From Novosphingobium sp. G106 (GTDB lineage Bacteria > Pseudomonadota > Alphaproteobacteria > Sphingomonadales > Sphingomonadaceae), in the NCBI RefSeq assembly GCF_019075875.1, contig NZ_JAHOOZ010000001.1, forward strand, positions 248,001 to 312,000: DNA of 64,000 nt, read 5' to 3'. This document shows, one piece after another, positions 1 to 64,000 of the stretch; within the stretch, counting starts at the first letter, position 1; the number at the start of each line of letters is the position of its first letter. The position numbers were made by a program, and so were the translations under genes. The notes under the pieces were generated by a model, which searched no databases, was not told the origin of the DNA, and saw nothing but the letters and a program-made list of their open reading frames with translations.

Positions 1-181
1 CGGACAAGATAAGCCCGACCTGTCCTTCGGCGCGGCGCCGATAGTAAGCGGCGTTGCTCTCGCCAGGAACGCCAGCCGGCGCATGGAAGCGCGTCATCGG
101 CGCCATGACGAACCGATTTTTCAGTTCGAGGGACTTCACGCGAAAGGGTCGAAACAGAACGTCATTGGGGGCTGAGGACAT
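1..181 (-). CDS. NADH:flavin oxidoreductase / old yellow enzyme, N-terminal part
   Basis: Only the first 60 codons are inside the window; the gene continues past base 1. The reverse-strand translation from the ATG at 181 has the family's opening: LFRPFRVKSLELKNRF, then VMAPMTR, then an AAYYRRRAEGQVGLIL segment. OYE-family enzymes use FMN and NAD(P)H to reduce activated C=C bonds in enones or nitro compounds. It is divergent from the HxlR regulator at 282, with about 100 bp between the starts, so it is probably the target of that regulator. Family call is solid; substrate unknown. Confidence 0.85.
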   Translation of the reverse strand, partial: MSSAPNDVLFRPFRVKSLELKNRFVMAPMTRFHAPAGVPGESNAAYYRRRAEGQVGLILS

Positions 182-210
182 TTGTAAGGCTCCGCTAGGG
201 ACGGCCTTAG

Positions 211-268
211 AGGTATAAATTGTAAACCTGGCGTCAATAAGGTACTTTGGATCGCCCAGGTATCTTTA
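211..268. promoter_or_regulatory. Candidate HxlR operator region with three AGGTAY direct repeats
   Basis: In the 100-bp divergent gap between the OYE-like gene and the HxlR gene, the hexamer AGGTAY occurs at 211 (AGGTATAAATT), 240 (AGGTACTTTGG) and 258 (AGGTATCTTTA). The first, with ACCT at 226-229, also forms an imperfect inverted repeat. The region is AT-rich compared with its flanks. Regulators of this type usually sit beside and repress a divergent target. The sites are visible; binding is inferred. Confidence 0.45.
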
Positions 269-281
269 AGGAAACCGCCTC

Positions 282-653
282 ATGGAAGCTTGCCAGGCCA
301 CGCGTTTCGCCGCCGAATGTCCCGCCCGCGTGCTGTTTGATCAGATCGCCGATAAGTGGTCGATGATGGTCCTGACTGTCCTGGATTCAGGGCCCTTGCG
401 TTTCAATGCCGTAAAACGTCAATTGGAGGGCGTCACGCAAAAGGCGCTTACGCAATGTCTCCGCCGGCTAGAGCGCAACGGGCTGGTCACTCGCCGGGTG
501 ATCCCTGCGTCCCCGGTTGCCGTTGAATATGAGATCACGCCGCTGGGCCGTTCGCTGCAAGAGCCGTTCAAGGCGCTTTACGAATGGACTCTTGCGAGTT
601 TGCCGCAGGTGGAACTGGCGCGGCAATCCTTTGACGAGCGCATTGCGGCCTGA
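282..653 (+). CDS. HxlR-family winged-helix transcriptional regulator
   Basis: A 123-residue protein of typical HxlR length. It has the family signature in order: a Cys near residue 12-16 (ECPAR), IADKWSMMVLTVL, the GPLRFNAVKRQLEGV recognition region, LTQCLRRLERNGLV, then the wing with EYEITPLGRSL. HxlR proteins are dimeric DNA-binding proteins that often respond to electrophiles or aldehydes and control a divergent oxidoreductase. The ATG at 282 directly follows AAGGAAACCGCC. Its neighbour on the other strand is an OYE-like reductase, which fits control of reactive enones. Confidence 0.88.
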   Translation: MEACQATRFAAECPARVLFDQIADKWSMMVLTVLDSGPLRFNAVKRQLEGVTQKALTQCLRRLERNGLVTRRVIPASPVAVEYEITPLGRSLQEPFKALYEWTLASLPQVELARQSFDERIAA

Positions 654-999
654 CTACTGACACTGCAATCCCGGCTCCAGGGGCCGCCCTACTGCGACGC
701 GAAGATGCCGCCGACCCGGCGGCGCACCTTGAGAACCGAACTGCAGGGCCGCGCTTTATCCGGTACGCCACGAACCGTCGCGCTACGATGCGGGTTTATG
801 TGCTCGAATTCTTGCCCGCATCACCAACAACTTCTCCGGATCGAGATCGCTACTTGCGCCCGCCAACTCCCCTCCGGCCCGGTGACGTAACTCGCCAACA
901 GTTTGGCGTCTTTGGGCAAGTTAGACGAACCCGGCGGACTTAGTACCCTTCTCCATGACGTGCGCTCGAATGAGCGTGAAAAGCATCCAGGAGAGCGGC
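654..999. other. Intergenic stretch, nothing recognised
   Basis: About 345 bases between the HxlR gene and the flavin monooxygenase. Short open frames exist, but none has a ribosome-binding site or a recognisable protein signature. The only clear signal is the AGGAGAG ribosome-binding site at 989-995, just before the monooxygenase ATG at 1000. Confidence 0.5.
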
Positions 1000-2805
1000 A
1001 TGAACGGTGGGGTTACCGGTTTCTCGATCGACGGCATCGATGTGGACGGCTTGCGCACGAGGTACGCAGAAGAACGCGAGCGGCGCCTTAATCCGGCGAA
1101 GTTGGACCAATATGCCGAGGTCGAGGGCAAACTGGATCATTTTCGCGACGATGCTCGCGTGGAAACGCCACTCATCCGCGATCCCGTCGATGAAACCGTT
1201 GAAGCACTCGTCATCGGTGGCGGTTTCGGCGGGCTGCTGATGGCGGGAAATTTGAAGAAGGCGGGCATCGACGAACTTCGGATCATCGAAAAGGCAGGCG
1301 ACTTTGGCGGGGTCTGGTATTGGAACCGATATCCCGGCGCGCAGTGCGACATCGAATCCTACATCTATCTACCGATGCTCGAAGAAGTCGGTTACGCTCC
1401 GAAAGAGAAATACGCTTACGCAACTGAAATCTTTGAACATGCCCGCCGCCTGGGCAACCATTTTGACCTTTACGACAAGGCGCTGTTTCAAACGCAGGTC
1501 GAGAGCATGACCTGGGATGAAGCGGCGGCGCGATGGACTGTCCGCACCGATCGGGGCGACATTGTCAGGGCGCGCTATGTCATGACGGCCAGCGGGCCGC
1601 TCAATCGCCCCAAGCTGCCTCGCATTGCGGGCATCGATCGTTTCAACGGCAAGCTGTTCCACACCAGCAGATGGGATTATCGCTATACGGGTGGCGATCA
1701 GGATGGCGGTCTGACGGGTCTTGCGGACAAGCGGGTGGCCGTGCTGGGCACAGGCGCGACGGCCATTCAATGCGTGCCCTTTCTAGCGCGCGACGCAGAG
1801 CATCTTTATGTCGTGCAGCGCACACCCTCGAGCGTCGGAAGGCGCGGCAACGCGCCCACGGATGCGGCATGGTGGGGGTCGCTTGTCCCCGGATGGCAGC
1901 GTGATCGGATGGACAATTTCAACGCGATAATCGCCGGTGCCAAGACCGAGAAAGATCTCGTACAGGATGGCTGGACGGAGATATTCCATGATCTCTTCGT
2001 CGGCTGGCGTCCGGACGATGACCAAGCACTGACACCGCAGGAGGCGGGGCGCCTCGCCGAGCTTGCCGATCTTCGCAAGGGCGAGCAGATGCGGGCGTGG
2101 GTAGAAGCGCATGTGGATCGCACGGAAGTCGCCGAAGGCCTGAAGCCCTGGTATGGTGCGCTGTGCAAGCGGCCAGCGTTTAACGATGACTATCTGCCGA
2201 CATTCAATCGCGACAATGTGACCCTGATCGATACGCGCGGGCTCGGATTGGACGAGGTTACCGAAACGGCGATGATTTTCGCTGGCGTAGAATATCCGGT
2301 CGATTGCATCATTTTTGCAACCGGGTTCGAGGTTGGCACCGCAAAGAACCGCAGTTCCGGTGTCGCAATACGCGGCGTCGGTGGCGAGTTGCTGACCGAT
2401 CATTTCGCGAACGGCCCTCGGACATTTCATGGCTTTTATGTCCATGGATTCCCGAACCTGTTCCTGCTCGGATCGGGCAACAACGGCATAAAGGCTAACT
2501 TTACCGACATGTTGGGGGAGCAGGCCGAACATATTGCCGGGGTCATTGCCCGCGCGCGCGCGCGCGGCGCGCAGCGGATCGAAGCGACCGCCGAGGCGGA
2601 AGCCGCCTGGCGCGAGACCATTGTCGAGAAATCACAGCCGCTGCGGTCGGTTCTTGCCCACTGCACGCCGGGCTATTTCAGCGGAGAAGGCGACATCGAG
2701 AAAAGCTGGTCCGCAAACACATATGGCGGCGGACCGTTAGAGTTCTCCGCGCTGCTCAAAGACTGGCGCGACCGCGGCGACCATGCGGGTCTGAGCATCA
2801 CCTAG
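1000..2805 (+). CDS. Flavin-dependent Baeyer-Villiger-type monooxygenase
   Basis: A 601-residue class B flavoprotein monooxygenase. The FAD Rossmann motif GGGFGG is at about residue 72 and is followed by GGVWYWNRYPGAQCD, typical of cyclohexanone or acetophenone monooxygenases. The type I BVMO fingerprint FxGxxxHxxxW is present as FNGKLFHTSRWD at about 215, with Asp in place of the usual final Pro. A second Rossmann motif for NADPH (VLGTGATA) is near 250. These enzymes insert oxygen next to a ketone to give an ester or lactone. I chose the ATG at 1000 because AGGAGAG sits 5 bases upstream; in-frame ATGs at 955 and 970 have no such site. It heads a run with an acyl-CoA-ligase remnant and a hydrolase, suggesting ketone to ester to acid. 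Confidence 0.88.
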   Translation: MNGGVTGFSIDGIDVDGLRTRYAEERERRLNPAKLDQYAEVEGKLDHFRDDARVETPLIRDPVDETVEALVIGGGFGGLLMAGNLKKAGIDELRIIEKAGDFGGVWYWNRYPGAQCDIESYIYLPMLEEVGYAPKEKYAYATEIFEHARRLGNHFDLYDKALFQTQVESMTWDEAAARWTVRTDRGDIVRARYVMTASGPLNRPKLPRIAGIDRFNGKLFHTSRWDYRYTGGDQDGGLTGLADKRVAVLGTGATAIQCVPFLARDAEHLYVVQRTPSSVGRRGNAPTDAAWWGSLVPGWQRDRMDNFNAIIAGAKTEKDLVQDGWTEIFHDLFVGWRPDDDQALTPQEAGRLAELADLRKGEQMRAWVEAHVDRTEVAEGLKPWYGALCKRPAFNDDYLPTFNRDNVTLIDTRGLGLDEVTETAMIFAGVEYPVDCIIFATGFEVGTAKNRSSGVAIRGVGGELLTDHFANGPRTFHGFYVHGFPNLFLLGSGNNGIKANFTDMLGEQAEHIAGVIARARARGAQRIEATAEAEAAWRETIVEKSQPLRSVLAHCTPGYFSGEGDIEKSWSANTYGGGPLEFSALLKDWRDRGDHAGLSIT

Positions 2806-2858
2806 GATACCGATCGAGCTGGCCCTTAAGTTCCCGCAGACATCAGGAACTCCGGCAG

Positions 2859-3159
2859 ATGCCGTTGAAATTCACCCATAACACGCCGGAAGCCTATCCC
2901 TTCCCGCTGCTGATCGGAAAACTTTTGGGCGGACTTGGCCAGCGCCGTGATCAGCATATCATCAGCAATGGAACGGCCTTCACGCACGCGCAGCTGGATC
3001 GCCGTAGCACGCAACTGGCTGTGGGTCTGTTGGCAAGTGGTGTCATCCACCGCCCTCGAGGAATCACTGTGCTGCGTCGCCTCCGTTTCGAAGACGAGCG
3101 CCGGGAAGATCGACAAGACAGCGATCCGAGCGCCGCCGATATCGATGCAAGGTCAATAA
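2859..3159 (+). pseudogene. Acyl-CoA synthetase (AMP-binding) remnant, internally deleted
   Basis: The first ~60 codons from the ATG at 2859 read like the N-terminus of an adenylate-forming acyl-CoA ligase (PEAYPFPLLIGKLL, then FTHAQLDRRSTQLAVGLL). From about 3050 to the stop at 3159, in the next frame, the DNA encodes the C-terminal signature VSKTSAGKIDKTAIR, which holds the catalytic-lysine region of the same family. About 450 central codons are missing, so the two ends are joined out of frame. An open frame reads on from the first piece into the downstream hydrolase, which explains an apparent 460-residue fusion; I do not consider that a real fusion. The gene once lay between the monooxygenase and the hydrolase. 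Confidence 0.78.
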
Positions 3160-3182
3160 TTTATAAGGTGAGAGGATTAGGC

Positions 3183-4241
3183 ATGTCGGACGTCGAATTT
3201 GAATCCAGGACGATTTATGCAAATGATCACCGGATCCATATGAGGATTGCGGGTTCATCTGGTCCGCTGGTCCTGTTCTGCCATGGCTTCCCGGAATCCT
3301 GGTATTCCTGGCGCCATCAACTTCGTGCATTGGCGGCGGCTGGGTATCGCGGCGTTGCGATGGACATGCGCGGCTATGGGCGATCAGGCAAACCCGTCGA
3401 GGCTTCGGAATATCGTGTGACGAAGCTGGTTGCCGATTGCATCGCGGTTGTAGAGGCAATGGGCTCGAGCGACGCAGTGATCGTCGGCCATGATCTGGGC
3501 GCGCCGGTGGCCTGGACAGCGGCCTGGACCCGGCCCGACATTTTCCGCGCCATCGCCGCCCTCAGTGTTCCCTTCAGCGGGAGCGGCTTTGCCGCTTTCC
3601 CCGGCAGCCCATTTGGCGAACTGTCCCCCAGTGAAGTTCAGAAGCAGATCGCCGGGCCGGACAGGATTTTTTACAGCGAATATTTCTGTCTGCCGGGCGA
3701 TATCGCGGCGCGTGAGGCCGAACGCGATGTGCGAGCCTGGTTGACCAGCGCCATGTACGCCTTGTCCGCGGAGCCTCCGCTTCCGCCCGAACTTCAGGGC
3801 GTCGACCTGTTGAAACTACCGCGAGACGCGCTTCAGGCCTTCGTCCGGGAAGTGATGAGTGTGCCGCGCGACGGCGACATCGCGGCGATGCTCAAGGCGC
3901 AAGGCCAGCAACCGAGCTGGCTGAGCACCGAGGATCTCGATTTCGGGATTGCCGAGCTGGAATATAGCGGGCTTGCTGCCCCGATGAAGAATTACAGGAA
4001 TGGCGAGATCGACTGGGAAACATTGCGGCAATATGGCGACATTCCGGTGACAGTGCCGGCCCTTTTCATCGGTGGTGACCGCGATATCAACACGATCTGG
4101 GGCCAGGAGGCGATCGCGCGCGCGCATGAGAGGGTGCCGCATCAGCGCGATGTCATCATCGCCAATTGCGGGCATTGGATCCAGCAAGAACATCCCGAAG
4201 AAGTCAATGCCGCGTTGCTCGACTTTCTTGGTTCGCTTTGA
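3183..4241 (+). CDS. Alpha/beta hydrolase, epoxide-hydrolase-like
   Basis: A 352-residue cytosolic alpha/beta-fold hydrolase starting at MSDVEFE, preceded by AAGGTGAGAGGA. It carries the oxyanion motif HGFPES, the YGRSGKP segment, and the nucleophile elbow GHDLGAP with Asp at 104. The acid is probably Asp299 or Asp301 in GGDRD, and the catalytic His is 331 in NCGHW. An Asp nucleophile points to epoxide hydrolase or haloalkane-dehalogenase-like chemistry rather than an esterase. It lies 23 bases after the ligase remnant and follows the Baeyer-Villiger-type monooxygenase, so it may act on the same ring-opened substrate. Confidence 0.85.
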   Translation: MSDVEFESRTIYANDHRIHMRIAGSSGPLVLFCHGFPESWYSWRHQLRALAAAGYRGVAMDMRGYGRSGKPVEASEYRVTKLVADCIAVVEAMGSSDAVIVGHDLGAPVAWTAAWTRPDIFRAIAALSVPFSGSGFAAFPGSPFGELSPSEVQKQIAGPDRIFYSEYFCLPGDIAAREAERDVRAWLTSAMYALSAEPPLPPELQGVDLLKLPRDALQAFVREVMSVPRDGDIAAMLKAQGQQPSWLSTEDLDFGIAELEYSGLAAPMKNYRNGEIDWETLRQYGDIPVTVPALFIGGDRDINTIWGQEAIARAHERVPHQRDVIIANCGHWIQQEHPEEVNAALLDFLGSL

Positions 4242-4665
4242 TCCACCTTCGGGCCGGGGCAGGCGCTCTCGCGCCGCCCATACCCTTCCCTGATCGTTTG
4301 GAAGGCGCAGGCCTCTAGAAGAATGTCCAACGCTTTCCCTGGAGCGCGGGTGGGTTGTCAAGAGATCCGGACGCGACTGCTCCTACCTTCCGCGGCCCAT
4401 CGCTCAAAGCGCGGCCGCACCTCCCGTCTACGTGACATTTTCGCTCACATCGGATGGCTGACGAGATCGGCTAAGCGACTGGTCCCCGTGGCGCAAGCAT
4501 GGCTCAGGAAAGCCATGGTCAGTCTTGGGGCGGGCAAGGGTGCCACTGCGGTTCGTTCGCGCATTGCCGCAGACCGTCCGAATATGCTCATTAAAATATA
4601 TTTCTATTGTTATGATACATATAATGAGGTAGTATCTATCTTCTAACGTTAGGGGGGAGAGGTTA
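4242..4665. other. Intergenic region with inverted repeat and AT-rich promoter
   Basis: No gene is recognised in this 424-base gap. A perfect inverted repeat, CATGGCT-caggaa-AGCCATG, lies at 4498-4517. From 4580 the sequence turns AT-rich and contains a TATAAT at 4620-4625, the best -10 candidate for the TonB receptor gene. I cannot identify a matching -35. Confidence 0.45.
4643..4663. promoter_or_regulatory. CTAACGTTAG palindrome plus strong ribosome-binding site
   Basis: The perfect 10-bp palindrome CTAACGTTAG (4643-4652) overlaps the start of the purine-rich GGGGGGAGAGG leader that precedes the receptor ATG at 4666. The same CTAAC/GTTAG half-sites, separated by 4 bp, occur in the divergent promoter at 11637-11650. 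A shared TetR-type operator is possible; this is inference. Confidence 0.4.
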
Positions 4666-6872
4666 ATGACAAAAGATCGCCTTGCGCTTGCCGCACAGAC
4701 CACGGCGTCGCAGTTCGTAATGGGGATTGCATTGTGTTTGGCTGGGGCAGCCTCGCAGGCACACGCTCAAGACGCGCCCGTAGCCGAGAATGCCGCCCCC
4801 GTGAGTGGCGATATCCTCGTCACCGCTCGGAAACGAACGGAGACAGTGCAAAGGGTACCGGCAACCGTCGGCGTTGTAGGCCCGGAAACGCTTGCGGCGA
4901 CAAGTTCGACAAGTCTGTTGGAGCTTCCCAGCGTTGCCAGCGGCATCAATATCACCAGGCCGGGTATCGGCAACGAAGTCGGGATCACGATCCGCGGTCT
5001 CGGGTCCGATGCATTCGAGCCGTCATTCCACACATCGGTTGGTCTGTTTGCCGATGAGATTTACATCCCTCACAATAGAGGGTTCGCTACATCGATGTTC
5101 GATGTCGAGCGCATTGAAATCATTCGCGGTACCCAGTCCGCGTTGCTGGGCAGGAACAGCACCCTGGGGGCCGTCAAATTGGTCAGCCGTAAGCCGGGTA
5201 ATGAATTTTCTGCCGACTTTCGTACTTCGTATGAATTCGAGCGGGGTTCGACCCAATTTGCTGGCGGTGTGGATATTCCGATTGCAGAGAATCTGGCCGT
5301 GCGTGTCGCGGGTTTGGTCTCGGATGATCAAGGCTGGGTTTATAATCGGGTTAGCCAGGACTATGGGGCGCATCGCAAGGATACGGCGTACAGAGCGGTG
5401 CTACGCTGGCAGCCCAGCGATCGCCTGGACATCACTGCCATAGCGCAACATGGGGTGAGCCAGAATCATGGATTGGCGATCGAATTCATCGACGACAACG
5501 GGGGGCACGGCTGAATTTCTCGCCGCGCTTGCCGGCTATCCTGGGGTTGTCGATGAAAAACTGGATCTGGTAACTGCATACGGCGGCAAGATAAGACCGA
5601 TCGATCGTCTCGGGGCTGATCGCTACTTGTTGGCGGCGAACCTGCAGCTGGGCGATTACACACTGACCTCCGCTACCGGGTATTACGATTATCATGAGAA
5701 TGACATTCATGACGTAGATGTCCTCCCGGGAGATTATTACCAGCGTATTGTGAACGAATCGGGCCAGCAGTTCAGCCAAGAAGTTCGCATCGCGTCACCC
5801 ACCGATCGTCCGTTCGACTTCATTGCCGGGGCTCTCTACCTTCACGAAAAATTCGACAACAAGACTGTCTATGACCTCAACTATCCCTTCGGGCCTGCGC
5901 CGGGGGGTGAACCTCGCAGGCGCATTCCGGGTCCATTTAGCCCAGGATACTGACGTTTTCTCCGTCTTCGGCCAGGCGAACTACAAATTTACCGAGCAAT
6001 TGCATATCTCGCTTGGCGGTCGTTGGACTGATGAACGCAAGAATGGCAATCTGGGTCGCGAGATCGTGAAGCCGGGCCTCGTATCACTTTTCGCGTTCCC
6101 TGCTTACGCCCCTTTTCCCGTCAAACGCACCGACAGCACCTTCGATTATTCGGCTAGCGTCCAATATGATGTAAGCTCCAATGCGATGCTCTTCGCCACT
6201 TATAGCAAAGGCGCCAAGGCTGGCGGTTTCGCTCTAACGCCCATGCTTCTGCAGAATGCGGGCTATGGTAGGGAGACTGCCAGGACCGCCGAAATCGGTC
6301 TCAAGTTGCAGGATGCAGGCCGCCGATGGCTCTTCAATATTTCCGCCTTCAATACCAATGTAGACGACTTTCAGCAGGTCTTGATCAAGGGGCCCGTCGT
6401 CATCGTAGAAAACGCTGATCTCAGAAGCAGGGGGGTGGAGTTGGAAGCTTATTGGCGACCTGTTGCGGGATTTCAAATTCGGTTGAACAACACATATGCC
6501 GATGCCAAGAATAAGACTACCGCAGAACCCGCCCCGATTGCACCAAAATGGTCTGGGAGCGCGGGGATTAACTATCGGGCCGGAATCGACCGGGATGTCG
6601 ACGTCATCCTGGATTGCTCGGTGGATTATCGTAGCCGTCGCTACTACCTGCCTACCGCTACTACGCCCAGCGGAGCGCCATTTACACCGATCAATATCAG
6701 CCTTGCGGTCGCCAAGCACGACGATAGTTGGGAAGTGCGGCTGATCGGGAGAAATATCACCAACGAACTGGTGCTGGCATCCGCCGGTCCGGCACCGGGA
6801 ATGCCGTTCGGCAGCATCGGTATTGCCGAGCGAGCGCGCACATTCGCGCTTCAGTTGAGCGGTCGATTTTAA
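4666..6872 (+). pseudogene. TonB-dependent outer-membrane receptor with two +1 frameshifts
   Basis: The reading frame has a signal peptide ending AQAHAQ, a TonB-box-like DILVTARKR, a plug with IRGLGSD and VERIEIIRGTQSALLGRNSTLGAV, and a beta-barrel ending in LQLSGRF with the terminal aromatic. It is split into three frames: 4666-~5505, ~5500-~5907 and ~5903-6872. Each switch falls at a run of six G (5500-5505 and 5902-5907). Removing one G from each run leaves 2205 bases, exactly 735 codons, and restores a continuous 734-residue receptor. Either the gene is recently broken or the runs are over-called. Such receptors import siderophores or, in sphingomonads, aromatic or glycosidic substrates. 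Its place beside the monooxygenase genes suggests uptake of their substrate. Confidence 0.85.
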
Positions 6873-6963
6873 CAGGCATGAGGATTCTGGCTTGGGTCTT
6901 CTTCCCAGGTCCAGCTCAATATTACGAAGATCGTGCGTCGCGACTTGGCGGTCTTTGGGGCAA

Positions 6964-7992
6964 TCATCCAGCAATGCGAGTGCGTGCTTCCACTTCCAAA
7001 TTTCGCAAAACTCTCGCGCCGGCGTTGAAATGTCTCTTGAGGTATCGGCTGGCACTGGTTGCGTCGCTATAACCTAATCGATGCGCGAGCTGGATTATGT
7101 TAGGTCGTCGTTCGGTACGAAAATATTCGACCACAATGCGCTGGCGAACTCTATCGAGGATGGTCGCGAAATTGGTTCCGAATGCCGATAGCTGTCGTTG
7201 TAGCGTCCGTTCGCTCATGGCAAGTGCATGTGCGACTTGATTGAGTGTTGCACGACCATCCGTGATGTTTGCAGTTACGATCTGTTCAACTTCATATTGC
7301 AGGTCGATGGGAAGGTCACGCGCCAAACTCTCCAGATGTTTTTCAAGATAGGCGAACATGTGCGGATTGCCGCTAGCAGATGGACGGGTGAAATCGCTGC
7401 GACGAATAATCATTGCATTGCGATCGGCTCCGAACTCTAGCGGACAGCGAAAAATAGTACGGTGACATCGCGTGTTGCTTGGGGCTGGGTGATCAAATTC
7501 GATCCTGACCGGAGACCAGCTTTCGCCAAGCACCAGGCGTGCGATACGCAGGTCGAGGGTTATTGACGCCTCGATGAACTGCGATCCTCCATAACGTAGC
7601 GGTATCATCAGCAGATGCTGGAGGGCCAACTCCTCGCCCTCATCTTCAATGTGGAGTGCGATGGCAGCGTTTGAAGTATGAACAAACCGCTCGTTCACCC
7701 GGATAGCGTCCTTAAAAGTGGGAGCGTGATCCCAAAGGAGGCTGAGCGGACCATAGGCTCCGCGGAAATTGGCCCAAGTCGCCGCCGCAGCGCCAAGGTC
7801 GGCACGACCGGTGATCACCGAGCAAATCTGCATCATGTCGATTAGGGCGTGTGCTGGTACACGATCGACAGTGGCGCTGGCCACAAGGATTGCTCTGAGT
7901 TCATCGTCAAGCAGCGGTTCGAGAGCTATGCCATTCTCCCGTACATAACGCTCAAACTGGCGCAGAGCGCCAGCATTCGCCATAGCCTCCAT
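6964..7992 (-). CDS. AraC-family transcriptional regulator
   Basis: A 342-residue regulator. The N-terminal ~200 residues match the arabinose-binding-like domain of OruR-type AraC proteins (GAYGPLSLLWDHAPTFKDAI). The C-terminal helix-turn-helix pair has LNQVAHALAMSERTLQRQLS and IIQLAHRLGYSDATSASRYLKRHF. The start at 7992 is backed by an AGGAGAGG site. The last ~20 residues are unusual for the family. One base over, the DNA reads TPAREFCEIW, which looks more like a normal AraC terminus, so a small indel near 7020 is possible. It converges on the TonB receptor gene and may control it. Confidence 0.85.
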   Translation of the reverse strand: MEAMANAGALRQFERYVRENGIALEPLLDDELRAILVASATVDRVPAHALIDMMQICSVITGRADLGAAAATWANFRGAYGPLSLLWDHAPTFKDAIRVNERFVHTSNAAIALHIEDEGEELALQHLLMIPLRYGGSQFIEASITLDLRIARLVLGESWSPVRIEFDHPAPSNTRCHRTIFRCPLEFGADRNAMIIRRSDFTRPSASGNPHMFAYLEKHLESLARDLPIDLQYEVEQIVTANITDGRATLNQVAHALAMSERTLQRQLSAFGTNFATILDRVRQRIVVEYFRTERRPNIIQLAHRLGYSDATSASRYLKRHFNAGARVLRNLEVEARTRIAG

Positions 7993-8008
7993 TACCTCTC
8001 CTCCGAAC

Positions 8009-8638
8009 TCACATTCTCACGTCATCGCGGATGATTGGTCGATCTGCACGCCGATCCACTTGCGTGTTTGTTCCAGAACCTCGTTCGAAAACGCAGGGTC
8101 GTCGATTACTAGGGATGAGGATCACTGCCCCTACTATCGCCGCCCAGCTTCCGATTGCGATGCGGCGCCGGTCGGCTGGGTGATCCCCTGGAAGCTCCGC
8201 ACTTGTGCGGTCGATCTGCGATTTTAAGCCGCTGCTCATGGCCAACCGCGCCGCCACGGTCTGATGGCGGATGTCGGCCAGACCGGCCGTTGGGCACCGG
8301 TGGGCCGCATTGTCGCGCTGGCGCGGCGACAAATAAGCATCCAAATAGGCAAGAATATCGTCCCCGCCGCCAGCGACCTTAGCGAGAGCATGGGCAATGG
8401 ATTGGGCTATCAAGTCATCCTTCGAGCTGAAATGCCCATAAAAGCCGCCATGGGTGAGGTCCGCGGCTTTCATCGCTTCCGCCACGCTGACCGTTTCGAA
8501 CCCCTTCGCTCGAATAAGCCGGCTTGCCTCATCAAGAATCCGACCTCGGTGCTCCGCCATCTGTTCTCGACTAGCTCTCATTCCATAATTCTCCGCCCGC
8601 TCCATTGACATTGGAACGATGGAATTCACATTCGGCAT
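8009..8638 (-). CDS. TetR-family regulator, C-terminus likely frameshifted
   Basis: The N-terminal HTH is clear (EASRLIRAKGFETVSVAEAMKAADLTHGGFYGHFSSKDDLIAQ), as is the GSWAAIVGAVIL segment of this subfamily. After that the annotated frame reads an improbable Arg-rich tail to 8009. Shifting by one base near 8104-8113 gives DDPAFSNEVLEQTRKWIG, the expected family ending, with a stop at 8017-8019. The intact protein would be 206 residues. The start is ambiguous: TTG at 8641, ATG at 8638, or an internal ATG. Likely a repressor acting at the perfect inverted repeat immediately upstream. Confidence 0.8.
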   Translation of the reverse strand: MPNVNSIVPMSMERAENYGMRASREQMAEHRGRILDEASRLIRAKGFETVSVAEAMKAADLTHGGFYGHFSSKDDLIAQSIAHALAKVAGGGDDILAYLDAYLSPRQRDNAAHRCPTAGLADIRHQTVAARLAMSSGLKSQIDRTSAELPGDHPADRRRIAIGSWAAIVGAVILIPSNRRPCVFERGSGTNTQVDRRADRPIIRDDVRM

Positions 8639-8641
8639 CAA

Positions 8642-8659
8642 TCATGACGAATGTCATGA
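8642..8659. promoter_or_regulatory. Perfect 7-bp inverted repeat, likely TetR operator
   Basis: TCATGAC-GAAT-GTCATGA, a perfect dyad with 7-bp arms, lies directly against the start of the TetR gene that reads leftward from 8638. Size and position are typical of an autoregulatory TetR operator. Confidence 0.5.
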
Positions 8660-9031
8660 ATATAGACTTCATCAACGAGGACCGCAATACGGCCGCTCGT
8701 TGTTCGTTAACGCCAGCGTGGACGATCGCGGGCTGTTGAAGGCGCCCACCCTCACGGTCGCGCGGCTGCGCGAGTAGGTGATCCGGTGCGGCGTTGATCT
8801 CGCGACTCATATGAGGGCGAACAGTTCGCCACCGGCCAGACAATTGCGACGGCGCTCGATAGCTCGCAGGAGGGCGGCGCTGGTTTCTCGCACTGCTTGC
8901 TCGGCCAGGCACTTTCACAGATGTGGAAAGGGTGAAGAAGGCGCATGGACGTCTGGATCTGCTATTTCATCGGCATCCAGATTTGTCGGCAATTGAAAGC
9001 TTCAAACCAAGCTTGCATCAATGCGGCATCC
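8660..9031. other. Intergenic stretch, nothing recognised
   Basis: About 370 bases between two leftward TetR genes. Short frames on both strands lack ribosome-binding sites and family motifs. Confidence 0.45.
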
Positions 9032-9676
9032 TCAGCGGGGTGAGGCGAAGAGGCGATCAATCGCATTCAACACGAACGCCTTGACACTGGCGGCTGAATT
9101 CCCGGGGCGGCGGGGCGCCAGATGCGCAAGAGCGATGCGGCCGTGAGCGAGCGAGATCAAGAGCAGGGTGGAAGATGCCTTGTCATCGCTTGGCAGACGC
9201 CCCCCCTCGGCGATGAACGCTTCAATGCTTTGGAGCACCTGGCGGTAAGCAGGGCGCAAGTGCCCCTGCATCTCGTCTTCTTCCTTCGCCCCGATCGGAT
9301 GCAACGCGAACAGCAGTTGATACCGGGACGGTCGCCCCATGGCATAATCAACGAACGCGCTGAACTGTCTCTTGAGCCGGGTTAGCGCATCCGCTGCTGG
9401 CGAGGTCGCTGCCGCCTCGCCCATCTCCTCGCCGACCTGTCGCCAGCATTCCCGCACAATTTCGGTCATCATCGTACGCACGTCGACGAAGTGCGGATAG
9501 ACCGATGGCGCCGCGACACCAGCCTCGCGCGCAACCAGGCGGAGGCTGAGCTGGCTTCCTGGAGCGCTGTCGAGAGCCCGCATGGCGGCCTGGATCAATT
9601 CCTCTCTAAGGCGGGATCCTTCCCCCTTCTGATTGCGCTGCCGCTTGGCTTCTGGTTGGATTTCCTGACTTGCCAT
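9032..9676 (-). CDS. TetR-family transcriptional regulator
   Basis: A 214-residue protein. The N-terminal HTH (REELIQAAMRALDSAPGSQLSLRLVAREAGVAAPSVYPHFVDVRTMM) is followed by a C-terminal helical domain of the WHG type with YQLLFALHPIG. In-frame starts are GTG 9679 and ATG 9676. It lies downstream of and codirectional with the MpaB/SnoaL genes, so it is the nearest candidate repressor of the 9753-18383 cluster, perhaps at the CTAAC/GTTAG site at 11637. That link is inferred from position. Confidence 0.85.
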   Translation of the reverse strand: MASQEIQPEAKRQRNQKGEGSRLREELIQAAMRALDSAPGSQLSLRLVAREAGVAAPSVYPHFVDVRTMMTEIVRECWRQVGEEMGEAAATSPAADALTRLKRQFSAFVDYAMGRPSRYQLLFALHPIGAKEEDEMQGHLRPAYRQVLQSIEAFIAEGGRLPSDDKASSTLLLISLAHGRIALAHLAPRRPGNSAASVKAFVLNAIDRLFASPR

Positions 9677-9752
9677 CACCGCTTCATTCCCTGTCGTTCA
9701 GGTCGAACGATTGTCTGTGTCCGAGCAAGGGCGTTACCGAAAAAACGGTTGG

Positions 9753-10646
9753 TTACTCGGCAGCGTCGCGAATTTCATCGTCGTCCAAATGTGTCCCGAC
9801 CCGGGCCAGTTCGTAACCTTCTGGATAAATCTGACGGACCATCTTCTCAAGCTCGTTGGGCGCCCCGTCGGGGACGGGGTCGCGCCGGCCGATGCGCTTC
9901 ATAATAGAATGGGCGACAGCGCGGATTGGCGCGGAAGGAATTGGCACGCCGCATGCGTCTGCGATCCTGGGGTCCAGGTGTGAAAACAGGAATGGTGCGA
10001 TCAGCGGGCGTAAGGGGGAGGGCAGCAATTGCCGAAACCAGGCGACGAAGGCGTCTGCCATTCGCCGGTTCTGCAGCTCGAAGCCCAATTGTGTGTCGAG
10101 GTACCTTTCGAAAAACGCGCGCATTTCGGGCACCGAACCTGGTAGCGGCTGAGGTGAGCCGAACGCCCTCGCCTGGTAGCTGTAAAAAATGCGCACGCCT
10201 TCGCGTTCGATTTCCGTAACCGGGCGCCACCCGAATTTTTCTGCAAGGTCGAGCGATCCTATCGTCTCTTCGATACCGACCGCGACGAAATCATCAGCAT
10301 GGATGTCATATCGGCTATGCATGTCGTTCACGCGCCGGGCAGCCTCGCGGCCTTTGGGCGTGCCAAACCCATGCTGCATCACCGCAGTCGACAGTAGTGT
10401 CGTATCCAAGATGCGCTTGGCAATGCGATGGTCGATCTCCCCCGTAGCGCCCAAAATGCGAGAAATCCGGGGCGCGGCAAAAGTGAACATGAAACCGTTG
10501 AAGGCCTTGAGCAGCATCACCGACTGAAAATCGGCGTAGAAGAGATTGGTGATCTCGAGGTAGTCCTTGGCGGGATCGAGCTGCTCGATACGCCGTAAGC
10601 GCGCATGGGGATCCGGCTGGCCGAGCCAGAGCGGCTTCTGCTTCAT
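9753..10646 (-). CDS. MpaB-family (DUF2236) oxygenase-like protein
   Basis: A 297-residue protein with the DUF2236/MpaB pattern: an early LFYADFQSVMLL helix, GFGTPKGREAARRVNDMHSRYDIHADDFVAVGIEETIGS in the centre, and an FFERYLD segment. The family includes the fungal MpaB oxygenase and the latex-clearing (Lcp) oxygenases, which use b-type haem. The His in NDMH is a candidate ligand by analogy. It sits 6 bp after a SnoaL-fold gene, in a leftward operon opposite a Rieske/SDR operon, which suggests an oxidative step on a polycyclic or terpenoid substrate. Confidence 0.72.
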   Translation of the reverse strand: MKQKPLWLGQPDPHARLRRIEQLDPAKDYLEITNLFYADFQSVMLLKAFNGFMFTFAAPRISRILGATGEIDHRIAKRILDTTLLSTAVMQHGFGTPKGREAARRVNDMHSRYDIHADDFVAVGIEETIGSLDLAEKFGWRPVTEIEREGVRIFYSYQARAFGSPQPLPGSVPEMRAFFERYLDTQLGFELQNRRMADAFVAWFRQLLPSPLRPLIAPFLFSHLDPRIADACGVPIPSAPIRAVAHSIMKRIGRRDPVPDGAPNELEKMVRQIYPEGYELARVGTHLDDDEIRDAAE

Positions 10647-10652
10647 CGATCG

Positions 10653-11099
10653 TTATTCCTGTTCGAGCGTCGGCGACATGCGCACATGGGTGCGCTTGAG
10701 CTGACGAGTGGTGAAAAGCCAGGTCCCATCGCGCTTCTCATAGGTCTCGTGATAGAAGCCGAAGCCGTGGATCAGGAGCTCCTTGGTCTCGGCGTCGAAG
10801 ATCATGTCTTCCATGCCCCAGATGCCCTTCGCCCGGGTCGGCGTCTCGAAAGTGATCTCGGGCGTGTGCGAGTGATGGACCGTGATGCGGTGATCGCCCA
10901 TCAGCTGGCTGACGTTGTCGATCATTTCCTGCGCGCTGCCCCAGCGCGGAAAACCTTCGTTGTGCGAGACGTGATCGGGCGCATGCAGCGCGAGGTACAG
11001 CGCCCAGTCCTTGGTGTCCGCCGCGCGGTCTCGCCGCGCCTTGAGCAGCTTGATGTCTTCGAGCGCGAGTAGCCGCTCGAGTTCGGTCATGCCTTCCAT
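10653..11099 (-). CDS. SnoaL-like (NTF2-fold) protein
   Basis: A 148-residue protein with the SnoaL/NTF2-like layout: LLALEDIKLLKARRDRAADTKDWALYLALHAPDH, then ITVHHSHTPEITF and a final strand GTWLFTTRQLKR. Members act as cyclases, isomerases or dehydratases, for example bile-acid 7-alpha-dehydratases. The residues ARRDRAADTKDW and HHSHTPEI are shared almost exactly with the neighbour at 11120, so the two arose by tandem duplication. The catalytic role in this cluster is not established. Confidence 0.8.
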   Translation of the reverse strand: MEGMTELERLLALEDIKLLKARRDRAADTKDWALYLALHAPDHVSHNEGFPRWGSAQEMIDNVSQLMGDHRITVHHSHTPEITFETPTRAKGIWGMEDMIFDAETKELLIHGFGFYHETYEKRDGTWLFTTRQLKRTHVRMSPTLEQE

Positions 11100-11119
11100 G
11101 TCTGCATCCTTTCCATTGG

Positions 11120-11593
11120 TCAGTTCGCCGCACCGTCGATCGGCGGAGGGAAGATCGCGCCTGGTGAACGCCAGGTGTGGTAATATTTCAGCCGCCGGCT
11201 GGTGAAGTGCCAGCGCCCGTCGCGCTTCTCATAGGTTTCGTGATAATGCCCGAAGGCTTGGAACCAATGCTCCTCGCCGCCCTGCTTCCATAGCGACAGG
11301 CCTTCCATCGCCCAGATGCCGTTCGCCTTGGTCGGCGATTCGAAGGTGATCTCAGGCGTGTGCGAGTGATGCAGCGTCGTCAGGTTCGCCATCGACGCCT
11401 TGACCGTCACCATCATCTCGGCGGCGGTCGCCGTGCCGCCGTAGTCGTCATTGTACGAATGGTGATCGGGCGCGTGCAGCGCCTCGTAGAGCGCCCAGTC
11501 CTTGGTGTCCGCGGCACGATCGCGGCGCGCCTTGAGCAAGCCGATTTCATCCAGCGCGGCGAGCCTCTCCAGGCCGGAGACGTGATCAGCCAT
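11120..11593 (-). CDS. SnoaL-like (NTF2-fold) protein, tandem paralogue
   Basis: About 157 residues from the ATG at 11593 (MADHVSGLERL), which follows GGAACGGA; an in-frame ATG at 11623 would add 10 residues. It has the NTF2-fold pattern and a near copy of the central strands of the protein at 10653, including KARRDRAADTKDWALY and LHHSHTPEITFESPTKA. It is the first gene of the leftward operon SnoaL-SnoaL-MpaB. Two related NTF2-fold proteins may form a heteromer or act on successive intermediates. Confidence 0.8.
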   Translation of the reverse strand: MADHVSGLERLAALDEIGLLKARRDRAADTKDWALYEALHAPDHHSYNDDYGGTATAAEMMVTVKASMANLTTLHHSHTPEITFESPTKANGIWAMEGLSLWKQGGEEHWFQAFGHYHETYEKRDGRWHFTSRRLKYYHTWRSPGAIFPPPIDGAAN

Positions 11594-11636
11594 AAATTCC
11601 GTTCCAGCTATCTTCAAAACCATCTTGACCCATTAC

Positions 11637-11650
11637 CTAACATACGTTAG
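11637..11650. promoter_or_regulatory. CTAAC-ATAC-GTTAG operator in a divergent promoter
   Basis: A perfect 5-bp-arm dyad, CTAACATACGTTAG, sits between the leftward SnoaL/MpaB operon and the rightward SDR/Rieske operon. It is well placed to control both. A TTGACC at 11625 could be a -35 for the rightward operon. Confidence 0.45.
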
Positions 11651-11703
11651 CTGACAAGTGAATAATGCATTACGTGGGACGTATTGTAGAGTTGGGGAAC
11701 GGA

Positions 11704-12486
11704 ATGACGGGACGGCTCGAAGGCAAGGTTGCCATCATCACCGGGGCGAGCTCGGGGTGCGGTCCCGTCATGGCCAGGCTCTTCGTCGAGCAGGGCGCGA
11801 AGGTGCTGCTGTCGGCACGGCGCGAGGAGCTCGTGCTCGAAGCGGCGAGGGCAGCTGGCGAAGGTGCAATTGGCCTGCGCTGCGACGTCACCGACGAAGC
11901 CGACGTTCACGCCATGGTCGACCGTGCCATGCAGGAGTTCGGACAGATCGACATCCTGCTCAACAATGCGGCTGCGCCCGGCCAGGATAAGTGGGTCTGG
12001 GAACAGACCGTCGAGAACTTCAACGACACGCTCGCGATCGATCTGACTGCGGCGATGATTTGCACCCGGGAGGTGCTCAACCGATCCATGCTCGAACGCA
12101 AGACGGGGTCGATCATCAACTTCTCGTCCACCGCCGGCTGGACCGGCATGGTGCGCAAGACGCACTACACCGCCGCCAAGGCGGCGCTGCGGGCGATGAC
12201 CAAGACGATCGCACTCGAAGTCGGCCAGTACGGCATCCGCTGCAACTGCCTGGTGCCCGGCAGCATCGAAACCGAGCTCTGGGTCAATTGGGGAAGGCGG
12301 ATGGCGGCGGAGCAGGGCAAGACCTACGAGGAATGGAAGGAGAAGACGCTGCAAGGCGTGCCGCTGCGCACGATCTCGCAGCCGATCGACGTCGCCAACC
12401 TGGCGCTGTTCCTCGCCAGTGAAGAGAGTCGCACGATCACCGGGCAGTCGATCAACTGCGATGCCGGCGGCTACATGGTCGGCTGA
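11704..12486 (+). CDS. Short-chain dehydrogenase/reductase (SDR)
   Basis: A 260-residue classical SDR starting MTGRLEGKVAIITG, preceded by GGGGAACGGA. It has the cofactor motif TGASSGCG, the NNAA motif, Ser in FSSTAGW, and catalytic Tyr155-x3-Lys159 (YTAAK). It oxidises an alcohol or reduces a ketone with NAD(P)H. An in-frame ATG at 11665 would add 13 residues that are not typical of SDRs. First gene of the rightward catabolic operon, divergent from SnoaL/MpaB. Confidence 0.88.
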   Translation: MTGRLEGKVAIITGASSGCGPVMARLFVEQGAKVLLSARREELVLEAARAAGEGAIGLRCDVTDEADVHAMVDRAMQEFGQIDILLNNAAAPGQDKWVWEQTVENFNDTLAIDLTAAMICTREVLNRSMLERKTGSIINFSSTAGWTGMVRKTHYTAAKAALRAMTKTIALEVGQYGIRCNCLVPGSIETELWVNWGRRMAAEQGKTYEEWKEKTLQGVPLRTISQPIDVANLALFLASEESRTITGQSINCDAGGYMVG

Positions 12487-12499
12487 GGGAGACGAGATA

Positions 12500-13009
12500 A
12501 TGGTATCGGCAAGGCTCTCGGTCGAAGAGCGGCTTCTTGCGCTCGAGGATCGCCAGGCGATCTACCAGGTGGTCTGCGGCTACGGCTATTCCGTCGACGG
12601 CTGCAACACGCAGTCGGTCGGCGATTTCTATGTCGAGGACGGCGTCTACGCGGTGGGCGACATGCCCGCATGGGTGGGGCGCGAATCTATCGCGAACATC
12701 ACTCGCGATCCGGGCCACCTCAAGCTCGTCGGTGCGGGCTGCGCACATATGTCGACGCTGCCCTTTGTCGTGATCGATGGCGAATACGCTGTCGCCACCT
12801 GCCACACGATGGTTCCCATGCATGGGGAGAAAGGCTTCTTCATCGGCCGGCTCAGCGCGTCGCGGATAGAGCTCGCGCGCCAGGACGATGGAGGCTGGAA
12901 GATCGTGCGCCGCCAGAACTACATGCTCGACGGAAGTCCCGACGGCCCTGCGCTGTTGGCGCGGCTAAAGGACGGCCCTGAAAACATGGGAAGGATTGCG
13001 CATGGCTGA
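12500..13009 (+). CDS. SnoaL-like (NTF2-fold) protein
   Basis: A 169-residue NTF2-fold protein beginning SVEERLLALEDRQAIYQVVCGYGYSVD and ending with the strand GWKIVRRQNYML. It is more diverged than the two leftward SnoaL proteins. It lies 14 bp after the SDR, and its last 8 bases overlap the Rieske gene start, so the three are co-translated. Many SnoaL proteins next to ring-hydroxylating oxygenases are annotated as small subunits, but dehydratase or isomerase roles are equally possible. The length matches a beta subunit of a Rieske dioxygenase. Confidence 0.78.
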   Translation: MVSARLSVEERLLALEDRQAIYQVVCGYGYSVDGCNTQSVGDFYVEDGVYAVGDMPAWVGRESIANITRDPGHLKLVGAGCAHMSTLPFVVIDGEYAVATCHTMVPMHGEKGFFIGRLSASRIELARQDDGGWKIVRRQNYMLDGSPDGPALLARLKDGPENMGRIAHG

Positions 13010-14384
13010 CACGATCGCAACGGCACTTGACCAGGTTCCGTACCGGATAACCAACCCAGAGTTGATCCCGACCAGGCGCTATTACGACGAGGCTTTCTTC
13101 CAGCTGGAGAAGGAGAGGCTCTGGCCGCACATGTGGCAGATGGCCTGCCGGCTCGAGGAGATTCCCGACGTCGGCGACTACACCGTCTACACCATCCTCG
13201 AGCATTCGGTGCTCATGCTGCACACCCAGAGCGGGGTGAAGGCGTTCAAGAACGCCTGCCGCCACCGCGGCGTGCGGCTCGCCCACGGTCCAGGCCATTG
13301 CGGAGCGGAAGGCCTCGTCTGCCCGTTTCACGGCTGGCGCTGGAACGCGGAGGGCGAGAACACTTTCGTCTTCGGTCGGCAGATCTTCTCCGAGGAACTG
13401 CTGGACCGCGCCGAGATCGACCTCGCCCCGGTCCGCGTTGAATTCTGGGCGGGCTGCGCCTTCATCAATTTCGATGACGACGCCCCCTCGCTGCGCGAGT
13501 TCCTCGGCCCAGTGGCGGATCGCATGGACGCGCGCCATGCCGACAAGCTCAAGATGGATTGGTGGTGCGGCACGATCCTGCCGACCAACTGGAAGTTGGC
13601 AATGGAAGCCTTCCAAGAAGGCTACCACACGATGCAGACGCATCCGCAGCTCTTCCACGTGTCGCCCAATGCCACCAAGTCCCTGGGCCGGCGCGCTGAT
13701 GGACAACCCGTCAACGAAGACCTCGACGCGCGGCAAACGATCGACATGAGCGTCGATTTCATGGCGAAGCTCAGCGAGGGCATGGACGGCATGGTCCACA
13801 AGACCGAAGTCGCCGTGCTCGAAAAGATGCGCGACATGGACGTACCCGAGGACCCCGCGATCGCCGGCCAGATGTTCTACGGCCGCGCCTATCAGGACGT
13901 CACCGAGGACGCCCGGGCCCGCGGCGCGCCGATCTTCGATCTGCTCCAGGTAGCGCAAAGCCAGGAATTCCATGCGGTGGAGTTCATGTTCCCGCACTAC
14001 TTCCTGCTGCCGATGCTCGGCGCAATGTCGTCGTACCGCATCCGTCCGCTGACCGCCGAGACCTGCCTGTTCGAGATCTGGTCGCTGGTTATCCGGCCCG
14101 AAGGCGAGCCTTACGAGACGCCCACCGAGCCGACGATGTTGCCCTACAATTCGCCGGACTTCCCCGAAATCCCGCGCCAGGACTATTATAACCTGCCGCT
14201 CCAGCAGCTCGGCTTGCACGACATCGAGCACATGCGCTTGTCGAAGACGAGTGAGGGCATGTTGAGTAACTATCAGCGGCTGATCGACGGCTACATTGCG
14301 CGCCTCGACCGCGAGCTGCTGACCAAGGCTGGCCAGCTCGTCAACAGCGGTTTCGAGGCGCCCGTTCTCGACATCGGATTCTGA
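13002..14384 (+). CDS. Rieske aromatic ring-hydroxylating oxygenase, alpha subunit
   Basis: A 460-residue oxygenase. Rieske [2Fe-2S] ligands are Cys86-x-His88 (CRHRGVRL) and Cys107-x2-His110 (CPFHGW). Mononuclear iron ligands lie in EGYHTMQTH (His209, His214), and a third carboxylate is expected further on. It activates O2 to hydroxylate or demethylate an aromatic or alicyclic ring and needs a ferredoxin and reductase, neither of which is in this window. The ATG at 13002 overlaps the SnoaL stop; a TTG at 12996 is an alternative. The NTF2-fold protein just upstream could be its beta subunit. Confidence 0.9.
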   Translation: MADTIATALDQVPYRITNPELIPTRRYYDEAFFQLEKERLWPHMWQMACRLEEIPDVGDYTVYTILEHSVLMLHTQSGVKAFKNACRHRGVRLAHGPGHCGAEGLVCPFHGWRWNAEGENTFVFGRQIFSEELLDRAEIDLAPVRVEFWAGCAFINFDDDAPSLREFLGPVADRMDARHADKLKMDWWCGTILPTNWKLAMEAFQEGYHTMQTHPQLFHVSPNATKSLGRRADGQPVNEDLDARQTIDMSVDFMAKLSEGMDGMVHKTEVAVLEKMRDMDVPEDPAIAGQMFYGRAYQDVTEDARARGAPIFDLLQVAQSQEFHAVEFMFPHYFLLPMLGAMSSYRIRPLTAETCLFEIWSLVIRPEGEPYETPTEPTMLPYNSPDFPEIPRQDYYNLPLQQLGLHDIEHMRLSKTSEGMLSNYQRLIDGYIARLDRELLTKAGQLVNSGFEAPVLDIGF

Positions 14385-14394
14385 GTACAATCAT

Positions 14395-15303
14395 ATGAAA
14401 TTCACCATGGCCATCCCGCTGGGCGATATCACTCCTGGCGAATACCAGACCCCGAAGGCGATCCGCGAGATGTCGGTCGCCTTGGAAACTGCAGGCATCG
14501 ACGCTTGCTACCTGACCGACCATCCGGCCCCCGATGCCGGCTGGCTACATGCAAATGGCCACGATGCGCTCGATCCGTTCGCCGCCTTTGCTTTCGTCGC
14601 CGCCGCCACGACGCGCCTGCAGATGCACACCAACATCGTCGTCATGGCCTACCGCAACCCCTTTCTGACCGCCAAGTCGGCCGCGACCGTACAGGTGCTG
14701 TCGGGTGGCCGCCTGATCCTGGGCGTCGGCGCGGGCTATCAGAAGGGGGAGTTCGAGGCGCTTGGTGTCGACTTCCACAAGCGTGGCAAGCTGTTCGACG
14801 AAGCGCTGGAAGTCATCCGTCAAGCCTGGGCTGGCGGGCCGGTCGAATATCGCGGCACTAATTTCTACGCGGCCGGCAACGAACCGCGGCCCGCCCCGCA
14901 TGCGCCGCCACCGATCTGGATTGGGGGCGGCAGTGACAAGGCCGTAGAGCGTGCCGCACGCTGGGGCGACGGCTGGAGCCCGTTCTACGCGGCGCCGACA
15001 ATGTCGCAGCTCAATCGTGACACCGGCATCCATACCGTTGACCAACTTGGCGAGAAAATCGACATGCTCCAGGTGCTGCGCCAGCAGTTGGGCAAGACCG
15101 CACCGTTCGATGTCGCCATCGGTCCCAAGGCGCGGCTGAACTATGGACAGCCGGGCGGCGCCGACAGGTTCCTCGATGAATTGCGCGGACTGGCGAACGT
15201 CGGCGTAACCTGGGCAATGGTGGAGCCGCCGCATCCCAGCCGGCAGGCCTACATTGAGCACGTCCAATGGTTTGGCGACGAAGTCGTCGCCAAGCTTCGA
15301 TAG
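14395..15303 (+). CDS. LLM-class (luciferase-like) flavin-dependent oxidoreductase
   Basis: A 302-residue TIM-barrel flavoenzyme of the bacterial-luciferase/F420 family: early IREMSVALETAGIDACYLTDHP, MHTNIVVMAYRNPF, the SGGRLILGVGAGYQKGEFEALGVDF signature, and PPIWIGGGSDKAVERAARWGDGW. It may be FMN- or F420-dependent; sequence alone does not decide. It begins 10 bp after the Rieske gene and is followed within 9 bp by an SDR, all in one operon. Confidence 0.87.
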   Translation: MKFTMAIPLGDITPGEYQTPKAIREMSVALETAGIDACYLTDHPAPDAGWLHANGHDALDPFAAFAFVAAATTRLQMHTNIVVMAYRNPFLTAKSAATVQVLSGGRLILGVGAGYQKGEFEALGVDFHKRGKLFDEALEVIRQAWAGGPVEYRGTNFYAAGNEPRPAPHAPPPIWIGGGSDKAVERAARWGDGWSPFYAAPTMSQLNRDTGIHTVDQLGEKIDMLQVLRQQLGKTAPFDVAIGPKARLNYGQPGGADRFLDELRGLANVGVTWAMVEPPHPSRQAYIEHVQWFGDEVVAKLR

Positions 15304-15311
15304 GCCCGGCG

Positions 15312-16112
15312 ATGATCGAACACATCTCGTCCGACCCTTACCGCTACGCCGGCAAGCATGTGGTGGTGACCGGCTGCGCGTCGGGCATCGGCCATGCCGC
15401 CGCGCGCCTCCTGATCGAGGCCGGCGCGGAAGTTCACGGCATCGACTGGCGCGAGCCAGACCTTGCGCTCGCGCACTTTTCGAAGGTCGATCTAAGGGAT
15501 CGGTCGGCAATCGACCAAGTCGCTCGCGCAATCTCCCGCCCGGTAGATGCGCTCCTCAATTGCGCTGGCCTCCCGCCGATGCATCCATGGGCGGACGTCA
15601 TGAAGGTAAACTTCATCGGCATGCGCCATCTGAGCGAAGCGATAGCAAGCACGATGCCGCCCGGCAGCGCCATCGTCACGGTTGGCTCCAACGGCGGCGC
15701 TGGCTGGCGTCAGCGGCTTGCGGAACTGCGCGACTTCATTGGGACCACCACTTTCGAAGATGCGGTCCGCTGGTGTGAAGCGCGCGAGGCGCCGCAGACT
15801 GCGGCTTACAATTTCGCGAAGGAAGCGATCGTGGTCTGGACCCTGACTTGGTCCGCCCAGACCATCGCCCGCGGGATCAGGCTGAATTGTACGAGTCCGG
15901 GAGCGGTGCAGACACCAATGTTGGCGGCGATCGAGGAGGTCACACCAGCAGGCCTGATCGACGCCGTCGCGCAGCCGATTGGCCGTCGGTCGACGCCAGA
16001 GGAACAAGCCGACGTCTTGCTCATGCTGAACAGTCAGCAAGCCTCCTATGTCAACGGTGTCGACCTTCCCGTCGATGGGGGATTCATCGCTGCGCGAACG
16101 GTCGCTGATTGA
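15312..16112 (+). CDS. SDR, 3-alpha-hydroxysteroid-dehydrogenase-like
   Basis: A 266-residue SDR with TGCASGIGHAAARLL, a short acidic strand GIDWRE (suggesting NAD), LLNCAGL, and a Tyr-x3-Lys active site in AYNFAKEA. It has the enlarged insertion before the active Tyr (GTTTFEDAVRWCEAREAPQTAAY) seen in Comamonas-type 3-alpha-hydroxysteroid dehydrogenases and coniferyl alcohol dehydrogenases. With the 3-ketosteroid-dehydrogenase-like flavoprotein next door this supports a steroid or steroid-like substrate. The ATG at 15312 follows GGCG. Confidence 0.83.
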   Translation: MIEHISSDPYRYAGKHVVVTGCASGIGHAAARLLIEAGAEVHGIDWREPDLALAHFSKVDLRDRSAIDQVARAISRPVDALLNCAGLPPMHPWADVMKVNFIGMRHLSEAIASTMPPGSAIVTVGSNGGAGWRQRLAELRDFIGTTTFEDAVRWCEAREAPQTAAYNFAKEAIVVWTLTWSAQTIARGIRLNCTSPGAVQTPMLAAIEEVTPAGLIDAVAQPIGRRSTPEEQADVLLMLNSQQASYVNGVDLPVDGGFIAARTVAD

Positions 16113-16150
16113 ACGCGGTTTCATCCGATCATCGCAGAGGTAATTGGGAT

Positions 16151-17824
16151 ATGGACGAGGAATTCGATTTTGTCGTGGTCGGTAGCGGCGGGGGCTCGAT
16201 GTGTGCAGCGCTTGTCCTGCGCGCAGCAGGCAAGTCTGTCATTGTGCTGGAAAAGACATCGCTACTCGGCGGCACGACCGCGCGTTCGGGCGGCGTCATG
16301 TGGATCCCGAATAACCGCTTCATGAAGCGTGACGGGGTCGAGGACAGCCTGGAGCAGGCCCGCACATATCTCGATGGCGTGGTCGGCGATCACAACGATA
16401 CGCCCGGCGCCACAGCTCAGCGCCGTGAAGCCTATTTGGTCGAAGCGCCTAAAATGGTCGATTTTCTGGTCGATCAGGGGATCAAGCTAGACCGCGTGTC
16501 CTATTGGCCGGATTATTACGATGATCGACCGGGCGGCTCTGAACAAGGCCGTACCGTTGTCGCCGAACTGTTCGACGTAAATGAACTCGGCGAATGGAAA
16601 GCCAGGCTGCGCCCCAATTTCATCTCGATGATGAGCACGCTCGACGAGATGCTCAAGCTGCGCTTCATCAAGCAATCGTGGAGTTCGAAGATAATCGCAG
16701 TGAGGATGGTGCTGCGAACCATCGCCGCGAAGCTGACGGGCAAGCATTATGTGACAGCGGGTGGGGCGCTTCAGGGCCGCATGTTGAAGGCTTCGCTGAA
16801 TGCTGGCGTGGAATTGCGTACAGACTCTCCGGTCGATGAGCTGATCGCGATGAACGGTGCTGTCAGGGGCGTCGTGACGTCGAAGGACGGCAAGCCATAC
16901 CGGATCGGGGCCCGGCTCGGCGTGCTCGTCAACGCCGGCGGTTTTTCGCGCAATCAATCGATGCGTGACCAGTATCAGCCCGGAACTCAGGCAGACTGGA
17001 GCCTCACCGCGGAAGGTGACACGGGCGAGATGATCCTCGAGATGATGCGTCACGGCGCCTCCATCGCCCAGATGGAGGAAATGGTCGGCAATCAGATCGC
17101 AATCCCGCCAGGCATGGAGAATGAAGCGGTCAAGCCGGTTGTCCAGGGCGTGACGGCTGCGCCCCATGCGATTCTCGTCGACCAGTCGGGCGTGCGCTAC
17201 ATGAACGAAGCGGGCTCCTACATGGCCTATTGCAAGGGCATGCTGGAACGGAACCGCACGGTTCCCGCCGTTCCCAGTTGGGCGATCATGGATGAACAGT
17301 TCATGCGCAGCTACATGCTCGCGGGCACTATGCCGGGATCGAAGAAGCCAGCCATTTGGTTCGAAAAAGGCTTCCTGAAAAAAGCCGATACAATCGAAGA
17401 CCTTGCCGCATTGATCCGCGTCGATCGGGCCTCGCTACGCACAACGGTCGATCGCTTCAACGGCTTCGTGGCGCGCGGCCGCGATGAGGATTTCCATCGG
17501 GGCGAGCGCGCCTACGATCGTTGGCTGGGTGATCGCTACCATGAGCAAAACGCGTCTCTGGGTTCAATCAACCGCGCCCCCTTCTATGCCATGAAAGTCA
17601 TGCCCGGGGATGTTGGCACTTACGGCGGCGTCGTCACGGATGCCAACGCCCGCGTGCTGCGCGAGGATGGCTCGGTGATCGAAGGCCTCTACGCGACCGG
17701 AATCTCAACCGCTTCAGTCATGGGCCGCTTCTACCCTGGCGCAGGCGCGAGTGTCGGGCCCTCCTTCGTCTGGGGCTACGTCGCTGCCAAGCACGCCGCG
17801 CAGTCCGGCGGCGAGACGGTTTAG
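16151..17824 (+). CDS. 3-ketosteroid delta-1-dehydrogenase-like FAD flavoprotein
   Basis: A 557-residue flavoprotein of the fumarate reductase/KstD group. It has FDFVVVGSGGGSMCAAL at the N-terminus, EKTSLLGGTTARSGGVMWIPNN, and a C-terminal FAD segment YGGVVTDANARVL ... GLYATGISTASVMGRFYPGAGASVGPSFVWGYVAAKHA. KstD enzymes introduce the 1,2-double bond in 3-keto-steroids and related cyclohexanones. The ATG at 16151 (MDEEFDF) is preferred to in-frame 16109. Substrate is unproven: many homologues act on non-steroidal 3-keto rings. Confidence 0.85.
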   Translation: MDEEFDFVVVGSGGGSMCAALVLRAAGKSVIVLEKTSLLGGTTARSGGVMWIPNNRFMKRDGVEDSLEQARTYLDGVVGDHNDTPGATAQRREAYLVEAPKMVDFLVDQGIKLDRVSYWPDYYDDRPGGSEQGRTVVAELFDVNELGEWKARLRPNFISMMSTLDEMLKLRFIKQSWSSKIIAVRMVLRTIAAKLTGKHYVTAGGALQGRMLKASLNAGVELRTDSPVDELIAMNGAVRGVVTSKDGKPYRIGARLGVLVNAGGFSRNQSMRDQYQPGTQADWSLTAEGDTGEMILEMMRHGASIAQMEEMVGNQIAIPPGMENEAVKPVVQGVTAAPHAILVDQSGVRYMNEAGSYMAYCKGMLERNRTVPAVPSWAIMDEQFMRSYMLAGTMPGSKKPAIWFEKGFLKKADTIEDLAALIRVDRASLRTTVDRFNGFVARGRDEDFHRGERAYDRWLGDRYHEQNASLGSINRAPFYAMKVMPGDVGTYGGVVTDANARVLREDGSVIEGLYATGISTASVMGRFYPGAGASVGPSFVWGYVAAKHAAQSGGETV

Positions 17825-17837
17825 ATGAAAGAAGGGT

Positions 17838-18383
17838 ATGGCACTAATGCTGAACCATCTTGAAACGCTCTATCGTTTAGGCGAACGGGAGGTCGCGTTT
17901 GAGTTGGCCGAGGCGCTTGGCTGCGCGGTCAGCTATGCCGGGGCCAACGGCGATGGCGTCGATACGTTTCTGGCGGTCCGCCCCAATCCGGACAATCATA
18001 ATGTGCAGAGCAATGTGTTCTACATGTCCCAGGTCACGCCGGAGCAGCAGGCGCTCGAGCGGGAATTGCTGCGGCTGAGCGGTGAGGCCTCCGACCTTGC
18101 CCAAAAGTTGGAGAGCTATCGCCAGGCTGCCCGCGTGCGGCCTTATGGTTTGCCACATTTTTCGTTACGCTACGGGTCCGCAGACGAGATCGAGGAAGTG
18201 GTCGATCGGATCAACAAGTCTTTGACAAGCAGGCTGCCGGACCGGCTTCACCTCCACATTATTCGGCCCGGCGCCGAGAACGCGGCGGGGAGCGCTTCCA
18301 TTCAAGGTTTCCTCTACCAAGACGTGATCGTCTCGGGCTCGTTTCTTATGGGGCAGCTCATCGAGCTGCAAATTCAGCGCTAG
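17838..18383 (+). CDS. Uncharacterised cytosolic protein
   Basis: A 181-residue protein 14 bp downstream of the KstD-like gene, so probably the last gene of the operon. It starts MALMLNHLETLYRLGEREVAFELAEALG. It has no signal peptide or membrane segment, a charged helical middle (QALERELLRLSGEASDLAQKLESYRQAAR) and a beta-rich end. The pattern resembles a VOC/glyoxalase-like fold weakly, but I cannot name a family. Co-occurrence suggests an accessory role in the same pathway. Confidence 0.6.
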   Translation: MALMLNHLETLYRLGEREVAFELAEALGCAVSYAGANGDGVDTFLAVRPNPDNHNVQSNVFYMSQVTPEQQALERELLRLSGEASDLAQKLESYRQAARVRPYGLPHFSLRYGSADEIEEVVDRINKSLTSRLPDRLHLHIIRPGAENAAGSASIQGFLYQDVIVSGSFLMGQLIELQIQR

Positions 18384-18969
18384 GATAGCAAGCCGCTCAC
18401 AGTTGGCCCGCTCATGCTGATTGCACGCCAGCGACGATGATCTCTTTGGCGACCCGCGGCACGGTAAGAACGGCCGGACATGCGCAACTGTCGATGTTTG
18501 AGCTGACGACCGCCTTCGGTTGCGCTTGAAGGCCAGTATCCGCGGCCCTGCAAGTATCCCCAAGCACTGTTCTCAGCGCAAAAGGATAACATGTTACTCC
18601 TGAACGAATGTCACGGCAATCCTGAGGAACGGTCCGCGATCGAGAAATGTAAAATCCCTGAATTGACTGCCATAAAAGACAGCCCGACCAGTTATGGCCG
18701 GGCTGTTTAAGGTGTGGAGAGAATGCCATTCAAGGCAATGGTACCTTGCTAGAATGCCAAAATAGCATCAAGAGCAAAATGCTAAGCATGCTTTGGTTAT
18801 CAGCCTATATCGTGATCGCGATGATAGGTGCACCCCCTGGTTCCACCAGCGGGTCGCGTCACGGACGCTATTCCCCCGCCAGTTTCTCGCGGCAGCGGCG
18901 CGGTAGGGTGAATTGCTTCTGGTCTGCTAACTGGTCCGAGTTTGATTCGATTTGGAGCAAGCGTCTAAC
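18384..18969. other. Long intergenic region between two gene clusters
   Basis: No gene is recognised in these 586 bases. They contain a perfect palindrome TAACATGTTA at 18587-18596, a hairpin at 18679-18708, and an inverted repeat CAAGG-caatggta-CCTTG near 18733-18750. This is the boundary between the steroid-like cluster and the glycoside island and may hold old insertion debris. Confidence 0.45.
18679..18708. terminator. Hairpin with short T tract, likely transcription terminator
   Basis: ACAGCCCG pairs perfectly with CGGGCTGT across a 12-base loop and is followed by TTT. The hairpin lies between the last rightward gene of the steroid-like operon and the TetR gene at 18970. The short T tract makes it a weak intrinsic terminator. 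Confidence 0.45.
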
Positions 18970-19590
18970 ATGGTGGAGGAGTCTTCTCTGGTCAAAGCAA
19001 CGAGGGCTCGCTCTGCGCGCATGACGCCCGATCAACGACGCGACGAGATACTGGCGACAGCAACGCGGCTCATCTCTCAGTCGGGATTTAACGCAGTCTC
19101 TCAGGCTGACATCGCCAATGCCTGTGGCGTAGGTAAGTCACTGGTAACGCATTATTTTGCGTCTATGAAGGCTCTCCTGGCGGCAGTTCTCGATGCCAAG
19201 GACATGGGCGACTTTGCCACACTGTCGGACGCAACCTATCCGCCCAGCCGACCTGCTCCGGTGCGCACTTTCTTTACTCGGCACATCGAGAACAACTTGA
19301 AGCGATGGGAGCTCATCCGGCTGCACCGGATGCTGGACGCCGAGGCACTGGATCCCGCGCACCCAGCGCATGACTACTTTGTCGATCGCTACCGTCGGAC
19401 GCGGGAGGTGGCCCGTGACTTGCTGGCCTTCAAGCGAGATCCTGAGTGCGCCACGCAGGAGCTGTTGGCGTTTTGGCATGGACTGGAATTGGAATGGGTC
19501 CGCAACCGGGATCTACCTGTGCTGCCCATTTGGAACAGCTTTGCAGATCGGTTTTTTGCCTCAGACGCGCAGGGATCGCCACCGCGATAG
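18970..19590 (+). CDS. TetR-family transcriptional regulator
   Basis: A 206-residue protein with N-terminal HTH DEILATATRLISQSGFNAVSQADIANACGVGKSLVTHYFASMKALLAAV and an alpha-helical ligand domain. ATG 18970 is chosen; a TTG at 18952 is in frame. It stands just upstream of, and in the same direction as, a large TonB receptor gene, and probably controls that receptor and the following glycoside genes. Confidence 0.85.
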   Translation: MVEESSLVKATRARSARMTPDQRRDEILATATRLISQSGFNAVSQADIANACGVGKSLVTHYFASMKALLAAVLDAKDMGDFATLSDATYPPSRPAPVRTFFTRHIENNLKRWELIRLHRMLDAEALDPAHPAHDYFVDRYRRTREVARDLLAFKRDPECATQELLAFWHGLELEWVRNRDLPVLPIWNSFADRFFASDAQGSPPR

Positions 19591-19791
19591 CACACTCCCC
19601 TCATTGAATCGCGAGAAGTGTAATAAACACCGTTATATAACAATGATATAAGTTCATTCTTCTTCCAGAATTCCCTCGCGACTTGACGCGGGAGAAAGAC
19701 CCTCATAACGCTGTTGTCCGATCGGACAATAGTTTGATGTTGAGTCGATTTGGCACATTCCATCCCGACAGGGTGGAAGGCGATATGGGGG

Positions 19792-22323
19792 ATGATGAGG
19801 ATGAAAGCACGAATTCCAACCGGTAGCGAACCACTCCGTAAGGTCCTAGCCGCGGCCTTGGCTTCCGCGGGCATAGCAGCCCTTTGCACTCCTGTAATCG
19901 CACATGCGCAGCAGGCTGAATCGAAAGCAGACCAGCCTGCTGTAGATGATAGTGCCATCGTCGTATTCGCCCGCCGCGAAGCGGAAAACGTTCAAGACGT
20001 CCCGGTCTCCATTCAGGTCGTGACCGGCGAGACCCTTCAAAAGCAACTGATCACCCGGGCCGAAGATATTTCCAAGTTTGCCGCAGGGCTGCGGCTGACG
20101 AGCCAAAATGACAGCAGCGGCGGGTTGATCATCCTGCGCGGCGTTCGCTGGGCGCCCGGATCGGGCACGGAAGCAATTCCGATCTATTTGAACGACATCA
20201 GCTTTCAGCCGGGCGACGTCCTTCAAAGCCTGTTCGATATCCAACAGGTCGAGGTGCTGCGCGGCCCGCAGGGAACCATTCGCGGCGCCCCGTCAATTGC
20301 AGGCGCTGTAACGATTACCTCTCGCAAACCCGACCTCGATCAGTTCGGAGGATATGCGTCCGGTCTGCTTGGCACGCACAATCGCTGGTATGTCCAAGGG
20401 GCGATCAACGCACCGATCATCACGGACAAGCTTGCAATCCGCATTGCCGGCATGGTCGACAATAGCGAGGCCAATCGCGTCCACAGTTTGGCGCCCGGTG
20501 CCAAGGGCCCAAGGCTGAGAACCGAGAATATTCGCGCATCGTTGCTTTTTCAGCCGACCGACACATTGTCGATCAATGCGTCTTATCAGTACATGAAGAA
20601 CAGCGGCACGATCTATTCCCAGGTCGCAGGACCCGGTAGTCCGGGAGTTCAAGCCCGCAACATCCGCGCTAATTACAACGGGCCGGCTTTGCAGGCCGAC
20701 GACTACAACGCGGTATCTGATCTCGGTAGGGATGCAAAAGCCAGCCGGCAGCTGATCACGGTCAATGCCAGTTGGGACATCCTGGGCCAAAGATTGAGTT
20801 ACAACTACGGATACCGCCACGCGGGTGACGGTGGTTCAGCCAACGTTGACGTGGGCAACGTCGTGCCGGGGTTCGATCGCCGCTCAAGCGATGGCCCGCA
20901 GCCACCACAAGGCAAAAGCTATTACAACGTTCATGAATTGAGACTTTCATCGATCAGGGGCGGGGACCGTTTCTTCGATTATGACATCGGCTATTATCGT
21001 AATCGGGCCGAAGGCACGCCGACGCCAACATCGCTGATCTACCGGCCAGGCTCCTTTGGCTTGCCGGGCACCGAGGTTCCGGGCGCAGTCACGACGCCCG
21101 TGGATCGCTATGCCATACCGATCACGACCCGGATCAAGTTGGCGATCCGTAATGAATCGTACTACGGCAATCTCCAGCTCCATCTGCCGGGCGATACCGA
21201 ATTCAGCGGCGGCATTCGTCACATTCGTGACCGGCGCCCAGCCAACATCAACATCACCAGCGGCAGCTTCTTCTCGCTATTCAGGAATCCCACCGGCGGC
21301 TTTCTGCCATGCACTAGCCCCCTTTTTGGTGGCGCCATTACCAGTCCAGTCTATCCTGGCTATTGCGACTTTCCCGTCGCCGCGGGCGTCGCGTTCTCGG
21401 CGACCGAGAACTACAACAAGCAGTACTCCGCGACGATCTGGAATGCGTCGCTGTCGCACAAATTCACGCCAGATATTCTCGGTTATGCGACGGTCGGCAC
21501 CTCCTGGCGGCAGGGTCTTCCTGCTATCGCTAACACCGGCCTCCCGTCGAGCCTGCTGTTCCCAAATCCCGAAAAGGCCACGTCCTATGAAGTCGGCCTC
21601 AAGACGACAATCGACGGAAAATTGCGAATCAATGTCGATGTGTTTCAGATCGACTACAAGGGTCAGCTCACGACAGGCGAAGGCGTAAACTATTACGACG
21701 CGGTCAACCAGAATATCGGCACGACGAGCCTCGCCTTTTACACTAACGTCGACGCCAAGGTACGCGGCGTCGAGGCCGAAGTGAACTTCCAGCCGACGCG
21801 AGCAATCAACCTCGGCCTCAACCTGAGCTATTCCAAGATCAAGTCTCAGGGTGGGATCGTCCCCTGCAATGACCCGTCCAGGCCGCTTTCGCCGGCAAAT
21901 CCGATCAATACCTGCCCCTCTCCCAAGGGGAAGACACTAAATGTGTCGTCGCCATTCCAGGCTAGTGCGAACGGCAGTTACACCGTGCCCCTGGGTCCGG
22001 TTGAAGGCTACTTCCGGTTCAATGTCGATTTCCAGGGCCGCAATCCCAACATTTCCTCCTCGGCTCCGGCCCGCGGCCGCTCTGTAACGCCGACGCCGGC
22101 CTACGCGATCGTGGACCTTTTCGCTGGACTGACCGGTGGAGAAGGCGGCTGGGACGTCGGTGTCTATGCCAAGAATGTCTTCAATAAGAAGCAAGAACTA
22201 AGCAGTCTGCCACTAAACAATGGCGTATTCTCTGATTTCGGACCTCCCGGATATGACGTGATCAACACTACGGTCCCGCGCGAAGTGGGTCTTTCCGTGA
22301 GGTATTCGTTTGGGTCACGGTAA
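19792..22323 (+). CDS. TonB-dependent outer-membrane receptor
   Basis: An intact receptor of about 843 residues. It has a signal peptide ending HAQQ, a degenerate TonB box (IVVFARREAENVQDVPVSI), a plug with FAAGLRLTSQNDSSGGLIILRGV and QVEVLRGPQGTIRGAPSIAGAV, and a long barrel ending SVRYSFGSR. In-frame ATGs at 19792, 19795 and 19801 are all plausible. Sphingomonad receptors of this size often import plant glycosides or aromatic polymers. Its position ahead of the dehydrogenase and isomerase genes makes it the probable entry point for their substrate. Confidence 0.9.
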   Translation: MMRMKARIPTGSEPLRKVLAAALASAGIAALCTPVIAHAQQAESKADQPAVDDSAIVVFARREAENVQDVPVSIQVVTGETLQKQLITRAEDISKFAAGLRLTSQNDSSGGLIILRGVRWAPGSGTEAIPIYLNDISFQPGDVLQSLFDIQQVEVLRGPQGTIRGAPSIAGAVTITSRKPDLDQFGGYASGLLGTHNRWYVQGAINAPIITDKLAIRIAGMVDNSEANRVHSLAPGAKGPRLRTENIRASLLFQPTDTLSINASYQYMKNSGTIYSQVAGPGSPGVQARNIRANYNGPALQADDYNAVSDLGRDAKASRQLITVNASWDILGQRLSYNYGYRHAGDGGSANVDVGNVVPGFDRRSSDGPQPPQGKSYYNVHELRLSSIRGGDRFFDYDIGYYRNRAEGTPTPTSLIYRPGSFGLPGTEVPGAVTTPVDRYAIPITTRIKLAIRNESYYGNLQLHLPGDTEFSGGIRHIRDRRPANINITSGSFFSLFRNPTGGFLPCTSPLFGGAITSPVYPGYCDFPVAAGVAFSATENYNKQYSATIWNASLSHKFTPDILGYATVGTSWRQGLPAIANTGLPSSLLFPNPEKATSYEVGLKTTIDGKLRINVDVFQIDYKGQLTTGEGVNYYDAVNQNIGTTSLAFYTNVDAKVRGVEAEVNFQPTRAINLGLNLSYSKIKSQGGIVPCNDPSRPLSPANPINTCPSPKGKTLNVSSPFQASANGSYTVPLGPVEGYFRFNVDFQGRNPNISSSAPARGRSVTPTPAYAIVDLFAGLTGGEGGWDVGVYAKNVFNKKQELSSLPLNNGVFSDFGPPGYDVINTTVPREVGLSVRYSFGSR

Positions 22324-22339
22324 ATAGATCAGGGTAATA

Positions 22340-22380
22340 GGAGACTGCCGGTTCGTCTCTAGGTTGAACCGGCAGTCTCC
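22340..22380. terminator. Perfect 15-bp inverted repeat after the receptor gene
   Basis: GGAGACTGCCGGTTC (22340-22354) is perfectly complementary to GAACCGGCAGTCTCC (22366-22380) around an 11-base loop. It starts 16 bases after the receptor stop codon. The strong hairpin suits a terminator or mRNA-end structure, although a T tract is missing; an attenuator before the isomerase gene is the alternative. Confidence 0.6.
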
Positions 22381-22441
22381 GTCCTACATTGAATAAGTTT
22401 GTTGACGAGCGGGCAGGGTCCTCAAATCTGGAGTCCTTGAA

Positions 22442-23377
22442 GTGATAGACAGAAGGGCACTTATAAGAGGGGGCGCGAGCGCACTGCTTGCGTCATTTTA
22501 TTTTGAACCGCTACAGGCTGTCCCTCACCCATTTTTCTTGCATCATCGCCTTCCGATCGGCCTTCAGATGGGCGTGATGGGGCCCGACTTTCTAGCCGCG
22601 CCGCTCGAGACCCTGCAACAGATCCGTGCGATTGGTTATCGATCCGTCGAGGTCAGCGTTGCAACTCCGGATCCAGCCCTACTGCGCAAGCAACTCGATG
22701 ATGTCGGTCTTGCTTGTACCAGTGGCATGGTGGGCGGCGGTCCAGTCAACCTGTCGACCCCCGACGCATTGATTAAGGCGGCCCACAGCCTTCGTCTCAC
22801 GGATGTAGTGCTATCCGCCTTGAGCCCACCCGGAGGTTTCAAACCCACCAAGGCCACCGATATCATAGGTGCCTATGTCGAGATGACAACGACGCTAACC
22901 GCGGATGACTATCTGAAGACAGCGGAGCAGCTCAATCGTCAGGGTCAGGCGCTCGCCCGGGAGGGGCTACGCCTGGGATACCACAATCATAATTTTGAGC
23001 TGCGTAGGTTTGGAGATCTGAGCGGCCTGGAGATCCTGTTGCAGAACACGGATCCTTCGGCCGTTTCATTCGAGATGGACGTGGGCTGGATCACCGCGGG
23101 CGGCTTGGACCCGATACCGCTGCTCGACGCTCACCCCGGGCGCTTTACACAAATGCACGTGAAGGAAGTGGCAAGAGGGACTGCGCCTAATACGGTCTTG
23201 AACATCGTCGCCGCGCCGATTGGTATGGGCCAGATCGATTGGCCGCGAGTCCTTAGCGCTGCCCGGGCCCATGGCATCAAACACTTCTATGTCGAGCAGG
23301 ATCCTCCCTTCACTATCCCGCGCTCGCAGATGATTACCGAAGCGTTCGGTTACCTATCTCGGGTCCGGGCACCGTGA
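22442..23377 (+). CDS. Twin-arginine-exported TIM-barrel sugar isomerase/epimerase (module copy 1)
   Basis: A 311-residue protein starting GTG. It has a twin-arginine leader (DRRALIRGGASALLASFYF) and then a xylose-isomerase-like TIM barrel: GLQMGVMG, IRAIGYRSVEVS, GYHNHNFELR, EMDVGWITAGG, FTQMHVKEV, and HFYVEQD near the end. The conserved His, Glu and Asp residues bind the divalent metal. It shares the GYHNHN, DVGWI and HFYVEQ segments with the paralogue at 31001. Its place beside a pyranose-dehydrogenase set suggests periplasmic conversion of an oxidised (3-keto) glycoside. Confidence 0.83.
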   Translation: MIDRRALIRGGASALLASFYFEPLQAVPHPFFLHHRLPIGLQMGVMGPDFLAAPLETLQQIRAIGYRSVEVSVATPDPALLRKQLDDVGLACTSGMVGGGPVNLSTPDALIKAAHSLRLTDVVLSALSPPGGFKPTKATDIIGAYVEMTTTLTADDYLKTAEQLNRQGQALAREGLRLGYHNHNFELRRFGDLSGLEILLQNTDPSAVSFEMDVGWITAGGLDPIPLLDAHPGRFTQMHVKEVARGTAPNTVLNIVAAPIGMGQIDWPRVLSAARAHGIKHFYVEQDPPFTIPRSQMITEAFGYLSRVRAP

Positions 23378-23417
23378 CGTCCGAACCTGCCAACGGTCCG
23401 CACAATGGGAGCGGTAA

Positions 23418-23982
23418 ATGATCAATCGACGGACAATGCTGAAAGCGGCTGGCGCTACGGGCGCCGCAGGGACCGCCGAGCTGATCTGGAAACAAAACTC
23501 GGCTTCTGCCGCCGAGACCAGCAGCACCAGCACTGGGGAGGTGGCCCTTCGGCCTGATGAGTTCGCACTCATTGCGGCAATGGCGGAAGGGGTCATTCCC
23601 AAGACAGATACACCGGGCGCCATAGGGGCGGGGGGTGCCGGAGTTCTTTCGGCTGATTTTTGACGAGTGGTTCTTGAAAGAGCAGCAGGTGGCGTTCCGC
23701 TTGTCCTTGCAGTCTTACGATAAGCAGGCCCGAGAGCTATTCGGTCGCGATTTCGTCAAATGCAGCGCCTCTGAGCAAATGAAGCTGCTCACTGAATGGG
23801 ACAAGCAGGGATCGAACCCTTACGCGAGTCCGCCTCATCCTTTCGGCGAGTTCAAGAGGCTGACGCTGCACGGATATTATACGTCCCAAGTCGGTCAGAA
23901 CGAAGAACTGAAGACGACGATGGACGGCGCGGAGGACAATCCGAACGGCCCGGTCATGTACGGCATAGCCGGCATGTTTTGA
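23418..23982 (+). pseudogene. Gluconate-2-dehydrogenase-subunit-3-like protein, frameshifted (copy 1)
   Basis: The first frame (23418-~23635) has a twin-arginine leader NRRTMLKAAGATGAAG and the family motif ALIAAMAEGVIPKTDTPGAIGAG. The second frame carries on as VPEFFRLIFDEWF and ends GPVMYGIAGMF. The break falls in six G at 23630-23635; removing one G gives 564 bases, 188 codons, and a protein collinear with the intact paralogue at 32034 (DTPGAIGAHVPAKFDALL). This subunit carries the partner GMC enzyme through the Tat system and helps its assembly. If the shift is real, the downstream GMC protein has lost its exporter. Confidence 0.83.
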
Positions 23983-24015
23983 TGCTCGAAAATACATTCA
24001 GATCAGGAATTTCTC

Positions 24016-25704
24016 ATGGAAGATAGCTATGACGCAATCGTCGTCGGATCGGGCATCTCGGGCGGATGGGCCGCCAAAGAGCTGACCGAGCGCGGCCTGC
24101 GGGTCCTGATGCTCGATCGCGGCCGCATGGTCCGGCATGGCGAAGACTATCCCACCGAACATCAGCCTTCCTACGAGATGAAGTTCCGCGGGTTAGGTGA
24201 CAATCGCAAGTACCACATGGAATACCCAGGCCGGCCAGGATCGGGGAACGAGGCGAGCGGTCACTTTTTCGCGAATACACGCGATCATCCCTACACAACT
24301 GCCCCCGACCGGCCGTTCAAATGGACCCGCGGCAATCAGGTTGGCGGCAAATCCTTGATGTGGGCGCGTCAGAGCTACCGCTACGCACCCATCAATTTCG
24401 AGGAAAACGCTCTCGACGGGCACGGCGTGGACTGGCCTGTGCGGTATTCCGACATCGAACCATGGTATGATCGCGTCGAGCAGTTCATCGGCATTTCTGG
24501 GTCGGTTCTTGACTATCCGACGGCACCGGGCGGCAAGTATTTTCAGCCCCCGATGCCGATGAATCCGATTGAACGCGACATGCAGGCGCGGATGAGCAAG
24601 GCGTTTCCGGACCGGCCACTGACGATGGCGCGGCTTGCCAATCTAACGCAGGCCATCGGCGATGACCGTCAACCATGCCACTATTGCGGCCCATGCGACC
24701 GAGGCTGCTCAACTGGCTCCTATTTCTCGACCCAGTCCTCGACGCTGCCGGCGGCGATGGCCACCAAACGCCTCACGGTCATGGCGGACAGCATCGCTAC
24801 TCGAATCCTGACTAACGAAACCGGCGAACGCGCGACCGGTGTCGAAGTGATGGATGCGAAAACGCGCCAGAAACGCACCTATCACGCCAAGATGGTTTTC
24901 GTCTGCGCTTCGGCACTCGAAAGTGTCAGGTTGCTGCTGCTTTCCGCAAACGAAAAGCACCCCAAAGGCCTCGGAAATTCCACTGGCCTGGTCGGGAAAT
25001 ATATCATGGATCATCTGCTTTCCGACTTTGCGACTGCAACAACTCCTGGGCCCCAGATGCCGCACATCACCGGTGGCCGGCCAGGTGCTCTCTGGATGCC
25101 GCGTTTCAGGAACATTCGCGGCGAAGAGCGCCAAGACTATGTGCGGGGCTTCCAGTGCAATGCAGTCGTGTTCAACGATGACTGGCAGCGCGGTGCACGT
25201 ACGCCGGGCATCGGGGTGGGTCTCAAAAATCAACTGCGTCAGACGGGCGACTGGCATGTCCTGATCGGAGCATTGTGCGAGATGCTGCCTTCGCTGAGCA
25301 ACCAAGTTACTCTCGATCCCAAGGTCCGCGACGCTTGGGATAGCCCCGTGTTGCGGATGGATGTGACATTCGGACCGAACGAGCTGGCCATGAGCAAGGC
25401 GGCCGGGGACGACATGGTCGAGATGATGAAAGCGCTGGGCTATCAAGGCGTGATGCGTATCGGCGGCGAAAAGCCAGTTCCTGGTTCGCAAATTCACGAA
25501 ATGGGCGGCGCGGTAATGGGGCGCGACAAGCGGACGTCGGTGCTTGATGCGCACAATCGCTCTCACGACATACCCAACCTGTTCGTCACGGATGGCGCAG
25601 CCATGTCATCGTCTTCGCAGTCCAATCCGTCGATCACCTATATGGCGTTCACGGCACGGGCAGCCGCTTTCGCGGCGGGCGAATTTAAAGCGGGAAGGCT
25701 GTGA
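24016..25704 (+). CDS. GMC-family FAD oxidoreductase, pyranose dehydrogenase catalytic subunit (copy 1)
   Basis: A 562-residue GMC flavoenzyme. It has the Rossmann motif VVGSGISGGWAAKELTERG, GGKSLMWARQSYR, and a C-terminal catalytic His494 in QIHEMGG with Asn537 in QSNPSITYMA. A cysteine cluster PCHYCGPCDRGC occurs at about residues 218-229, where FAD-dependent glucose dehydrogenases carry a hinge iron-sulfur cluster. There is no signal peptide, so export would depend on the Tat-bearing small subunit just upstream. It most likely oxidises a sugar C3 (or C1) hydroxyl and passes electrons to the cytochrome c encoded next. Confidence 0.88.
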   Translation: MEDSYDAIVVGSGISGGWAAKELTERGLRVLMLDRGRMVRHGEDYPTEHQPSYEMKFRGLGDNRKYHMEYPGRPGSGNEASGHFFANTRDHPYTTAPDRPFKWTRGNQVGGKSLMWARQSYRYAPINFEENALDGHGVDWPVRYSDIEPWYDRVEQFIGISGSVLDYPTAPGGKYFQPPMPMNPIERDMQARMSKAFPDRPLTMARLANLTQAIGDDRQPCHYCGPCDRGCSTGSYFSTQSSTLPAAMATKRLTVMADSIATRILTNETGERATGVEVMDAKTRQKRTYHAKMVFVCASALESVRLLLLSANEKHPKGLGNSTGLVGKYIMDHLLSDFATATTPGPQMPHITGGRPGALWMPRFRNIRGEERQDYVRGFQCNAVVFNDDWQRGARTPGIGVGLKNQLRQTGDWHVLIGALCEMLPSLSNQVTLDPKVRDAWDSPVLRMDVTFGPNELAMSKAAGDDMVEMMKALGYQGVMRIGGEKPVPGSQIHEMGGAVMGRDKRTSVLDAHNRSHDIPNLFVTDGAAMSSSSQSNPSITYMAFTARAAAFAAGEFKAGRL

Positions 25705-25939
25705 TTCCGGTCTTCACTGGGATGGTCCTGAACCTGCCGAAGTGGCGCGGCCGCGCTGCTGGCTGCATGGCCAAGTCCGAGTTGCGCTTGGCGCTTGACC
25801 CAAAGGCGAGGCCAACTTCCACTGAGTTTCTGTGCGGCCACGCGCCAATCTCGCGGCGGCGGACATTTGTAGCCTACGCCCCGCCGGGTTCAATGAACTC
25901 AATCTCACAAAAATACCTGATGGAAAGCCAAGGTGCCCG

Positions 25940-26324
25940 ATGCGACTGAAATCTTTTATTGTCATTATTTTGGTCACCATAGCTTCGACCTCGGCGCAGC
26001 AGGCGGCCGTCGCGGCGACAGGCCGATCCGATGGGGAAACCGTGTTCCGCCAGCGGTGCCAAGCCTGCCATAGTGTCGTGGCGGGGGCAACCTAACCGGG
26101 TTGGCCCAAATCTGGCTGGCGTGGTGGGCCGCAAGTCAGCCTCGGCTCGGGCGTTCAACTATTCGGCCGCGCTCAAGGCTTCGGGCCTCACTTGGACGCG
26201 GGCCAATCTCGATCGCTTTCTGCAAGGGCCGGCGCGTATGGTGCCCGGCACGCGCATGGCCGTTGCATTGACCGACAACGCCCAACGTGCCGCGGTGCTC
26301 ACTTATCTGGCTGCACAGAAATGA
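25940..26324 (+). pseudogene. Periplasmic class I cytochrome c, frameshifted
   Basis: The first frame has a signal peptide (KSFIVIILVTIASTSAQQAAVAA) and the haem motif CQACH, and stops at 26094. The next frame continues without overlap as RVGPNLAGVVGRK and ends with the Met-ligand segment MVPGTRMAVAL. The break is at five G (26083-26087); dropping one G gives 384 bases, 128 codons, a standard 127-residue cytochrome. It would accept electrons from the GMC enzyme upstream. The 235 bases before it hold nothing I recognise. Confidence 0.83.
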
Positions 26325-26361
26325 GGCGCATTGGCACAGTGCCCCAAGGGGGGGCTTCCGC

Positions 26362-27273
26362 GTGAAAAAAACGATCAAGCGCGTAGTGCTCTGGGGTTTG
26401 CTGCCAATCGCGACAATCATCGCGATCATGGTGGTGTTCAATTGGGACCTCGTCGAGCGCGTGTTTTTGGGCGGCGTAAAAGTCTACGAAACCCAGCCGC
26501 CCGCTCTTCCGGGCGACCTCAAGCATCCGGCTGTCCTCGTTTTCTCCAAGACCAACGGTTATCGTCACGAAGAGGCGATCCCGGCGGCCAATGCGCTGTT
26601 TGCCCAGATCGCGAAGGACAAGGGCTGGGGCTATTTCCAGACCGAGAACGGCGCGACCTTCTCGCCCGAGATCCTTTCGCGTTTCGACGCTGTCGTGTTC
26701 AACAACGTCAGCGGCGACGTGTTCACTCCGGCACAGCGCGAAGCCTTCAAGACCTGGCTCGAGAGCGGCGGCGGCTTTGTCGGCATCCATGCGGCGGGCG
26801 ACAGTTCGCACGAGAAATGGGGCTGGTACATGAACGACGTCATCGGCGCCGTCTTCACCCAGCACACGATGAAGCCGCAGTTCCAGAAGGCGACCGTTCA
26901 TGTCGAGGATGCGAGGCACCCGGCGACGCAGGGCCTGCCGGCCTCTTGGGCTCGCACCGAGGAGTGGTACTCGTTCGCCAAGTCGCCGCGCGGCAAGGGC
27001 TACGGCATTCTCGTGACGGTCGACGAGAAGACCTACAATCCCGAGGGTGTGTTCGGGAAGGACCTGCACATGGGCGATCACCCGATGGTGTGGTGGCACT
27101 GCGCGGGCAAGGGCCGGGTGCTCTACTCCGCCTTCGGTCACCAAGCGGCCGCCTATGCCGAGCCGGAATACCGCACGCTGCTGACCAGCGCCGTTACCTG
27201 GGCCGCGCACCAGCAGGGCAGCGAATGCGGCGCGACGCCGGCTGCTCCACCCGCAGCGGAGAAGGTGCCGTGA
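26362..27273 (+). CDS. ThuA-domain protein, membrane-anchored
   Basis: About 303 residues from a GTG at 26362, after a purine-rich run. It has an N-terminal membrane anchor (VVLWGLLPIATIIAIMVVF), then the class I glutamine-amidotransferase-like ThuA fold: VLVFSKTNGYRHEEAI, FDAVVFNNVSGDVFT, GGGFVGIHAAGDSSHE, EEWYSF, and GDHPMVWWH. ThuA proteins work with a ThuB oxidoreductase in trehalose and 3-keto-disaccharide use in rhizobia. It overlaps the Gfo/Idh/MocA gene by GTGA. Related to the ThuA protein at 35081. Confidence 0.84.
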   Translation: MKKTIKRVVLWGLLPIATIIAIMVVFNWDLVERVFLGGVKVYETQPPALPGDLKHPAVLVFSKTNGYRHEEAIPAANALFAQIAKDKGWGYFQTENGATFSPEILSRFDAVVFNNVSGDVFTPAQREAFKTWLESGGGFVGIHAAGDSSHEKWGWYMNDVIGAVFTQHTMKPQFQKATVHVEDARHPATQGLPASWARTEEWYSFAKSPRGKGYGILVTVDEKTYNPEGVFGKDLHMGDHPMVWWHCAGKGRVLYSAFGHQAAAYAEPEYRTLLTSAVTWAAHQQGSECGATPAAPPAAEKVP

Positions 27274-28409
27274 AACCCGTCCGCTACGGCATGGTCGGCG
27301 GCGGCCAGGGCGCCTTCATCGGCTGCGTCCACCGCACTGCTGCGGCGATTGCCGGCAACTGGCAACTCGTCGCCGGCGCATTCTCCTCGACGCCGGAGAA
27401 GTCGAAGGCTTCGGGTCTCGAGATCGGTGTCGATCCCGAGCGGACTTACGGTTCGTGGGCCGAAATGCTCGAGGCCGAGGTTGCGCTGCCCGCCGACCGG
27501 CGGATCGAGGCGGTCTCGATCGTCACGCCCAATCACATGCACGCCCCGCCGGCCATTGCCGCGATGGAAGCGGGCTTCGACGTCATCATCGACAAGCCGC
27601 TCGCCGATAGCCTGGCGAACGCGCAGGCCATCGCCGATGCCGCCGCGCGCACCGGCCGCAGGATCGCGGTGACGCACACCTATACCGGCTATCCGCTGGT
27701 CAAGCTGATGCGCAAGCTGGTCGCGGGCGGTGAGGTCGGGGCGGTACGCCGTGTCTCGGTCAAATACACGCAGGACTGGCTCAGCCGCGCCGAGGACCTC
27801 GAAGGCAACAAGCAGGCCGAATGGCGCGTCGATCCGACGCGCTCTGGCGACGCCGGCGCATTCGGCGACATCGGCACCCATGCCGCTAACCTCGTCGAAT
27901 TCATCACCGGCGAGCGCATTGCTGCGCTCTGCGCCGAGCTCAGCATGCTGCCCGGGCGCCGCATCGACGACGACGGCGCGGCGCTGTTCCGCCTCGCCGG
28001 CGGCGGCAAGGGCACGCTGACCGCGAGCCAGGTCTGCGTCGGCGACATGAACGACCTCGCCATCGCGGTCTATTGCGAGGAGGCCGGGCTGCACTGGCGC
28101 CAGGAACAGCCCAACACCTTGACGATCAAGCGGCGCGAACGGCCCGACGAGGTGTACCACGCCGGTGCCAACCGGGCCTACGTACCCGGCGACATCGCCG
28201 CGATCCAGCGCACGCCCGGCGGCCATCCCGAAGGCTACCTCGAAGCCTTCGCCAACATCTACCGGGCCTTCGGCGAGCAGCTCCGCGGTGCTCCGGCACC
28301 GCAGGACGAGCCCGGCTATGCGACGATGGCCGACGCGCTCGCCGGCATGAATTTCCTGCGCGCCGCGCTCCAGTCCAGCCGCGACGGCGCGGTCTGGATC
28401 GACCTCTGA
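27270..28409 (+). CDS. Gfo/Idh/MocA-family NAD(P)-dependent oxidoreductase
   Basis: A 379-residue oxidoreductase from a GTG that overlaps the ThuA stop. It has the Rossmann motif GMVGGGQGAFIG, then SIVTPNHMHAPPAIAAMEAGFDVIIDKPLA with the EKP-type lysine (DKP) of the family. A dimerisation beta-sheet domain with GDAGAFGDIGTHAANL follows. This family includes ThuB and DgpA-type enzymes that oxidise or reduce the C3 position of glycosides. Position between ThuA and a TIM-barrel isomerase fits a cytosolic 3-keto-glycoside step. Confidence 0.88.
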   Translation: MKPVRYGMVGGGQGAFIGCVHRTAAAIAGNWQLVAGAFSSTPEKSKASGLEIGVDPERTYGSWAEMLEAEVALPADRRIEAVSIVTPNHMHAPPAIAAMEAGFDVIIDKPLADSLANAQAIADAAARTGRRIAVTHTYTGYPLVKLMRKLVAGGEVGAVRRVSVKYTQDWLSRAEDLEGNKQAEWRVDPTRSGDAGAFGDIGTHAANLVEFITGERIAALCAELSMLPGRRIDDDGAALFRLAGGGKGTLTASQVCVGDMNDLAIAVYCEEAGLHWRQEQPNTLTIKRRERPDEVYHAGANRAYVPGDIAAIQRTPGGHPEGYLEAFANIYRAFGEQLRGAPAPQDEPGYATMADALAGMNFLRAALQSSRDGAVWIDL

Positions 28410-28419
28410 AGAGGATGCA

Positions 28420-29472
28420 ATGATGAAGGGTCCCGCCATCTTCCTCGCCCAGTTCGCCGGAGACGAGGCGCCGTTCAACTCGCTGGGTGCGATCACGAAA
28501 TGGGCCGGTTCGCTCGGTTACAAGGGCGTGCAGATACCAACCTGGGACGGCCGTCTATTCGACCTGGAGAAGGCGGCTGAGAGCCAGGACTACGTCGATG
28601 AAGTCAAAGGCATCTGCGCCGAGGCCGGCGTCGAGGTGACCGAGCTGTCGACGCATCTCCAGGGCCAGCTCGTCGCGAGCCACCCGGCTTACGATACGCT
28701 GTTCGATGGCTTCGCCCCGCCGCAGGTCCACAACAACGTCGGCGCGCGCACCGATTGGGCGGTCGAGCAGCTGGGCCTCGCCGCCAAGGCCAGCCGGCGC
28801 TTCGGCTGCACGGCCCACGCGACTTTCTCGGGCGCGCTGATGTGGCACATGGTCTACCCCTGGCCGCAGCGCCCCGCCGGTCTGGTCGAGGAAGGCTTCG
28901 CCGAACTCGGTCGCCGCTGGAAACCGATCCTGGACAAGTTCGACGAGAACGGCGTCGACGCCTGCTACGAACTACATCCCGGCGAAGACCTGCACGACGG
29001 CGTCACTTTCGACCGCTTCCTCGAAGCGGTCGGCAACCATGCGCGCTCGAATATCCTCTACGATCCGTCGCACTTCGTGCTGCAGCAGCTCGACTACCTG
29101 GCCTTCATCGACATCTACCACGAGCGGATCAAGGCCTTCCACGTCAAGGACGCAGAGTTCCGCCCGAACGGCCGCGCCGGGGTCTATGGCTCCTATTCGG
29201 GCTGGGTAGACCGGCCGGGCCGGTTCCGCTCGCTGGGCGATGGGCAGATCGATTTCGGCGCCATTTTCTCGAAGCTGACGCAGTATGGCTACGACGGTTG
29301 GGCGGTGCTCGAATGGGAGTGCGCGCTCAAGCATCCCGAGCAGGGCGCGGCCGAGGGCGCACCGTTCATCGCCCGCCACATGATCCGCAAGGCAGAGAAG
29401 GCGTTCGACGACTTCGCCGGAACGGGTTCCGACAAGGCCCTGATCGCCAAGGTCCTCGGGCTCGGCGCGTGA
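28420..29472 (+). CDS. Cytosolic TIM-barrel sugar isomerase/epimerase
   Basis: A 350-residue xylose-isomerase-like TIM-barrel protein without a leader peptide. It has SLGYKGVQIPTWD, EVTELSTHLQGQL, CYELHPGEDLHDG, NILYDPSHFVLQQLDY, AFHVKDAEF and WAVLEWECALK. The Glu/Asp/His/Glu metal set is visible. Relatives act on inosose, hydroxypyruvate, or as the DgpB-type lyase half that cleaves 3-keto-glycosides. It begins 10 bp after the Gfo/Idh/MocA gene, which supports that pairing. It differs clearly from the two Tat-exported barrels. Confidence 0.85.
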   Translation: MMKGPAIFLAQFAGDEAPFNSLGAITKWAGSLGYKGVQIPTWDGRLFDLEKAAESQDYVDEVKGICAEAGVEVTELSTHLQGQLVASHPAYDTLFDGFAPPQVHNNVGARTDWAVEQLGLAAKASRRFGCTAHATFSGALMWHMVYPWPQRPAGLVEEGFAELGRRWKPILDKFDENGVDACYELHPGEDLHDGVTFDRFLEAVGNHARSNILYDPSHFVLQQLDYLAFIDIYHERIKAFHVKDAEFRPNGRAGVYGSYSGWVDRPGRFRSLGDGQIDFGAIFSKLTQYGYDGWAVLEWECALKHPEQGAAEGAPFIARHMIRKAEKAFDDFAGTGSDKALIAKVLGLGA

Positions 29473-29499
29473 AACGATAACAGAACGGGATTGAGGGAT

Positions 29500-30822
29500 A
29501 TGGCCGAAGGTTACAACCGCAGAAGCATCTTCTGGATCTGCGTGCTGGCGCTGTTCACGGCGGCGCTGTCGTTCTCGATCCGCACCGGTGCGTCGGGCGC
29601 GATCAAGGCGGCGGTGCTCGATCCGGCGGTTCCGGCCCATTCGGGCGAATGGATCGCCGCGGCGCTGGGCAACTCGTTCCTCGGTTTCGCGCTGAGCCTG
29701 CTGGTGATCAGTCCGTTGCTCGATCTGATCGGCGCCAAGCGGGCGATCCTCTTCGCCTCGGCCTGCTTCATCGTCGGGCCGGCGTTGATTCTGCTGTCGC
29801 CGAGCATGACCGGGATTGGCCAGGTCTATGGCCTGCTGACTGCGGGTATGGTCGTCTCGGGCTTCGGTTGGGGGGCCTCCGAAGCGTCGATCAATCCCGT
29901 TGTCGCGACGCTCTTTCCGGACGAGAAGACTGGCAAGCTCAATGCTCTCCACGCCTGGTGGCCGGCGGGCATCGTCACTGGCGGCCTGGCCAGTCTGCTG
30001 TTCTTCCAACAGCTCGGCCTGAGCTGGCAGGCGCTGATCGGCCTGATCCCTATCTCGGGTGCGGTGTTCGGGCTCTGGGCGCTGACCCAGCGCTTTCCCA
30101 AGACCGAGAGCACGGTTCAGGGCGTGCCGTTCATAGCCATGCTGGCGGAGCCGTTCAAGCGGCCGACCTTCTGGATATTCCCGGCGATCATGTTCCTCAC
30201 CGCCTCTGCCGAGCTAGCGCCGGGGTCCTGGGTCGATATCGCGCTGACCCAGACCGTCGGCATGCCGGGCATCCTGGTGTTGATCTACGTCTCGGCGATC
30301 ATGTTCGTCATGCGCCATTTCGCAGGTGCGCTCGAAAAGCGCTTCTCCGACATGGGCCTGCTTTGCATGTGCACGATCCCGGCCGCTATCGGGCTCTACC
30401 TGCTCAGCGTGGCGAATTCGCCGTTGACCGCGATCGTCGCGGCAACGCTCTGGGCCTTCGGCGTCTGTTTCATGTGGCCGACGATGATCGCCGCCTCGGC
30501 GCGGCGCTTTCCACGCGGCGGGCCGTGGTCGATCGGCATCGTCGGCTTCGCCGGGGCCATGGCGATCTATTTCGTGCTGCCCGAGATCGGCAAGATCTAC
30601 GACAAGGCCAAGCTCGACAAGGCCGGCGGCGAGAGCGCCTTCGCCGCGCTCCAGCCCGGCCCCGAGCTCAGTCATGTCCTGGCCTATGCCGCCCAGCAGT
30701 CGTTCCAGGTGATCGCGCTCGTGCCCACCGTACTGTTCTTCATTTTCGGCGCGGTCTGGCTGGCCGAACGCGGCGGCAGGGCCAAGCGGGGCGGTGCCGT
30801 GGCAGCGGAGCAATCGGCATGA
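29500..30822 (+). CDS. MFS sugar transporter
   Basis: A 440-residue integral membrane protein with about 12 hydrophobic segments and the MFS layout: ISPLLDLIGAKRAILFASACF after TM2, and a central loop QRFPKTESTVQGVPF between the halves. Motif GFGWGASEASINPVVATLFPDEKTGKLNALHAWWPAG in TM4-5 resembles the fucose/glucose permease group. The ATG at 29500 follows GGGATTGAGGG. Its stop overlaps the next start (ATGA). It probably imports the sugar or keto-sugar released in the periplasm. Confidence 0.85.
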   Translation: MAEGYNRRSIFWICVLALFTAALSFSIRTGASGAIKAAVLDPAVPAHSGEWIAAALGNSFLGFALSLLVISPLLDLIGAKRAILFASACFIVGPALILLSPSMTGIGQVYGLLTAGMVVSGFGWGASEASINPVVATLFPDEKTGKLNALHAWWPAGIVTGGLASLLFFQQLGLSWQALIGLIPISGAVFGLWALTQRFPKTESTVQGVPFIAMLAEPFKRPTFWIFPAIMFLTASAELAPGSWVDIALTQTVGMPGILVLIYVSAIMFVMRHFAGALEKRFSDMGLLCMCTIPAAIGLYLLSVANSPLTAIVAATLWAFGVCFMWPTMIAASARRFPRGGPWSIGIVGFAGAMAIYFVLPEIGKIYDKAKLDKAGGESAFAALQPGPELSHVLAYAAQQSFQVIALVPTVLFFIFGAVWLAERGGRAKRGGAVAAEQSA

Positions 30823-31004
30823 AGATTGGCATGAACCTGTTGCTCTGGACCGGCCATGTCGGCGAGGAGCATGTCCCCGTCCTGCGCGCGCTCAAGGCCG
30901 CCGGCTTCGACGGGGTCGAGGTGCCGGTCTTCGACGCCAACGACGGACAAGTCTACACCGAGAGCTACCAAATCATCCGCGATTGCTGGGACCGCGCAGC
31001 ATGA
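30819..31004 (+). pseudogene. Truncated TIM-barrel sugar isomerase (N-terminal stub)
   Basis: A 61-residue open frame that overlaps the MFS stop (ATGA) and whose own stop overlaps the next start (ATGA). It encodes only the first beta-alpha unit of an isomerase barrel: MKIGMNLLLWTGHVGEEHVP, then LKAAGFDGVEVPVFD. Full-length relatives have about 280 residues, so some 220 are missing. It is either a deletion scar kept in frame for translational coupling or a degenerate gene. Confidence 0.72.
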
Positions 31005-31963
31005 TCGGCACCGGTCGCCGCGCGTTCCTGAAAGGAGGGATCGCCACTATCATGGCCCTGTCTACGAAATCCGCCTCGGCGCGCAGCGCGCGCGGCTTCT
31101 TCGCACGGAACGGTCGCCCTATCGGTCTGCAACTCTACACGCTCGGCGAGGAAGCGGGGAACGATCTCGATGCGACTTTCGCCGCCGTAGCCGAGATCGG
31201 CTATCGTGACATCGAGCTGCCCAATCTATACGGTCACACTCCGGCGGAAGTGCGCGCTGCCGCCGACAAGGCGGGCGTTTCGATCAGCAGCCTCCATCTA
31301 GCGATGAGCACGCAGGGTGCCACCACGGGACTTTCGCTATCGAGCAGTCCGTCTGAGATCGCCGATGGGCTCGGCGCACTCGGTGCCAGACGGGCGGTCT
31401 TGCCTATCGCGCTGTTTCCCGAGAACTTCCGTCCGAAGATGGACGCCAATATCCAGGCCGCGATCGTGGAAGCGTTCGCTGCAGCCGGCGCGGACATCTG
31501 GAAACGCACCGCCGCGGTGCTCAACGAACGTGGCACCGCGTTGAAGCCGCTCGGCGTCAGCCTGGGCTATCACAATCACAACCTCGAGTTCGCGCCAATC
31601 GGCAACACGACGGGCTGGGACATCCTCGTTGCCGAATGCGATCCCGCGCTGGTCGATTTTGAGGTCGACGTGGGCTGGATCGCGACCGCCGGGCTTGATC
31701 CCGCCGTGTTCCTCGCGAAGCACAAGGGCCGTGTCAGTCAGCTTCACGTCAAGGACGTCGCGGCGTCCAATAGCGTCAATTTCGCGCTGTCTATGCAGCC
31801 CGCCGAAGTGGGTTCGGGCAAGCTCGACTGGGCTCGCATCCTGCCAGCCGCGCAGGCGGCGGGCGTGCAGCACTTCTACGTCGAGCAGGAAGCGCCCTTC
31901 GCCTTGCCGAGGTTAGAATCCATCCGCCGATCCTTCGCATTCCTGTCCGGACTCCAGGCATGA
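31001..31963 (+). CDS. Twin-arginine-exported TIM-barrel sugar isomerase/epimerase (module copy 2)
   Basis: A 320-residue paralogue of the protein at 22442. It has a twin-arginine leader (GRRAFLKGGIATIMAL), then IGLQLYTLGEEAG, IGYRDIELPN, GYHNHNLEFAP, EVDVGWIATAGLD, QLHVKDVA and HFYVEQEAPFALPR. The metal-binding His, Glu and Asp positions match. It starts by ATGA overlap with the stub. Export with a GMC dehydrogenase suggests periplasmic processing of an oxidised glycoside. Leader type and order (isomerase, small subunit, GMC) are the same as in copy 1. Confidence 0.85.
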   Translation: MIGTGRRAFLKGGIATIMALSTKSASARSARGFFARNGRPIGLQLYTLGEEAGNDLDATFAAVAEIGYRDIELPNLYGHTPAEVRAAADKAGVSISSLHLAMSTQGATTGLSLSSSPSEIADGLGALGARRAVLPIALFPENFRPKMDANIQAAIVEAFAAAGADIWKRTAAVLNERGTALKPLGVSLGYHNHNLEFAPIGNTTGWDILVAECDPALVDFEVDVGWIATAGLDPAVFLAKHKGRVSQLHVKDVAASNSVNFALSMQPAEVGSGKLDWARILPAAQAAGVQHFYVEQEAPFALPRLESIRRSFAFLSGLQA

Positions 31964-32033
31964 GCCGCAGTGCAACGACCTTCGATATCCATCCATGCCA
32001 GGCGTCAGATCCGGCAGAAGGGGAGTACCATCC

Positions 32034-32660
32034 ATGACTGACATTTCGCAGATCGACCGCCGGTCGCTGCTCAGCGCGGCGCTCACGTTGGTGGGCGCGA
32101 CGGCCGCCGCGGGCTTCAGCCCCGAGGCCTTCGCCAAGGCCGCGGCGCGGCCCAAGCCCTATCTCGATCCGGCGAGCTTTGCGTTGCTCAGCGCGATTGC
32201 CGATACGATCATTCCGCAGACCGACACGCCCGGCGCAATCGGAGCGCACGTGCCTGCGAAATTCGATGCCTTGTTGATCAACTGGGCTGCGCCCCAGCGC
32301 CGGGCCGAGCTTTCCGGTGCGATGGCCGGGATCGACCGCGAGGCCAAGGAAAAGCGAGGCAAGGGTTTTGCCGAGCTATCGCCAGATCAGCGCAAGGAGC
32401 TACTCGCCGCGCACGATATTGCCGGACTAAAGCCAGTCCCGCGCACCGACAAGCTGACGGGCATGCGCGCGATGATGGCAGGCCCGTCCGTGGCGGACCC
32501 CGGCTACGCGAAGCTCAAAGAGCTGATCGTGCTGCTCTATTACTATTCCGAAGAGGCCCTGACCACCGAGCTCGTCTACGAGCACGTCCCCGGCGGCTGG
32601 ACACCCTCGGTCAAGGCAACCCCCGAAACCCGCAACACCGGCGGGTTGGGCATGTTTTAA
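32034..32660 (+). CDS. Gluconate-2-dehydrogenase-subunit-3 family, Tat small subunit (copy 2)
   Basis: A 208-residue intact small subunit with a twin-arginine leader (DRRSLLSAALTLVGATAAAG), then SFALLSAIADTIIPQTDTPGAIGAHVPAKFD and the C-terminal YYYSEEALTTELVYEHVPGGW ending NTGGLGMF. It is collinear with the frameshifted copy at 23418. The ATG at 32034 is preceded by GGGGAG. It should escort the GMC subunit, encoded 15 bp downstream, through the Tat translocon. Confidence 0.87.
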   Translation: MTDISQIDRRSLLSAALTLVGATAAAGFSPEAFAKAAARPKPYLDPASFALLSAIADTIIPQTDTPGAIGAHVPAKFDALLINWAAPQRRAELSGAMAGIDREAKEKRGKGFAELSPDQRKELLAAHDIAGLKPVPRTDKLTGMRAMMAGPSVADPGYAKLKELIVLLYYYSEEALTTELVYEHVPGGWTPSVKATPETRNTGGLGMF

Positions 32661-32675
32661 GCGGAGATCCAGACA

Positions 32676-34358
32676 ATGTTCGATGCAATCGTAGTCGGCT
32701 CCGGCATGAGCGGCGGGATTTCCGCCAAGGAACTGTGCGAGCGGGGCCTCAAGGTCCTGGTGATCGAGCGCGGGCGCAAGCTCGTGCACGGCGAATCCTA
32801 CACGGACAATCTCCAGCCCTGGGAAGTGCCCAATGCGGGCATGGTCCCCGAGGAGGATCTCGCGCGCCACTACAAGATCCAGGGCGAGAGCTTCATGACC
32901 TCGCCGACCCAGCGATACTGGGTGAAGGACGACGAGAACCCCTACATCACCCCCGAAGGCAAGCCTTTCGACTGGATCCGCGGTTATCACCTGGGTGGCC
33001 GCTCGATCATGTGGGGCCGCCAGTCGTACCGCCTGTCAGCGCAGGACTTCGAAGCCAATGCCAAGGACGGCCATGGCTCGGACTGGCCGATCCGCTACGA
33101 CGACCTTGCGCCGTGGTATTCGCATATCGAGAAGTTCATCGGCGTCGCCGGCGACCGGGACGGCCTGCCGCAACTTCCCGACGGCGAGTACCTGCCGGCC
33201 TTCGGGCTCAACGACGGCGAACTCATGTTCAAGGCCGCGATCGAGAAGGCGTTCCCGGGCCGCAAGGTGATATCGGGACGCACGGCCAACCTGTCGAAGG
33301 CCCAGCCGCATCACGAGGAGCTGGGCCGCACCGATTGCCAGGCGCGCTCGCTCTGCGATCGCGGCTGTTCCTACGGCGCCTACCACTCGAGTCTGTCCTC
33401 GTCGCTGCCGGCTGCCGAGCGCACCGGCAACCTGACGATCGTCACCGATGCCATCGTCCATTCACTGGTCCATGACCCGAAGACCGGCAAGGTCACCGGC
33501 GTGCGGACGATCGATCAGAACACCAAGGTGGGCAAGACCTACCAGGCCAAGGTCGTATTTCTCAACGCCTCGACGATCGGCACCGCGCAGATCCTGCTCA
33601 ACTCGAAGTCCGAGGCCATGCCGCGTGGGCTCGCCAATTCGTCGGACATGGTCGGGCGCAACCTGATGGACCATCTGTTCGCGCTGTCCGTCTCCGGGAT
33701 TTTACCAAACGGCCCCCAGGACAGCTTCTACCACGGCCGCCGTCCGACCGGGATCTACATTCCGCGCTTCCGCAATGTCACCGAGCCCGGCGACTTCCTG
33801 CGCGGCTTCGGTTATCAGGGCGGCGTGTCCCGGATGAGCTGGCGGGCAGCCGTGGGACAGCCGGGGATCGGCGCGGAGCTCAAGGCGCGCACGCGCAAGC
33901 TGGGGCCTTGGTTTACCTACGTGTCGGGCTTCGGAGAAATGCTTCCGAACCGGGAAAACCGCGTGACGCTAAGTGCTACCAAGATTGATAAGTGGGGCAT
34001 TCCGATCGTCGAGGTCAACTGCGCGCACGGTGAGAACGAGGCAAAGATGGCCAAGCAGATCATCGAGGATGGCAAGGCTATGGTCCAGGCCGCCGGCGGT
34101 ATCGTCGTCTCGGTGAACGAAGAGCCGGGGGCGCCGGGCCTTGGCATCCATGAGATGGGCACGGCCTGCATGGGCAAGGATCCCAAGAGCTCGGTACTCA
34201 ACAAGCACAACCAGTCGCATGACGTGCCAAACCTGTTCATCACCGACGGTGCTGCGATGGCTTCGAGCGGTTGCCAGAACCCGTCGCTGACCTACATGGC
34301 GCTGAGCGCACGCGCGGCGCACCATGCCACCGAGTTCCTTAAGGCGGGGACTATCTGA
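32676..34358 (+). CDS. GMC-family FAD oxidoreductase, pyranose dehydrogenase catalytic subunit (copy 2)
   Basis: A 560-residue paralogue of the enzyme at 24016. It has VVGSGMSGGISAKELCERG, GGRSIMWGRQSYR, GRNLMDHLF, catalytic His492 in GIHEMG and Asn535 in QNPSLTYMALSARAA. The cysteine region here reads CQARSLCDRGC, one Cys fewer than in copy 1. No leader peptide, as expected for a hitch-hiker on the Tat small subunit. There is no cytochrome gene beside this copy, so it may use the copy-1 cytochrome or another acceptor. Confidence 0.88.
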   Translation: MFDAIVVGSGMSGGISAKELCERGLKVLVIERGRKLVHGESYTDNLQPWEVPNAGMVPEEDLARHYKIQGESFMTSPTQRYWVKDDENPYITPEGKPFDWIRGYHLGGRSIMWGRQSYRLSAQDFEANAKDGHGSDWPIRYDDLAPWYSHIEKFIGVAGDRDGLPQLPDGEYLPAFGLNDGELMFKAAIEKAFPGRKVISGRTANLSKAQPHHEELGRTDCQARSLCDRGCSYGAYHSSLSSSLPAAERTGNLTIVTDAIVHSLVHDPKTGKVTGVRTIDQNTKVGKTYQAKVVFLNASTIGTAQILLNSKSEAMPRGLANSSDMVGRNLMDHLFALSVSGILPNGPQDSFYHGRRPTGIYIPRFRNVTEPGDFLRGFGYQGGVSRMSWRAAVGQPGIGAELKARTRKLGPWFTYVSGFGEMLPNRENRVTLSATKIDKWGIPIVEVNCAHGENEAKMAKQIIEDGKAMVQAAGGIVVSVNEEPGAPGLGIHEMGTACMGKDPKSSVLNKHNQSHDVPNLFITDGAAMASSGCQNPSLTYMALSARAAHHATEFLKAGTI

Positions 34359-34371
34359 GGGGAACGCAGAC

Positions 34372-35055
34372 GTGGCCAGCAATCCAGGCATGGCTGCTGT
34401 CGCCGTTACCCCGCTTCAGGTGCCGGGGCGGCGCGGTCGGCCAACGGCCCCACATGTTGCGGCGATCGAGGACGAAATCCTCGACGCCGCGCACGCGCTG
34501 TTTCTCGAATTTGGCTACGCAGCCGTCTCGATGGAGGGCATCTCCGAGCGCGCCGGTATCTCCAAGGGCGCGCTCTATGCGCGGTACGCGGGCAAGGAGG
34601 CGCTGTTCCGCGCGGTCATCCGCAAGCGGTCGGACATATGGTCGGCCGAAGCGGGCACGCAGGATCATCTTATGCCGCGCGAGCTTGGGCTGCGGCTAAT
34701 TCACCACGCCCGGATGCTTGTGCGCATGTTTGCCCGGACCAAGTACTGTCAGACCTCGCAGTTGATCCAAACTACTGCAATCTCCTTTCCAGATATCGCG
34801 ATCTACTGGCAGCAAAATGGCGCCCGGAAATACATTGATTACCTGGCAGCGGATATGGCTTCGGTCGAGGGCCCAAACCGAGGAGACTGTCCAGATTGGC
34901 AGTTCCTCGCGTGGCTGCTCCTCGATGGATTGTCCGGCTGGTACGGCCTCGAGGCTTTGTTAGGCGCGGTTTCGGACGAGCGGATGGATTGCTTTGCCGG
35001 GCAACTCATTGAAACGATCCTTGCGGCGATTGCCGCGCATGAAAATCCGCTGTGA
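34372..35055 (+). CDS. TetR-family transcriptional regulator
   Basis: About 227 residues from a GTG at 34372, which follows GAGGGGAACGC; ATG 34390 is an alternative. The HTH is EDEILDAAHALFLEFGYAAVSMEGISERAGISKGALYARYAGKEALFRAVI, followed by a C-terminal domain with WQFLAWLLLDGLSGWYGLEALL. Located 13 bp after the GMC gene, it is probably co-transcribed with the second dehydrogenase module and acts as its local regulator. Confidence 0.85.
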   Translation: MASNPGMAAVAVTPLQVPGRRGRPTAPHVAAIEDEILDAAHALFLEFGYAAVSMEGISERAGISKGALYARYAGKEALFRAVIRKRSDIWSAEAGTQDHLMPRELGLRLIHHARMLVRMFARTKYCQTSQLIQTTAISFPDIAIYWQQNGARKYIDYLAADMASVEGPNRGDCPDWQFLAWLLLDGLSGWYGLEALLGAVSDERMDCFAGQLIETILAAIAAHENPL

Positions 35056-35080
35056 TCGCAGTTCAACTAAGGGGCATCCC

Positions 35081-36205
35081 ATGAAACGCTTCGTAATCGC
35101 TTTTGCAGCGCTAACCGCTTCTCATCTGGCGAGCACTGCCGCATCCGCCGCCGCGCCCGTTACCGATTGCCCACTGCGCGACGCGCCGTTCTCTATCGAC
35201 TCTCCGCTGCTCGACATCCTGCTGAGCCCCGCGGCCAAGGCGGTGATGGAGAAGACGGCTCCTGGTCACCTCGACAAGATTCCCGCGCAATTCGCAGGCA
35301 CGACTCCTCCGACCTTCGCCGCCATCCTAAGCGGACGGGAGGCCAGCATGTTCACCGGGATCAAGCCTGAAGCACTGCCTGCGATCGATGCCGCGCTGCG
35401 AGCACTGCCGGTGACGGCTGCCGACAAGGTGGCCCGCTGCGCTCGCTACGACAACGATCGTCCCGCCTTCAACCTGCCCGCCGGCAAGTCGCACCTGCTG
35501 CTGTTCGAGAAGATCAACGGCTTCAAGGATGAGCCCTCGGTCAATGCCGCTCACGCGGCTTTCGTCGCCATGGCCGCACGCAAGGGCTGGGCGGTCGAAG
35601 TGACAGACAAGGCCGGCGCGTTTAATCCCGCGACGCTGCGCCAATTCGACGCGGTGATCTGGAACAACATCAGCGGTGACGTCCTGACTCTGTCGCAACG
35701 CCGTGCGTTCCAGGGCTGGCTTGAGCAGGGCGGCGCGTTTCTGGGCGTCCACGGCACCAACGGCGATCCGGTCGCATTCTGGCCCTGGTTCACAGATACA
35801 TTGATCGGCGCCCGCTTCCTCATGCATCCGATGGCGCCGCAGTTCCAGGACGCGCGTGTCGTGGTCGATGATCCGAGCCATCCGATCGCGAAGGGGCTCC
35901 CGCGCGAATGGGTGATGAACGACGAATGGTACTCGTTCAAGAGCAACCCCCGCGCTGCTGGCGCCAGGGTGATCGCGACGCTCGACGAGGGCACCTACAA
36001 TCCCGCAGGCATGATGAAGATGAATCTGCGCATGGGCGACCATCCGATCGCCTGGACCAAATGCATCGGCAAGGGACGCATGTTCTATTCGGCGATCGGC
36101 CATCGGCCGGAGACCTATTCGGAACCCCACTACGTCGCGATGCTCGAAGCTGCGGCCGACTGGGCGGCGGTGTCGGGCAAGGGCGATTGTCCGGCGCGCA
36201 AATGA
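35081..36205 (+). CDS. Exported ThuA-domain protein with extra N-terminal domain
   Basis: A 374-residue protein with a Sec-type signal peptide (MKRFVIAFAALTASHLASTAASAAAP). An N-terminal domain of about 110 residues of unknown role (LDILLSPAAKAVMEK, then FAAILSG) is followed by the ThuA fold: LLLFEKINGFKDEPSV, FDAVIWNNISGDVLTLSQRRAFQGWLEQGG, NDEWYSF, GDHPIAWTK. The ATG at 35081 follows AAGGGGC. It is related to the ThuA protein at 26362 but exported instead of anchored. It precedes the GH106 gene by 13 bp. Confidence 0.83.
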   Translation: MKRFVIAFAALTASHLASTAASAAAPVTDCPLRDAPFSIDSPLLDILLSPAAKAVMEKTAPGHLDKIPAQFAGTTPPTFAAILSGREASMFTGIKPEALPAIDAALRALPVTAADKVARCARYDNDRPAFNLPAGKSHLLLFEKINGFKDEPSVNAAHAAFVAMAARKGWAVEVTDKAGAFNPATLRQFDAVIWNNISGDVLTLSQRRAFQGWLEQGGAFLGVHGTNGDPVAFWPWFTDTLIGARFLMHPMAPQFQDARVVVDDPSHPIAKGLPREWVMNDEWYSFKSNPRAAGARVIATLDEGTYNPAGMMKMNLRMGDHPIAWTKCIGKGRMFYSAIGHRPETYSEPHYVAMLEAAADWAAVSGKGDCPARK

Positions 36206-36218
36206 ACGAGGAATATTG

Positions 36219-39200
36219 ATGGGCAACCGCGGATCGCTGCTTGGCATCGCGCTCGCCGCGGCCACTGCCATGTCTATCTGGCCTGCGCTTGCCGAAACTC
36301 CCCCCGCGGCGCCCGTCGCCGCTCAGGAGCCTCAGACCTCGCTCGAGCAGCAGTTTCGCGACCCGCCGGATTCCGCCCGTCCGCGCGTCTGGTGGCACTG
36401 GATGAATGGGAACATCACCAAGGACGGGATCGCGAAAGACCTTGCCTGGATGAGGCGCGTCGGCATTGGCGGTCTGCAGAACTTCGACGCCGACTTGATG
36501 ACGCCGCAGATCGTCACAGACCGGCTGGTCTACATGCACCCCGACTGGAAGGACGCGTTCCGCTTCGCCGCGAGCGAGGCTGACCGGCTGGGCCTCGAGC
36601 TAGCGATCGCCTCGTCGCCAGGCTGGTCCGAGACCGGCGGACCCTGGGTCAAACCCCAGGACGCGCTCAAGAAGCTCGTGTGGAGCGAGACCGAACTCGC
36701 TGGCGGCAAGCGCTTCACCGGCAAACTTGCGCCGCCGCCTGTGGTGACGGGACCATTTCAATCGCTCGGGATCAACGACATCATGGCCGGCCCGCCGAGC
36801 AAGGATGCCAAGCCGCCGCCGACCTATTATGGCGATGTCGCAATCATCGCATATCCGCTCGCCGATGATGTCGCGTCGCCATCGCCAAAGGTGGAAACGC
36901 TTGACGGTCCGGTGACCGATCCCGCCGCACTCTTCGACGGTGATCTCGACAGCGGCATCAAGGTCAATCGCGGCACAGTAAACAGGCCCGGTGTAGTGAC
37001 GATCAGTTATGCCGCGCCGCAGACGATCAGATCGGCCACGTTGTTTCTGCCTGATCCGCTGGCGGCACTGATTGGATCGACCGTCGTGCCTCGGCTCGAG
37101 GCGAGCGATGACGGCGCCGCTTGGCGCACCGTCAAAGAGATCCAGTCGGGCTCGGTCCCTGTTACGGTCAGCTTTGCTCCCGTCACTGCGCGGCACTTTC
37201 GGATCGTTCTTGCGCCGGGTGCACCTTTGGACATCTTGCGCGCCGATTCCGCGCCGGGCGTCGCCATGCCCGATTATAAAACTATGCTGGCCAGCATGGC
37301 CAGCGAAGGGCCGACCACGGTCAACCAGTTCACCCTGTCACCGGACGTCAAGGTCGATCGCTTCCAGGCGAAAGCCGGCTTCTCTATCGAGCGCGACTAT
37401 TATGCGCTGAGCGCGGGCTTGCCCGACGAGCCCGGCGTGCCGGCCTCGCGGGTCATCGACCTGACCTCGCGGCTCAAGCCCGACGGCACGCTCGACTGGA
37501 TCCCGCCGAAAGGCCAGTGGCGCGTGCTGCGCCTCGGCTATTCGCTGCTGGGCACGACCAACCACCCTGCGCCGCCCGAGGCGACGGGGCTCGAGGTCGA
37601 CAAGTTCGACGGAGCCGCGGTACGCCGCTACCTCGAGCACTATATCGGCATGTACAAGGACGCCGCCGGACCGGGAATGGTCGGCGACAAGGGCGTCCGC
37701 GCGATCCTGACCGACAGCATCGAGGTGGGCGCCGCGAACTGGACGCCGCAGATGGTCGCGCAGTTCAAGCGGCTGCGCGGCTATGACCCGACGCCGTGGC
37801 TGCCGGCACTGACCGGCACGGTGATTGGCTCGCGCGCCGAGAGCGACAAGTTCCTCTACGACTACCGCCGCACGCTGGCCGACCTGATGGCCAGCGAGCA
37901 TTACGGCACCGTCGCCAAGGTCGCGCATGAGAACGGTCTGAAGGTCTACGGCGAGGCGCTCGAGGACCACCGCCCGTCGCTCGGCGACGACATGGCGATG
38001 CGCCGCCATGCCGACGTGCCGATGGCGGCGATGTGGACCCATTCGCGCGAGCAGGGGCCGAAGCTCACCTATCTGGCGGACATCAAGGGCGCCGCGTCGG
38101 TCGCGCATATCTATGGCCAGAACCTCGTCGCGGCCGAATCGATGACCGCGTCGATGAACCCATGGAACTATGCGCCGCGCGACCTCAAGCGGGTCATCGA
38201 CCTGGAGTTCGTGACCGGGGTGAACCTTCCGGTGGTTCACACTTCGGTGCACCAGCCGGTCGACGACAAGATTCCCGGCCTATCTCTGTATGTCGTCGGC
38301 CAGTACTTCAACCGCCACGAGACCTGGGCCGAGATGGCGAAGCCCTGGGTGGACTACATGGCGCGCAATTCGCTGATGTTGCAGCAGGGGCGTAACGTCG
38401 CCGACGTCGGCTATTTCTACGGCGAGGAACCGCCGCTCACCGGCCTATATGGTGACAAGGCGGTGGCCGATGCGCCGACGCGCTACGCCTATGACTTCGT
38501 CAATGCCGATGCCCTGGCCGGTGCGCTGACCAACGATGGCGCCGAGCTCGCGGCGCCCGGCGGCGCGCGTTATCGCGTGCTGTACCTGGGCGGATCGTCA
38601 CGGAAGATGACGCTGGGCACCCTGCGCAAGCTGGCCGCGCTGGTCGAAGGCGGGGCGACCGTCGTCGGCATGAAGCCCGAAGGCGATCCGGGCCGCGACG
38701 GTGCCGCATCCGAATACGCCGCGCTTACCGCCAGGCTCTGGGGCGGGGGCGCGGAGACCACGGTGGGCAAGGGCCGCGTCATCGCCTCCGCCGACATCGA
38801 AGCGGCCCTTACCCGCATTGGCGTCGCGCCCGATTTCCGCTTCACCGGCGGGCAGGGCGGGGCGGACATTCCCTTCGTCCACCGCATGCTCGCGGATGGA
38901 GACAGCTACTTCCTGGTCAACCGCAAGGACCGTGCCGAGACGATCGAGGCGCATTTCCGCGTGACTGGCAAGGCGCCCGAACTGTGGCACGCCGACACCG
39001 GAACATCCGAAAAGGTCAGCTACCGGATCGCCGGCGGCGAGACCGTGGTACCGCTGACGCTGGCGGCCGACGAGTCGGTCCATGTCGTGTTCCGCCAGCC
39101 CTCCCAGCACGATGCGCTGGCGATCAAGAAGCTGGTTCCCGCGCCGCTCGCCGAGCTGGGCGGGGCCTGGATGGTCAGCTTCCAGAAGGATCGCGGCGCG

Positions 39201-39629
39201 CCGGCGTCGGCGAGCCTGCCCGCGCTCGCGCCGCTCGACGAAAGCACCGATCAGGGGATCAGGTATTTCTCCGGCATCGCCACTTACGCCAAGGACTTCT
39301 CCGCCCCGCGCGGCTGGAAGCCCGGCCAACCGCTGTGGATCGACCTCGGCGACGTGCGCGAGTTGGCCGAGGTGACGGTCAACGGCAAGAGCATCGGCAC
39401 CGCCTGGCACGCGCCGTTCCGGCTCGACATCGGCGGCGCGGTGCGCAGCGGACGCAACCGGCTGGAGGTTCGGGTCGCGAACCTGTGGGTCAACCGCCTG
39501 ATCGGCGACGCCCGGCCCGGCGCGAGCAAGATCACATGGACCGCGACGCCGAGTTACAAGCCCGATGCGCCGCTGCGGCCTTCGGGCTTGATTGGGCCGG
39601 TACTGCTACTGGGGCAGCGAGGCCCATAG
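36219..39629 (+). CDS. GH106-like glycoside hydrolase, putative alpha-L-rhamnosidase
   Basis: An 1136-residue exported protein (signal peptide MGNRGSLLGIALAAATAMSIWPALAE). The opening PRVWWHWMNGNITKDGIAKDLAWMRRVGIGGLQNFDA, GLELAIASSPGWSETGGPWV, and EHYGTVAKVAHENGLKVYGEALEDHRP are typical of GH106 rhamnosidases. A C-terminal beta-sandwich (LWIDLGDVRELAEVTVNGKSIGTAWHAPFRLDI) resembles a sugar-binding domain. It would remove rhamnose from plant glycosides in the periplasm. It closes the glycoside island and supplies the natural upstream step for the pyranose dehydrogenases. Confidence 0.84.
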   Translation: MGNRGSLLGIALAAATAMSIWPALAETPPAAPVAAQEPQTSLEQQFRDPPDSARPRVWWHWMNGNITKDGIAKDLAWMRRVGIGGLQNFDADLMTPQIVTDRLVYMHPDWKDAFRFAASEADRLGLELAIASSPGWSETGGPWVKPQDALKKLVWSETELAGGKRFTGKLAPPPVVTGPFQSLGINDIMAGPPSKDAKPPPTYYGDVAIIAYPLADDVASPSPKVETLDGPVTDPAALFDGDLDSGIKVNRGTVNRPGVVTISYAAPQTIRSATLFLPDPLAALIGSTVVPRLEASDDGAAWRTVKEIQSGSVPVTVSFAPVTARHFRIVLAPGAPLDILRADSAPGVAMPDYKTMLASMASEGPTTVNQFTLSPDVKVDRFQAKAGFSIERDYYALSAGLPDEPGVPASRVIDLTSRLKPDGTLDWIPPKGQWRVLRLGYSLLGTTNHPAPPEATGLEVDKFDGAAVRRYLEHYIGMYKDAAGPGMVGDKGVRAILTDSIEVGAANWTPQMVAQFKRLRGYDPTPWLPALTGTVIGSRAESDKFLYDYRRTLADLMASEHYGTVAKVAHENGLKVYGEALEDHRPSLGDDMAMRRHADVPMAAMWTHSREQGPKLTYLADIKGAASVAHIYGQNLVAAESMTASMNPWNYAPRDLKRVIDLEFVTGVNLPVVHTSVHQPVDDKIPGLSLYVVGQYFNRHETWAEMAKPWVDYMARNSLMLQQGRNVADVGYFYGEEPPLTGLYGDKAVADAPTRYAYDFVNADALAGALTNDGAELAAPGGARYRVLYLGGSSRKMTLGTLRKLAALVEGGATVVGMKPEGDPGRDGAASEYAALTARLWGGGAETTVGKGRVIASADIEAALTRIGVAPDFRFTGGQGGADIPFVHRMLADGDSYFLVNRKDRAETIEAHFRVTGKAPELWHADTGTSEKVSYRIAGGETVVPLTLAADESVHVVFRQPSQHDALAIKKLVPAPLAELGGAWMVSFQKDRGAPASASLPALAPLDESTDQGIRYFSGIATYAKDFSAPRGWKPGQPLWIDLGDVRELAEVTVNGKSIGTAWHAPFRLDIGGAVRSGRNRLEVRVANLWVNRLIGDARPGASKITWTATPSYKPDAPLRPSGLIGPVLLLGQRGP

Positions 39630-39840
39630 ATCAGACACCTTACTCACATTGGCAGACATCCGCAGCGGTCATGTTTGCACGTTCAGCGTAGGTGCCGCAC
39701 CATGCGAGTGCATCGTGAAGGTTGCGCCTGTCCGTTTGACGCGCAAACCGTGATCAACCTCCAAACAGACTTTAGGCGACTATCCGTCATCAAGAAACGG
39801 ATTCAAGATGACGGCTAATTTTGCACCGAGTTGGATGTTT

Positions 39841-39863
39841 TTTCAATATTTTCTGAATTGAAA
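39841..39863. promoter_or_regulatory. AT-rich inverted repeat upstream of the membrane/barrel pair
   Basis: TTTCAAT-attttctga-ATTGAAA, with perfect 7-bp arms, preceded by a T run, lies 40 bases before the GTG at 39904. It could be an operator, or the terminator of a leftward transcript. The 274-base gap around it has no gene that I recognise. Confidence 0.4.
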
Positions 39864-39903
39864 TAGTGGGTGCACAATTGTACGAAGAAGAAATTCCGTT
39901 CGC

Positions 39904-40299
39904 GTGAGGAGTGCGGCGTTGTCACTGCAAACCGATGCACAAGATTGCCTGCTCGACGCCGTTGCAGATCGAAATGGCGTCGATGTGCCACCCGAAAAGA
40001 TGGGAGATGTGAAACCATCGGACGGCGAAATCGGTGCGCAAAACGGACTGGCTTGGCAACTGACGCTCGAGGATGCGGCCAACCGTCTGCGCGACCGCCA
40101 ATATTCCACGCGGGAGCCGACGCTTGATAAGGCGAACATCCTCGTCAACAAGGTGCTTACGGCGTCACAGGCCTATCTGGAGGAGTTGAGTCGCCCAACC
40201 AAGAGTGCCGCCGGCACGTTCTTGCTTTGGGGCGGCGGCGCCGCAGCGGCCGGAATAGTCGCTGCGATAGTTTATCATTTGTCGCAGCGCCGCTCATGA
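39904..40299 (+). CDS. Small protein with C-terminal membrane anchor
   Basis: A 131-residue protein of unknown function starting GTG. It has a soluble N-terminal region of about 95 residues that is rich in acidic and polar residues, with LDKANILVNKVLTASQAYLEEL, then one membrane helix FLLWGGGAAAAGIVAAIVYHL and a short basic tail SQRRS. Its stop overlaps the next start (ATGA), so it is translationally coupled to the putative outer-membrane protein. Tail-anchored topology with the bulk in the cytoplasm is the simplest reading. Confidence 0.6.
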   Translation: MRSAALSLQTDAQDCLLDAVADRNGVDVPPEKMGDVKPSDGEIGAQNGLAWQLTLEDAANRLRDRQYSTREPTLDKANILVNKVLTASQAYLEELSRPTKSAAGTFLLWGGGAAAAGIVAAIVYHLSQRRS

Positions 40300-41660
40300 T
40301 GCGGGTGTTTTCTTCCTGCACTGGTCTCGCGGCGCTTCTGCTCGCCCACGGCGCGTCTGCTCAAGAATTTGCAAAAGCGCTCTGTGATGATGCTCCGGCG
40401 GCAGACCGGACAATCGATCCCATCACGCTTCGCAGCACTGCTCTTCAGGGTGTCGACTACGACACGCTCGACTACGATCATGATGGAACGCCGACAGCCG
40501 ATGAAATATTTCGCGCGCTGACGACCGATGCCTACCTATTCTGCACCGTGAAGACCGCAGATACGGACGGTCGAGCGAAGGCTTGCGGGGACGGTCAGGA
40601 ACAAGCTCTGCGTGTGGCCAATGCCAAGCTGACGGGGTTCTGGCAGCAGAATGGCGCGCTCTACGATGTAACCGTTGTAGCAAAGCCAACCAATGAAGAT
40701 GTGCGGCTGCGGCCTGGGTTGAGTGCCAGACCCTGGGCGGCATTGCTCGATGAGCGCGGCCGCTACGCTAAGGCAGTGTGCCGAAGTGCGCCTGGCGTCC
40801 AGATCGCGGCCGCGGGAGAAGAGAAGAAGCGACCTGCATTTCTACTTGGTAAAGATATCGACAGCCTGACGGTGTCTCGAGAAGGCGAAGGGCGGGACCG
40901 TCTGGCTAAGGTAACGCCGGCCGAAGTCAGTTTTATGTCTGACAATGTCGCCGACACGCGAACCTTTGCCATCGATGCCGTGGCGGGCCTGCGCGTGGCC
41001 GACAGTGCGCGCTTTAAGTTTACGCCGTTCCTGCAATATTCTCGGTCGGAAGTACGGGATCGGAAGGCCGGGACAAGCGAACTGACCGGCAAATTCGCTG
41101 CCGGTGCGGTCAGCACCGTCATTTTGGGGTTCGATCAGTTCGACCTCACACCTCTCTATGCGCGTGATCTTAAAAATCATGCCGAGCTATTGACGGGCCG
41201 CATAGCATGGCGCCCCGGATTTCTTTATCGTGCTCGACCCTTCAATAACTCATGGCATTTCGCATGCAAACGGTCACCGCGAGGCGCCTGTGAATTCGGT
41301 AACGGTCTTGCGGTTTGGGCTGATTTTCAAGTCATCAGTTCGTTCGGCACTGTCCTAGATAAGGGCAATGATCCGACGTTCATCGACGGCAAGAGTTATG
41401 TTCGCTTTGGCCCCTCCGGAGCACTGCACATATATGGGCTGAGCGGCCTTGCAGAAGACATGTCGCTCGACGTAACCTACAAGCGGCTGTTTCGGATTTC
41501 AGGCGACGGGAAGCCGGTGTACGCTTTCAAAGCAGACCTCAGCTATTGGATCGCCGGATCCGAGCATGTATCGCTGACAAGCGGCTATGAACGCAGCCGT
41601 GACGAAGATACTCTCGAGCTGTCCGACGAGTGGAAAGTCGCGCTCGGGGTGCGTTTCTGA
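40296..41660 (+). CDS. Putative outer-membrane beta-barrel protein
   Basis: About 454 residues. A signal peptide (MMRVFSSCTGLAALLLAHGASAQEF) is followed by a mature region of about 120 residues with four scattered Cys. Alternating hydrophobic and aromatic strands follow (FKFTPFLQYSRSEV, AHIYGLSG-like turns, VTYKRLFRISG), and the protein ends WKVALGVRF. A terminal Phe after alternating residues is the BAM recognition signature of outer-membrane proteins. I recognise no named family. Coupled by ATGA to the small membrane protein at 39904, which suggests a joint envelope role. Confidence 0.6.
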   Translation: MMRVFSSCTGLAALLLAHGASAQEFAKALCDDAPAADRTIDPITLRSTALQGVDYDTLDYDHDGTPTADEIFRALTTDAYLFCTVKTADTDGRAKACGDGQEQALRVANAKLTGFWQQNGALYDVTVVAKPTNEDVRLRPGLSARPWAALLDERGRYAKAVCRSAPGVQIAAAGEEKKRPAFLLGKDIDSLTVSREGEGRDRLAKVTPAEVSFMSDNVADTRTFAIDAVAGLRVADSARFKFTPFLQYSRSEVRDRKAGTSELTGKFAAGAVSTVILGFDQFDLTPLYARDLKNHAELLTGRIAWRPGFLYRARPFNNSWHFACKRSPRGACEFGNGLAVWADFQVISSFGTVLDKGNDPTFIDGKSYVRFGPSGALHIYGLSGLAEDMSLDVTYKRLFRISGDGKPVYAFKADLSYWIAGSEHVSLTSGYERSRDEDTLELSDEWKVALGVRF

Positions 41661-41894
41661 TTTGGAAGAGTATTGTCGCGCGAGAACCCGGCGGTAAGCG
41701 TCGGGGATAGACGGACGCCGCCGATCCGTCTCGGTTACCCGCGCGAGCCCTGCGCCTTGTCACGCATCAAGAGCGGAAAATTCTCCTTGGTCAAGCTCCG
41801 GCTCAGCAGCGACCATTGAGCGCGGCCATCCAGCCCGCGATGTCAGCGGATCGGCGGCGCGCCCTCACGAGCGTATCCTTGAGTCAGCGCCGGA

Positions 41895-43994
41895 CTAGCT
41901 CTCTCCATCATCGACCTGCAGAGACTGTCGCAAAGGGTCGATTACGGAATAAGTCCAGGCATCTTGGAGCCGCTGATGCACTGCTTGAGCGGTGCTGTGA
42001 GCGGCAGGGCTGATTTCAAACCACTCACGCCAGATCGCCGCAACGTCGTGCTTGTAGCCGGCGCCAAGTCCGTAACGCCCATTGCTTTTCGCCCAGCTCT
42101 CGCTCTCGCCAGAGAGCAACAGCCCAAAAGCATCGCTTCCGATAGCGCGCGCGGTGGCGAGAAACTGCTGCCGATGCTCGTCCATACGCTCCCTGATTGC
42201 CTGCAGGGTCTGCACGATCGTCGGGAGGTCCTGGTATTGATCCTGCAATTCGTCGAGCTTGTGCGCAATGCGCAGCGCCATCGGCGCGGTTCGCAGATTG
42301 GCGTCTATGCGAACGCCTTGCCCCAGGATGTGATCGAACTGGAACTGATTCCAGTCGCCTTTTCGGGCGATTGAGGCGGCGATCGAGCTGTGATGCCCGA
42401 CAGCCATTTGATCGATCAAGTTCTGATGGGCAGGGCGGATGCCGATCGGAAGTGAGGCCACCATGTCCAGGATGCGGCCGAGCTGTGTTCCGACATCCCG
42501 GCGCGCTTCGGCGGCTCGAACGTCCTGAATGTTCTCGCGTAGATTTTGGACGCCGGCAGCTGCCGTGTTTGCGCGCTCAACGTAGTGGCCTCGCATCGCG
42601 CTGATTTGACCGCGCAAAGTCTTCCAGATCTTGTCCGGATCGTCATTGCGAGCATCGAAGAAGTAGATGGGAGTCTTGGGAAGGTTCGCGCTGACGAGTG
42701 CTTGATCGACCTCCTTCCGGCGCACGGCGTAGCCTTGCTGGCGCGAGGAAGGCGGCGTCTCGAAGCCCGACATTTCCAGCGCCTCGTCGCCACGTGGAAG
42801 AACGAGGATGCATTGCCGCATATTCGTGGCAACGTCGTATCCGGCCTCCACGGACTCCTGCAAGAGGCGTTGTACGGTGGCATTCGGCGCGTCGGCGAAT
42901 TTGGTACACAGCACCATCAAGGTGCGAGGGTCTTCGGCCAGATCTGCAAGGTCGGGGCGTTGCGTCACGCTTTCGACCCCTTTGGTGTCGACGACCTGGA
43001 GCACCTGTCCATCCGCGCTTAGATGGCGCGATGGCATGAGAACGGTAATGCGGGCGGGTACGCTGAAACGCGGGTCGAGGCCGCCGTTGATGGCGGATAC
43101 GAGCCGGGACAACCACAATAGGCCATCTTCGCTGCCTTCCGGAAGCAGGATCTGGCGTTCCTTGCGAGCGGGAAGGTCCATTTTCGAGACCACCCGGTCC
43201 GTAACTTCGTCGATGCCAATTCCTGAGGCGAGTAATTCTGCGATCGGGTCATTGGAGACGGTCTCGTCGTCGACGACTGTTTCTGTGGTGCGCATCGCCG
43301 ACATCGTCCGCAGGACGCGGCTCACTTCCGCAGGCACGCCCACGCCCGCGGCCCCCGGAGCAAGGCTGGAGACAAGGTCGCGCGTCAGTCGCAGCACTTC
43401 CTCGTCTTCGATGGTGTCGACCATAATGCCGAATGTGGGGGCAACCCGGATCGCGGTCTCGCACACTGTAGTTCGTCCCGATCCCACGGGAAAGGCCGGC
43501 CGGCGGCCGCTTCTACCATCGCCTACGAGCAATCCCACAGCATGAGTGAGGGCAGTCGTCTTCCCAACACCAATATCGCCGACCCACGCCACAACATGGT
43601 CGCGTCGACGCAGATAGGCCTCCGCCATGCGCAGCTTCGCTCGGAGCAAGCCAATCGGACTACGCAGGATCGGGTCGTCGTTATCTACCTCGAACTCTTG
43701 GAGGTCCCGAAGAGCCTGATCGATCGTCCAAAGGGCATCCTTGTCGGGATGGAGAAATGTCGGGGGTTCCTGTTGGAGCCAGGAACGGGCGTAATAGTCT
43801 CGTACATCGTGGGCGAGCTCGGATCCGATTGCGCTCAGATAGCGATCTGCCATTTCGGCATCGGCTTCGTCGGCCTTCTCCAGCTTGGATAGGACACTCG
43901 CAACGGTTCCCATCGCCTTGGCAAGCGCGGTCTGGCTAAGCCCACTCGCTTCGCGCACGTGCTTGAGCACGTCTGCTGGTATGGTGTAGACCAT
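41895..43994 (-). CDS. XRE-type HTH fused to a dynamin-like P-loop NTPase
   Basis: About 699 residues starting MVYTIP, chosen because GGAG lies 6 bases upstream; an in-frame ATG at 44021 lacks a site. Residues ~8-60 are an XRE/Cro HTH (VLKHVREASGLSQTALAKAMGTVASVLSKLEKAD). A GTPase-like core follows: Walker A GDIGVGKT at 139-146, a G2-like GSGRTT, DTKG (G3-like) at 336-339, and CTKFAD (G4-like) near 365. A long helical C-terminal region of ~300 residues follows, as in dynamin-like proteins. It diverges from the HipA-fusion gene. No separate HipB-like gene is present, so its HTH is the natural candidate for that role. The combination is unusual; function unknown. Confidence 0.72.
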   Translation of the reverse strand: MVYTIPADVLKHVREASGLSQTALAKAMGTVASVLSKLEKADEADAEMADRYLSAIGSELAHDVRDYYARSWLQQEPPTFLHPDKDALWTIDQALRDLQEFEVDNDDPILRSPIGLLRAKLRMAEAYLRRRDHVVAWVGDIGVGKTTALTHAVGLLVGDGRSGRRPAFPVGSGRTTVCETAIRVAPTFGIMVDTIEDEEVLRLTRDLVSSLAPGAAGVGVPAEVSRVLRTMSAMRTTETVVDDETVSNDPIAELLASGIGIDEVTDRVVSKMDLPARKERQILLPEGSEDGLLWLSRLVSAINGGLDPRFSVPARITVLMPSRHLSADGQVLQVVDTKGVESVTQRPDLADLAEDPRTLMVLCTKFADAPNATVQRLLQESVEAGYDVATNMRQCILVLPRGDEALEMSGFETPPSSRQQGYAVRRKEVDQALVSANLPKTPIYFFDARNDDPDKIWKTLRGQISAMRGHYVERANTAAAGVQNLRENIQDVRAAEARRDVGTQLGRILDMVASLPIGIRPAHQNLIDQMAVGHHSSIAASIARKGDWNQFQFDHILGQGVRIDANLRTAPMALRIAHKLDELQDQYQDLPTIVQTLQAIRERMDEHRQQFLATARAIGSDAFGLLLSGESESWAKSNGRYGLGAGYKHDVAAIWREWFEISPAAHSTAQAVHQRLQDAWTYSVIDPLRQSLQVDDGES

Positions 43995-44021
43995 GGAATT
44001 CTCCGACTTTCTCCATTCCAT

Positions 44022-44170
44022 ATTCCATATAACGCGAAATTTCGCAAGATAGGATTAGGTTTCTTGGAAAATCATCGGATAAAGTCCAATTCTAAGCGCA
44101 CTCCTATGAAAACGAGTGCAATCCACTCGAAAGTCACCTAACTTTCGCGCATCTCAGATGCGGAAAAGTT
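44022..44170. promoter_or_regulatory. Divergent promoter with three dyad elements
   Basis: Between the XRE-NTPase and HipA-fusion genes: the perfect 12-bp palindrome GCGAAATTTCGC at 44034-44045; CGAGT-gcaatcc-ACTCG at 44113-44129; and CGAAAGT-caccta-ACTTTCG at 44128-44147, overlapping the second. The first and third share the half-site CGAAA. There are also tandem ATTCCAT repeats at 44014-44028. This density of dyads is typical of autoregulated toxin-antitoxin promoters bound by an XRE protein. Confidence 0.55.
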
Positions 44171-46003
44171 ATGGCGCTCCATTTGGTGGGGGAAACCCTC
44201 GACAGGCATCGCGCCCACGCGTTGGCGCGCACTGGCAAACTCCTAAGCTTGCACCGCGGCGTCTATGTGGACGCGGATGACGATATCGACAAGGTCGTCG
44301 TCGATCACGCGGTCCGCATAGCGGCTTTCCTCTATCCGCAAGCCTACCTTTCCGGTGCAAGCGCTAGCCGGCTGGCTGCTACGGAGGATGGCCAGCTGTT
44401 CCTCTCGGGCCGGCGCAACAACCGCACGCGCATCCGCGGGCTGGAGATCATTCAGAACCAGGCGCCCGCGCAGCCATCCACGATCCCCGTCATCGTAGGC
44501 GATGACATGGGCGAACTCCATCTTACCGCCTCTTCACTTCGTCAGCGCTTTCTTGAAGCTTTTCGCCAACGCAGCCAGCATGCCAACGCGATTGACCCCG
44601 CAATGCGCCGGCAGATGGCAGATCGACTGATCGAGGAATTCGGCCATGCCGATGCCGCTGCCGACCAGCTGTGGGCGCTTGGCCGGGTTAACCAGTGGAT
44701 CCGGGAAACGGAAGCTGCCGAACACTACCTCAGGACCGACGCTCGCCAGGCGGCGCCCATAAACAAGGCCGGCTTCGAACTCGTAGTCGCCTGGCATGGA
44801 GACGTGGTGGGGCACCTCACGCACGACGGCGCAGAGTGGAGGTGGATTGCAGCGGACGGTCCGAACCCGCCGTTGGTCAGGGAAAATCGTCCGGGGAGCC
44901 TACCCGCTTTTATCGAATCCCTATTGCCAGAAGGTTGGCTCGCTCAGGTCCTTGACCAGCGCGACGAGCGAGAGACCCTGCGAACGGGAAGCAGGTACAT
45001 GTCGAACATCGCCATCGTCGCCGACCTTGATCAGTTGGCGGAGCTTCCTGCCGACGTCATCGAGGGACGTCTCGCGCAGTTCGATGACGCTGGCCTCTTC
45101 ACCGGCCGATATCTTGGCCCTGCCAAGCAAGCGCTCGAAGATTCGTTCCAGGAAAAACTGGCCCGCCTCTTCGCCGACCGGCATACTCCGCGACTGTCAG
45201 GCATCCAGATCAAGGCTCCCATGTCTCTGCGTGTGGACGGTCATCTGATCCCGGCGGTGGAAGCGCCCTTCACGCACATCCTCAAGCCTGCGGGTACAGG
45301 GGGATACGAGCAGCTGCCCATTGTCGAATGGATATGTCTCGGCCTTGCGCGCGCAGCGGGCTTCGAACTTCCGGAAGTGGCCTTGATAGATATGCCAGAC
45401 GGCATGGCGCCTGCGCTGCTCGTCGAGCGCTTCGACATACGCCGATCCGGCAACGATACGCGGCGCCTGGCTCTGGAGGACTTCTGTTCGGTGCTCGACC
45501 TTCCTCCAGCCCGAAAATACGATGGCACGGTCGAGCGAATGGCACGGGGACTTCGAAGCCTGTCCACTGACCCCGCAGCCGATCTCGAGATTCTATTTCA
45601 GCGTGCACTATTCGCCTGGCTCATCGCGGACGGCGACATGCATCTTAAGAATCTCGCGCTTCTCAAGGTCGCCGAGGCTGGCGCCGACCGGTTTAGGGAT
45701 GTCCGCTTTTCCCCCGTTTACGATGCCGTCACCACGCACGTCTTCCCAGGGCTCGAGAGCGATCGAATGGCTTTCAAACTCAACGGCAAAGACAATCGTC
45801 TGACCCCTGACGACTTCCATGCGTTGGCTCGGACAATTGAACTGCCGCAGGCACGCGCAAGTGAGCTGATGGCATCTTGCGCGCGCCGAGTGGCCGATGC
45901 AGCGCCGGCCCTCGCACTGCCCGCGCCCTTCGCAAATCGAGGCGATCGCACGCTCGACCGCATTCGTCAGATCGTCCAGGAACGCGCTCAACCATTCGTG
46001 TGA
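44171..46003 (+). CDS. AbiEi-like domain fused to a HipA-type Ser/Thr kinase
   Basis: A 610-residue protein. Residues ~1-130 resemble the AbiEi antitoxin winged-helix region (ALARTGKLLSLHRGVYVDAD, AYLSGASASRLAATEDGQLFLSG). Residues ~195-260 are HipA_N (ELVVAWHGDVVGHLTHDG, SLPAFIESLLPEGWLAQVL). The kinase core has SGIQIKAP with Ser343, matching the regulatory autophosphorylation Ser of HipA, THILKPAG, Asp489-x-His491-x2-Asn494 (GDMHLKN) as catalytic loop, and Asp518 in PVYDAV for metal. All key residues are intact. HipA kinases phosphorylate tRNA synthetases and arrest growth. Fusion of an AbiEi-like module to HipA, without a small hipB gene, is the odd feature. Confidence 0.82.
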   Translation: MALHLVGETLDRHRAHALARTGKLLSLHRGVYVDADDDIDKVVVDHAVRIAAFLYPQAYLSGASASRLAATEDGQLFLSGRRNNRTRIRGLEIIQNQAPAQPSTIPVIVGDDMGELHLTASSLRQRFLEAFRQRSQHANAIDPAMRRQMADRLIEEFGHADAAADQLWALGRVNQWIRETEAAEHYLRTDARQAAPINKAGFELVVAWHGDVVGHLTHDGAEWRWIAADGPNPPLVRENRPGSLPAFIESLLPEGWLAQVLDQRDERETLRTGSRYMSNIAIVADLDQLAELPADVIEGRLAQFDDAGLFTGRYLGPAKQALEDSFQEKLARLFADRHTPRLSGIQIKAPMSLRVDGHLIPAVEAPFTHILKPAGTGGYEQLPIVEWICLGLARAAGFELPEVALIDMPDGMAPALLVERFDIRRSGNDTRRLALEDFCSVLDLPPARKYDGTVERMARGLRSLSTDPAADLEILFQRALFAWLIADGDMHLKNLALLKVAEAGADRFRDVRFSPVYDAVTTHVFPGLESDRMAFKLNGKDNRLTPDDFHALARTIELPQARASELMASCARRVADAAPALALPAPFANRGDRTLDRIRQIVQERAQPFV

Positions 46004-46556
46004 GCGGGGAGGAGGGGCGCCTCATCGGCCCTGACGGACCTTCGCGCGTCACTTTTACGCTTCCTCACAAAGCGGGCCCGTGATGTCGGCGATGGGTGAT
46101 GGGCTCGTTCGCAGATAGCAAATGCGCCCACACGATGCCCTCGCCAAGCATATCGGTGATCTGTCCAAAGACATCACGATTGATCTTCACGCCCGACTAG
46201 CTTGGCGGGAGGAGTCTATTGGGTTCTCGTTCCGCCGACTTTCGGCCATTCAACGCGCCAAATCGGATTCCCGAGAACTGCCGTACATTCAGCAGTCAAT
46301 CGTTGTGGTTCCGAAAAGAAACGAACCCTTTGGGGCGTCGTTGATATCAACCGCTGGATCGCCGATGTAAAAGGCGATGTCGGGGCGTGACCCGCGCCAA
46401 GCGCACGACATGTCATGGCCTGGCACCGCACGAGTGAACGCCAATTCGCCACAATCTTGTAAGCGAGAAATAGTAAATCTAACGGTCGGAGCACAATGCT
46501 TGGAGACCCTCGCAATCTACACTAGATTGACGGCCTCGACGGCAAGGGAGGGGAAA
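46004..46556. other. Intergenic region, repeat element and leader of the caspase gene
   Basis: About 550 bases. A small open frame at 46122-46370 (82 residues) has no recognisable motif and I do not call it. At 46232-46255 lies CCGCCGACTTTCGGCC followed by ATTCAACG, a dispersed motif seen again at 59486. The last 20 bases contain AAGGGAGGGG, the ribosome-binding site that fixes the caspase gene start. Confidence 0.45.
46232..46255. repeat. Dispersed intergenic motif, copy A
   Basis: CCGCCGACTTTCGGCC then ATTCAACG. A closely similar sequence, with one extra T and a G for A, is at 59486-59510. Both copies are intergenic. Confidence 0.35.
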
Positions 46557-48392
46557 TTGGCGAAAGACGTTCCGATTCCGGAAAAGATATTTGTCGCTAT
46601 CTCGGTCGCCAATCCTGAAAAGCTGACTCCGCTTGCTGGTGCCACGACCGCGGCTCTGCGGATGGCCAGGTGGGCGCGCCGCATGGGTTACCTGGTAGTT
46701 CCGGTCCACGACGCCGACGGAGAGGTCACCATCTCGCTCCTTCAACGAAAAATCGTGGAGGCTATCGAACTTGTTCAGCAGGAAAAAGTACTGCGGAGGA
46801 TTGTCGTATTCTTCGCGGGGCACGGCGGGACCAAGGATATCGAAGAGCCCTATTGGCTCCTCTCCAATTGGTGGAGCCAGCCGCAAGAAGCTGTCGATAT
46901 CATCCGGTTTCGCCGGATGCTTCGATACTATGCTCCGATCCAGGTTACGCTCATCGGCGACGCCTGCCAAGTCGTTGATAAGGCCTTTCTTGAGCTAAAA
47001 GGCAGTGGGGTCCTCGACCGAAAGGACGAGGACAATCCATTCCCCGAGCTCGATCAGTTCTTTGCCGCAGACGCCGGCGAAGAAGCCTTCATGATCAAAT
47101 CACGAAGCGCAGACGGCGATTTCTGCATTTTTACCGAAGTCTTGCTCGATGCCCTCGAGGGCGATGCGCCGAACGCGTTCGATCAGCACCGACAAGGCGA
47201 CCCTGTCGTCACCAGCACGTCGTTGGCGCGCTATCTGCAAGAACAAATTCCGATCGAGGCGGGGCGGCACAATGTCTCGATGAAGCCTTGGCCAGTTCCG
47301 GGGTTCTTCACCGATACCGTCTACGCCCAGTTTCCCTCCGGTCTCGGCACCGACGGGCTGGATGTCCCCATCGATTGCACTGACGCGGGGCCGCGCGCTG
47401 GCGAATTGATCGTGACCGACATGGATGACCAGCTTGGTCCCAAGATCGATTTCGCCGAGATCAAAGCGCAGAAGCAGTCGCGTGCTGTCGGCATATTTCG
47501 GGATCTTATATTTACCGACACGCCCAACTACTCGATCTCGGGCAGCGGGCTTGTCGTTATCGGTCTCAAGGTCGCGGCAATCCATGGTGGCGGGTACGAG
47601 GCGGATCCCGGTCATCACGGCGCGTTCCGGCTCTATTTGTCTAGTGAGCCAAACAATCTGTCTTGGAAGGATTATGTCGTCGAGCTCGTCGATGGCCGCT
47701 GCGTCTATGTGTGCGGGGTCCAGTGGTTCATGGCCAAGCTTTTCGTGCACGAGCATGGCGAGATCAGTCTCGTGCACCGTCACATCTCCGAGAAAGCCAA
47801 GCCCGCGCCGGTCGTCTCCGGTGCGCTCGCCGATCTTGCCGCGGGCCGGATCGGACGGGTCAGCGCCGTCGACCTGGCAGCTCAGGTGCGGCGCGGCAAG
47901 CATCTCGATTACACGCTGGGGCTGCTCGCGGCCTACCTCTACAACGCGATCGGTGACATTGACGGCATTCGGTCGATCGCCTGGTACTACCACCGGGAAG
48001 GGCAAGTCATTCCGCTCGACATCGCGTTGCTGACGGGCGGGAAGCTCCATATGGGCGATGACGGGACGCTAACCGTCGACATTCCCGCAACGCAGAAGCG
48101 CAAGCCGCGCACCGATGTTGAAGACGGCCTTGCCTTCACCACCTCGGCCACATCGGCAGTCTCGGGAGCGGCGGTAGGCGGCCGGGCTCCTTGGCTGCGC
48201 AGCGGGTGGCGGGCAATCGAAACGGCACTTCTCCACGAAAGCGCGGAGGAATGGCGCCAATGCGCGATGAACGTCGTGCCCCATCTTACCGAAGGCCAGT
48301 TCCTCACCGTGCGACCCGAGGGGAAAGCGGCATTGCTGAAGTTGATCGAACGGGCGCGGTCGATCTCGATGGAAATGGTTAGGGACGCGTGA
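46557..48392 (+). CDS. Caspase-like (peptidase C14) protein
   Basis: A 611-residue protein from a TTG at 46557, chosen because AAGGGAGGGG sits just upstream; the open frame itself extends up to 46377. The N-terminal ~270 residues form a caspase/metacaspase-like domain: IFVAISVANPEKLTPLAGA, VVFFAGHGGTKD with catalytic His89, and VTLIGDACQV with catalytic Cys137. The C-terminal ~330 residues are of unknown fold and may sense or bind a partner. No signal peptide. It is followed after 4 bp by an alpha/beta hydrolase gene. Bacterial caspase-like proteases act in regulated cell death and antiphage systems, usually switched on by an associated sensor. Confidence 0.78.
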   Translation: MAKDVPIPEKIFVAISVANPEKLTPLAGATTAALRMARWARRMGYLVVPVHDADGEVTISLLQRKIVEAIELVQQEKVLRRIVVFFAGHGGTKDIEEPYWLLSNWWSQPQEAVDIIRFRRMLRYYAPIQVTLIGDACQVVDKAFLELKGSGVLDRKDEDNPFPELDQFFAADAGEEAFMIKSRSADGDFCIFTEVLLDALEGDAPNAFDQHRQGDPVVTSTSLARYLQEQIPIEAGRHNVSMKPWPVPGFFTDTVYAQFPSGLGTDGLDVPIDCTDAGPRAGELIVTDMDDQLGPKIDFAEIKAQKQSRAVGIFRDLIFTDTPNYSISGSGLVVIGLKVAAIHGGGYEADPGHHGAFRLYLSSEPNNLSWKDYVVELVDGRCVYVCGVQWFMAKLFVHEHGEISLVHRHISEKAKPAPVVSGALADLAAGRIGRVSAVDLAAQVRRGKHLDYTLGLLAAYLYNAIGDIDGIRSIAWYYHREGQVIPLDIALLTGGKLHMGDDGTLTVDIPATQKRKPRTDVEDGLAFTTSATSAVSGAAVGGRAPWLRSGWRAIETALLHESAEEWRQCAMNVVPHLTEGQFLTVRPEGKAALLKLIERARSISMEMVRDA

Positions 48393-48396
48393 GGCG

Positions 48397-49269
48397 ATGA
48401 GACTGGTCTTTGTTCACGGTATCAACCAGCAAACGAAGAGCAGCGCCTCGATCCAACAGGCTTGGCTCGACGTGCTGCGGCCGACCGGGAGCCCCGGGGA
48501 TTGGCCCGGTGATGCTGTCAGCGGCGTCGCGACCCCGTTCTACGGCGACCAGCTCTTCGCCTTGTCCGAGGCCGGCCGAAGGGCCGCGGCGATTGCCCAG
48601 GGCGCTGGCGAAATTCCCGATGAGTTCGCAGAATTCGCAGGCCCGGCGTTGGCCGAGATGGCGTTTCGGGCGGGCGCCGACGAAAGCGCTATGGCGGCCG
48701 AGGCCGATAAGATCGCCATCGCCCAGGGCGCTGGACCGCACAAGACCTGGCTCAAGGCAGCGGCGCGCGCGATTGAGGCGATCTCGCCGCTCAAAGGGGA
48801 GATCGCGCTTCGCTTGCTCGGTCAGGCACATGCCTATCTGAAGCGACCTCACATTATGGCGGAGATCGACGATGTCGTGCGACCTGCGCTCGAAGGTGAT
48901 GAGCCGATGATCATCGTCGCGCACTCGCTTGGCACGATCGTCACCTACAAGCTGCTGCGCGAATTCTCCGCTGCAGGAAAGCCCCGGCAATGCCCACTCT
49001 ATGTCACGCTCGGCTCGCCTTTGGGAATCGACGTGGTGCGCAAGAGCTTTGCCCTACCGCGGGGCCGCCCGGCCGACGTCGCCCGCTGGGTCAACGGGGC
49101 CGACCCAGAGGACTTCGTCGCACTACGGTCCGTGCTCGATGCGACGACCTTTGGCAGCGGCATCGAGAACATCTCGAATATCGAAAACGGCTATGACGAT
49201 CCGCACGCGATCACCCGCTATCTGGCCAATGCGGATATCGCGTCATTGATCCGCACAGCGATCGGATGA
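48397..49269 (+). CDS. Alpha/beta-fold serine hydrolase (lipase/esterase-like)
   Basis: A 290-residue protein starting MRLVFVHGINQQTK. HG in FVHGI forms the oxyanion region, and the nucleophile elbow is VAHSLGT with Ser177. The terminal His is probably in NGYDDPHAITRYL. The helical cap (residues ~60-150) is large. No leader peptide, so it acts in the cytosol. It starts 4 bp after the caspase-like gene and must be co-expressed with it. Alpha/beta hydrolases of this kind serve as effectors or as lipid-acting partners in several proteolytic conflict systems; which applies here is unknown. Confidence 0.8.
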   Translation: MRLVFVHGINQQTKSSASIQQAWLDVLRPTGSPGDWPGDAVSGVATPFYGDQLFALSEAGRRAAAIAQGAGEIPDEFAEFAGPALAEMAFRAGADESAMAAEADKIAIAQGAGPHKTWLKAAARAIEAISPLKGEIALRLLGQAHAYLKRPHIMAEIDDVVRPALEGDEPMIIVAHSLGTIVTYKLLREFSAAGKPRQCPLYVTLGSPLGIDVVRKSFALPRGRPADVARWVNGADPEDFVALRSVLDATTFGSGIENISNIENGYDDPHAITRYLANADIASLIRTAIG

Positions 49270-49285
49270 CCCAGCCACTCTAGGG

Positions 49286-50335
49286 TCATTGCGTCCATTC
49301 GAATGTGGGACACCCGGTCCTGCCTTGCTCATCGCCGTCGACGGGCGTTGCCATAAGCTTTCGCGCCACCGAGGTCAGACCGTGCATGCCGTGCATAATC
49401 GCGGTGAAGAGCACTTTCGGCGACCCCGTCATCGCGTCTTCCAATTGCCGTAGCATCGTTGTGTAGCGGATATTGAAAAGGTGATTGAGCTCCGCAGCGC
49501 GCGAGCCGACCGTGTAGTCCGCCGCTTTTGCATTCTCGAGGATCGGGTAGACCTTTGCATAGTCGATCTCGATCGCCGGCCCCGTAGGCTTGCCGGCCGG
49601 ATCGTCCGCCGGCGTAAAATGCTTGCCGAAATGGATCTCCGCAAAGCGGTAGTAATGGCCGATACCAAACGGCCGCACGACATCCTCGGCGAAGCCGGCA
49701 GGGGTTGCGGGCCATGAACCCTCGCCCTGGGTTATGGCCTGGGTAAGCGCGGCCTTGGCGCTTGCCAGATCAGTGACGGGCGTGACCTGGCCGCCTCCGG
49801 CCCAATAATAGTCGCTGTCCAGCTGCCGGGCGGGATCGCCGACGAACAATGATCCGGGCGCTTCCGCCTCGATTTCCTCGAGCAGCTTGATCAGGTCGTC
49901 GTAGAATTGCCCGATGGTCGGCGCGGGAACATCGATCTTCCCGCCCAGCGCGACGGCTGCGATCATCGACGCGGGCTTCTCGATCTCCATGAAGGTCTTG
50001 ATGGTGTTCGGCGAGAAGGCCGCGAGCGGCACCGGAAAACGGCGATCAGCAAAAGCCTTGCCGTTGAATTTCAGCACAAGAGGGTAGACGGGATTGGCGT
50101 TTCGATCGATCCGGACAGTGCCGCCGACGGCGTTGATGACATTGGCGACCAGCGCCAGATGCAGCATCTCCTCGATCGCAACGCTGCGGATCCGCTCGGC
50201 GGCGTCGCGGTTTTGCGGAAGCTTGATGCTGAGCAGCGCCACGAGATAGGCAGGGATGGTCGCCAGTTCGAGCTCGAGCGCGGTCTGCAACCCCGCCGAC
50301 AGAGCTGCGCGCTTTTCGTCGATCGACATTGCCAT
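49286..50335 (-). CDS. Ferritin-like protein (VioB/RebD iminophenyl-pyruvate-dimer-synthase type)
   Basis: A 349-residue protein. The N-terminal ~230 residues form the ferritin-like helical bundle found at the ends of VioB and RebD: LQTALELELATIPAYLVALLSI with a metal-binding Glu, then IRSVAIEEMLHLALVANVINAVGG with the ExxH motif. The C-terminal part (FGIGHYYRFAEIHFGKHFTP) belongs to the same family. It may bind a di-iron centre or act as a stand-alone oxidase. It is the last gene of the leftward five-gene operon, 1 bp after the GMC stop. Substrate unknown. Confidence 0.78.
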   Translation of the reverse strand: MAMSIDEKRAALSAGLQTALELELATIPAYLVALLSIKLPQNRDAAERIRSVAIEEMLHLALVANVINAVGGTVRIDRNANPVYPLVLKFNGKAFADRRFPVPLAAFSPNTIKTFMEIEKPASMIAAVALGGKIDVPAPTIGQFYDDLIKLLEEIEAEAPGSLFVGDPARQLDSDYYWAGGGQVTPVTDLASAKAALTQAITQGEGSWPATPAGFAEDVVRPFGIGHYYRFAEIHFGKHFTPADDPAGKPTGPAIEIDYAKVYPILENAKAADYTVGSRAAELNHLFNIRYTTMLRQLEDAMTGSPKVLFTAIMHGMHGLTSVARKLMATPVDGDEQGRTGCPTFEWTQ

Positions 50336-50336
50336 C

Positions 50337-51926
50337 TTATGGGCCCGTCCTTACGAGATGATCGCCGAGCCGGTAAGCGAGCGCGGCAAGCGTGAGGGTG
50401 GGATTGACCGACCCAAGGTTCGGCATCACGGCGTTCGAAATCACGTAGACGTTGTCGGTGCCATGCACTTTGAGGTTGGCGTCAACCACACCCACCTTCT
50501 CGTCTTCACTCATCCGGCACGTCGAGGCGGCGTGGTCCGCCCGCCACGAGACGGTATAAGCACCATCGAGTTTGGCGCCCATGGCGGCGAAGATCTCGCT
50601 GACCTTCTTCTCGATCGTCAGCATTCTGCCGTTGAAGGCGCCGTCCTGAGCAAATGAGACGGTGGTCATTGGCAGGCCCACCTTGTTGAGGGCGCCCATA
50701 TTCCTGACGGTATTCGTCGAGCGGCCGAAGACCTCGACCATCCCCTGGATCGTGACCTTGTTGGGACCGGCAAGGTTCTGATCGATCTTCGCCCGATCGG
50801 CTCCGCCTTGCATCTGAGCCGCGAGCGAGAAAGCGGGCGTGTCGGGTGGTGCCACCATCATGAACTTTCCCGCCGCCTGTTCGGTCGGGCTGTCGAAGTG
50901 CCGCGAAACCAGCGTCGGGAAATTCAATTCCGGTTGCAGCCGCAGCTTGTTGTCCGGCAGGATGGCCGTCATGACGAAATAGGGGTGCGTGATCAGATAA
51001 CGCCCCACCTGGTCGTTGTGATTGCCGATCCCGTCTAGCCAATCATCGGATTTCGATCTGAGAAGCAGCTTAGCGGACTCGATCGCGCCGGCCGCGACGA
51101 TCACCCGATCAGCCGCGACACGAACGACGTCGCCGCTCGCCTTGTCGTAGTAGACTACGGCGCTGGCCTGGCGTTTTGTCCCGGTCTCGATCGCCAGCAC
51201 CGGCGTACCGGTTCTGATCTCGAGGCCCGGAAAATCGTTCCATTCGATGAGGTCGTCGAGATAGTTGCTGGCCACGTAGCGTGCGCCAAACGGGCAATAT
51301 TTGCAGGTTCCGGTGGTTTGGCACGGCGCGTGGCGCGACGGCACCTCCGAAACGCCGCGGCGGGCGATCGGTAGCTGTCCATAGCCTATACCGAGCTTAT
51401 CGAAGGCATCCGCGTAGATCTTGTCTTCGAGCGTGAAGGGGAAAGCCGCGAATGGAAACTCGCGCGTGCGCGGCACAACCGCATCCTTAGAATCCCCTGA
51501 GACCGCGAGATGATGTTCGGCTTGGCAATAGAATTCCTCGAGCTCCGCATAGCCAAACGGCCAGTCGATGCTCTCGCCGGTGTTATGTTGGAGCAGGAAA
51601 TCCTCCGGCTTCATCCGGAACGCCCAGCCGCCCCAGTGCAGCGTCGTGCCGCCATAAGCGAAGAGGCGGGCACCGCGCAGCGGGACCTCGGTGGCCCCCG
51701 CGTTCTGGTTCTCGCCAGGATCGTCACGCTGCGGATAGTTGGCGTCGCGGGCGTTGTCGTAAGGCAGTCCGCCCGTTACGAGATAGTTCTCCCACAGTCC
51801 GAAATCCTTCGTCGTCACGCGGCTGCCGGCCTCGAGCACGACGATCTCGGCATGCCTGTTATTGGCGAGCAAAGTCTCGATGACGACAGTGGCGGCAACG
51901 CCCGATCCAATGATGACCGTCTTCAT
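50337..51926 (-). CDS. GMC-family FAD oxidoreductase
   Basis: A 529-residue flavoenzyme. It has KTVIIGSGVAATVVIETLL at the N-terminus, GGTTLHWGGWAFRM, and the cysteine segment PCQTTGTCKYCPFGARY, comparable to the iron-sulfur hinge region of FAD-dependent dehydrogenases. The C-terminal catalytic pair is His in WRADHAASTCRM and Asn in SVNPTLTLAALAYRLGD. More diverged than the two glycoside-island GMC proteins. Its start overlaps the upstream stop (ATGA). With the 155-residue protein before it, this may be a two-subunit dehydrogenase. Confidence 0.83.
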   Translation of the reverse strand: MKTVIIGSGVAATVVIETLLANNRHAEIVVLEAGSRVTTKDFGLWENYLVTGGLPYDNARDANYPQRDDPGENQNAGATEVPLRGARLFAYGGTTLHWGGWAFRMKPEDFLLQHNTGESIDWPFGYAELEEFYCQAEHHLAVSGDSKDAVVPRTREFPFAAFPFTLEDKIYADAFDKLGIGYGQLPIARRGVSEVPSRHAPCQTTGTCKYCPFGARYVASNYLDDLIEWNDFPGLEIRTGTPVLAIETGTKRQASAVVYYDKASGDVVRVAADRVIVAAGAIESAKLLLRSKSDDWLDGIGNHNDQVGRYLITHPYFVMTAILPDNKLRLQPELNFPTLVSRHFDSPTEQAAGKFMMVAPPDTPAFSLAAQMQGGADRAKIDQNLAGPNKVTIQGMVEVFGRSTNTVRNMGALNKVGLPMTTVSFAQDGAFNGRMLTIEKKVSEIFAAMGAKLDGAYTVSWRADHAASTCRMSEDEKVGVVDANLKVHGTDNVYVISNAVMPNLGSVNPTLTLAALAYRLGDHLVRTGP

Positions 51927-52393
51927 CAGGCGCCCTCGTCGATGCCGCGATACGGTCTATCCGACGGGTCGTTCGTGCCCCCGAAATAGCCGTTGAAATT
52001 GCGGGCTCCGAACGATTTGAAGCCGCCAAAGGCCAACCTCATGGTGATGAATTCGTTGACGACGAAGCGCTTGGCCACGTCGATCGCGGTGCTGGGCACC
52101 CCGTCCGGGACCTTGATCTTGAACAGCGTCTCGAACGCCTTCTCGTTACCCTGCGCCGCAATCAAATCCGCGATCACTTCGGCGGCGGTCGAATAATAGC
52201 CGCGATACAGCGGACTGATCGCGATCCGGTTGTCCATGAACACTTTGAGGCGCGATCGGTAGGGCTCGGGATCATCCCCAAGCTTCCAATAGGTGCCGAT
52301 GGCGACGAACATCGTCCACAAGGGCTCCGGGATGCCATAGGGCGCCTCGAGGATCTCGCGCGACAGCGGATGGACAATCTTGTTTTGATACAT
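51926..52393 (-). CDS. Small protein, putative partner of the GMC oxidoreductase
   Basis: A 155-residue protein without leader peptide: MYQNKIVHPLSREILEAPYGIP, a helical middle (AAEVIADLIAAQGNEKAFETLF) and a Gly/Phe/Asn-rich end with GYFGGTNDPSDRPYRG. Size, position and end resemble small subunits of GMC dehydrogenases, but I cannot confirm the family. Stop and start overlap (ATGA) with the GMC gene, which implies stoichiometric production. Without a Tat leader the complex should stay cytosolic, in contrast to the glycoside-island modules. Confidence 0.6.
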   Translation of the reverse strand: MYQNKIVHPLSREILEAPYGIPEPLWTMFVAIGTYWKLGDDPEPYRSRLKVFMDNRIAISPLYRGYYSTAAEVIADLIAAQGNEKAFETLFKIKVPDGVPSTAIDVAKRFVVNEFITMRLAFGGFKSFGARNFNGYFGGTNDPSDRPYRGIDEGA

Positions 52394-52419
52394 GCGAGAA
52401 TTCCCTGGAGGAGTTGCCG

Positions 52420-53721
52420 TCAGACCTTCAGTGTGATGCTCGCTCCCGGGTTGAAGGCAGCGCTGAGCGTGCCGTTCGATTGCTGGACCAATTGCGCGAT
52501 ATGGGCTTCCACGGCGGCATAGGTCTTCTGCTCGTCGCTGCCCGGCTCCTGCGCGGACGAGGTGGTGCTGAACCAGAACTTGAATTTGCGCCCTTCCGCG
52601 GCCGGATTGAGCGTACGCTGCGCCGCCTTGCCCAAGCGCGATTGATAGATGAGGTCGATCACCGAAAGCTCGGGATTCCCATTCTCGCCGTTCCCGCAGA
52701 AGATGTAGTGGTCGGCGGAAACGTGCTTAGCGAAGTTCTCGTCGAGATTATATTCCGAGGCGTGATGCTGCACTTTGAGCACATCAAGATGAATGCTGCC
52801 GCCTTCGAGAAAACCCGTCTGCTCAAGACCCGCGAGGATGAAATCCTGCTGCGAGTCTCCGGTGAGGAGGAGCCGCTTGCCATTCTCCTCGACCATGAAC
52901 ATCAGCGAGGCGATGTTCGGCGCTGTCACGCCCTTGTAGGGCGCGATCCCATTCCACCGGCTGCCGACCGTGGTGAGATCGCTCACGCCGTCGAGCTTCT
53001 CCTTGATCTCGCGGCGAACCCGGGCGAGCCCTGCATGCCCATCGGTGGATTCGAGCCAGGTATTCCAGCCCTTCTTCAGCGCCTCGAGCTCCTTGGTTCC
53101 CGGGCCGACGATTGTCAGGATCATCGAGCCGACGGGGATGGACTGCTGGTCGCGCCGCATCATAAGCAGTTTTGCCGGCCCCTGGGCGCCAGGCAGCTGG
53201 TTGGTGGGAATCTTGAGCAGATCGGCGGACGCGAGGCGTGACACCTTCAGTGCCTCGGGGATCGACAGCGCGATCTCCTGATAGACGATCCCCAAGCCCC
53301 TGAGCTCCGCGTCCCCAGTGGCGAGCAGGGTGGCGGCCGATGCCGCCAGCAGCTCCTCTACCTTGTCGGCGTTTTGTCCCACCTGGTCACGGAAGGCATT
53401 GTGCCAGATACCGCCGATCTCAGGCGGGCGGGGCACCTTGGGTTTGGGCTTCGGCGTGCCTTTCGCCTTGTGGTGATCGTAGAGCCGCCACTCGAGCTCG
53501 TCCTCGAGCAGCGCGAGGACGCCGGAAATGTGATCCTGATCGATATGCGACACGTAGACGTAGTCGATCTTGATGTTCCGGGTGCGTAGCTTCGCGAGCT
53601 CCTTGCGCACCACGCCTCGCATGCTGTCGTGCATGCCGCCGTCGCAGAGTATCCGGGCGCCGTCATTGGCCTCTAGGAGCAGGCAATCACCCTTCGACGA
53701 TTGGAAGATTTCAATCTTCAT
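52420..53721 (-). CDS. Metallo-beta-lactamase-fold hydrolase, ComEC-MBL-like
   Basis: A 433-residue protein. It starts with MKIEIFQSSKGDCLLLEANDG, typical of stand-alone relatives of the ComEC/Rec2 MBL domain. The metal motif is His59-Ile-Asp61-Gln-Asp63-His64 (SHIDQDHISG); the second and third are LLTGDSQQD and VQHHASE. An insertion of ~120 residues follows the HxDxDH motif. The family hydrolyses nucleic-acid or nucleotide phosphoesters. It lies 3 bp after the subtilase stop. MBL proteins of this type recur beside proteases in bacterial conflict loci; here the substrate is unknown. Confidence 0.8.
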   Translation of the reverse strand: MKIEIFQSSKGDCLLLEANDGARILCDGGMHDSMRGVVRKELAKLRTRNIKIDYVYVSHIDQDHISGVLALLEDELEWRLYDHHKAKGTPKPKPKVPRPPEIGGIWHNAFRDQVGQNADKVEELLAASAATLLATGDAELRGLGIVYQEIALSIPEALKVSRLASADLLKIPTNQLPGAQGPAKLLMMRRDQQSIPVGSMILTIVGPGTKELEALKKGWNTWLESTDGHAGLARVRREIKEKLDGVSDLTTVGSRWNGIAPYKGVTAPNIASLMFMVEENGKRLLLTGDSQQDFILAGLEQTGFLEGGSIHLDVLKVQHHASEYNLDENFAKHVSADHYIFCGNGENGNPELSVIDLIYQSRLGKAAQRTLNPAAEGRKFKFWFSTTSSAQEPGSDEQKTYAAVEAHIAQLVQQSNGTLSAAFNPGASITLKV

Positions 53722-53724
53722 CGC

Positions 53725-55884
53725 TCAGACCTCCCTGCGATCGCTGAACGTGCGCGCTTCGGCCACCGCCGCGGCAGCGTCGATGACGCCGAAACCGGCA
53801 TCATTCGCCCAGCTGTATGACGCGCCCGGAAGCGGCTTTGCCGTGCGTTGCAGGATGCCCGAGCATTGCGCGGAGGTGAGATCGGGATTGACCGCGAGCA
53901 TGAGCCCCACGACGCCCGTGACATAGGGGCTCGCCATGCTGGTCCCGGTCATCGAGAGCCATGCCTTGCCATCCTCGCTGAACCCTTTGGCCGCGACTAT
54001 GTCGGTGCCGGGCGCCGATACCTCGGGTTTGCAGCGACGGTCGCGCGTGGGACCTTGGCTGCTCGACGCGTTGATCCGCTGCTTGGTCTCGTCGAGATTG
54101 GCGACGGCGATGACGCGGTGGCCGCAAGCCAGCGAGCTGATCGAATGGGAATCGACATTGCTCTCCTCGGAAAAGAACGATGGGAAGCGGATGAGGCGCA
54201 CGCCCCGCTGACTGCCGACATCGATCGGATCGTCGCGCTCGATCCAGCAGTCGAAACGCCCATCTCTGACTTCCTCGCCAACGAGCCTGACCGTCCAGAC
54301 GCCCGATGCCACGCCGCGCAGATTCGCCCGGTCAAGATTGGGCGTGAGGTAGATTGCGGCGTAATTGGCGCCGTTGGTTGGATGATAGAGCTCATTGTAG
54401 ATCGAGACCGTCGTGCCGCTCGGCAGCCGCCGGTTCTCGACATATTCGCACGGCTTGACGGTGATCCATTCGCTCGACCCTGGGGCCTTCAGCATGACCG
54501 TCAGCCGATCTTGCGCGCCGTACCAAATTTCGAGCTCGTTCTCCGACATGTCCTCCATGCCGTTGCCGATCACCGTCCATTCCAGATCAACCGCAAGTCC
54601 GCTAGCGGCGATCTGACCGCTTGCGTGAATGCGCCCCATGACGAAGCCGAGATCGTCGTCACTCAGTGCTTTTTGCTGGCCGGCGTTGCCTGCCGCCACC
54701 GAGATAGCGCGTCCCGGGGTCGAGAGAAGCGCATCAAGCCAGCGTGAGACCCCGTTCGAGCCGTCATGTGCTGCACCGTTGGTGCCCAGACTGATGTTGA
54801 TCGAGATGGGTTTCTTCTCGCGCGCGGCGATCTCCAGAAGATATTCGACGGCATCGACTATCCGTGTCGTGTCAGTGAAAGTGGCCCGCCGTTCTTCGAG
54901 CGCCGTGTTTTGCAACGGTACGGAAATCAGCACGGCAGCAATCTCCGCCTTCGGGCAGACGCCGGCGTTACCCGCTGCGATACTGGCAACGTGCGTGCCG
55001 TGCGATCCCTCGCTCGATTGCGACTGCCTTTCGACATAGGTCGCGGGGAATTCCCCGGCCTTTTCCGCGGCGATCGCCGCGTTCAGCAGCGGCGCGGTCA
55101 ATTCGCTCCCATAATCGAACCGCGTCTTGCGATTGCCCGACGGCGGTTTGCGGGAGTCGCCACCCTGATCCCAGATCGAGAGGAACCGGGTTTTGCCTTG
55201 CGCATCGAGAAAATCCTCGTGGGCGAAGTCGAAACCGCCGACATCGATAATGCCTACGATGACACCTTGACCGTCCTTGTGCTCGGCTATCAGCGCGGCG
55301 TCGCCGACCGTTCGCGGCGTGGGAGCAGGGCCGCCATTGCGCACGACCGTTGGTCGGTCCAAGGTCAGCGGCTCGGAAGGGTGGACAAAGGCTATCTCGG
55401 GATCGCGCTCGAGATCCTTCAATGCCGAGACGGGGATCGCAGCTGAGACGAAATTGCGTCGGACAAGCACCTGCCGCCGCCGCTGCATCTCGCCGTCGCC
55501 GTCCTTTGCCGCAAGCGCTTCCAATTTTCGGATCGTTTTAGGGCTGGTGTCTCCAGACTCTCCAGATCGCACCAGTTCCACAAACACGTTCACGAAGGAG
55601 TTGTTCGCCTGCGGCTCATTCTTGAGCTTTGGACGCCTCTTAAGCCGCGGCCGACTTTCCCTTGGGGCTTCGGCCAGGCCGGACGAAAGAAGGTCGAGCC
55701 CGGCAGCCAGGCCAGGGGAACCTACTAAAGATTTGAGAGTCTGCAACGGTGCCTGGGCAGGAGCCGGAGAGCTCGCGACAATCGAACTCAGGTCAGAACG
55801 GAGAAGATTTACTTCGGCCGCACCGTTTCGGATGCATCGGAGTCGCGGATGAAGTTTGCGTGAAAAGCGGTCCTTACTTGCCAC
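53725..55884 (-). CDS. Subtilisin-family (S8) serine protease
   Basis: A 719-residue protein from a GTG. A ~200-residue N-terminal region without leader peptide includes a basic linker (RPRLKRRPKLKNEPQ) and may act as pro- or sensor region. The S8 catalytic triad is complete: Asp214 in GIIDVGGFDFAH, His298 in GSHGTHVASI, and Ser649 in SGTSMASPYVTG. A beta-rich insertion of ~200 residues separates the His and Ser blocks. Absence of a signal peptide suggests an intracellular protease. First gene of the leftward operon, 3 bp ahead of the MBL gene. Confidence 0.87.
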   Translation of the reverse strand: MASKDRFSRKLHPRLRCIRNGAAEVNLLRSDLSSIVASSPAPAQAPLQTLKSLVGSPGLAAGLDLLSSGLAEAPRESRPRLKRRPKLKNEPQANNSFVNVFVELVRSGESGDTSPKTIRKLEALAAKDGDGEMQRRRQVLVRRNFVSAAIPVSALKDLERDPEIAFVHPSEPLTLDRPTVVRNGGPAPTPRTVGDAALIAEHKDGQGVIVGIIDVGGFDFAHEDFLDAQGKTRFLSIWDQGGDSRKPPSGNRKTRFDYGSELTAPLLNAAIAAEKAGEFPATYVERQSQSSEGSHGTHVASIAAGNAGVCPKAEIAAVLISVPLQNTALEERRATFTDTTRIVDAVEYLLEIAAREKKPISINISLGTNGAAHDGSNGVSRWLDALLSTPGRAISVAAGNAGQQKALSDDDLGFVMGRIHASGQIAASGLAVDLEWTVIGNGMEDMSENELEIWYGAQDRLTVMLKAPGSSEWITVKPCEYVENRRLPSGTTVSIYNELYHPTNGANYAAIYLTPNLDRANLRGVASGVWTVRLVGEEVRDGRFDCWIERDDPIDVGSQRGVRLIRFPSFFSEESNVDSHSISSLACGHRVIAVANLDETKQRINASSSQGPTRDRRCKPEVSAPGTDIVAAKGFSEDGKAWLSMTGTSMASPYVTGVVGLMLAVNPDLTSAQCSGILQRTAKPLPGASYSWANDAGFGVIDAAAAVAEARTFSDRREV

Positions 55885-56425
55885 AACCTGTCCCCCGGCC
55901 CATCTGTTGCTTGGATAGCACGTGGTCGGCGAACCGTCTCAAAGAAATTGCTCCATTTAGGCGCTTTTAGGAGCAGGGAAGCGCAACATTATTTTTAACA
56001 GTCGCTATCTTGAGTGTTCGACCGGCGGCGGTCGCCGAGGAAAGCGCTTAAAGTTGTCGTACTGGTGGAGTGGGTCCTTTCCGTGCTGACATGGTTCGTT
56101 TTCAGCCCACGCGGCACTGCTTATCGTCGGTAGTGCAGACTGACGTGCGGGTTCAGCGGCTGGTGCGTTTGGCCTTAGCAGGCATTCGGCATTCAATTGG
56201 TCGATAGCGATCGCATCAAAACTGTGCGCATTAGCGCCCGTCTCAAGATTCCAACAATATTTACCGGTCAAAATTCATGGCATTTGCTCTGATGTTCACC
56301 AGCGTGTTTCTGATAACATCCATTATTAATAAATATAATATTTAAAAAGTTCGAGTCCCTCCCGTTAAAGCAATTGGTCGCCTGCCGCCGAAATTCCGGC
56401 CGTTCGAGCGCAGAAATGCGATCCC
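55885..56425. other. Intergenic region, probable promoter of the subtilase operon
   Basis: About 540 bases. AT-rich segments at 55985-56000 and 56320-56350 could be promoters. A leftward frame at 56005-56271 (88 codons, TTG start) has no recognisable motif and is not called. No mobile-element signature is seen. Confidence 0.45.
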
Positions 56426-57085
56426 TCAAAGGTGCCGCTCGTTCAGATTAGCCTTGCCTGCGAGGGGTCCAGCACCAACGAAAAGTTCGGTTGCCTGATG
56501 CGCCCATGCACGCCGTTGCTCGGAATCAGGCAAGCGCGAAGTTAGAATTGCGGTGCTGAGCCAGCCAGAAAGAAGAGTAAGGAACAGTTCGGCGATTTCT
56601 CGCGGTTCTCTGTATTCACCTGTCTCGCGCTGCAAGCGTGCGGCGATTTCGTCAGTGAGATATTCTACTCCCAATTTCATTCTCTCTTCCGCGATCGCCG
56701 CAAGTTCCGGGAACCTCCCGGACTCACTGTAGAGCAAGCGATTGATGTGAATGAACTCGGGGCTCGTGCCAGCACGAATGGCGAGATCTCCATAGGCAAG
56801 CAGCAACTCGCTCACGCTGGTATCAGTCTCGATTGGTGTGCTGTTCGCGCCGCTGCCCCATTCGGCGGTGTGCTTTGCGACCATCGCTCTGAAAAGGTCA
56901 GCCTTCGTCGGGAACCTAGAATAGAGCGTGGTCTTGGAAACCCGCGCTGCCGCCGCCACAGCTGCCATAGTTGCATGGCCATAGCCCTTATCGAAGAAGA
57001 CCAGGCTGGCCTCGCGGATCAGGTGATCCTCGATAGCCCCCAGATCGTTGGCCTTGGGTCGCCCGCGCGAACGTCGCTCGATCAT
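56426..57085 (-). CDS. TetR-family transcriptional regulator
   Basis: A 219-residue protein with an N-terminal RRSRGRPK arm and HTH REASLVFFDKGYGHATMAAVAAAARVSKTTLYSRFPTKADLFRAMV, followed by an AefR-like C-terminal domain (FIHINRLLYSESGRFPEL, FLTLLSGWLSTAIL). ATG 57085 is preferred to TTG 57088. Divergent from the PQQ-dependent dehydrogenase gene, with a perfect operator-like dyad between them, so it probably represses that gene and itself. Confidence 0.86.
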   Translation of the reverse strand: MIERRSRGRPKANDLGAIEDHLIREASLVFFDKGYGHATMAAVAAAARVSKTTLYSRFPTKADLFRAMVAKHTAEWGSGANSTPIETDTSVSELLLAYGDLAIRAGTSPEFIHINRLLYSESGRFPELAAIAEERMKLGVEYLTDEIAARLQRETGEYREPREIAELFLTLLSGWLSTAILTSRLPDSEQRRAWAHQATELFVGAGPLAGKANLNERHL

Positions 57086-57143
57086 CAATAGTTATCTCCG
57101 AACGGTCTTGCGGACTGGTACATGGGCCTGATAAACCGGAAAC

Positions 57144-57157
57144 GTACAAAATTGTAC
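57144..57157. promoter_or_regulatory. TetR operator GTACAA-AA-TTGTAC
   Basis: A perfect 6-bp-arm inverted repeat in the divergent gap between the TetR gene and the PQQ dehydrogenase gene. The arms GTACAA/TTGTAC resemble operators of AcrR/AefR-type TetR proteins. Confidence 0.55.
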
Positions 57158-57219
57158 TATTGTTTGCGCCCAGGCTCCGTTAGGCACCGCACGAGACAAA
57201 GGCTACGGGTGAGGTGATC

Positions 57220-59392
57220 ATGCAGCGGCGGACCTTCATGGGGGAATATCGGGCGCCTCAGGCGGCAAACTTGCGACTGCGCAAGCGGGCGCTCACTCAG
57301 CGATCCCTTGTTTGCGCCGCGTTCTTGGTTGGTGCAGCCACAATGGCTGCGGCGAAGAGCGGGCAGGATACCGACTGGCGCGTCTATGGCGGCAATGCCG
57401 CAGGACAGCGCTATTCCGAGCTGGACCAAATCAATCGATTGAATGTTTCCCGCCTTCAAGTGGCGTGGCGATATGACAGCGGGGAAGGAACGCTTCAGAC
57501 CAGCCCGCTGGTCGTCGGGCGAACCGTGTTCGGCTATACCCCGGAACAGGCGGCCATCGCGCTCGATGCGACGACGGGCCGCCTCTTGTGGCGTTTCCAG
57601 CCCGGCAGTGGCAGCAAACAGCCTGCCCGCGGGATGACCTACTGGGAAAGCGGATCAGATCGGCGGCTGTTCGTGACCAACAAGAATGACATGTGGGCAC
57701 TTGATCCCGCGACCGGAAATCCCATCGCCGCCTTCGGCGAGGGCGGCAAGATCGACCTGCGCAAGAACCTGGGGCTGGGTAGCGCCAACAGCAACGCGGT
57801 GTTCCTGACCACGCCCGGCGTTATCTACAAGGACGTCATCATTACGGGGTTCCGCACCTCCGAAGCGCCCCCCGGCGGCGCCCGGCGACATCCGTGCATA
57901 CGACGTGCGAACTGGCAAACTGCGCTGGACGTTCCACACGATTCCCCGGCCGGGCGAGGCCGGTCATGAGACCTGGCCCGCCGAAGCATGGCGCACCGCC
58001 GGCGGCGCCAACGCATGGGCGGGAATGGTCGTCGACGAGAAACGGGGAATCGTCTTCGCCCCGACGGGGTCGACGGCCTACGACTTCTTCGGCGGTGATC
58101 GGCTGGGTAACAATCTCTATGCCAACAGCCTGATTGCGCTCGATGCCAATACCGGCAAGCGCCTGTGGCATTTCCAGGCCGTGCACCACGACATCTGGGA
58201 CCGCGACTTTCCTTCGCCGCCCGTGCTGTTGACGGTTCGGCACAACGGGAAAATGGTCGATGCGGTCGCACAGGCGACGAAGCAGGGCTTTCTGTTCGTG
58301 TTCGACCGCGTGACCGGCAAGCCGCTTTTTCCGATCGAGGAACGCCCGGTTCCGGCCAGCGACGTTCCAGGCGAAAAGGCCGCGCCCACACAACCGTTCG
58401 CGCTCAAACCCGAGCCGTTCGCGCGGCAGCTCCTGACGGAGGACATGCTGACGACGCGAACGCCGGAAGCGCGTGCCGCCGTGCTCAGTCGGTTTCGCGA
58501 GATGCGCAGCGCGGGGTTGTTCGTTCCGTTCGCGCTCGACAAGCAAACGGTCGTCTTTCCGGGATTCGATGGCGGCGCGGAATGGGGCGGCCAAGCGGTC
58601 GATCCTTCGGGAGTGATCTACATCAACGGGACGGACGTCCCCTATTACTCGGGTTTGCGCCCAAACAAGACGACCAGCGCAACTCCGCTCGGCGAACGGA
58701 TTTATGTGGAACAATGCTCGGGTTGCCACGGTGTCGACCGCCAGGGCACCCCGCCGCAAATGCCGACGGTGGTAGGCGTCCAGTTCCGCCGTGAGCGCCC
58801 ACAAGTCGATGCGCTGATCCAGAGCGGAACAGGGCGCATGCCAGGCTTTCCGCAATTGAGCGCAGAAGAGCGGGCCTCAGTCATCGATTACCTGATGGGC
58901 GCGTCCCGCATGGGGGATTCCGATTTGCACTCCTTGATCGGAGACATGCGGGGCCTTCCCTATCTTTTCTCCAACTATAACCGCTTCAACGACCCCGATG
59001 GCTATCCCGCAGTCAAGCCGCCGTGGGGCACCCTGAGCGCGATCGATCTCAACACCGGCGAATATCGTTGGCGTGTCCCATTGGGCGAATATCCGGCCCT
59101 GGTCGCCCAGGGGGTGCTCGGCACGGGATCCGAAAACTACGGCGGACCATTGGTGACGCGAAGCGGGCTGGTAATCATTGCCGCCACCGTTTTCGATCGG
59201 AAGATGCGCGCGTTCGATAGCCGCAACGGAGCGCTGCTGTGGCAGACCGAGCTTCCTTACACCGGACTGGCGACGCCGATCACTTATATGATCGATGGAC
59301 GACAGTACGTGCTCATTGCGACAAGCGGTGGCCGTGACCCGAAAGGCCCGAAGGGCTCAGCGTATGTTGCGTTCTCGCTTCCAAGCCGATGA
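57220..59392 (+). pseudogene. PQQ-dependent dehydrogenase with inserted cytochrome c domain, frameshifted
   Basis: The first frame (57220-~57873) has an N-terminal hydrophobic export segment (SLVCAAFLVGAATMAAA) and propeller blades: DWRVYGGNAAGQRYSELDQINRLNVSRLQVAWRYD and FGYTPEQAAIALDATTGRLLWRF. The second frame continues as [25 protein letters not shown] through more blades, a haem-binding CSGCH with MPGFP near 58715-58850, and last blades to 59392. The break is at six C (57868-57873); removing one C gives 2172 bases, 724 codons. Intact relatives oxidise alcohols, aldoses or cyclitols in the periplasm. An ATG start at 57220 follows GGTGAGG. Confidence 0.85.
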
Positions 59393-59619
59393 TGCAGTCA
59401 GAAACGGCAGGTCTGGTCGCGAAGCTTTTATCGCATTGGTCGCGCCTTGCTGTGGAACCCGAGTGATCGACGGTAGCTTCAGGAGCCGCCGACTTTTCGG
59501 CCGTTCAACCGCACGCAACCGTCTCCCGAAAGGGGGCCTTCGTTCAGTCGGCCCGATGCGCACCTAATTGCAGACGCATTTCGGGGTGACCGCGGGCCGC
59601 GGGAGGTTTGCCAGCCGCC
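59393..59619. other. Intergenic region with dispersed motif copy B
   Basis: No gene recognised. At 59486-59510 lies CCGCCGACTTTTCGGCC followed by GTTCAACC, close to the motif at 46232-46255. A terminator role is possible through CCGAC...GTCGG-like pairing at its edges. Confidence 0.4.
59486..59510. repeat. Dispersed intergenic motif, copy B
   Basis: Matches 46232-46255 except for one inserted T and an A-to-G change in the following bases. Both copies lie downstream of genes, outside coding sequence. Confidence 0.35.
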
Positions 59620-59877
59620 TTATGTACGATCCTTCGGTTCAGGCCCCGCGAGCACCTGGGCAGCATAGACTCCCGCTGCAAGGATACGATCCGACAATGG
59701 CGTACCTTCCACCGATCGCGCGAGCTGCAGCGCGCCGATGAGGGGCGCGTAGATGCCGAGCGCAACGCCCTCCGGATCATCGGTCTCCGGCGGAAGCGTC
59801 AACGCCATCTCAAACCCGGCATGTTTCAACGCTGCGGGGGCGATATCCTGTGGGCCCCGGTAAAAGCGCCCACTCAC
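59620..59877 (-). pseudogene. C-terminal fragment of a TetR-family regulator
   Basis: An 85-codon leftward frame whose main part (EMALTLPPETDDPEGVALG, then YAPLIGALQLARSVEGTPLSDRIL, then AGVYAAQVLAG) matches the C-terminal helices of TetR proteins of the TetR_C_13-like kind. The N-terminal HTH domain is absent: no related sequence extends beyond about 59880, where the 3-hydroxyacyl-CoA dehydrogenase leader begins. It is therefore a truncated remnant, possibly removed at its 5' end by the rearrangement that brought in the dehydrogenase. Confidence 0.65.
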
Positions 59878-59943
59878 GGTCTAGGCAATGCCTTTGCGCC
59901 GGATTAGGCCCTGCGCTTTGCTGCAGGTGCGAAGGAATCTGGA

Positions 59944-60813
59944 ATGAGTGTCGTGGGGGTCATTGGTGCGGGGCAGATGGGTCAGGGTATTGCCCAGACC
60001 GCGGCACAATTCGGCCACTACGTCCTGCTGACCGACGTCTCCCTGGACGTCGCGGAGAAGGGCAAAGCGGGCATCGCCAAGGCGCTCGACAAGCTGGTGA
60101 GCCGCAGCAGGCTCGATGCGGCCGAAGCCAAGACCATCCTCCAGCGCATCATCCCAATCAGCGAGTACGGTCCGATGACTGAAGCTGGGATCATCATCGA
60201 GGCGGCGACCGAGCGTGAGGAGATCAAGCACAAGATTTTCGAGGAAGCGGTGAAGGTGCTGCGCCCGGATGCAATCCTGGCATCCAACACCAGCTCGATT
60301 CCGATCACCCGCATGGCCGCGCGCGTTCCCGATCCCTCGCGCTTCATCGGCATGCACTTCTTCAATCCGGTGCCGGTGATGGGCCTGATCGAAGTGATCC
60401 CGGGCCTACCCACCTCGAAAGAAACCACCGCCAAGGCCCGCGCCTTCTGCGAAAGCCTGCGCAAGGAAGTGGTGCTCGCGGGCGACGAGCCGGGCTTCGT
60501 CGTCAACCGCATCCTCTGCCCGATGCTCAACGAGGCGATCTTCGTGCTCGGCGCCGGCATGGGCTCGATCGAGGATATCGACACCGGTTGCCGCATCGGC
60601 CTCAACCACCCGATGGGCCCGCTGACGCTGGCCGATTTCATTGGGCTCGACACGCTCTTCGAGATCATTAAGGTGCTCTACAAGACCACCGGCGACAGCA
60701 AGTACCGCCCAGCGCCGCTGCTGGTGAAGTACGTCGAAGCCGGCTGGATCGGCCGCAAAGTCGGCCGCGGCTTCTACGACTACACAGGCGACAAGCCCGT
60801 CCCGACGCGCTGA
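59944..60813 (+). CDS. 3-hydroxyacyl-CoA dehydrogenase
   Basis: A 289-residue single-domain-pair enzyme of the 3-hydroxybutyryl-CoA dehydrogenase type. It has the NAD motif GVIGAGQMGQGIAQ, catalytic His in MHFFNPVPVMGLIEVI, catalytic Glu region, SNTSSI, EPGFVVNRIL, and the C-terminal helical domain GLNHPMGPLTLADFIGLD. It oxidises 3-hydroxyacyl-CoA to 3-ketoacyl-CoA in beta-oxidation or aromatic-acid CoA pathways. The ATG follows GGA. No hydratase or thiolase is beside it here. Confidence 0.9.
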   Translation: MSVVGVIGAGQMGQGIAQTAAQFGHYVLLTDVSLDVAEKGKAGIAKALDKLVSRSRLDAAEAKTILQRIIPISEYGPMTEAGIIIEAATEREEIKHKIFEEAVKVLRPDAILASNTSSIPITRMAARVPDPSRFIGMHFFNPVPVMGLIEVIPGLPTSKETTAKARAFCESLRKEVVLAGDEPGFVVNRILCPMLNEAIFVLGAGMGSIEDIDTGCRIGLNHPMGPLTLADFIGLDTLFEIIKVLYKTTGDSKYRPAPLLVKYVEAGWIGRKVGRGFYDYTGDKPVPTR

Positions 60814-61197
60814 CCAAGTCCATGGGAAAAGTGTGTCTTTCCGCCAACCGAGCCGACGTTCGGCCGCCCGAACGGCATCCGTGGAAGCTGCCGTTCGTTC
60901 AGCGGCTCCGGCGGGGCGATTAAGCCCCTCAAGGCGCAGATTTGCGCCTCGACCCGCTATGCCCAGTAGCAGTCGTTGGATGGCAGAAAATTTTTTCCCT
61001 CCTGCGAAGCGCTTAGAGGATGAGAAGTCGCGTCACTTTTGCGTATCGAGCGCGTGTCGAGCAGGTCCGCAGAGGATGACGAACGGCCCGCAGTCCCCCA
61101 TTAGTTTCAAAGTCTATCGATGGGCCAGATGGATGGCATTTGCGTGAAAATAGACAATCCGTGTGGCGCATTGCAGAATCAAAGCTATGATATACTG
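60814..61197. other. Intergenic region with three consecutive stem-loops
   Basis: No gene recognised. Perfect inverted repeats: CGTTCGG-ccgc-CCGAACG at 60857-60874, GGGGC-gattaa-GCCCC at 60913-60928, and AGGCGCA-gatt-TGCGCCT at 60932-60949. One or more may end transcription of the dehydrogenase gene. No long T tract follows. Confidence 0.5.
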
Positions 61198-61461
61198 ATG
61201 GGGTGGGAGCATGATCATTATCGGGCGACGTGCACAGATTGCGGCCGAACAGGAACCGTCATAATATCATCTGATGACTGGGGAAGGCGTGCGCGCCGTT
61301 ATGAGGGCTTCGATAATATCGAGCCTTCAAGCACGGCGGTCGGACGGGCACGGCAAGATCGCCGCGAGATGATCGGTCGCTGCGCATGCGGCAGCACCAA
61401 AATAGCGCAAGGCAGTCCGGTACCGCCGCCCATATCCAACGACAGTGGATTTTCGCGCTGA
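61198..61461 (+). CDS. Small zinc-ribbon-like protein
   Basis: An 87-residue protein from the ATG at 61198 (MGWEHDHYRATCTDCG). In-frame ATGs upstream (61120, 61129) would add up to 26 residues that look unrelated. Two Cys pairs, CTDC near residue 12 and CAC in GRCACGSTK near residue 70, could bind one zinc ion. The segment IISSDDWGRRARRYEGFDN is strongly polar. Role unknown. It lies 120 bp upstream of the double-ATPase protein in the same direction. Confidence 0.55.
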   Translation: MGWEHDHYRATCTDCGRTGTVIISSDDWGRRARRYEGFDNIEPSSTAVGRARQDRREMIGRCACGSTKIAQGSPVPPPISNDSGFSR

Positions 61462-61580
61462 CAACGCGGTGCATATCAGCCAGTAGGATCGGAGTGGCCT
61501 CGCGGAAGAGGCAAAGTGCCGATTGGCAGGGGGGAATTATTGTTTTCGACCAATCCAGTAGCGCTTGCTTTTGATCGGGT

Positions 61581-64000
61581 GTGGCGACCATTAATCAGGC
61601 ATTGCAAGGGATTGGCCGCATGAGGTTCCGCGTAACCGCGCGCACCATCCTTCATCTTGGGTCCGACCTCATCAGCTCCGATGGGGTGGCCTTCTACGAG
61701 CTGGTGAAAAACTCGCTGGACGCGAAGTCGCCCGAGGTCAGGGTGGACGTACTTGTCCGCATGCCGTTCGAAGTATACGACGAGCTCCTTCGCGAGCTTG
61801 GCGAGCGCAGGGAGCCGAATGAGCGCGGCATCGCTGCGCCCGCGCGTGCCCCCAGGACCTGGAAGCATCTACGTGAGACCGCCATTGCCGCGATCGACCA
61901 AGAAGCCCCGGAGAGTGGCGATCTGATCGAAGCGCTTCGAGACGCCGATACCAAGCGAGAGTTCGTGGCGGCCCTGCGGGACGCCAATAGGATCGACGTC
62001 GATGACGACGGCGACGGAATGGACATTGAGACCCTAGAGAGCGTCTACTTGACGATTGGGACGGGGCAGCGAGCGCGGGAGCGCGACGCGCAGGCGGCTC
62101 GACCACTGGATCCCCTCGAAGACGAGGATCAGGCGCATGTAATACTGGGCGAGAAGGGGCTTGGCCGTCTGTCGGCCATGCGGCTTGGAGACGCACTTGA
62201 AGTTCTGACCGCCACAGCCAGCGACAGGCATTGGAATGTCCTCAACATCAACTGGAACGAGTTTGCGGACGCCGCGGACGAGGACATCTCTTCGGTTGAG
62301 GTGACTCCAGAGGAGGGCGGGCCGAAGGATTCTATCCGCAAGGGAACTCTCATTAGGATTACGGCGCTCACGTCTGCGTGGAGCTATGATAAGCTCGAGC
62401 TCCTCGCGCGGGAGCACTTCTCGAAGCTTGTGGACCCGTTCAGCAGGCGAACATTGCCATTAAGGCTCAAGTTCAATGAGATCAGCGTGGAGATCCCGCC
62501 GTTCTCATCCTTCATCCTCGACCATGCGCACGGCGTCTTCGATGCGCACCTGGGTTTCGATGAAGGCGGGCAGCCGATCTTGTCCGGAATGATGAACTAC
62601 CGCATGCGCGGTCGCCGGCGTCCGTTCGCGTTCCGGGGGTGGAGGTCGCGAGTCTGGCGGGCGATGTGACGGCCGAGACGCTCCGGCGCATGGGCCCGTT
62701 TCGTGTGGAAGTCTACTGGTTCAATCGGCGGGTTCTGAAGAAGATCGAGGGCATTGGCGACTTAAACGCTGTCCGCCGGCTGCTGGCCCTCTGGGCGGGC
62801 GGTGTGATGCTGTTCCGCGACGGCTACAGGGTCAATCCCTATGGAGGGCAGAACGACGATTGGCTGGATCTGGACCGAAACGCGTTCTCAACGAGCGGTT
62901 TCAAGTTGAACCGTGGTCAGATCGTAGGGCGCGCTCTAATCACCAAGTCTTCGAACAAGTATCTGGTCGATCAGTCCAACCGCGAAGGATTGAAGGACAC
63001 GCCCGAGAAGGCCGCCTTCGTTGCGCTGCTGGGAGAGACCATGGAGTATTTCCGCGGCTTCGTGGTGCAGATCGATGAGGAAATATCTCGTGCCAACAGG
63101 GTTGAGGCGGGCGACGCCCTAGACCGGTTCAGGGCGGAGGATGCTAAGCTTGAGGAGATCATGCCTGCGCTCCTCGCGCTGTTGAAGACGACTCCCGACG
63201 GGCGGCTCCTTTCAAAACAGGTTAAAGACGCGGTTACTTCGCTTCGCGAAGCGGCGTCGGAAGTCGAGACGGCGGCGCGGGCGCAAGAACTCGAACGCAA
63301 TCGGGTCATGCATCTCGCCAGCGTGGGCTTGTTGATAGAGGTCTTGGCGCACGAACTTTATCGTGCCACAGCCGGTGGCTTAAAGACGATCGCTAGCGCG
63401 CGCGCTGCACGAGATCCCCAGTCTACGGGGACCCAGTTGCGCGTTCTCGACGCCCAGCTTCGGACACTGCAGAAGCGTCTAAAGGTTCTGGATCCACTCT
63501 CAACCAATGCAAGGCAGACCAAGGAGGAGTTCGATCTTGCCGATTGGGTGAAGGACATCGTCGAGGGATACGCGACCCAGAATGCGCGTGCGAACATCCT
63601 TATCCGGACAGTGGTGAGGCCCCGGGGCGCGCAACGACGGGTCCGAGCCGTCAAGGGGATGTTCGTTCAAATCATTGAGAATCTTCTTTCGAATTCGGTT
63701 TACTGGATCAGGCAGCAAGACAAGTACGACCGGAGCATCGTCGAGCCCGCGCACGATGGGCCCATCGGTCACATCACGGTGCTCGTGGAACCCGAGGCGG
63801 GTCGGGTGACCATCACCGATGATGGGCCGGGCATCCCGGAGGATCGCCGCGAGCTCGTGTTCGAACCCTTCTTCACAACGAAGCGCCAAAAGCAGGGACG
63901 GGGCTTGGGACTATACATTGGCCGGGAGATTGCGGCCTATCATGGGGCGACACTCTCGTTGGGCGACGAGGACGACGACGGTTACATTCACTCCGTCATA
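61581..64000 (+). pseudogene. Double GHKL-ATPase, histidine-kinase-like protein, frameshifted and cut by the window edge
   Basis: Starts at GTG 61581 or ATG 61620. An N-terminal GHL/Hsp90-MutL-type ATPase has E27-x3-N31-x2-D34-A35 (ELVKNSLDA, numbered from 61620), DDGDG at 129-133 and GEKGLG at 177-182. At five G (62635-62639) the frame shifts: one G seems missing, and the reading frame stays open from there to base 64000. That second part has a DHp-like helix with LLIEVLAHELYRA (candidate phospho-His) and a classical kinase ATPase: ENLLSNSVYWI (N box), DDGPGIP (G1), FEPFFTTK (F box), GRGLGLYI (G2). No membrane segments or sensor domain. Two ATPase modules in one chain are rare. The C-terminus is outside the window. 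Confidence 0.75.

What the first reader, a model, noticed from the sequence alone, without database searches (positions are those of the whole stretch)
46557..55884. Convergent protease locus: caspase plus hydrolase against subtilase-MBL-GMC-ferritin operon
Seen: a caspase-like gene (His89, Cys137) and a serine hydrolase spaced by 4 bp converge, 16 bp apart, on a five-gene operon with spacings of 3, 26, -3 and 1 bp: S8 protease without signal peptide, ComEC-type MBL, small protein, GMC oxidoreductase, ferritin-like protein. Two different leaderless proteases with complete catalytic residues beside an MBL hydrolase is the pattern of proteolytic conflict systems. The redox trio (GMC, small protein, VioB/RebD-type ferritin-like) is not part of any such system known to me. 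Inference: either a new defence/cell-death system with a redox arm, or a defence pair next to a biosynthetic operon processed by the subtilase.
Basis: partly seen in the sequence, partly recalled or inferred. Interest (0 to 1): 0.78.

Follow-up and report, generated by a model that had tools for sequence, protein, structure and literature searches.

The report
Stacked protease and redox gene modules
Three separable gene modules sit side by side here (a protease paired with a probable DNA-cutting enzyme, a caspase paired with a hydrolase, and a set of redox enzymes); the first is most likely a variant of a recently described kind of bacterial immunity in which a protease switches on a nuclease.

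Summary
The seven genes are present and intact. They are probably not one system but three modules that also occur apart: (1) S8 protease + ComEC-type MBL, paired in 47 of 50 loci of this S8 subfamily, with correlated trees; (2) caspase + alpha/beta hydrolase, paired in 8 of 8 loci seen; (3) small protein-GMC-ferritin-like redox trio, found again on three Rhizobiales plasmid loci. Near-identical S8-MBL copies carry different genes just past the MBL stop: trio, IetAS, or a pentapeptide-repeat ORF; others carry caspase-hydrolase or a hemocyanin-type copper oxidase. The MBL is related to Avs1a/LmuA nucleases and has about 130 extra residues in the stretch where published nuclease-protease pairs have gating insertions (PMC12799240). 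Best explanation: the subtilase cuts the MBL and frees a DNase; the caspase pair is a second, independent proteolytic unit; the trio is redox cargo. No activity was tested; whether the redox cargo takes part in defence is open. That paper's main text names no subtilase partner, but its supplement was not readable, so I rate this a variant.

The parts
46557..48392 (+). caspase-like protease: paracaspase-type catalytic domain, then a poorly predicted linker, a beta domain and a helical C-terminal part; start codon uncertain (46377-46557)
48397..49269 (+). alpha/beta hydrolase, weakly lipase-like; S177, D239, H270 invariant in 8 of 8; next to the caspase in 8 of 8 loci seen
49286..50335 (-). ferritin-like protein (PF12902, the domain of VioB/RebD-type enzymes)
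50337..51926 (-). GMC flavoprotein with a cysteine motif CQTTGTCKYCP shared by 5 of 5 aligned
51926..52393 (-). small protein (SML), 155 aa, no Pfam family; weakly like a Tat-signalled small protein beside another GMC (L100/L112)
52420..53721 (-). ComEC/Avs1a/LmuA-type MBL hydrolase, probable gated pro-nuclease
53725..55884 (-). S8 subtilase, Csp-like, with an N-terminal region before the catalytic domain and an insert at about 404-580; no signal peptide by eye

Best explanation
The locus is a stack of three separable modules. Module 1 (S8+MBL) is a nuclease-protease pair: in the resting cell the MBL is a pro-DNase whose active site is covered by insertions; on an unknown trigger the Csp-like subtilase cuts them and the MBL degrades DNA, killing or arresting the invaded cell. 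Module 2 (caspase+alpha/beta hydrolase) is a second proteolytic unit, in which the caspase most likely releases or controls a lipase-like hydrolase. Module 3 (SML-GMC-ferritin-like) is a flavin dehydrogenase complex with a ferritin-like partner, carried as redox cargo at an exchange point behind the MBL. Shown: gene content, pairing, separability, exchange junctions, fold and motif conservation, extra residues in the MBL. Inferred: all cleavage steps, the trigger, the DNase activity, and any role of the redox trio in defence.
Against: No cleavage, nuclease, lipase or defence activity was tested. The MBL insertions are mostly predicted with fair to good confidence (block means 74-96) and only about 241-270 is poor (50-63), whereas the published gating insertions are described as disordered. 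No sensor gene (STAND, helicase, AAA) was recognised in the operon. The tree correlation does not control for shared species history. Neighbours of several genomic S8-MBL pairs are ordinary (MoeA, amidohydrolase, periplasmic-binding proteins). In L111 the MBL is annotated in two pieces.
Confidence: 0.6

Rival explanations
1. All seven genes form one two-operon defence or cell-death system with a redox arm.
For: Convergent 16-bp junction; S8-MBL beside caspase-hydrolase again in L001; the trio beside S8-MBL again in L106; a cytochrome-like gene of trio loci about 2 kb upstream of caspase-hydrolase in L101.
Against: The modules occur apart in most loci seen, and DNA identity shows S8-MBL and caspase-hydrolase each matching different partners. 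No other locus seen holds all three.
Confidence: 0.08
2. The redox trio is an ordinary plasmid-borne metabolic enzyme that is merely parked beside defence genes.
For: Distant relatives (37% ferritin-like) sit with GH15, iolE-type and TIM-barrel genes; GMC plus small subunit is a usual dehydrogenase arrangement (recalled); a cytochrome-like gene precedes it in L106 and L108; in L106 the trio is not in the S8-MBL operon but converges on it, and its near-identical S8-MBL relatives lack it.
Confidence: 0.4
3. The subtilase processes the redox proteins (maturation of a biosynthetic operon), and the MBL is an accessory hydrolase.
For: Close packing of the five genes in the window.
Against: S8-MBL stands without the trio in the 47 other pairs counted, and the trio without this S8 in L107-L109; no biosynthetic partner was recognised among the operon's proteins.
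Confidence: 0.05
4. S8-MBL acts against other plasmids (exclusion or incompatibility) rather than phages.
For: The plasmid loci opened are large Rhizobiales plasmids, with IetAS beside it in L110/L111; of 50,697 phage records one has a weak partial MBL hit.
Against: The window copy lies on a 6.17-Mb contig, and 4 of the 44 genome pairs on contigs above 1 Mb (L012, L017, L019, L024), so it is not plasmid-bound.
Confidence: 0.25

Closest known systems
Nuclease-protease pairs of AVAST, Hachiman, Lamassu and DRT (Tuck et al. 2025, PMC12799240)
   Same: MBL of the Avs1a/LmuA kind, extra residues between the metal motifs, adjacent protease whose tree tracks the MBL
   Different: The protease is a stand-alone Csp-like subtilase upstream of the MBL, not a trypsin-like domain fused to a defence enzyme downstream of it; no sensor gene recognised in the operon
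Canu caspase-nuclease systems (same paper)
   Same: Caspase-type protease and ComEC-type MBL at one locus; MALT1-like caspase domain followed by a beta domain
   Different: Here the caspase is paired with an alpha/beta hydrolase, lies on the opposite strand from the MBL, and in 6 of 8 loci has no such MBL near it
IetAS (AAA ATPase + S8 protease, PADLOC)
   Same: A subtilase system in plasmid islands; lies next to S8-MBL in L110/L111 and next to the trio in L108
   Different: The window S8 is only weakly IetS-like (E 0.0017) and has an MBL, not an AAA ATPase, as partner
Clostridial Csp germination proteases
   Same: Best solved-structure relatives of the S8 by sequence (E 5e-23); known to activate a zymogen (recalled)
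   Different: No spore context in the window; partner is an MBL
VioB/RebD-type ferritin-like enzymes
   Same: PF12902 domain
   Different: A 349-aa protein without recognised violacein or rebeccamycin partner genes in the operon

Membership tests
Nuclease-protease pair (Tuck 2025) | MBL homologous to Avs1a/HamM/LmuA nucleases with ComEC-type core | tested here: met
   (related, though under the NCBIfam Avs1a cut-off)
Nuclease-protease pair (Tuck 2025) | two insertions that block the nuclease active site | tested here: inconclusive
   about 129 extra positions in the right region; blockage of the active site not measured, insertions mostly ordered in the model
Nuclease-protease pair (Tuck 2025) | adjacent, co-inherited protease | tested here: met
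   47 of 50 loci, r=0.81
Nuclease-protease pair (Tuck 2025) | trypsin-like protease fused to a defence enzyme | tested here: not met
   S8 family, no fused defence domain recognised
Nuclease-protease pair (Tuck 2025) | site-specific cleavage activates the DNase and protects from phage | not testable with these tools
   needs biochemistry
AVAST type 1 | STAND NTPase Avs1c in the operon | tested here: not met
   no STAND hit among the ten ORFs scanned
Canu | nuclease gene downstream of the caspase gene in one locus | tested here: not met
   caspase on the opposite strand, followed by a hydrolase in 8 of 8 loci
Canu | MALT1-like caspase domain | tested here: met
Canu | Ig-like domain after the caspase domain | tested here: inconclusive
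   a beta domain at 341-419 is predicted, but the structural rows listed span only about 15-273
IetAS | AAA ATPase IetA next to the S8 protease | tested here: not met
   no IetA hit among the ten ORFs scanned
VioB/RebD pathway | large VioB/RebD protein with partner pathway genes | tested here: not met
   349-aa protein; no such partner recognised among the ten ORFs scanned; the size of VioB/RebD is recalled

The most novel reading that the evidence does not exclude
S8-MBL is a general proteolytic switch with an interchangeable third cargo, and part of that cargo is oxidative: the GMC/ferritin-like trio (window, L106), a hemocyanin-type copper oxidase of the prophenoloxidase superfamily directly behind S8-MBL (L002), and a LodA/LodB-type oxidase pair upstream of S8-MBL (L110). 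Proteolysis in infected cells would then release both a DNase and an oxidative burst, a bacterial counterpart of the arthropod protease-prophenoloxidase cascade.
Probability: 0.13. Interest if true: 0.88.

Novelty: new variant of a known kind. Interest (0 to 1): 0.6.

Why it matters
If true, it adds a Csp-like subtilase to the trypsin-like and caspase partners described for nuclease-protease pairs in bacterial immunity, in hosts of several phyla, and points to a caspase-hydrolase pair that the family libraries scanned do not name. Both are small, clonable units for testing proteolytic activation. The exchange junction behind the MBL gives a way to look for further effector cargo, including redox enzymes that I do not know from any defence system (recalled; one narrow paper search found none).

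Tried and rejected
One system of seven genes: rejected on separability. PF00656 search of the own genome: no match, so the caspase's identity rests on motifs and fold. Prevalence in the class (385 genomes drawn evenly): S8 at E<=1e-60 in 2 of 385, the own one and G204, beside whose S8 no MBL was found; small protein in 2 of 385, the second a weak Tat-signalled relative; caspase in 12 of 385, of which only the own genome and G111 match in the C-terminal half too, the other ten only within the catalytic part. In one search those ten loci (L088-L097) showed neither this caspase nor the hydrolase above 60 bits and are not in the 8 of 8. First-look limits of these searches mean that relatives can be missed. 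Viral contigs: none for S8 or small protein, one caspase-hydrolase. Empty site: in 40 relatives the two flanks gave only single-gene matches, and I saw no relative with both close together in the listings. PADLOC and Pfam gave no firm name for the caspase, hydrolase or small protein.

Limits and rows dropped. Their linkage to the small protein is inferred only from equal contig lengths (7961 and 24345) in two lists: 2 of 6 non-self relatives, two of the others being on contigs under 1.7 kb. 33 of the 80 loci (generic S8, 33% identity or less) were dropped before the pairing count; 3 of the 50 counted lack an MBL hit (L025 ends at the S8; L042; L051). L106, L110 and L111 also have the pair but are not in the 50. 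Of 16 plasmid records with a caspase match I opened 5. Of 64 with an S8 match, 40 listed, I opened the records of H17, H20, H22, H25, H26 and H27. Gene picking in my scripts is rough for G+C-rich loci.

Literature. One search found the Tuck paper, one search found it again, searches gave nothing of use, and some searches failed. I therefore do not claim that S8-MBL is absent from print: the paper says that such nucleases also occur with proteases of other families in a supplementary figure that I could not see; the words subtilisin and subtilase do not occur in its main text.

Full report

The S8-MBL pair. I kept 47 of the 80 (identity 44% or more) and three plasmid loci; the 33 generic S8 loci were dropped from the count. 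An MBL lies behind the S8 on the same strand in 47 of these 50; in the 33 dropped loci no MBL hit passed 60 bits, though some of their contigs are short. In a rough clustering of the neighbours S8 (44 loci) and MBL (38) stand out; the next clusters have 3-5 loci, mostly among Cupriavidus, two of them in four loci of mixed hosts. S8 and MBL trees correlate at r=0.81 over 46 pairs against a highest shuffled value of 0.18 in 2000; shared species history was not removed. Host titles include Acidobacteria, Actinobacteria, Proteobacteria, Bacteroidetes, Planctomycetes, Gemmatimonadetes and Chloroflexi (some placements recalled from genus names).

Caspase-hydrolase. Sixteen plasmid records match the caspase; I opened five and found the hydrolase next to it in all five, as in the window, in one IMG/VR contig (L105) and in one genome (L114): 8 of 8. 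Six of these eight have no such MBL in the stretch held. The hydrolase has only weak family and structure hits.

Redox trio. The small protein has seven database matches, one being itself, and four plasmid records, that is three distinct loci, since L108 and L109 are 99.8% identical. In L106 (Rhizobium NZLR1) a cytochrome-like gene and the trio converge on S8-MBL; in L108 the same set is followed by an IetA-like and an IetS-type gene; in L107 the trio is followed by a PLD gene, with a SIR2 gene some kilobases upstream. L116 keeps only a GMC remnant and the ferritin-like gene, with a HipA gene near. The GMC proteins share a cysteine motif (CQTTGTCKYCP, 5 of 5) and the GMC C-terminal motifs. Distant ferritin-like relatives sit in metabolic clusters. 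A weak relative of the small protein is Tat-signalled and lies beside a GMC, so SML-GMC is probably a dehydrogenase pair.

Exchange point. L106, L110, L111 and L040 are 96.8-98.8% identical through S8-MBL. L106 and L040 part from the rest 4 to 44 bp past the MBL stop: L106 has the trio there, L110 and L111 IetAS, and L040 a pentapeptide-repeat ORF with a GTPase gene farther on. In L111 the MBL is annotated in two pieces. L001 joins an S8-MBL like that of L003 (84%) to a caspase-hydrolase like that of L101 (92%), with a XendoU-type gene before and two TmtA-like ORFs after. L002 has a hemocyanin-type copper oxidase gene 114 bp behind S8-MBL, and L110 a LodA/LodB-type pair on the other strand about 1.8 kb before the S8. 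The window thus shows three such modules together. Each pairwise neighbourship outside the window rests on one or two loci, so a shared plasmid hot spot could explain it without any functional tie.

How it works. Most likely three separable modules: a subtilase-gated DNase, a caspase-controlled hydrolase, and redox cargo. My confidence is about 0.65 that S8 activates the MBL, 0.4 that the caspase activates the hydrolase, and 0.3 that the redox trio has a part in defence. The trigger is unknown: no sensor gene was recognised in the operon.

Limits. Results against the reading: several genomic S8-MBL pairs have ordinary neighbours; the twelve plasmid S8 hits above 50% identity are all Rhizobium or Sinorhizobium; the MBL insertions look more ordered than the published ones. 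On checking I lowered the overall confidence from 0.62 to 0.60, because the claim that genome copies are mostly chromosomal and the insertion confidence range had been stated too strongly.

Noticed in passing
window 41895-44021 (-) and 44171-46003 (+): A 708-aa protein with an N-terminal HTH and a divergent 610-aa protein with a HipA_C domain directly beside the locus; possibly an enlarged HipBA-like pair.
   Followed up: no
window 61581-62669 (+): HATPase_c_3 protein with weak PADLOC similarity to a type II restriction enzyme model.
   Followed up: partly
window 24016-39629: Two further GMC genes, a xylose-isomerase-like TIM-barrel gene and a GH106 rhamnosidase: a sugar-oxidation-type cluster that recalls the metabolic contexts of distant trio relatives.
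   Followed up: no
L002 13597-15501: Hemocyanin_M plus Hemocyanin_C protein (the superfamily of arthropod prophenoloxidase) directly behind S8-MBL on a Rhizobium indicum plasmid; two plasmid records carry it, both R. indicum.
   Followed up: partly
L122 29256-32439: A more distant S8 (PADLOC subtilase) followed by a LmuA/Avs1a-like MBL on a Rhizobium phaseoli plasmid, with a second S8 and a cytochrome-like gene in the same stretch.
   Followed up: no
L106 3076-8977: Four annotated TIR-domain genes near the redox trio and S8-MBL.
   Followed up: no
L108 10638-11951; also L106, L101, and distant relatives in L119-L122: Cytochrome-like protein with an N-terminal hydrophobic stretch and a CxxCH motif, weakly P460-like, upstream of the trio in L106 and L108 and near caspase-hydrolase in L101.
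   Followed up: partly
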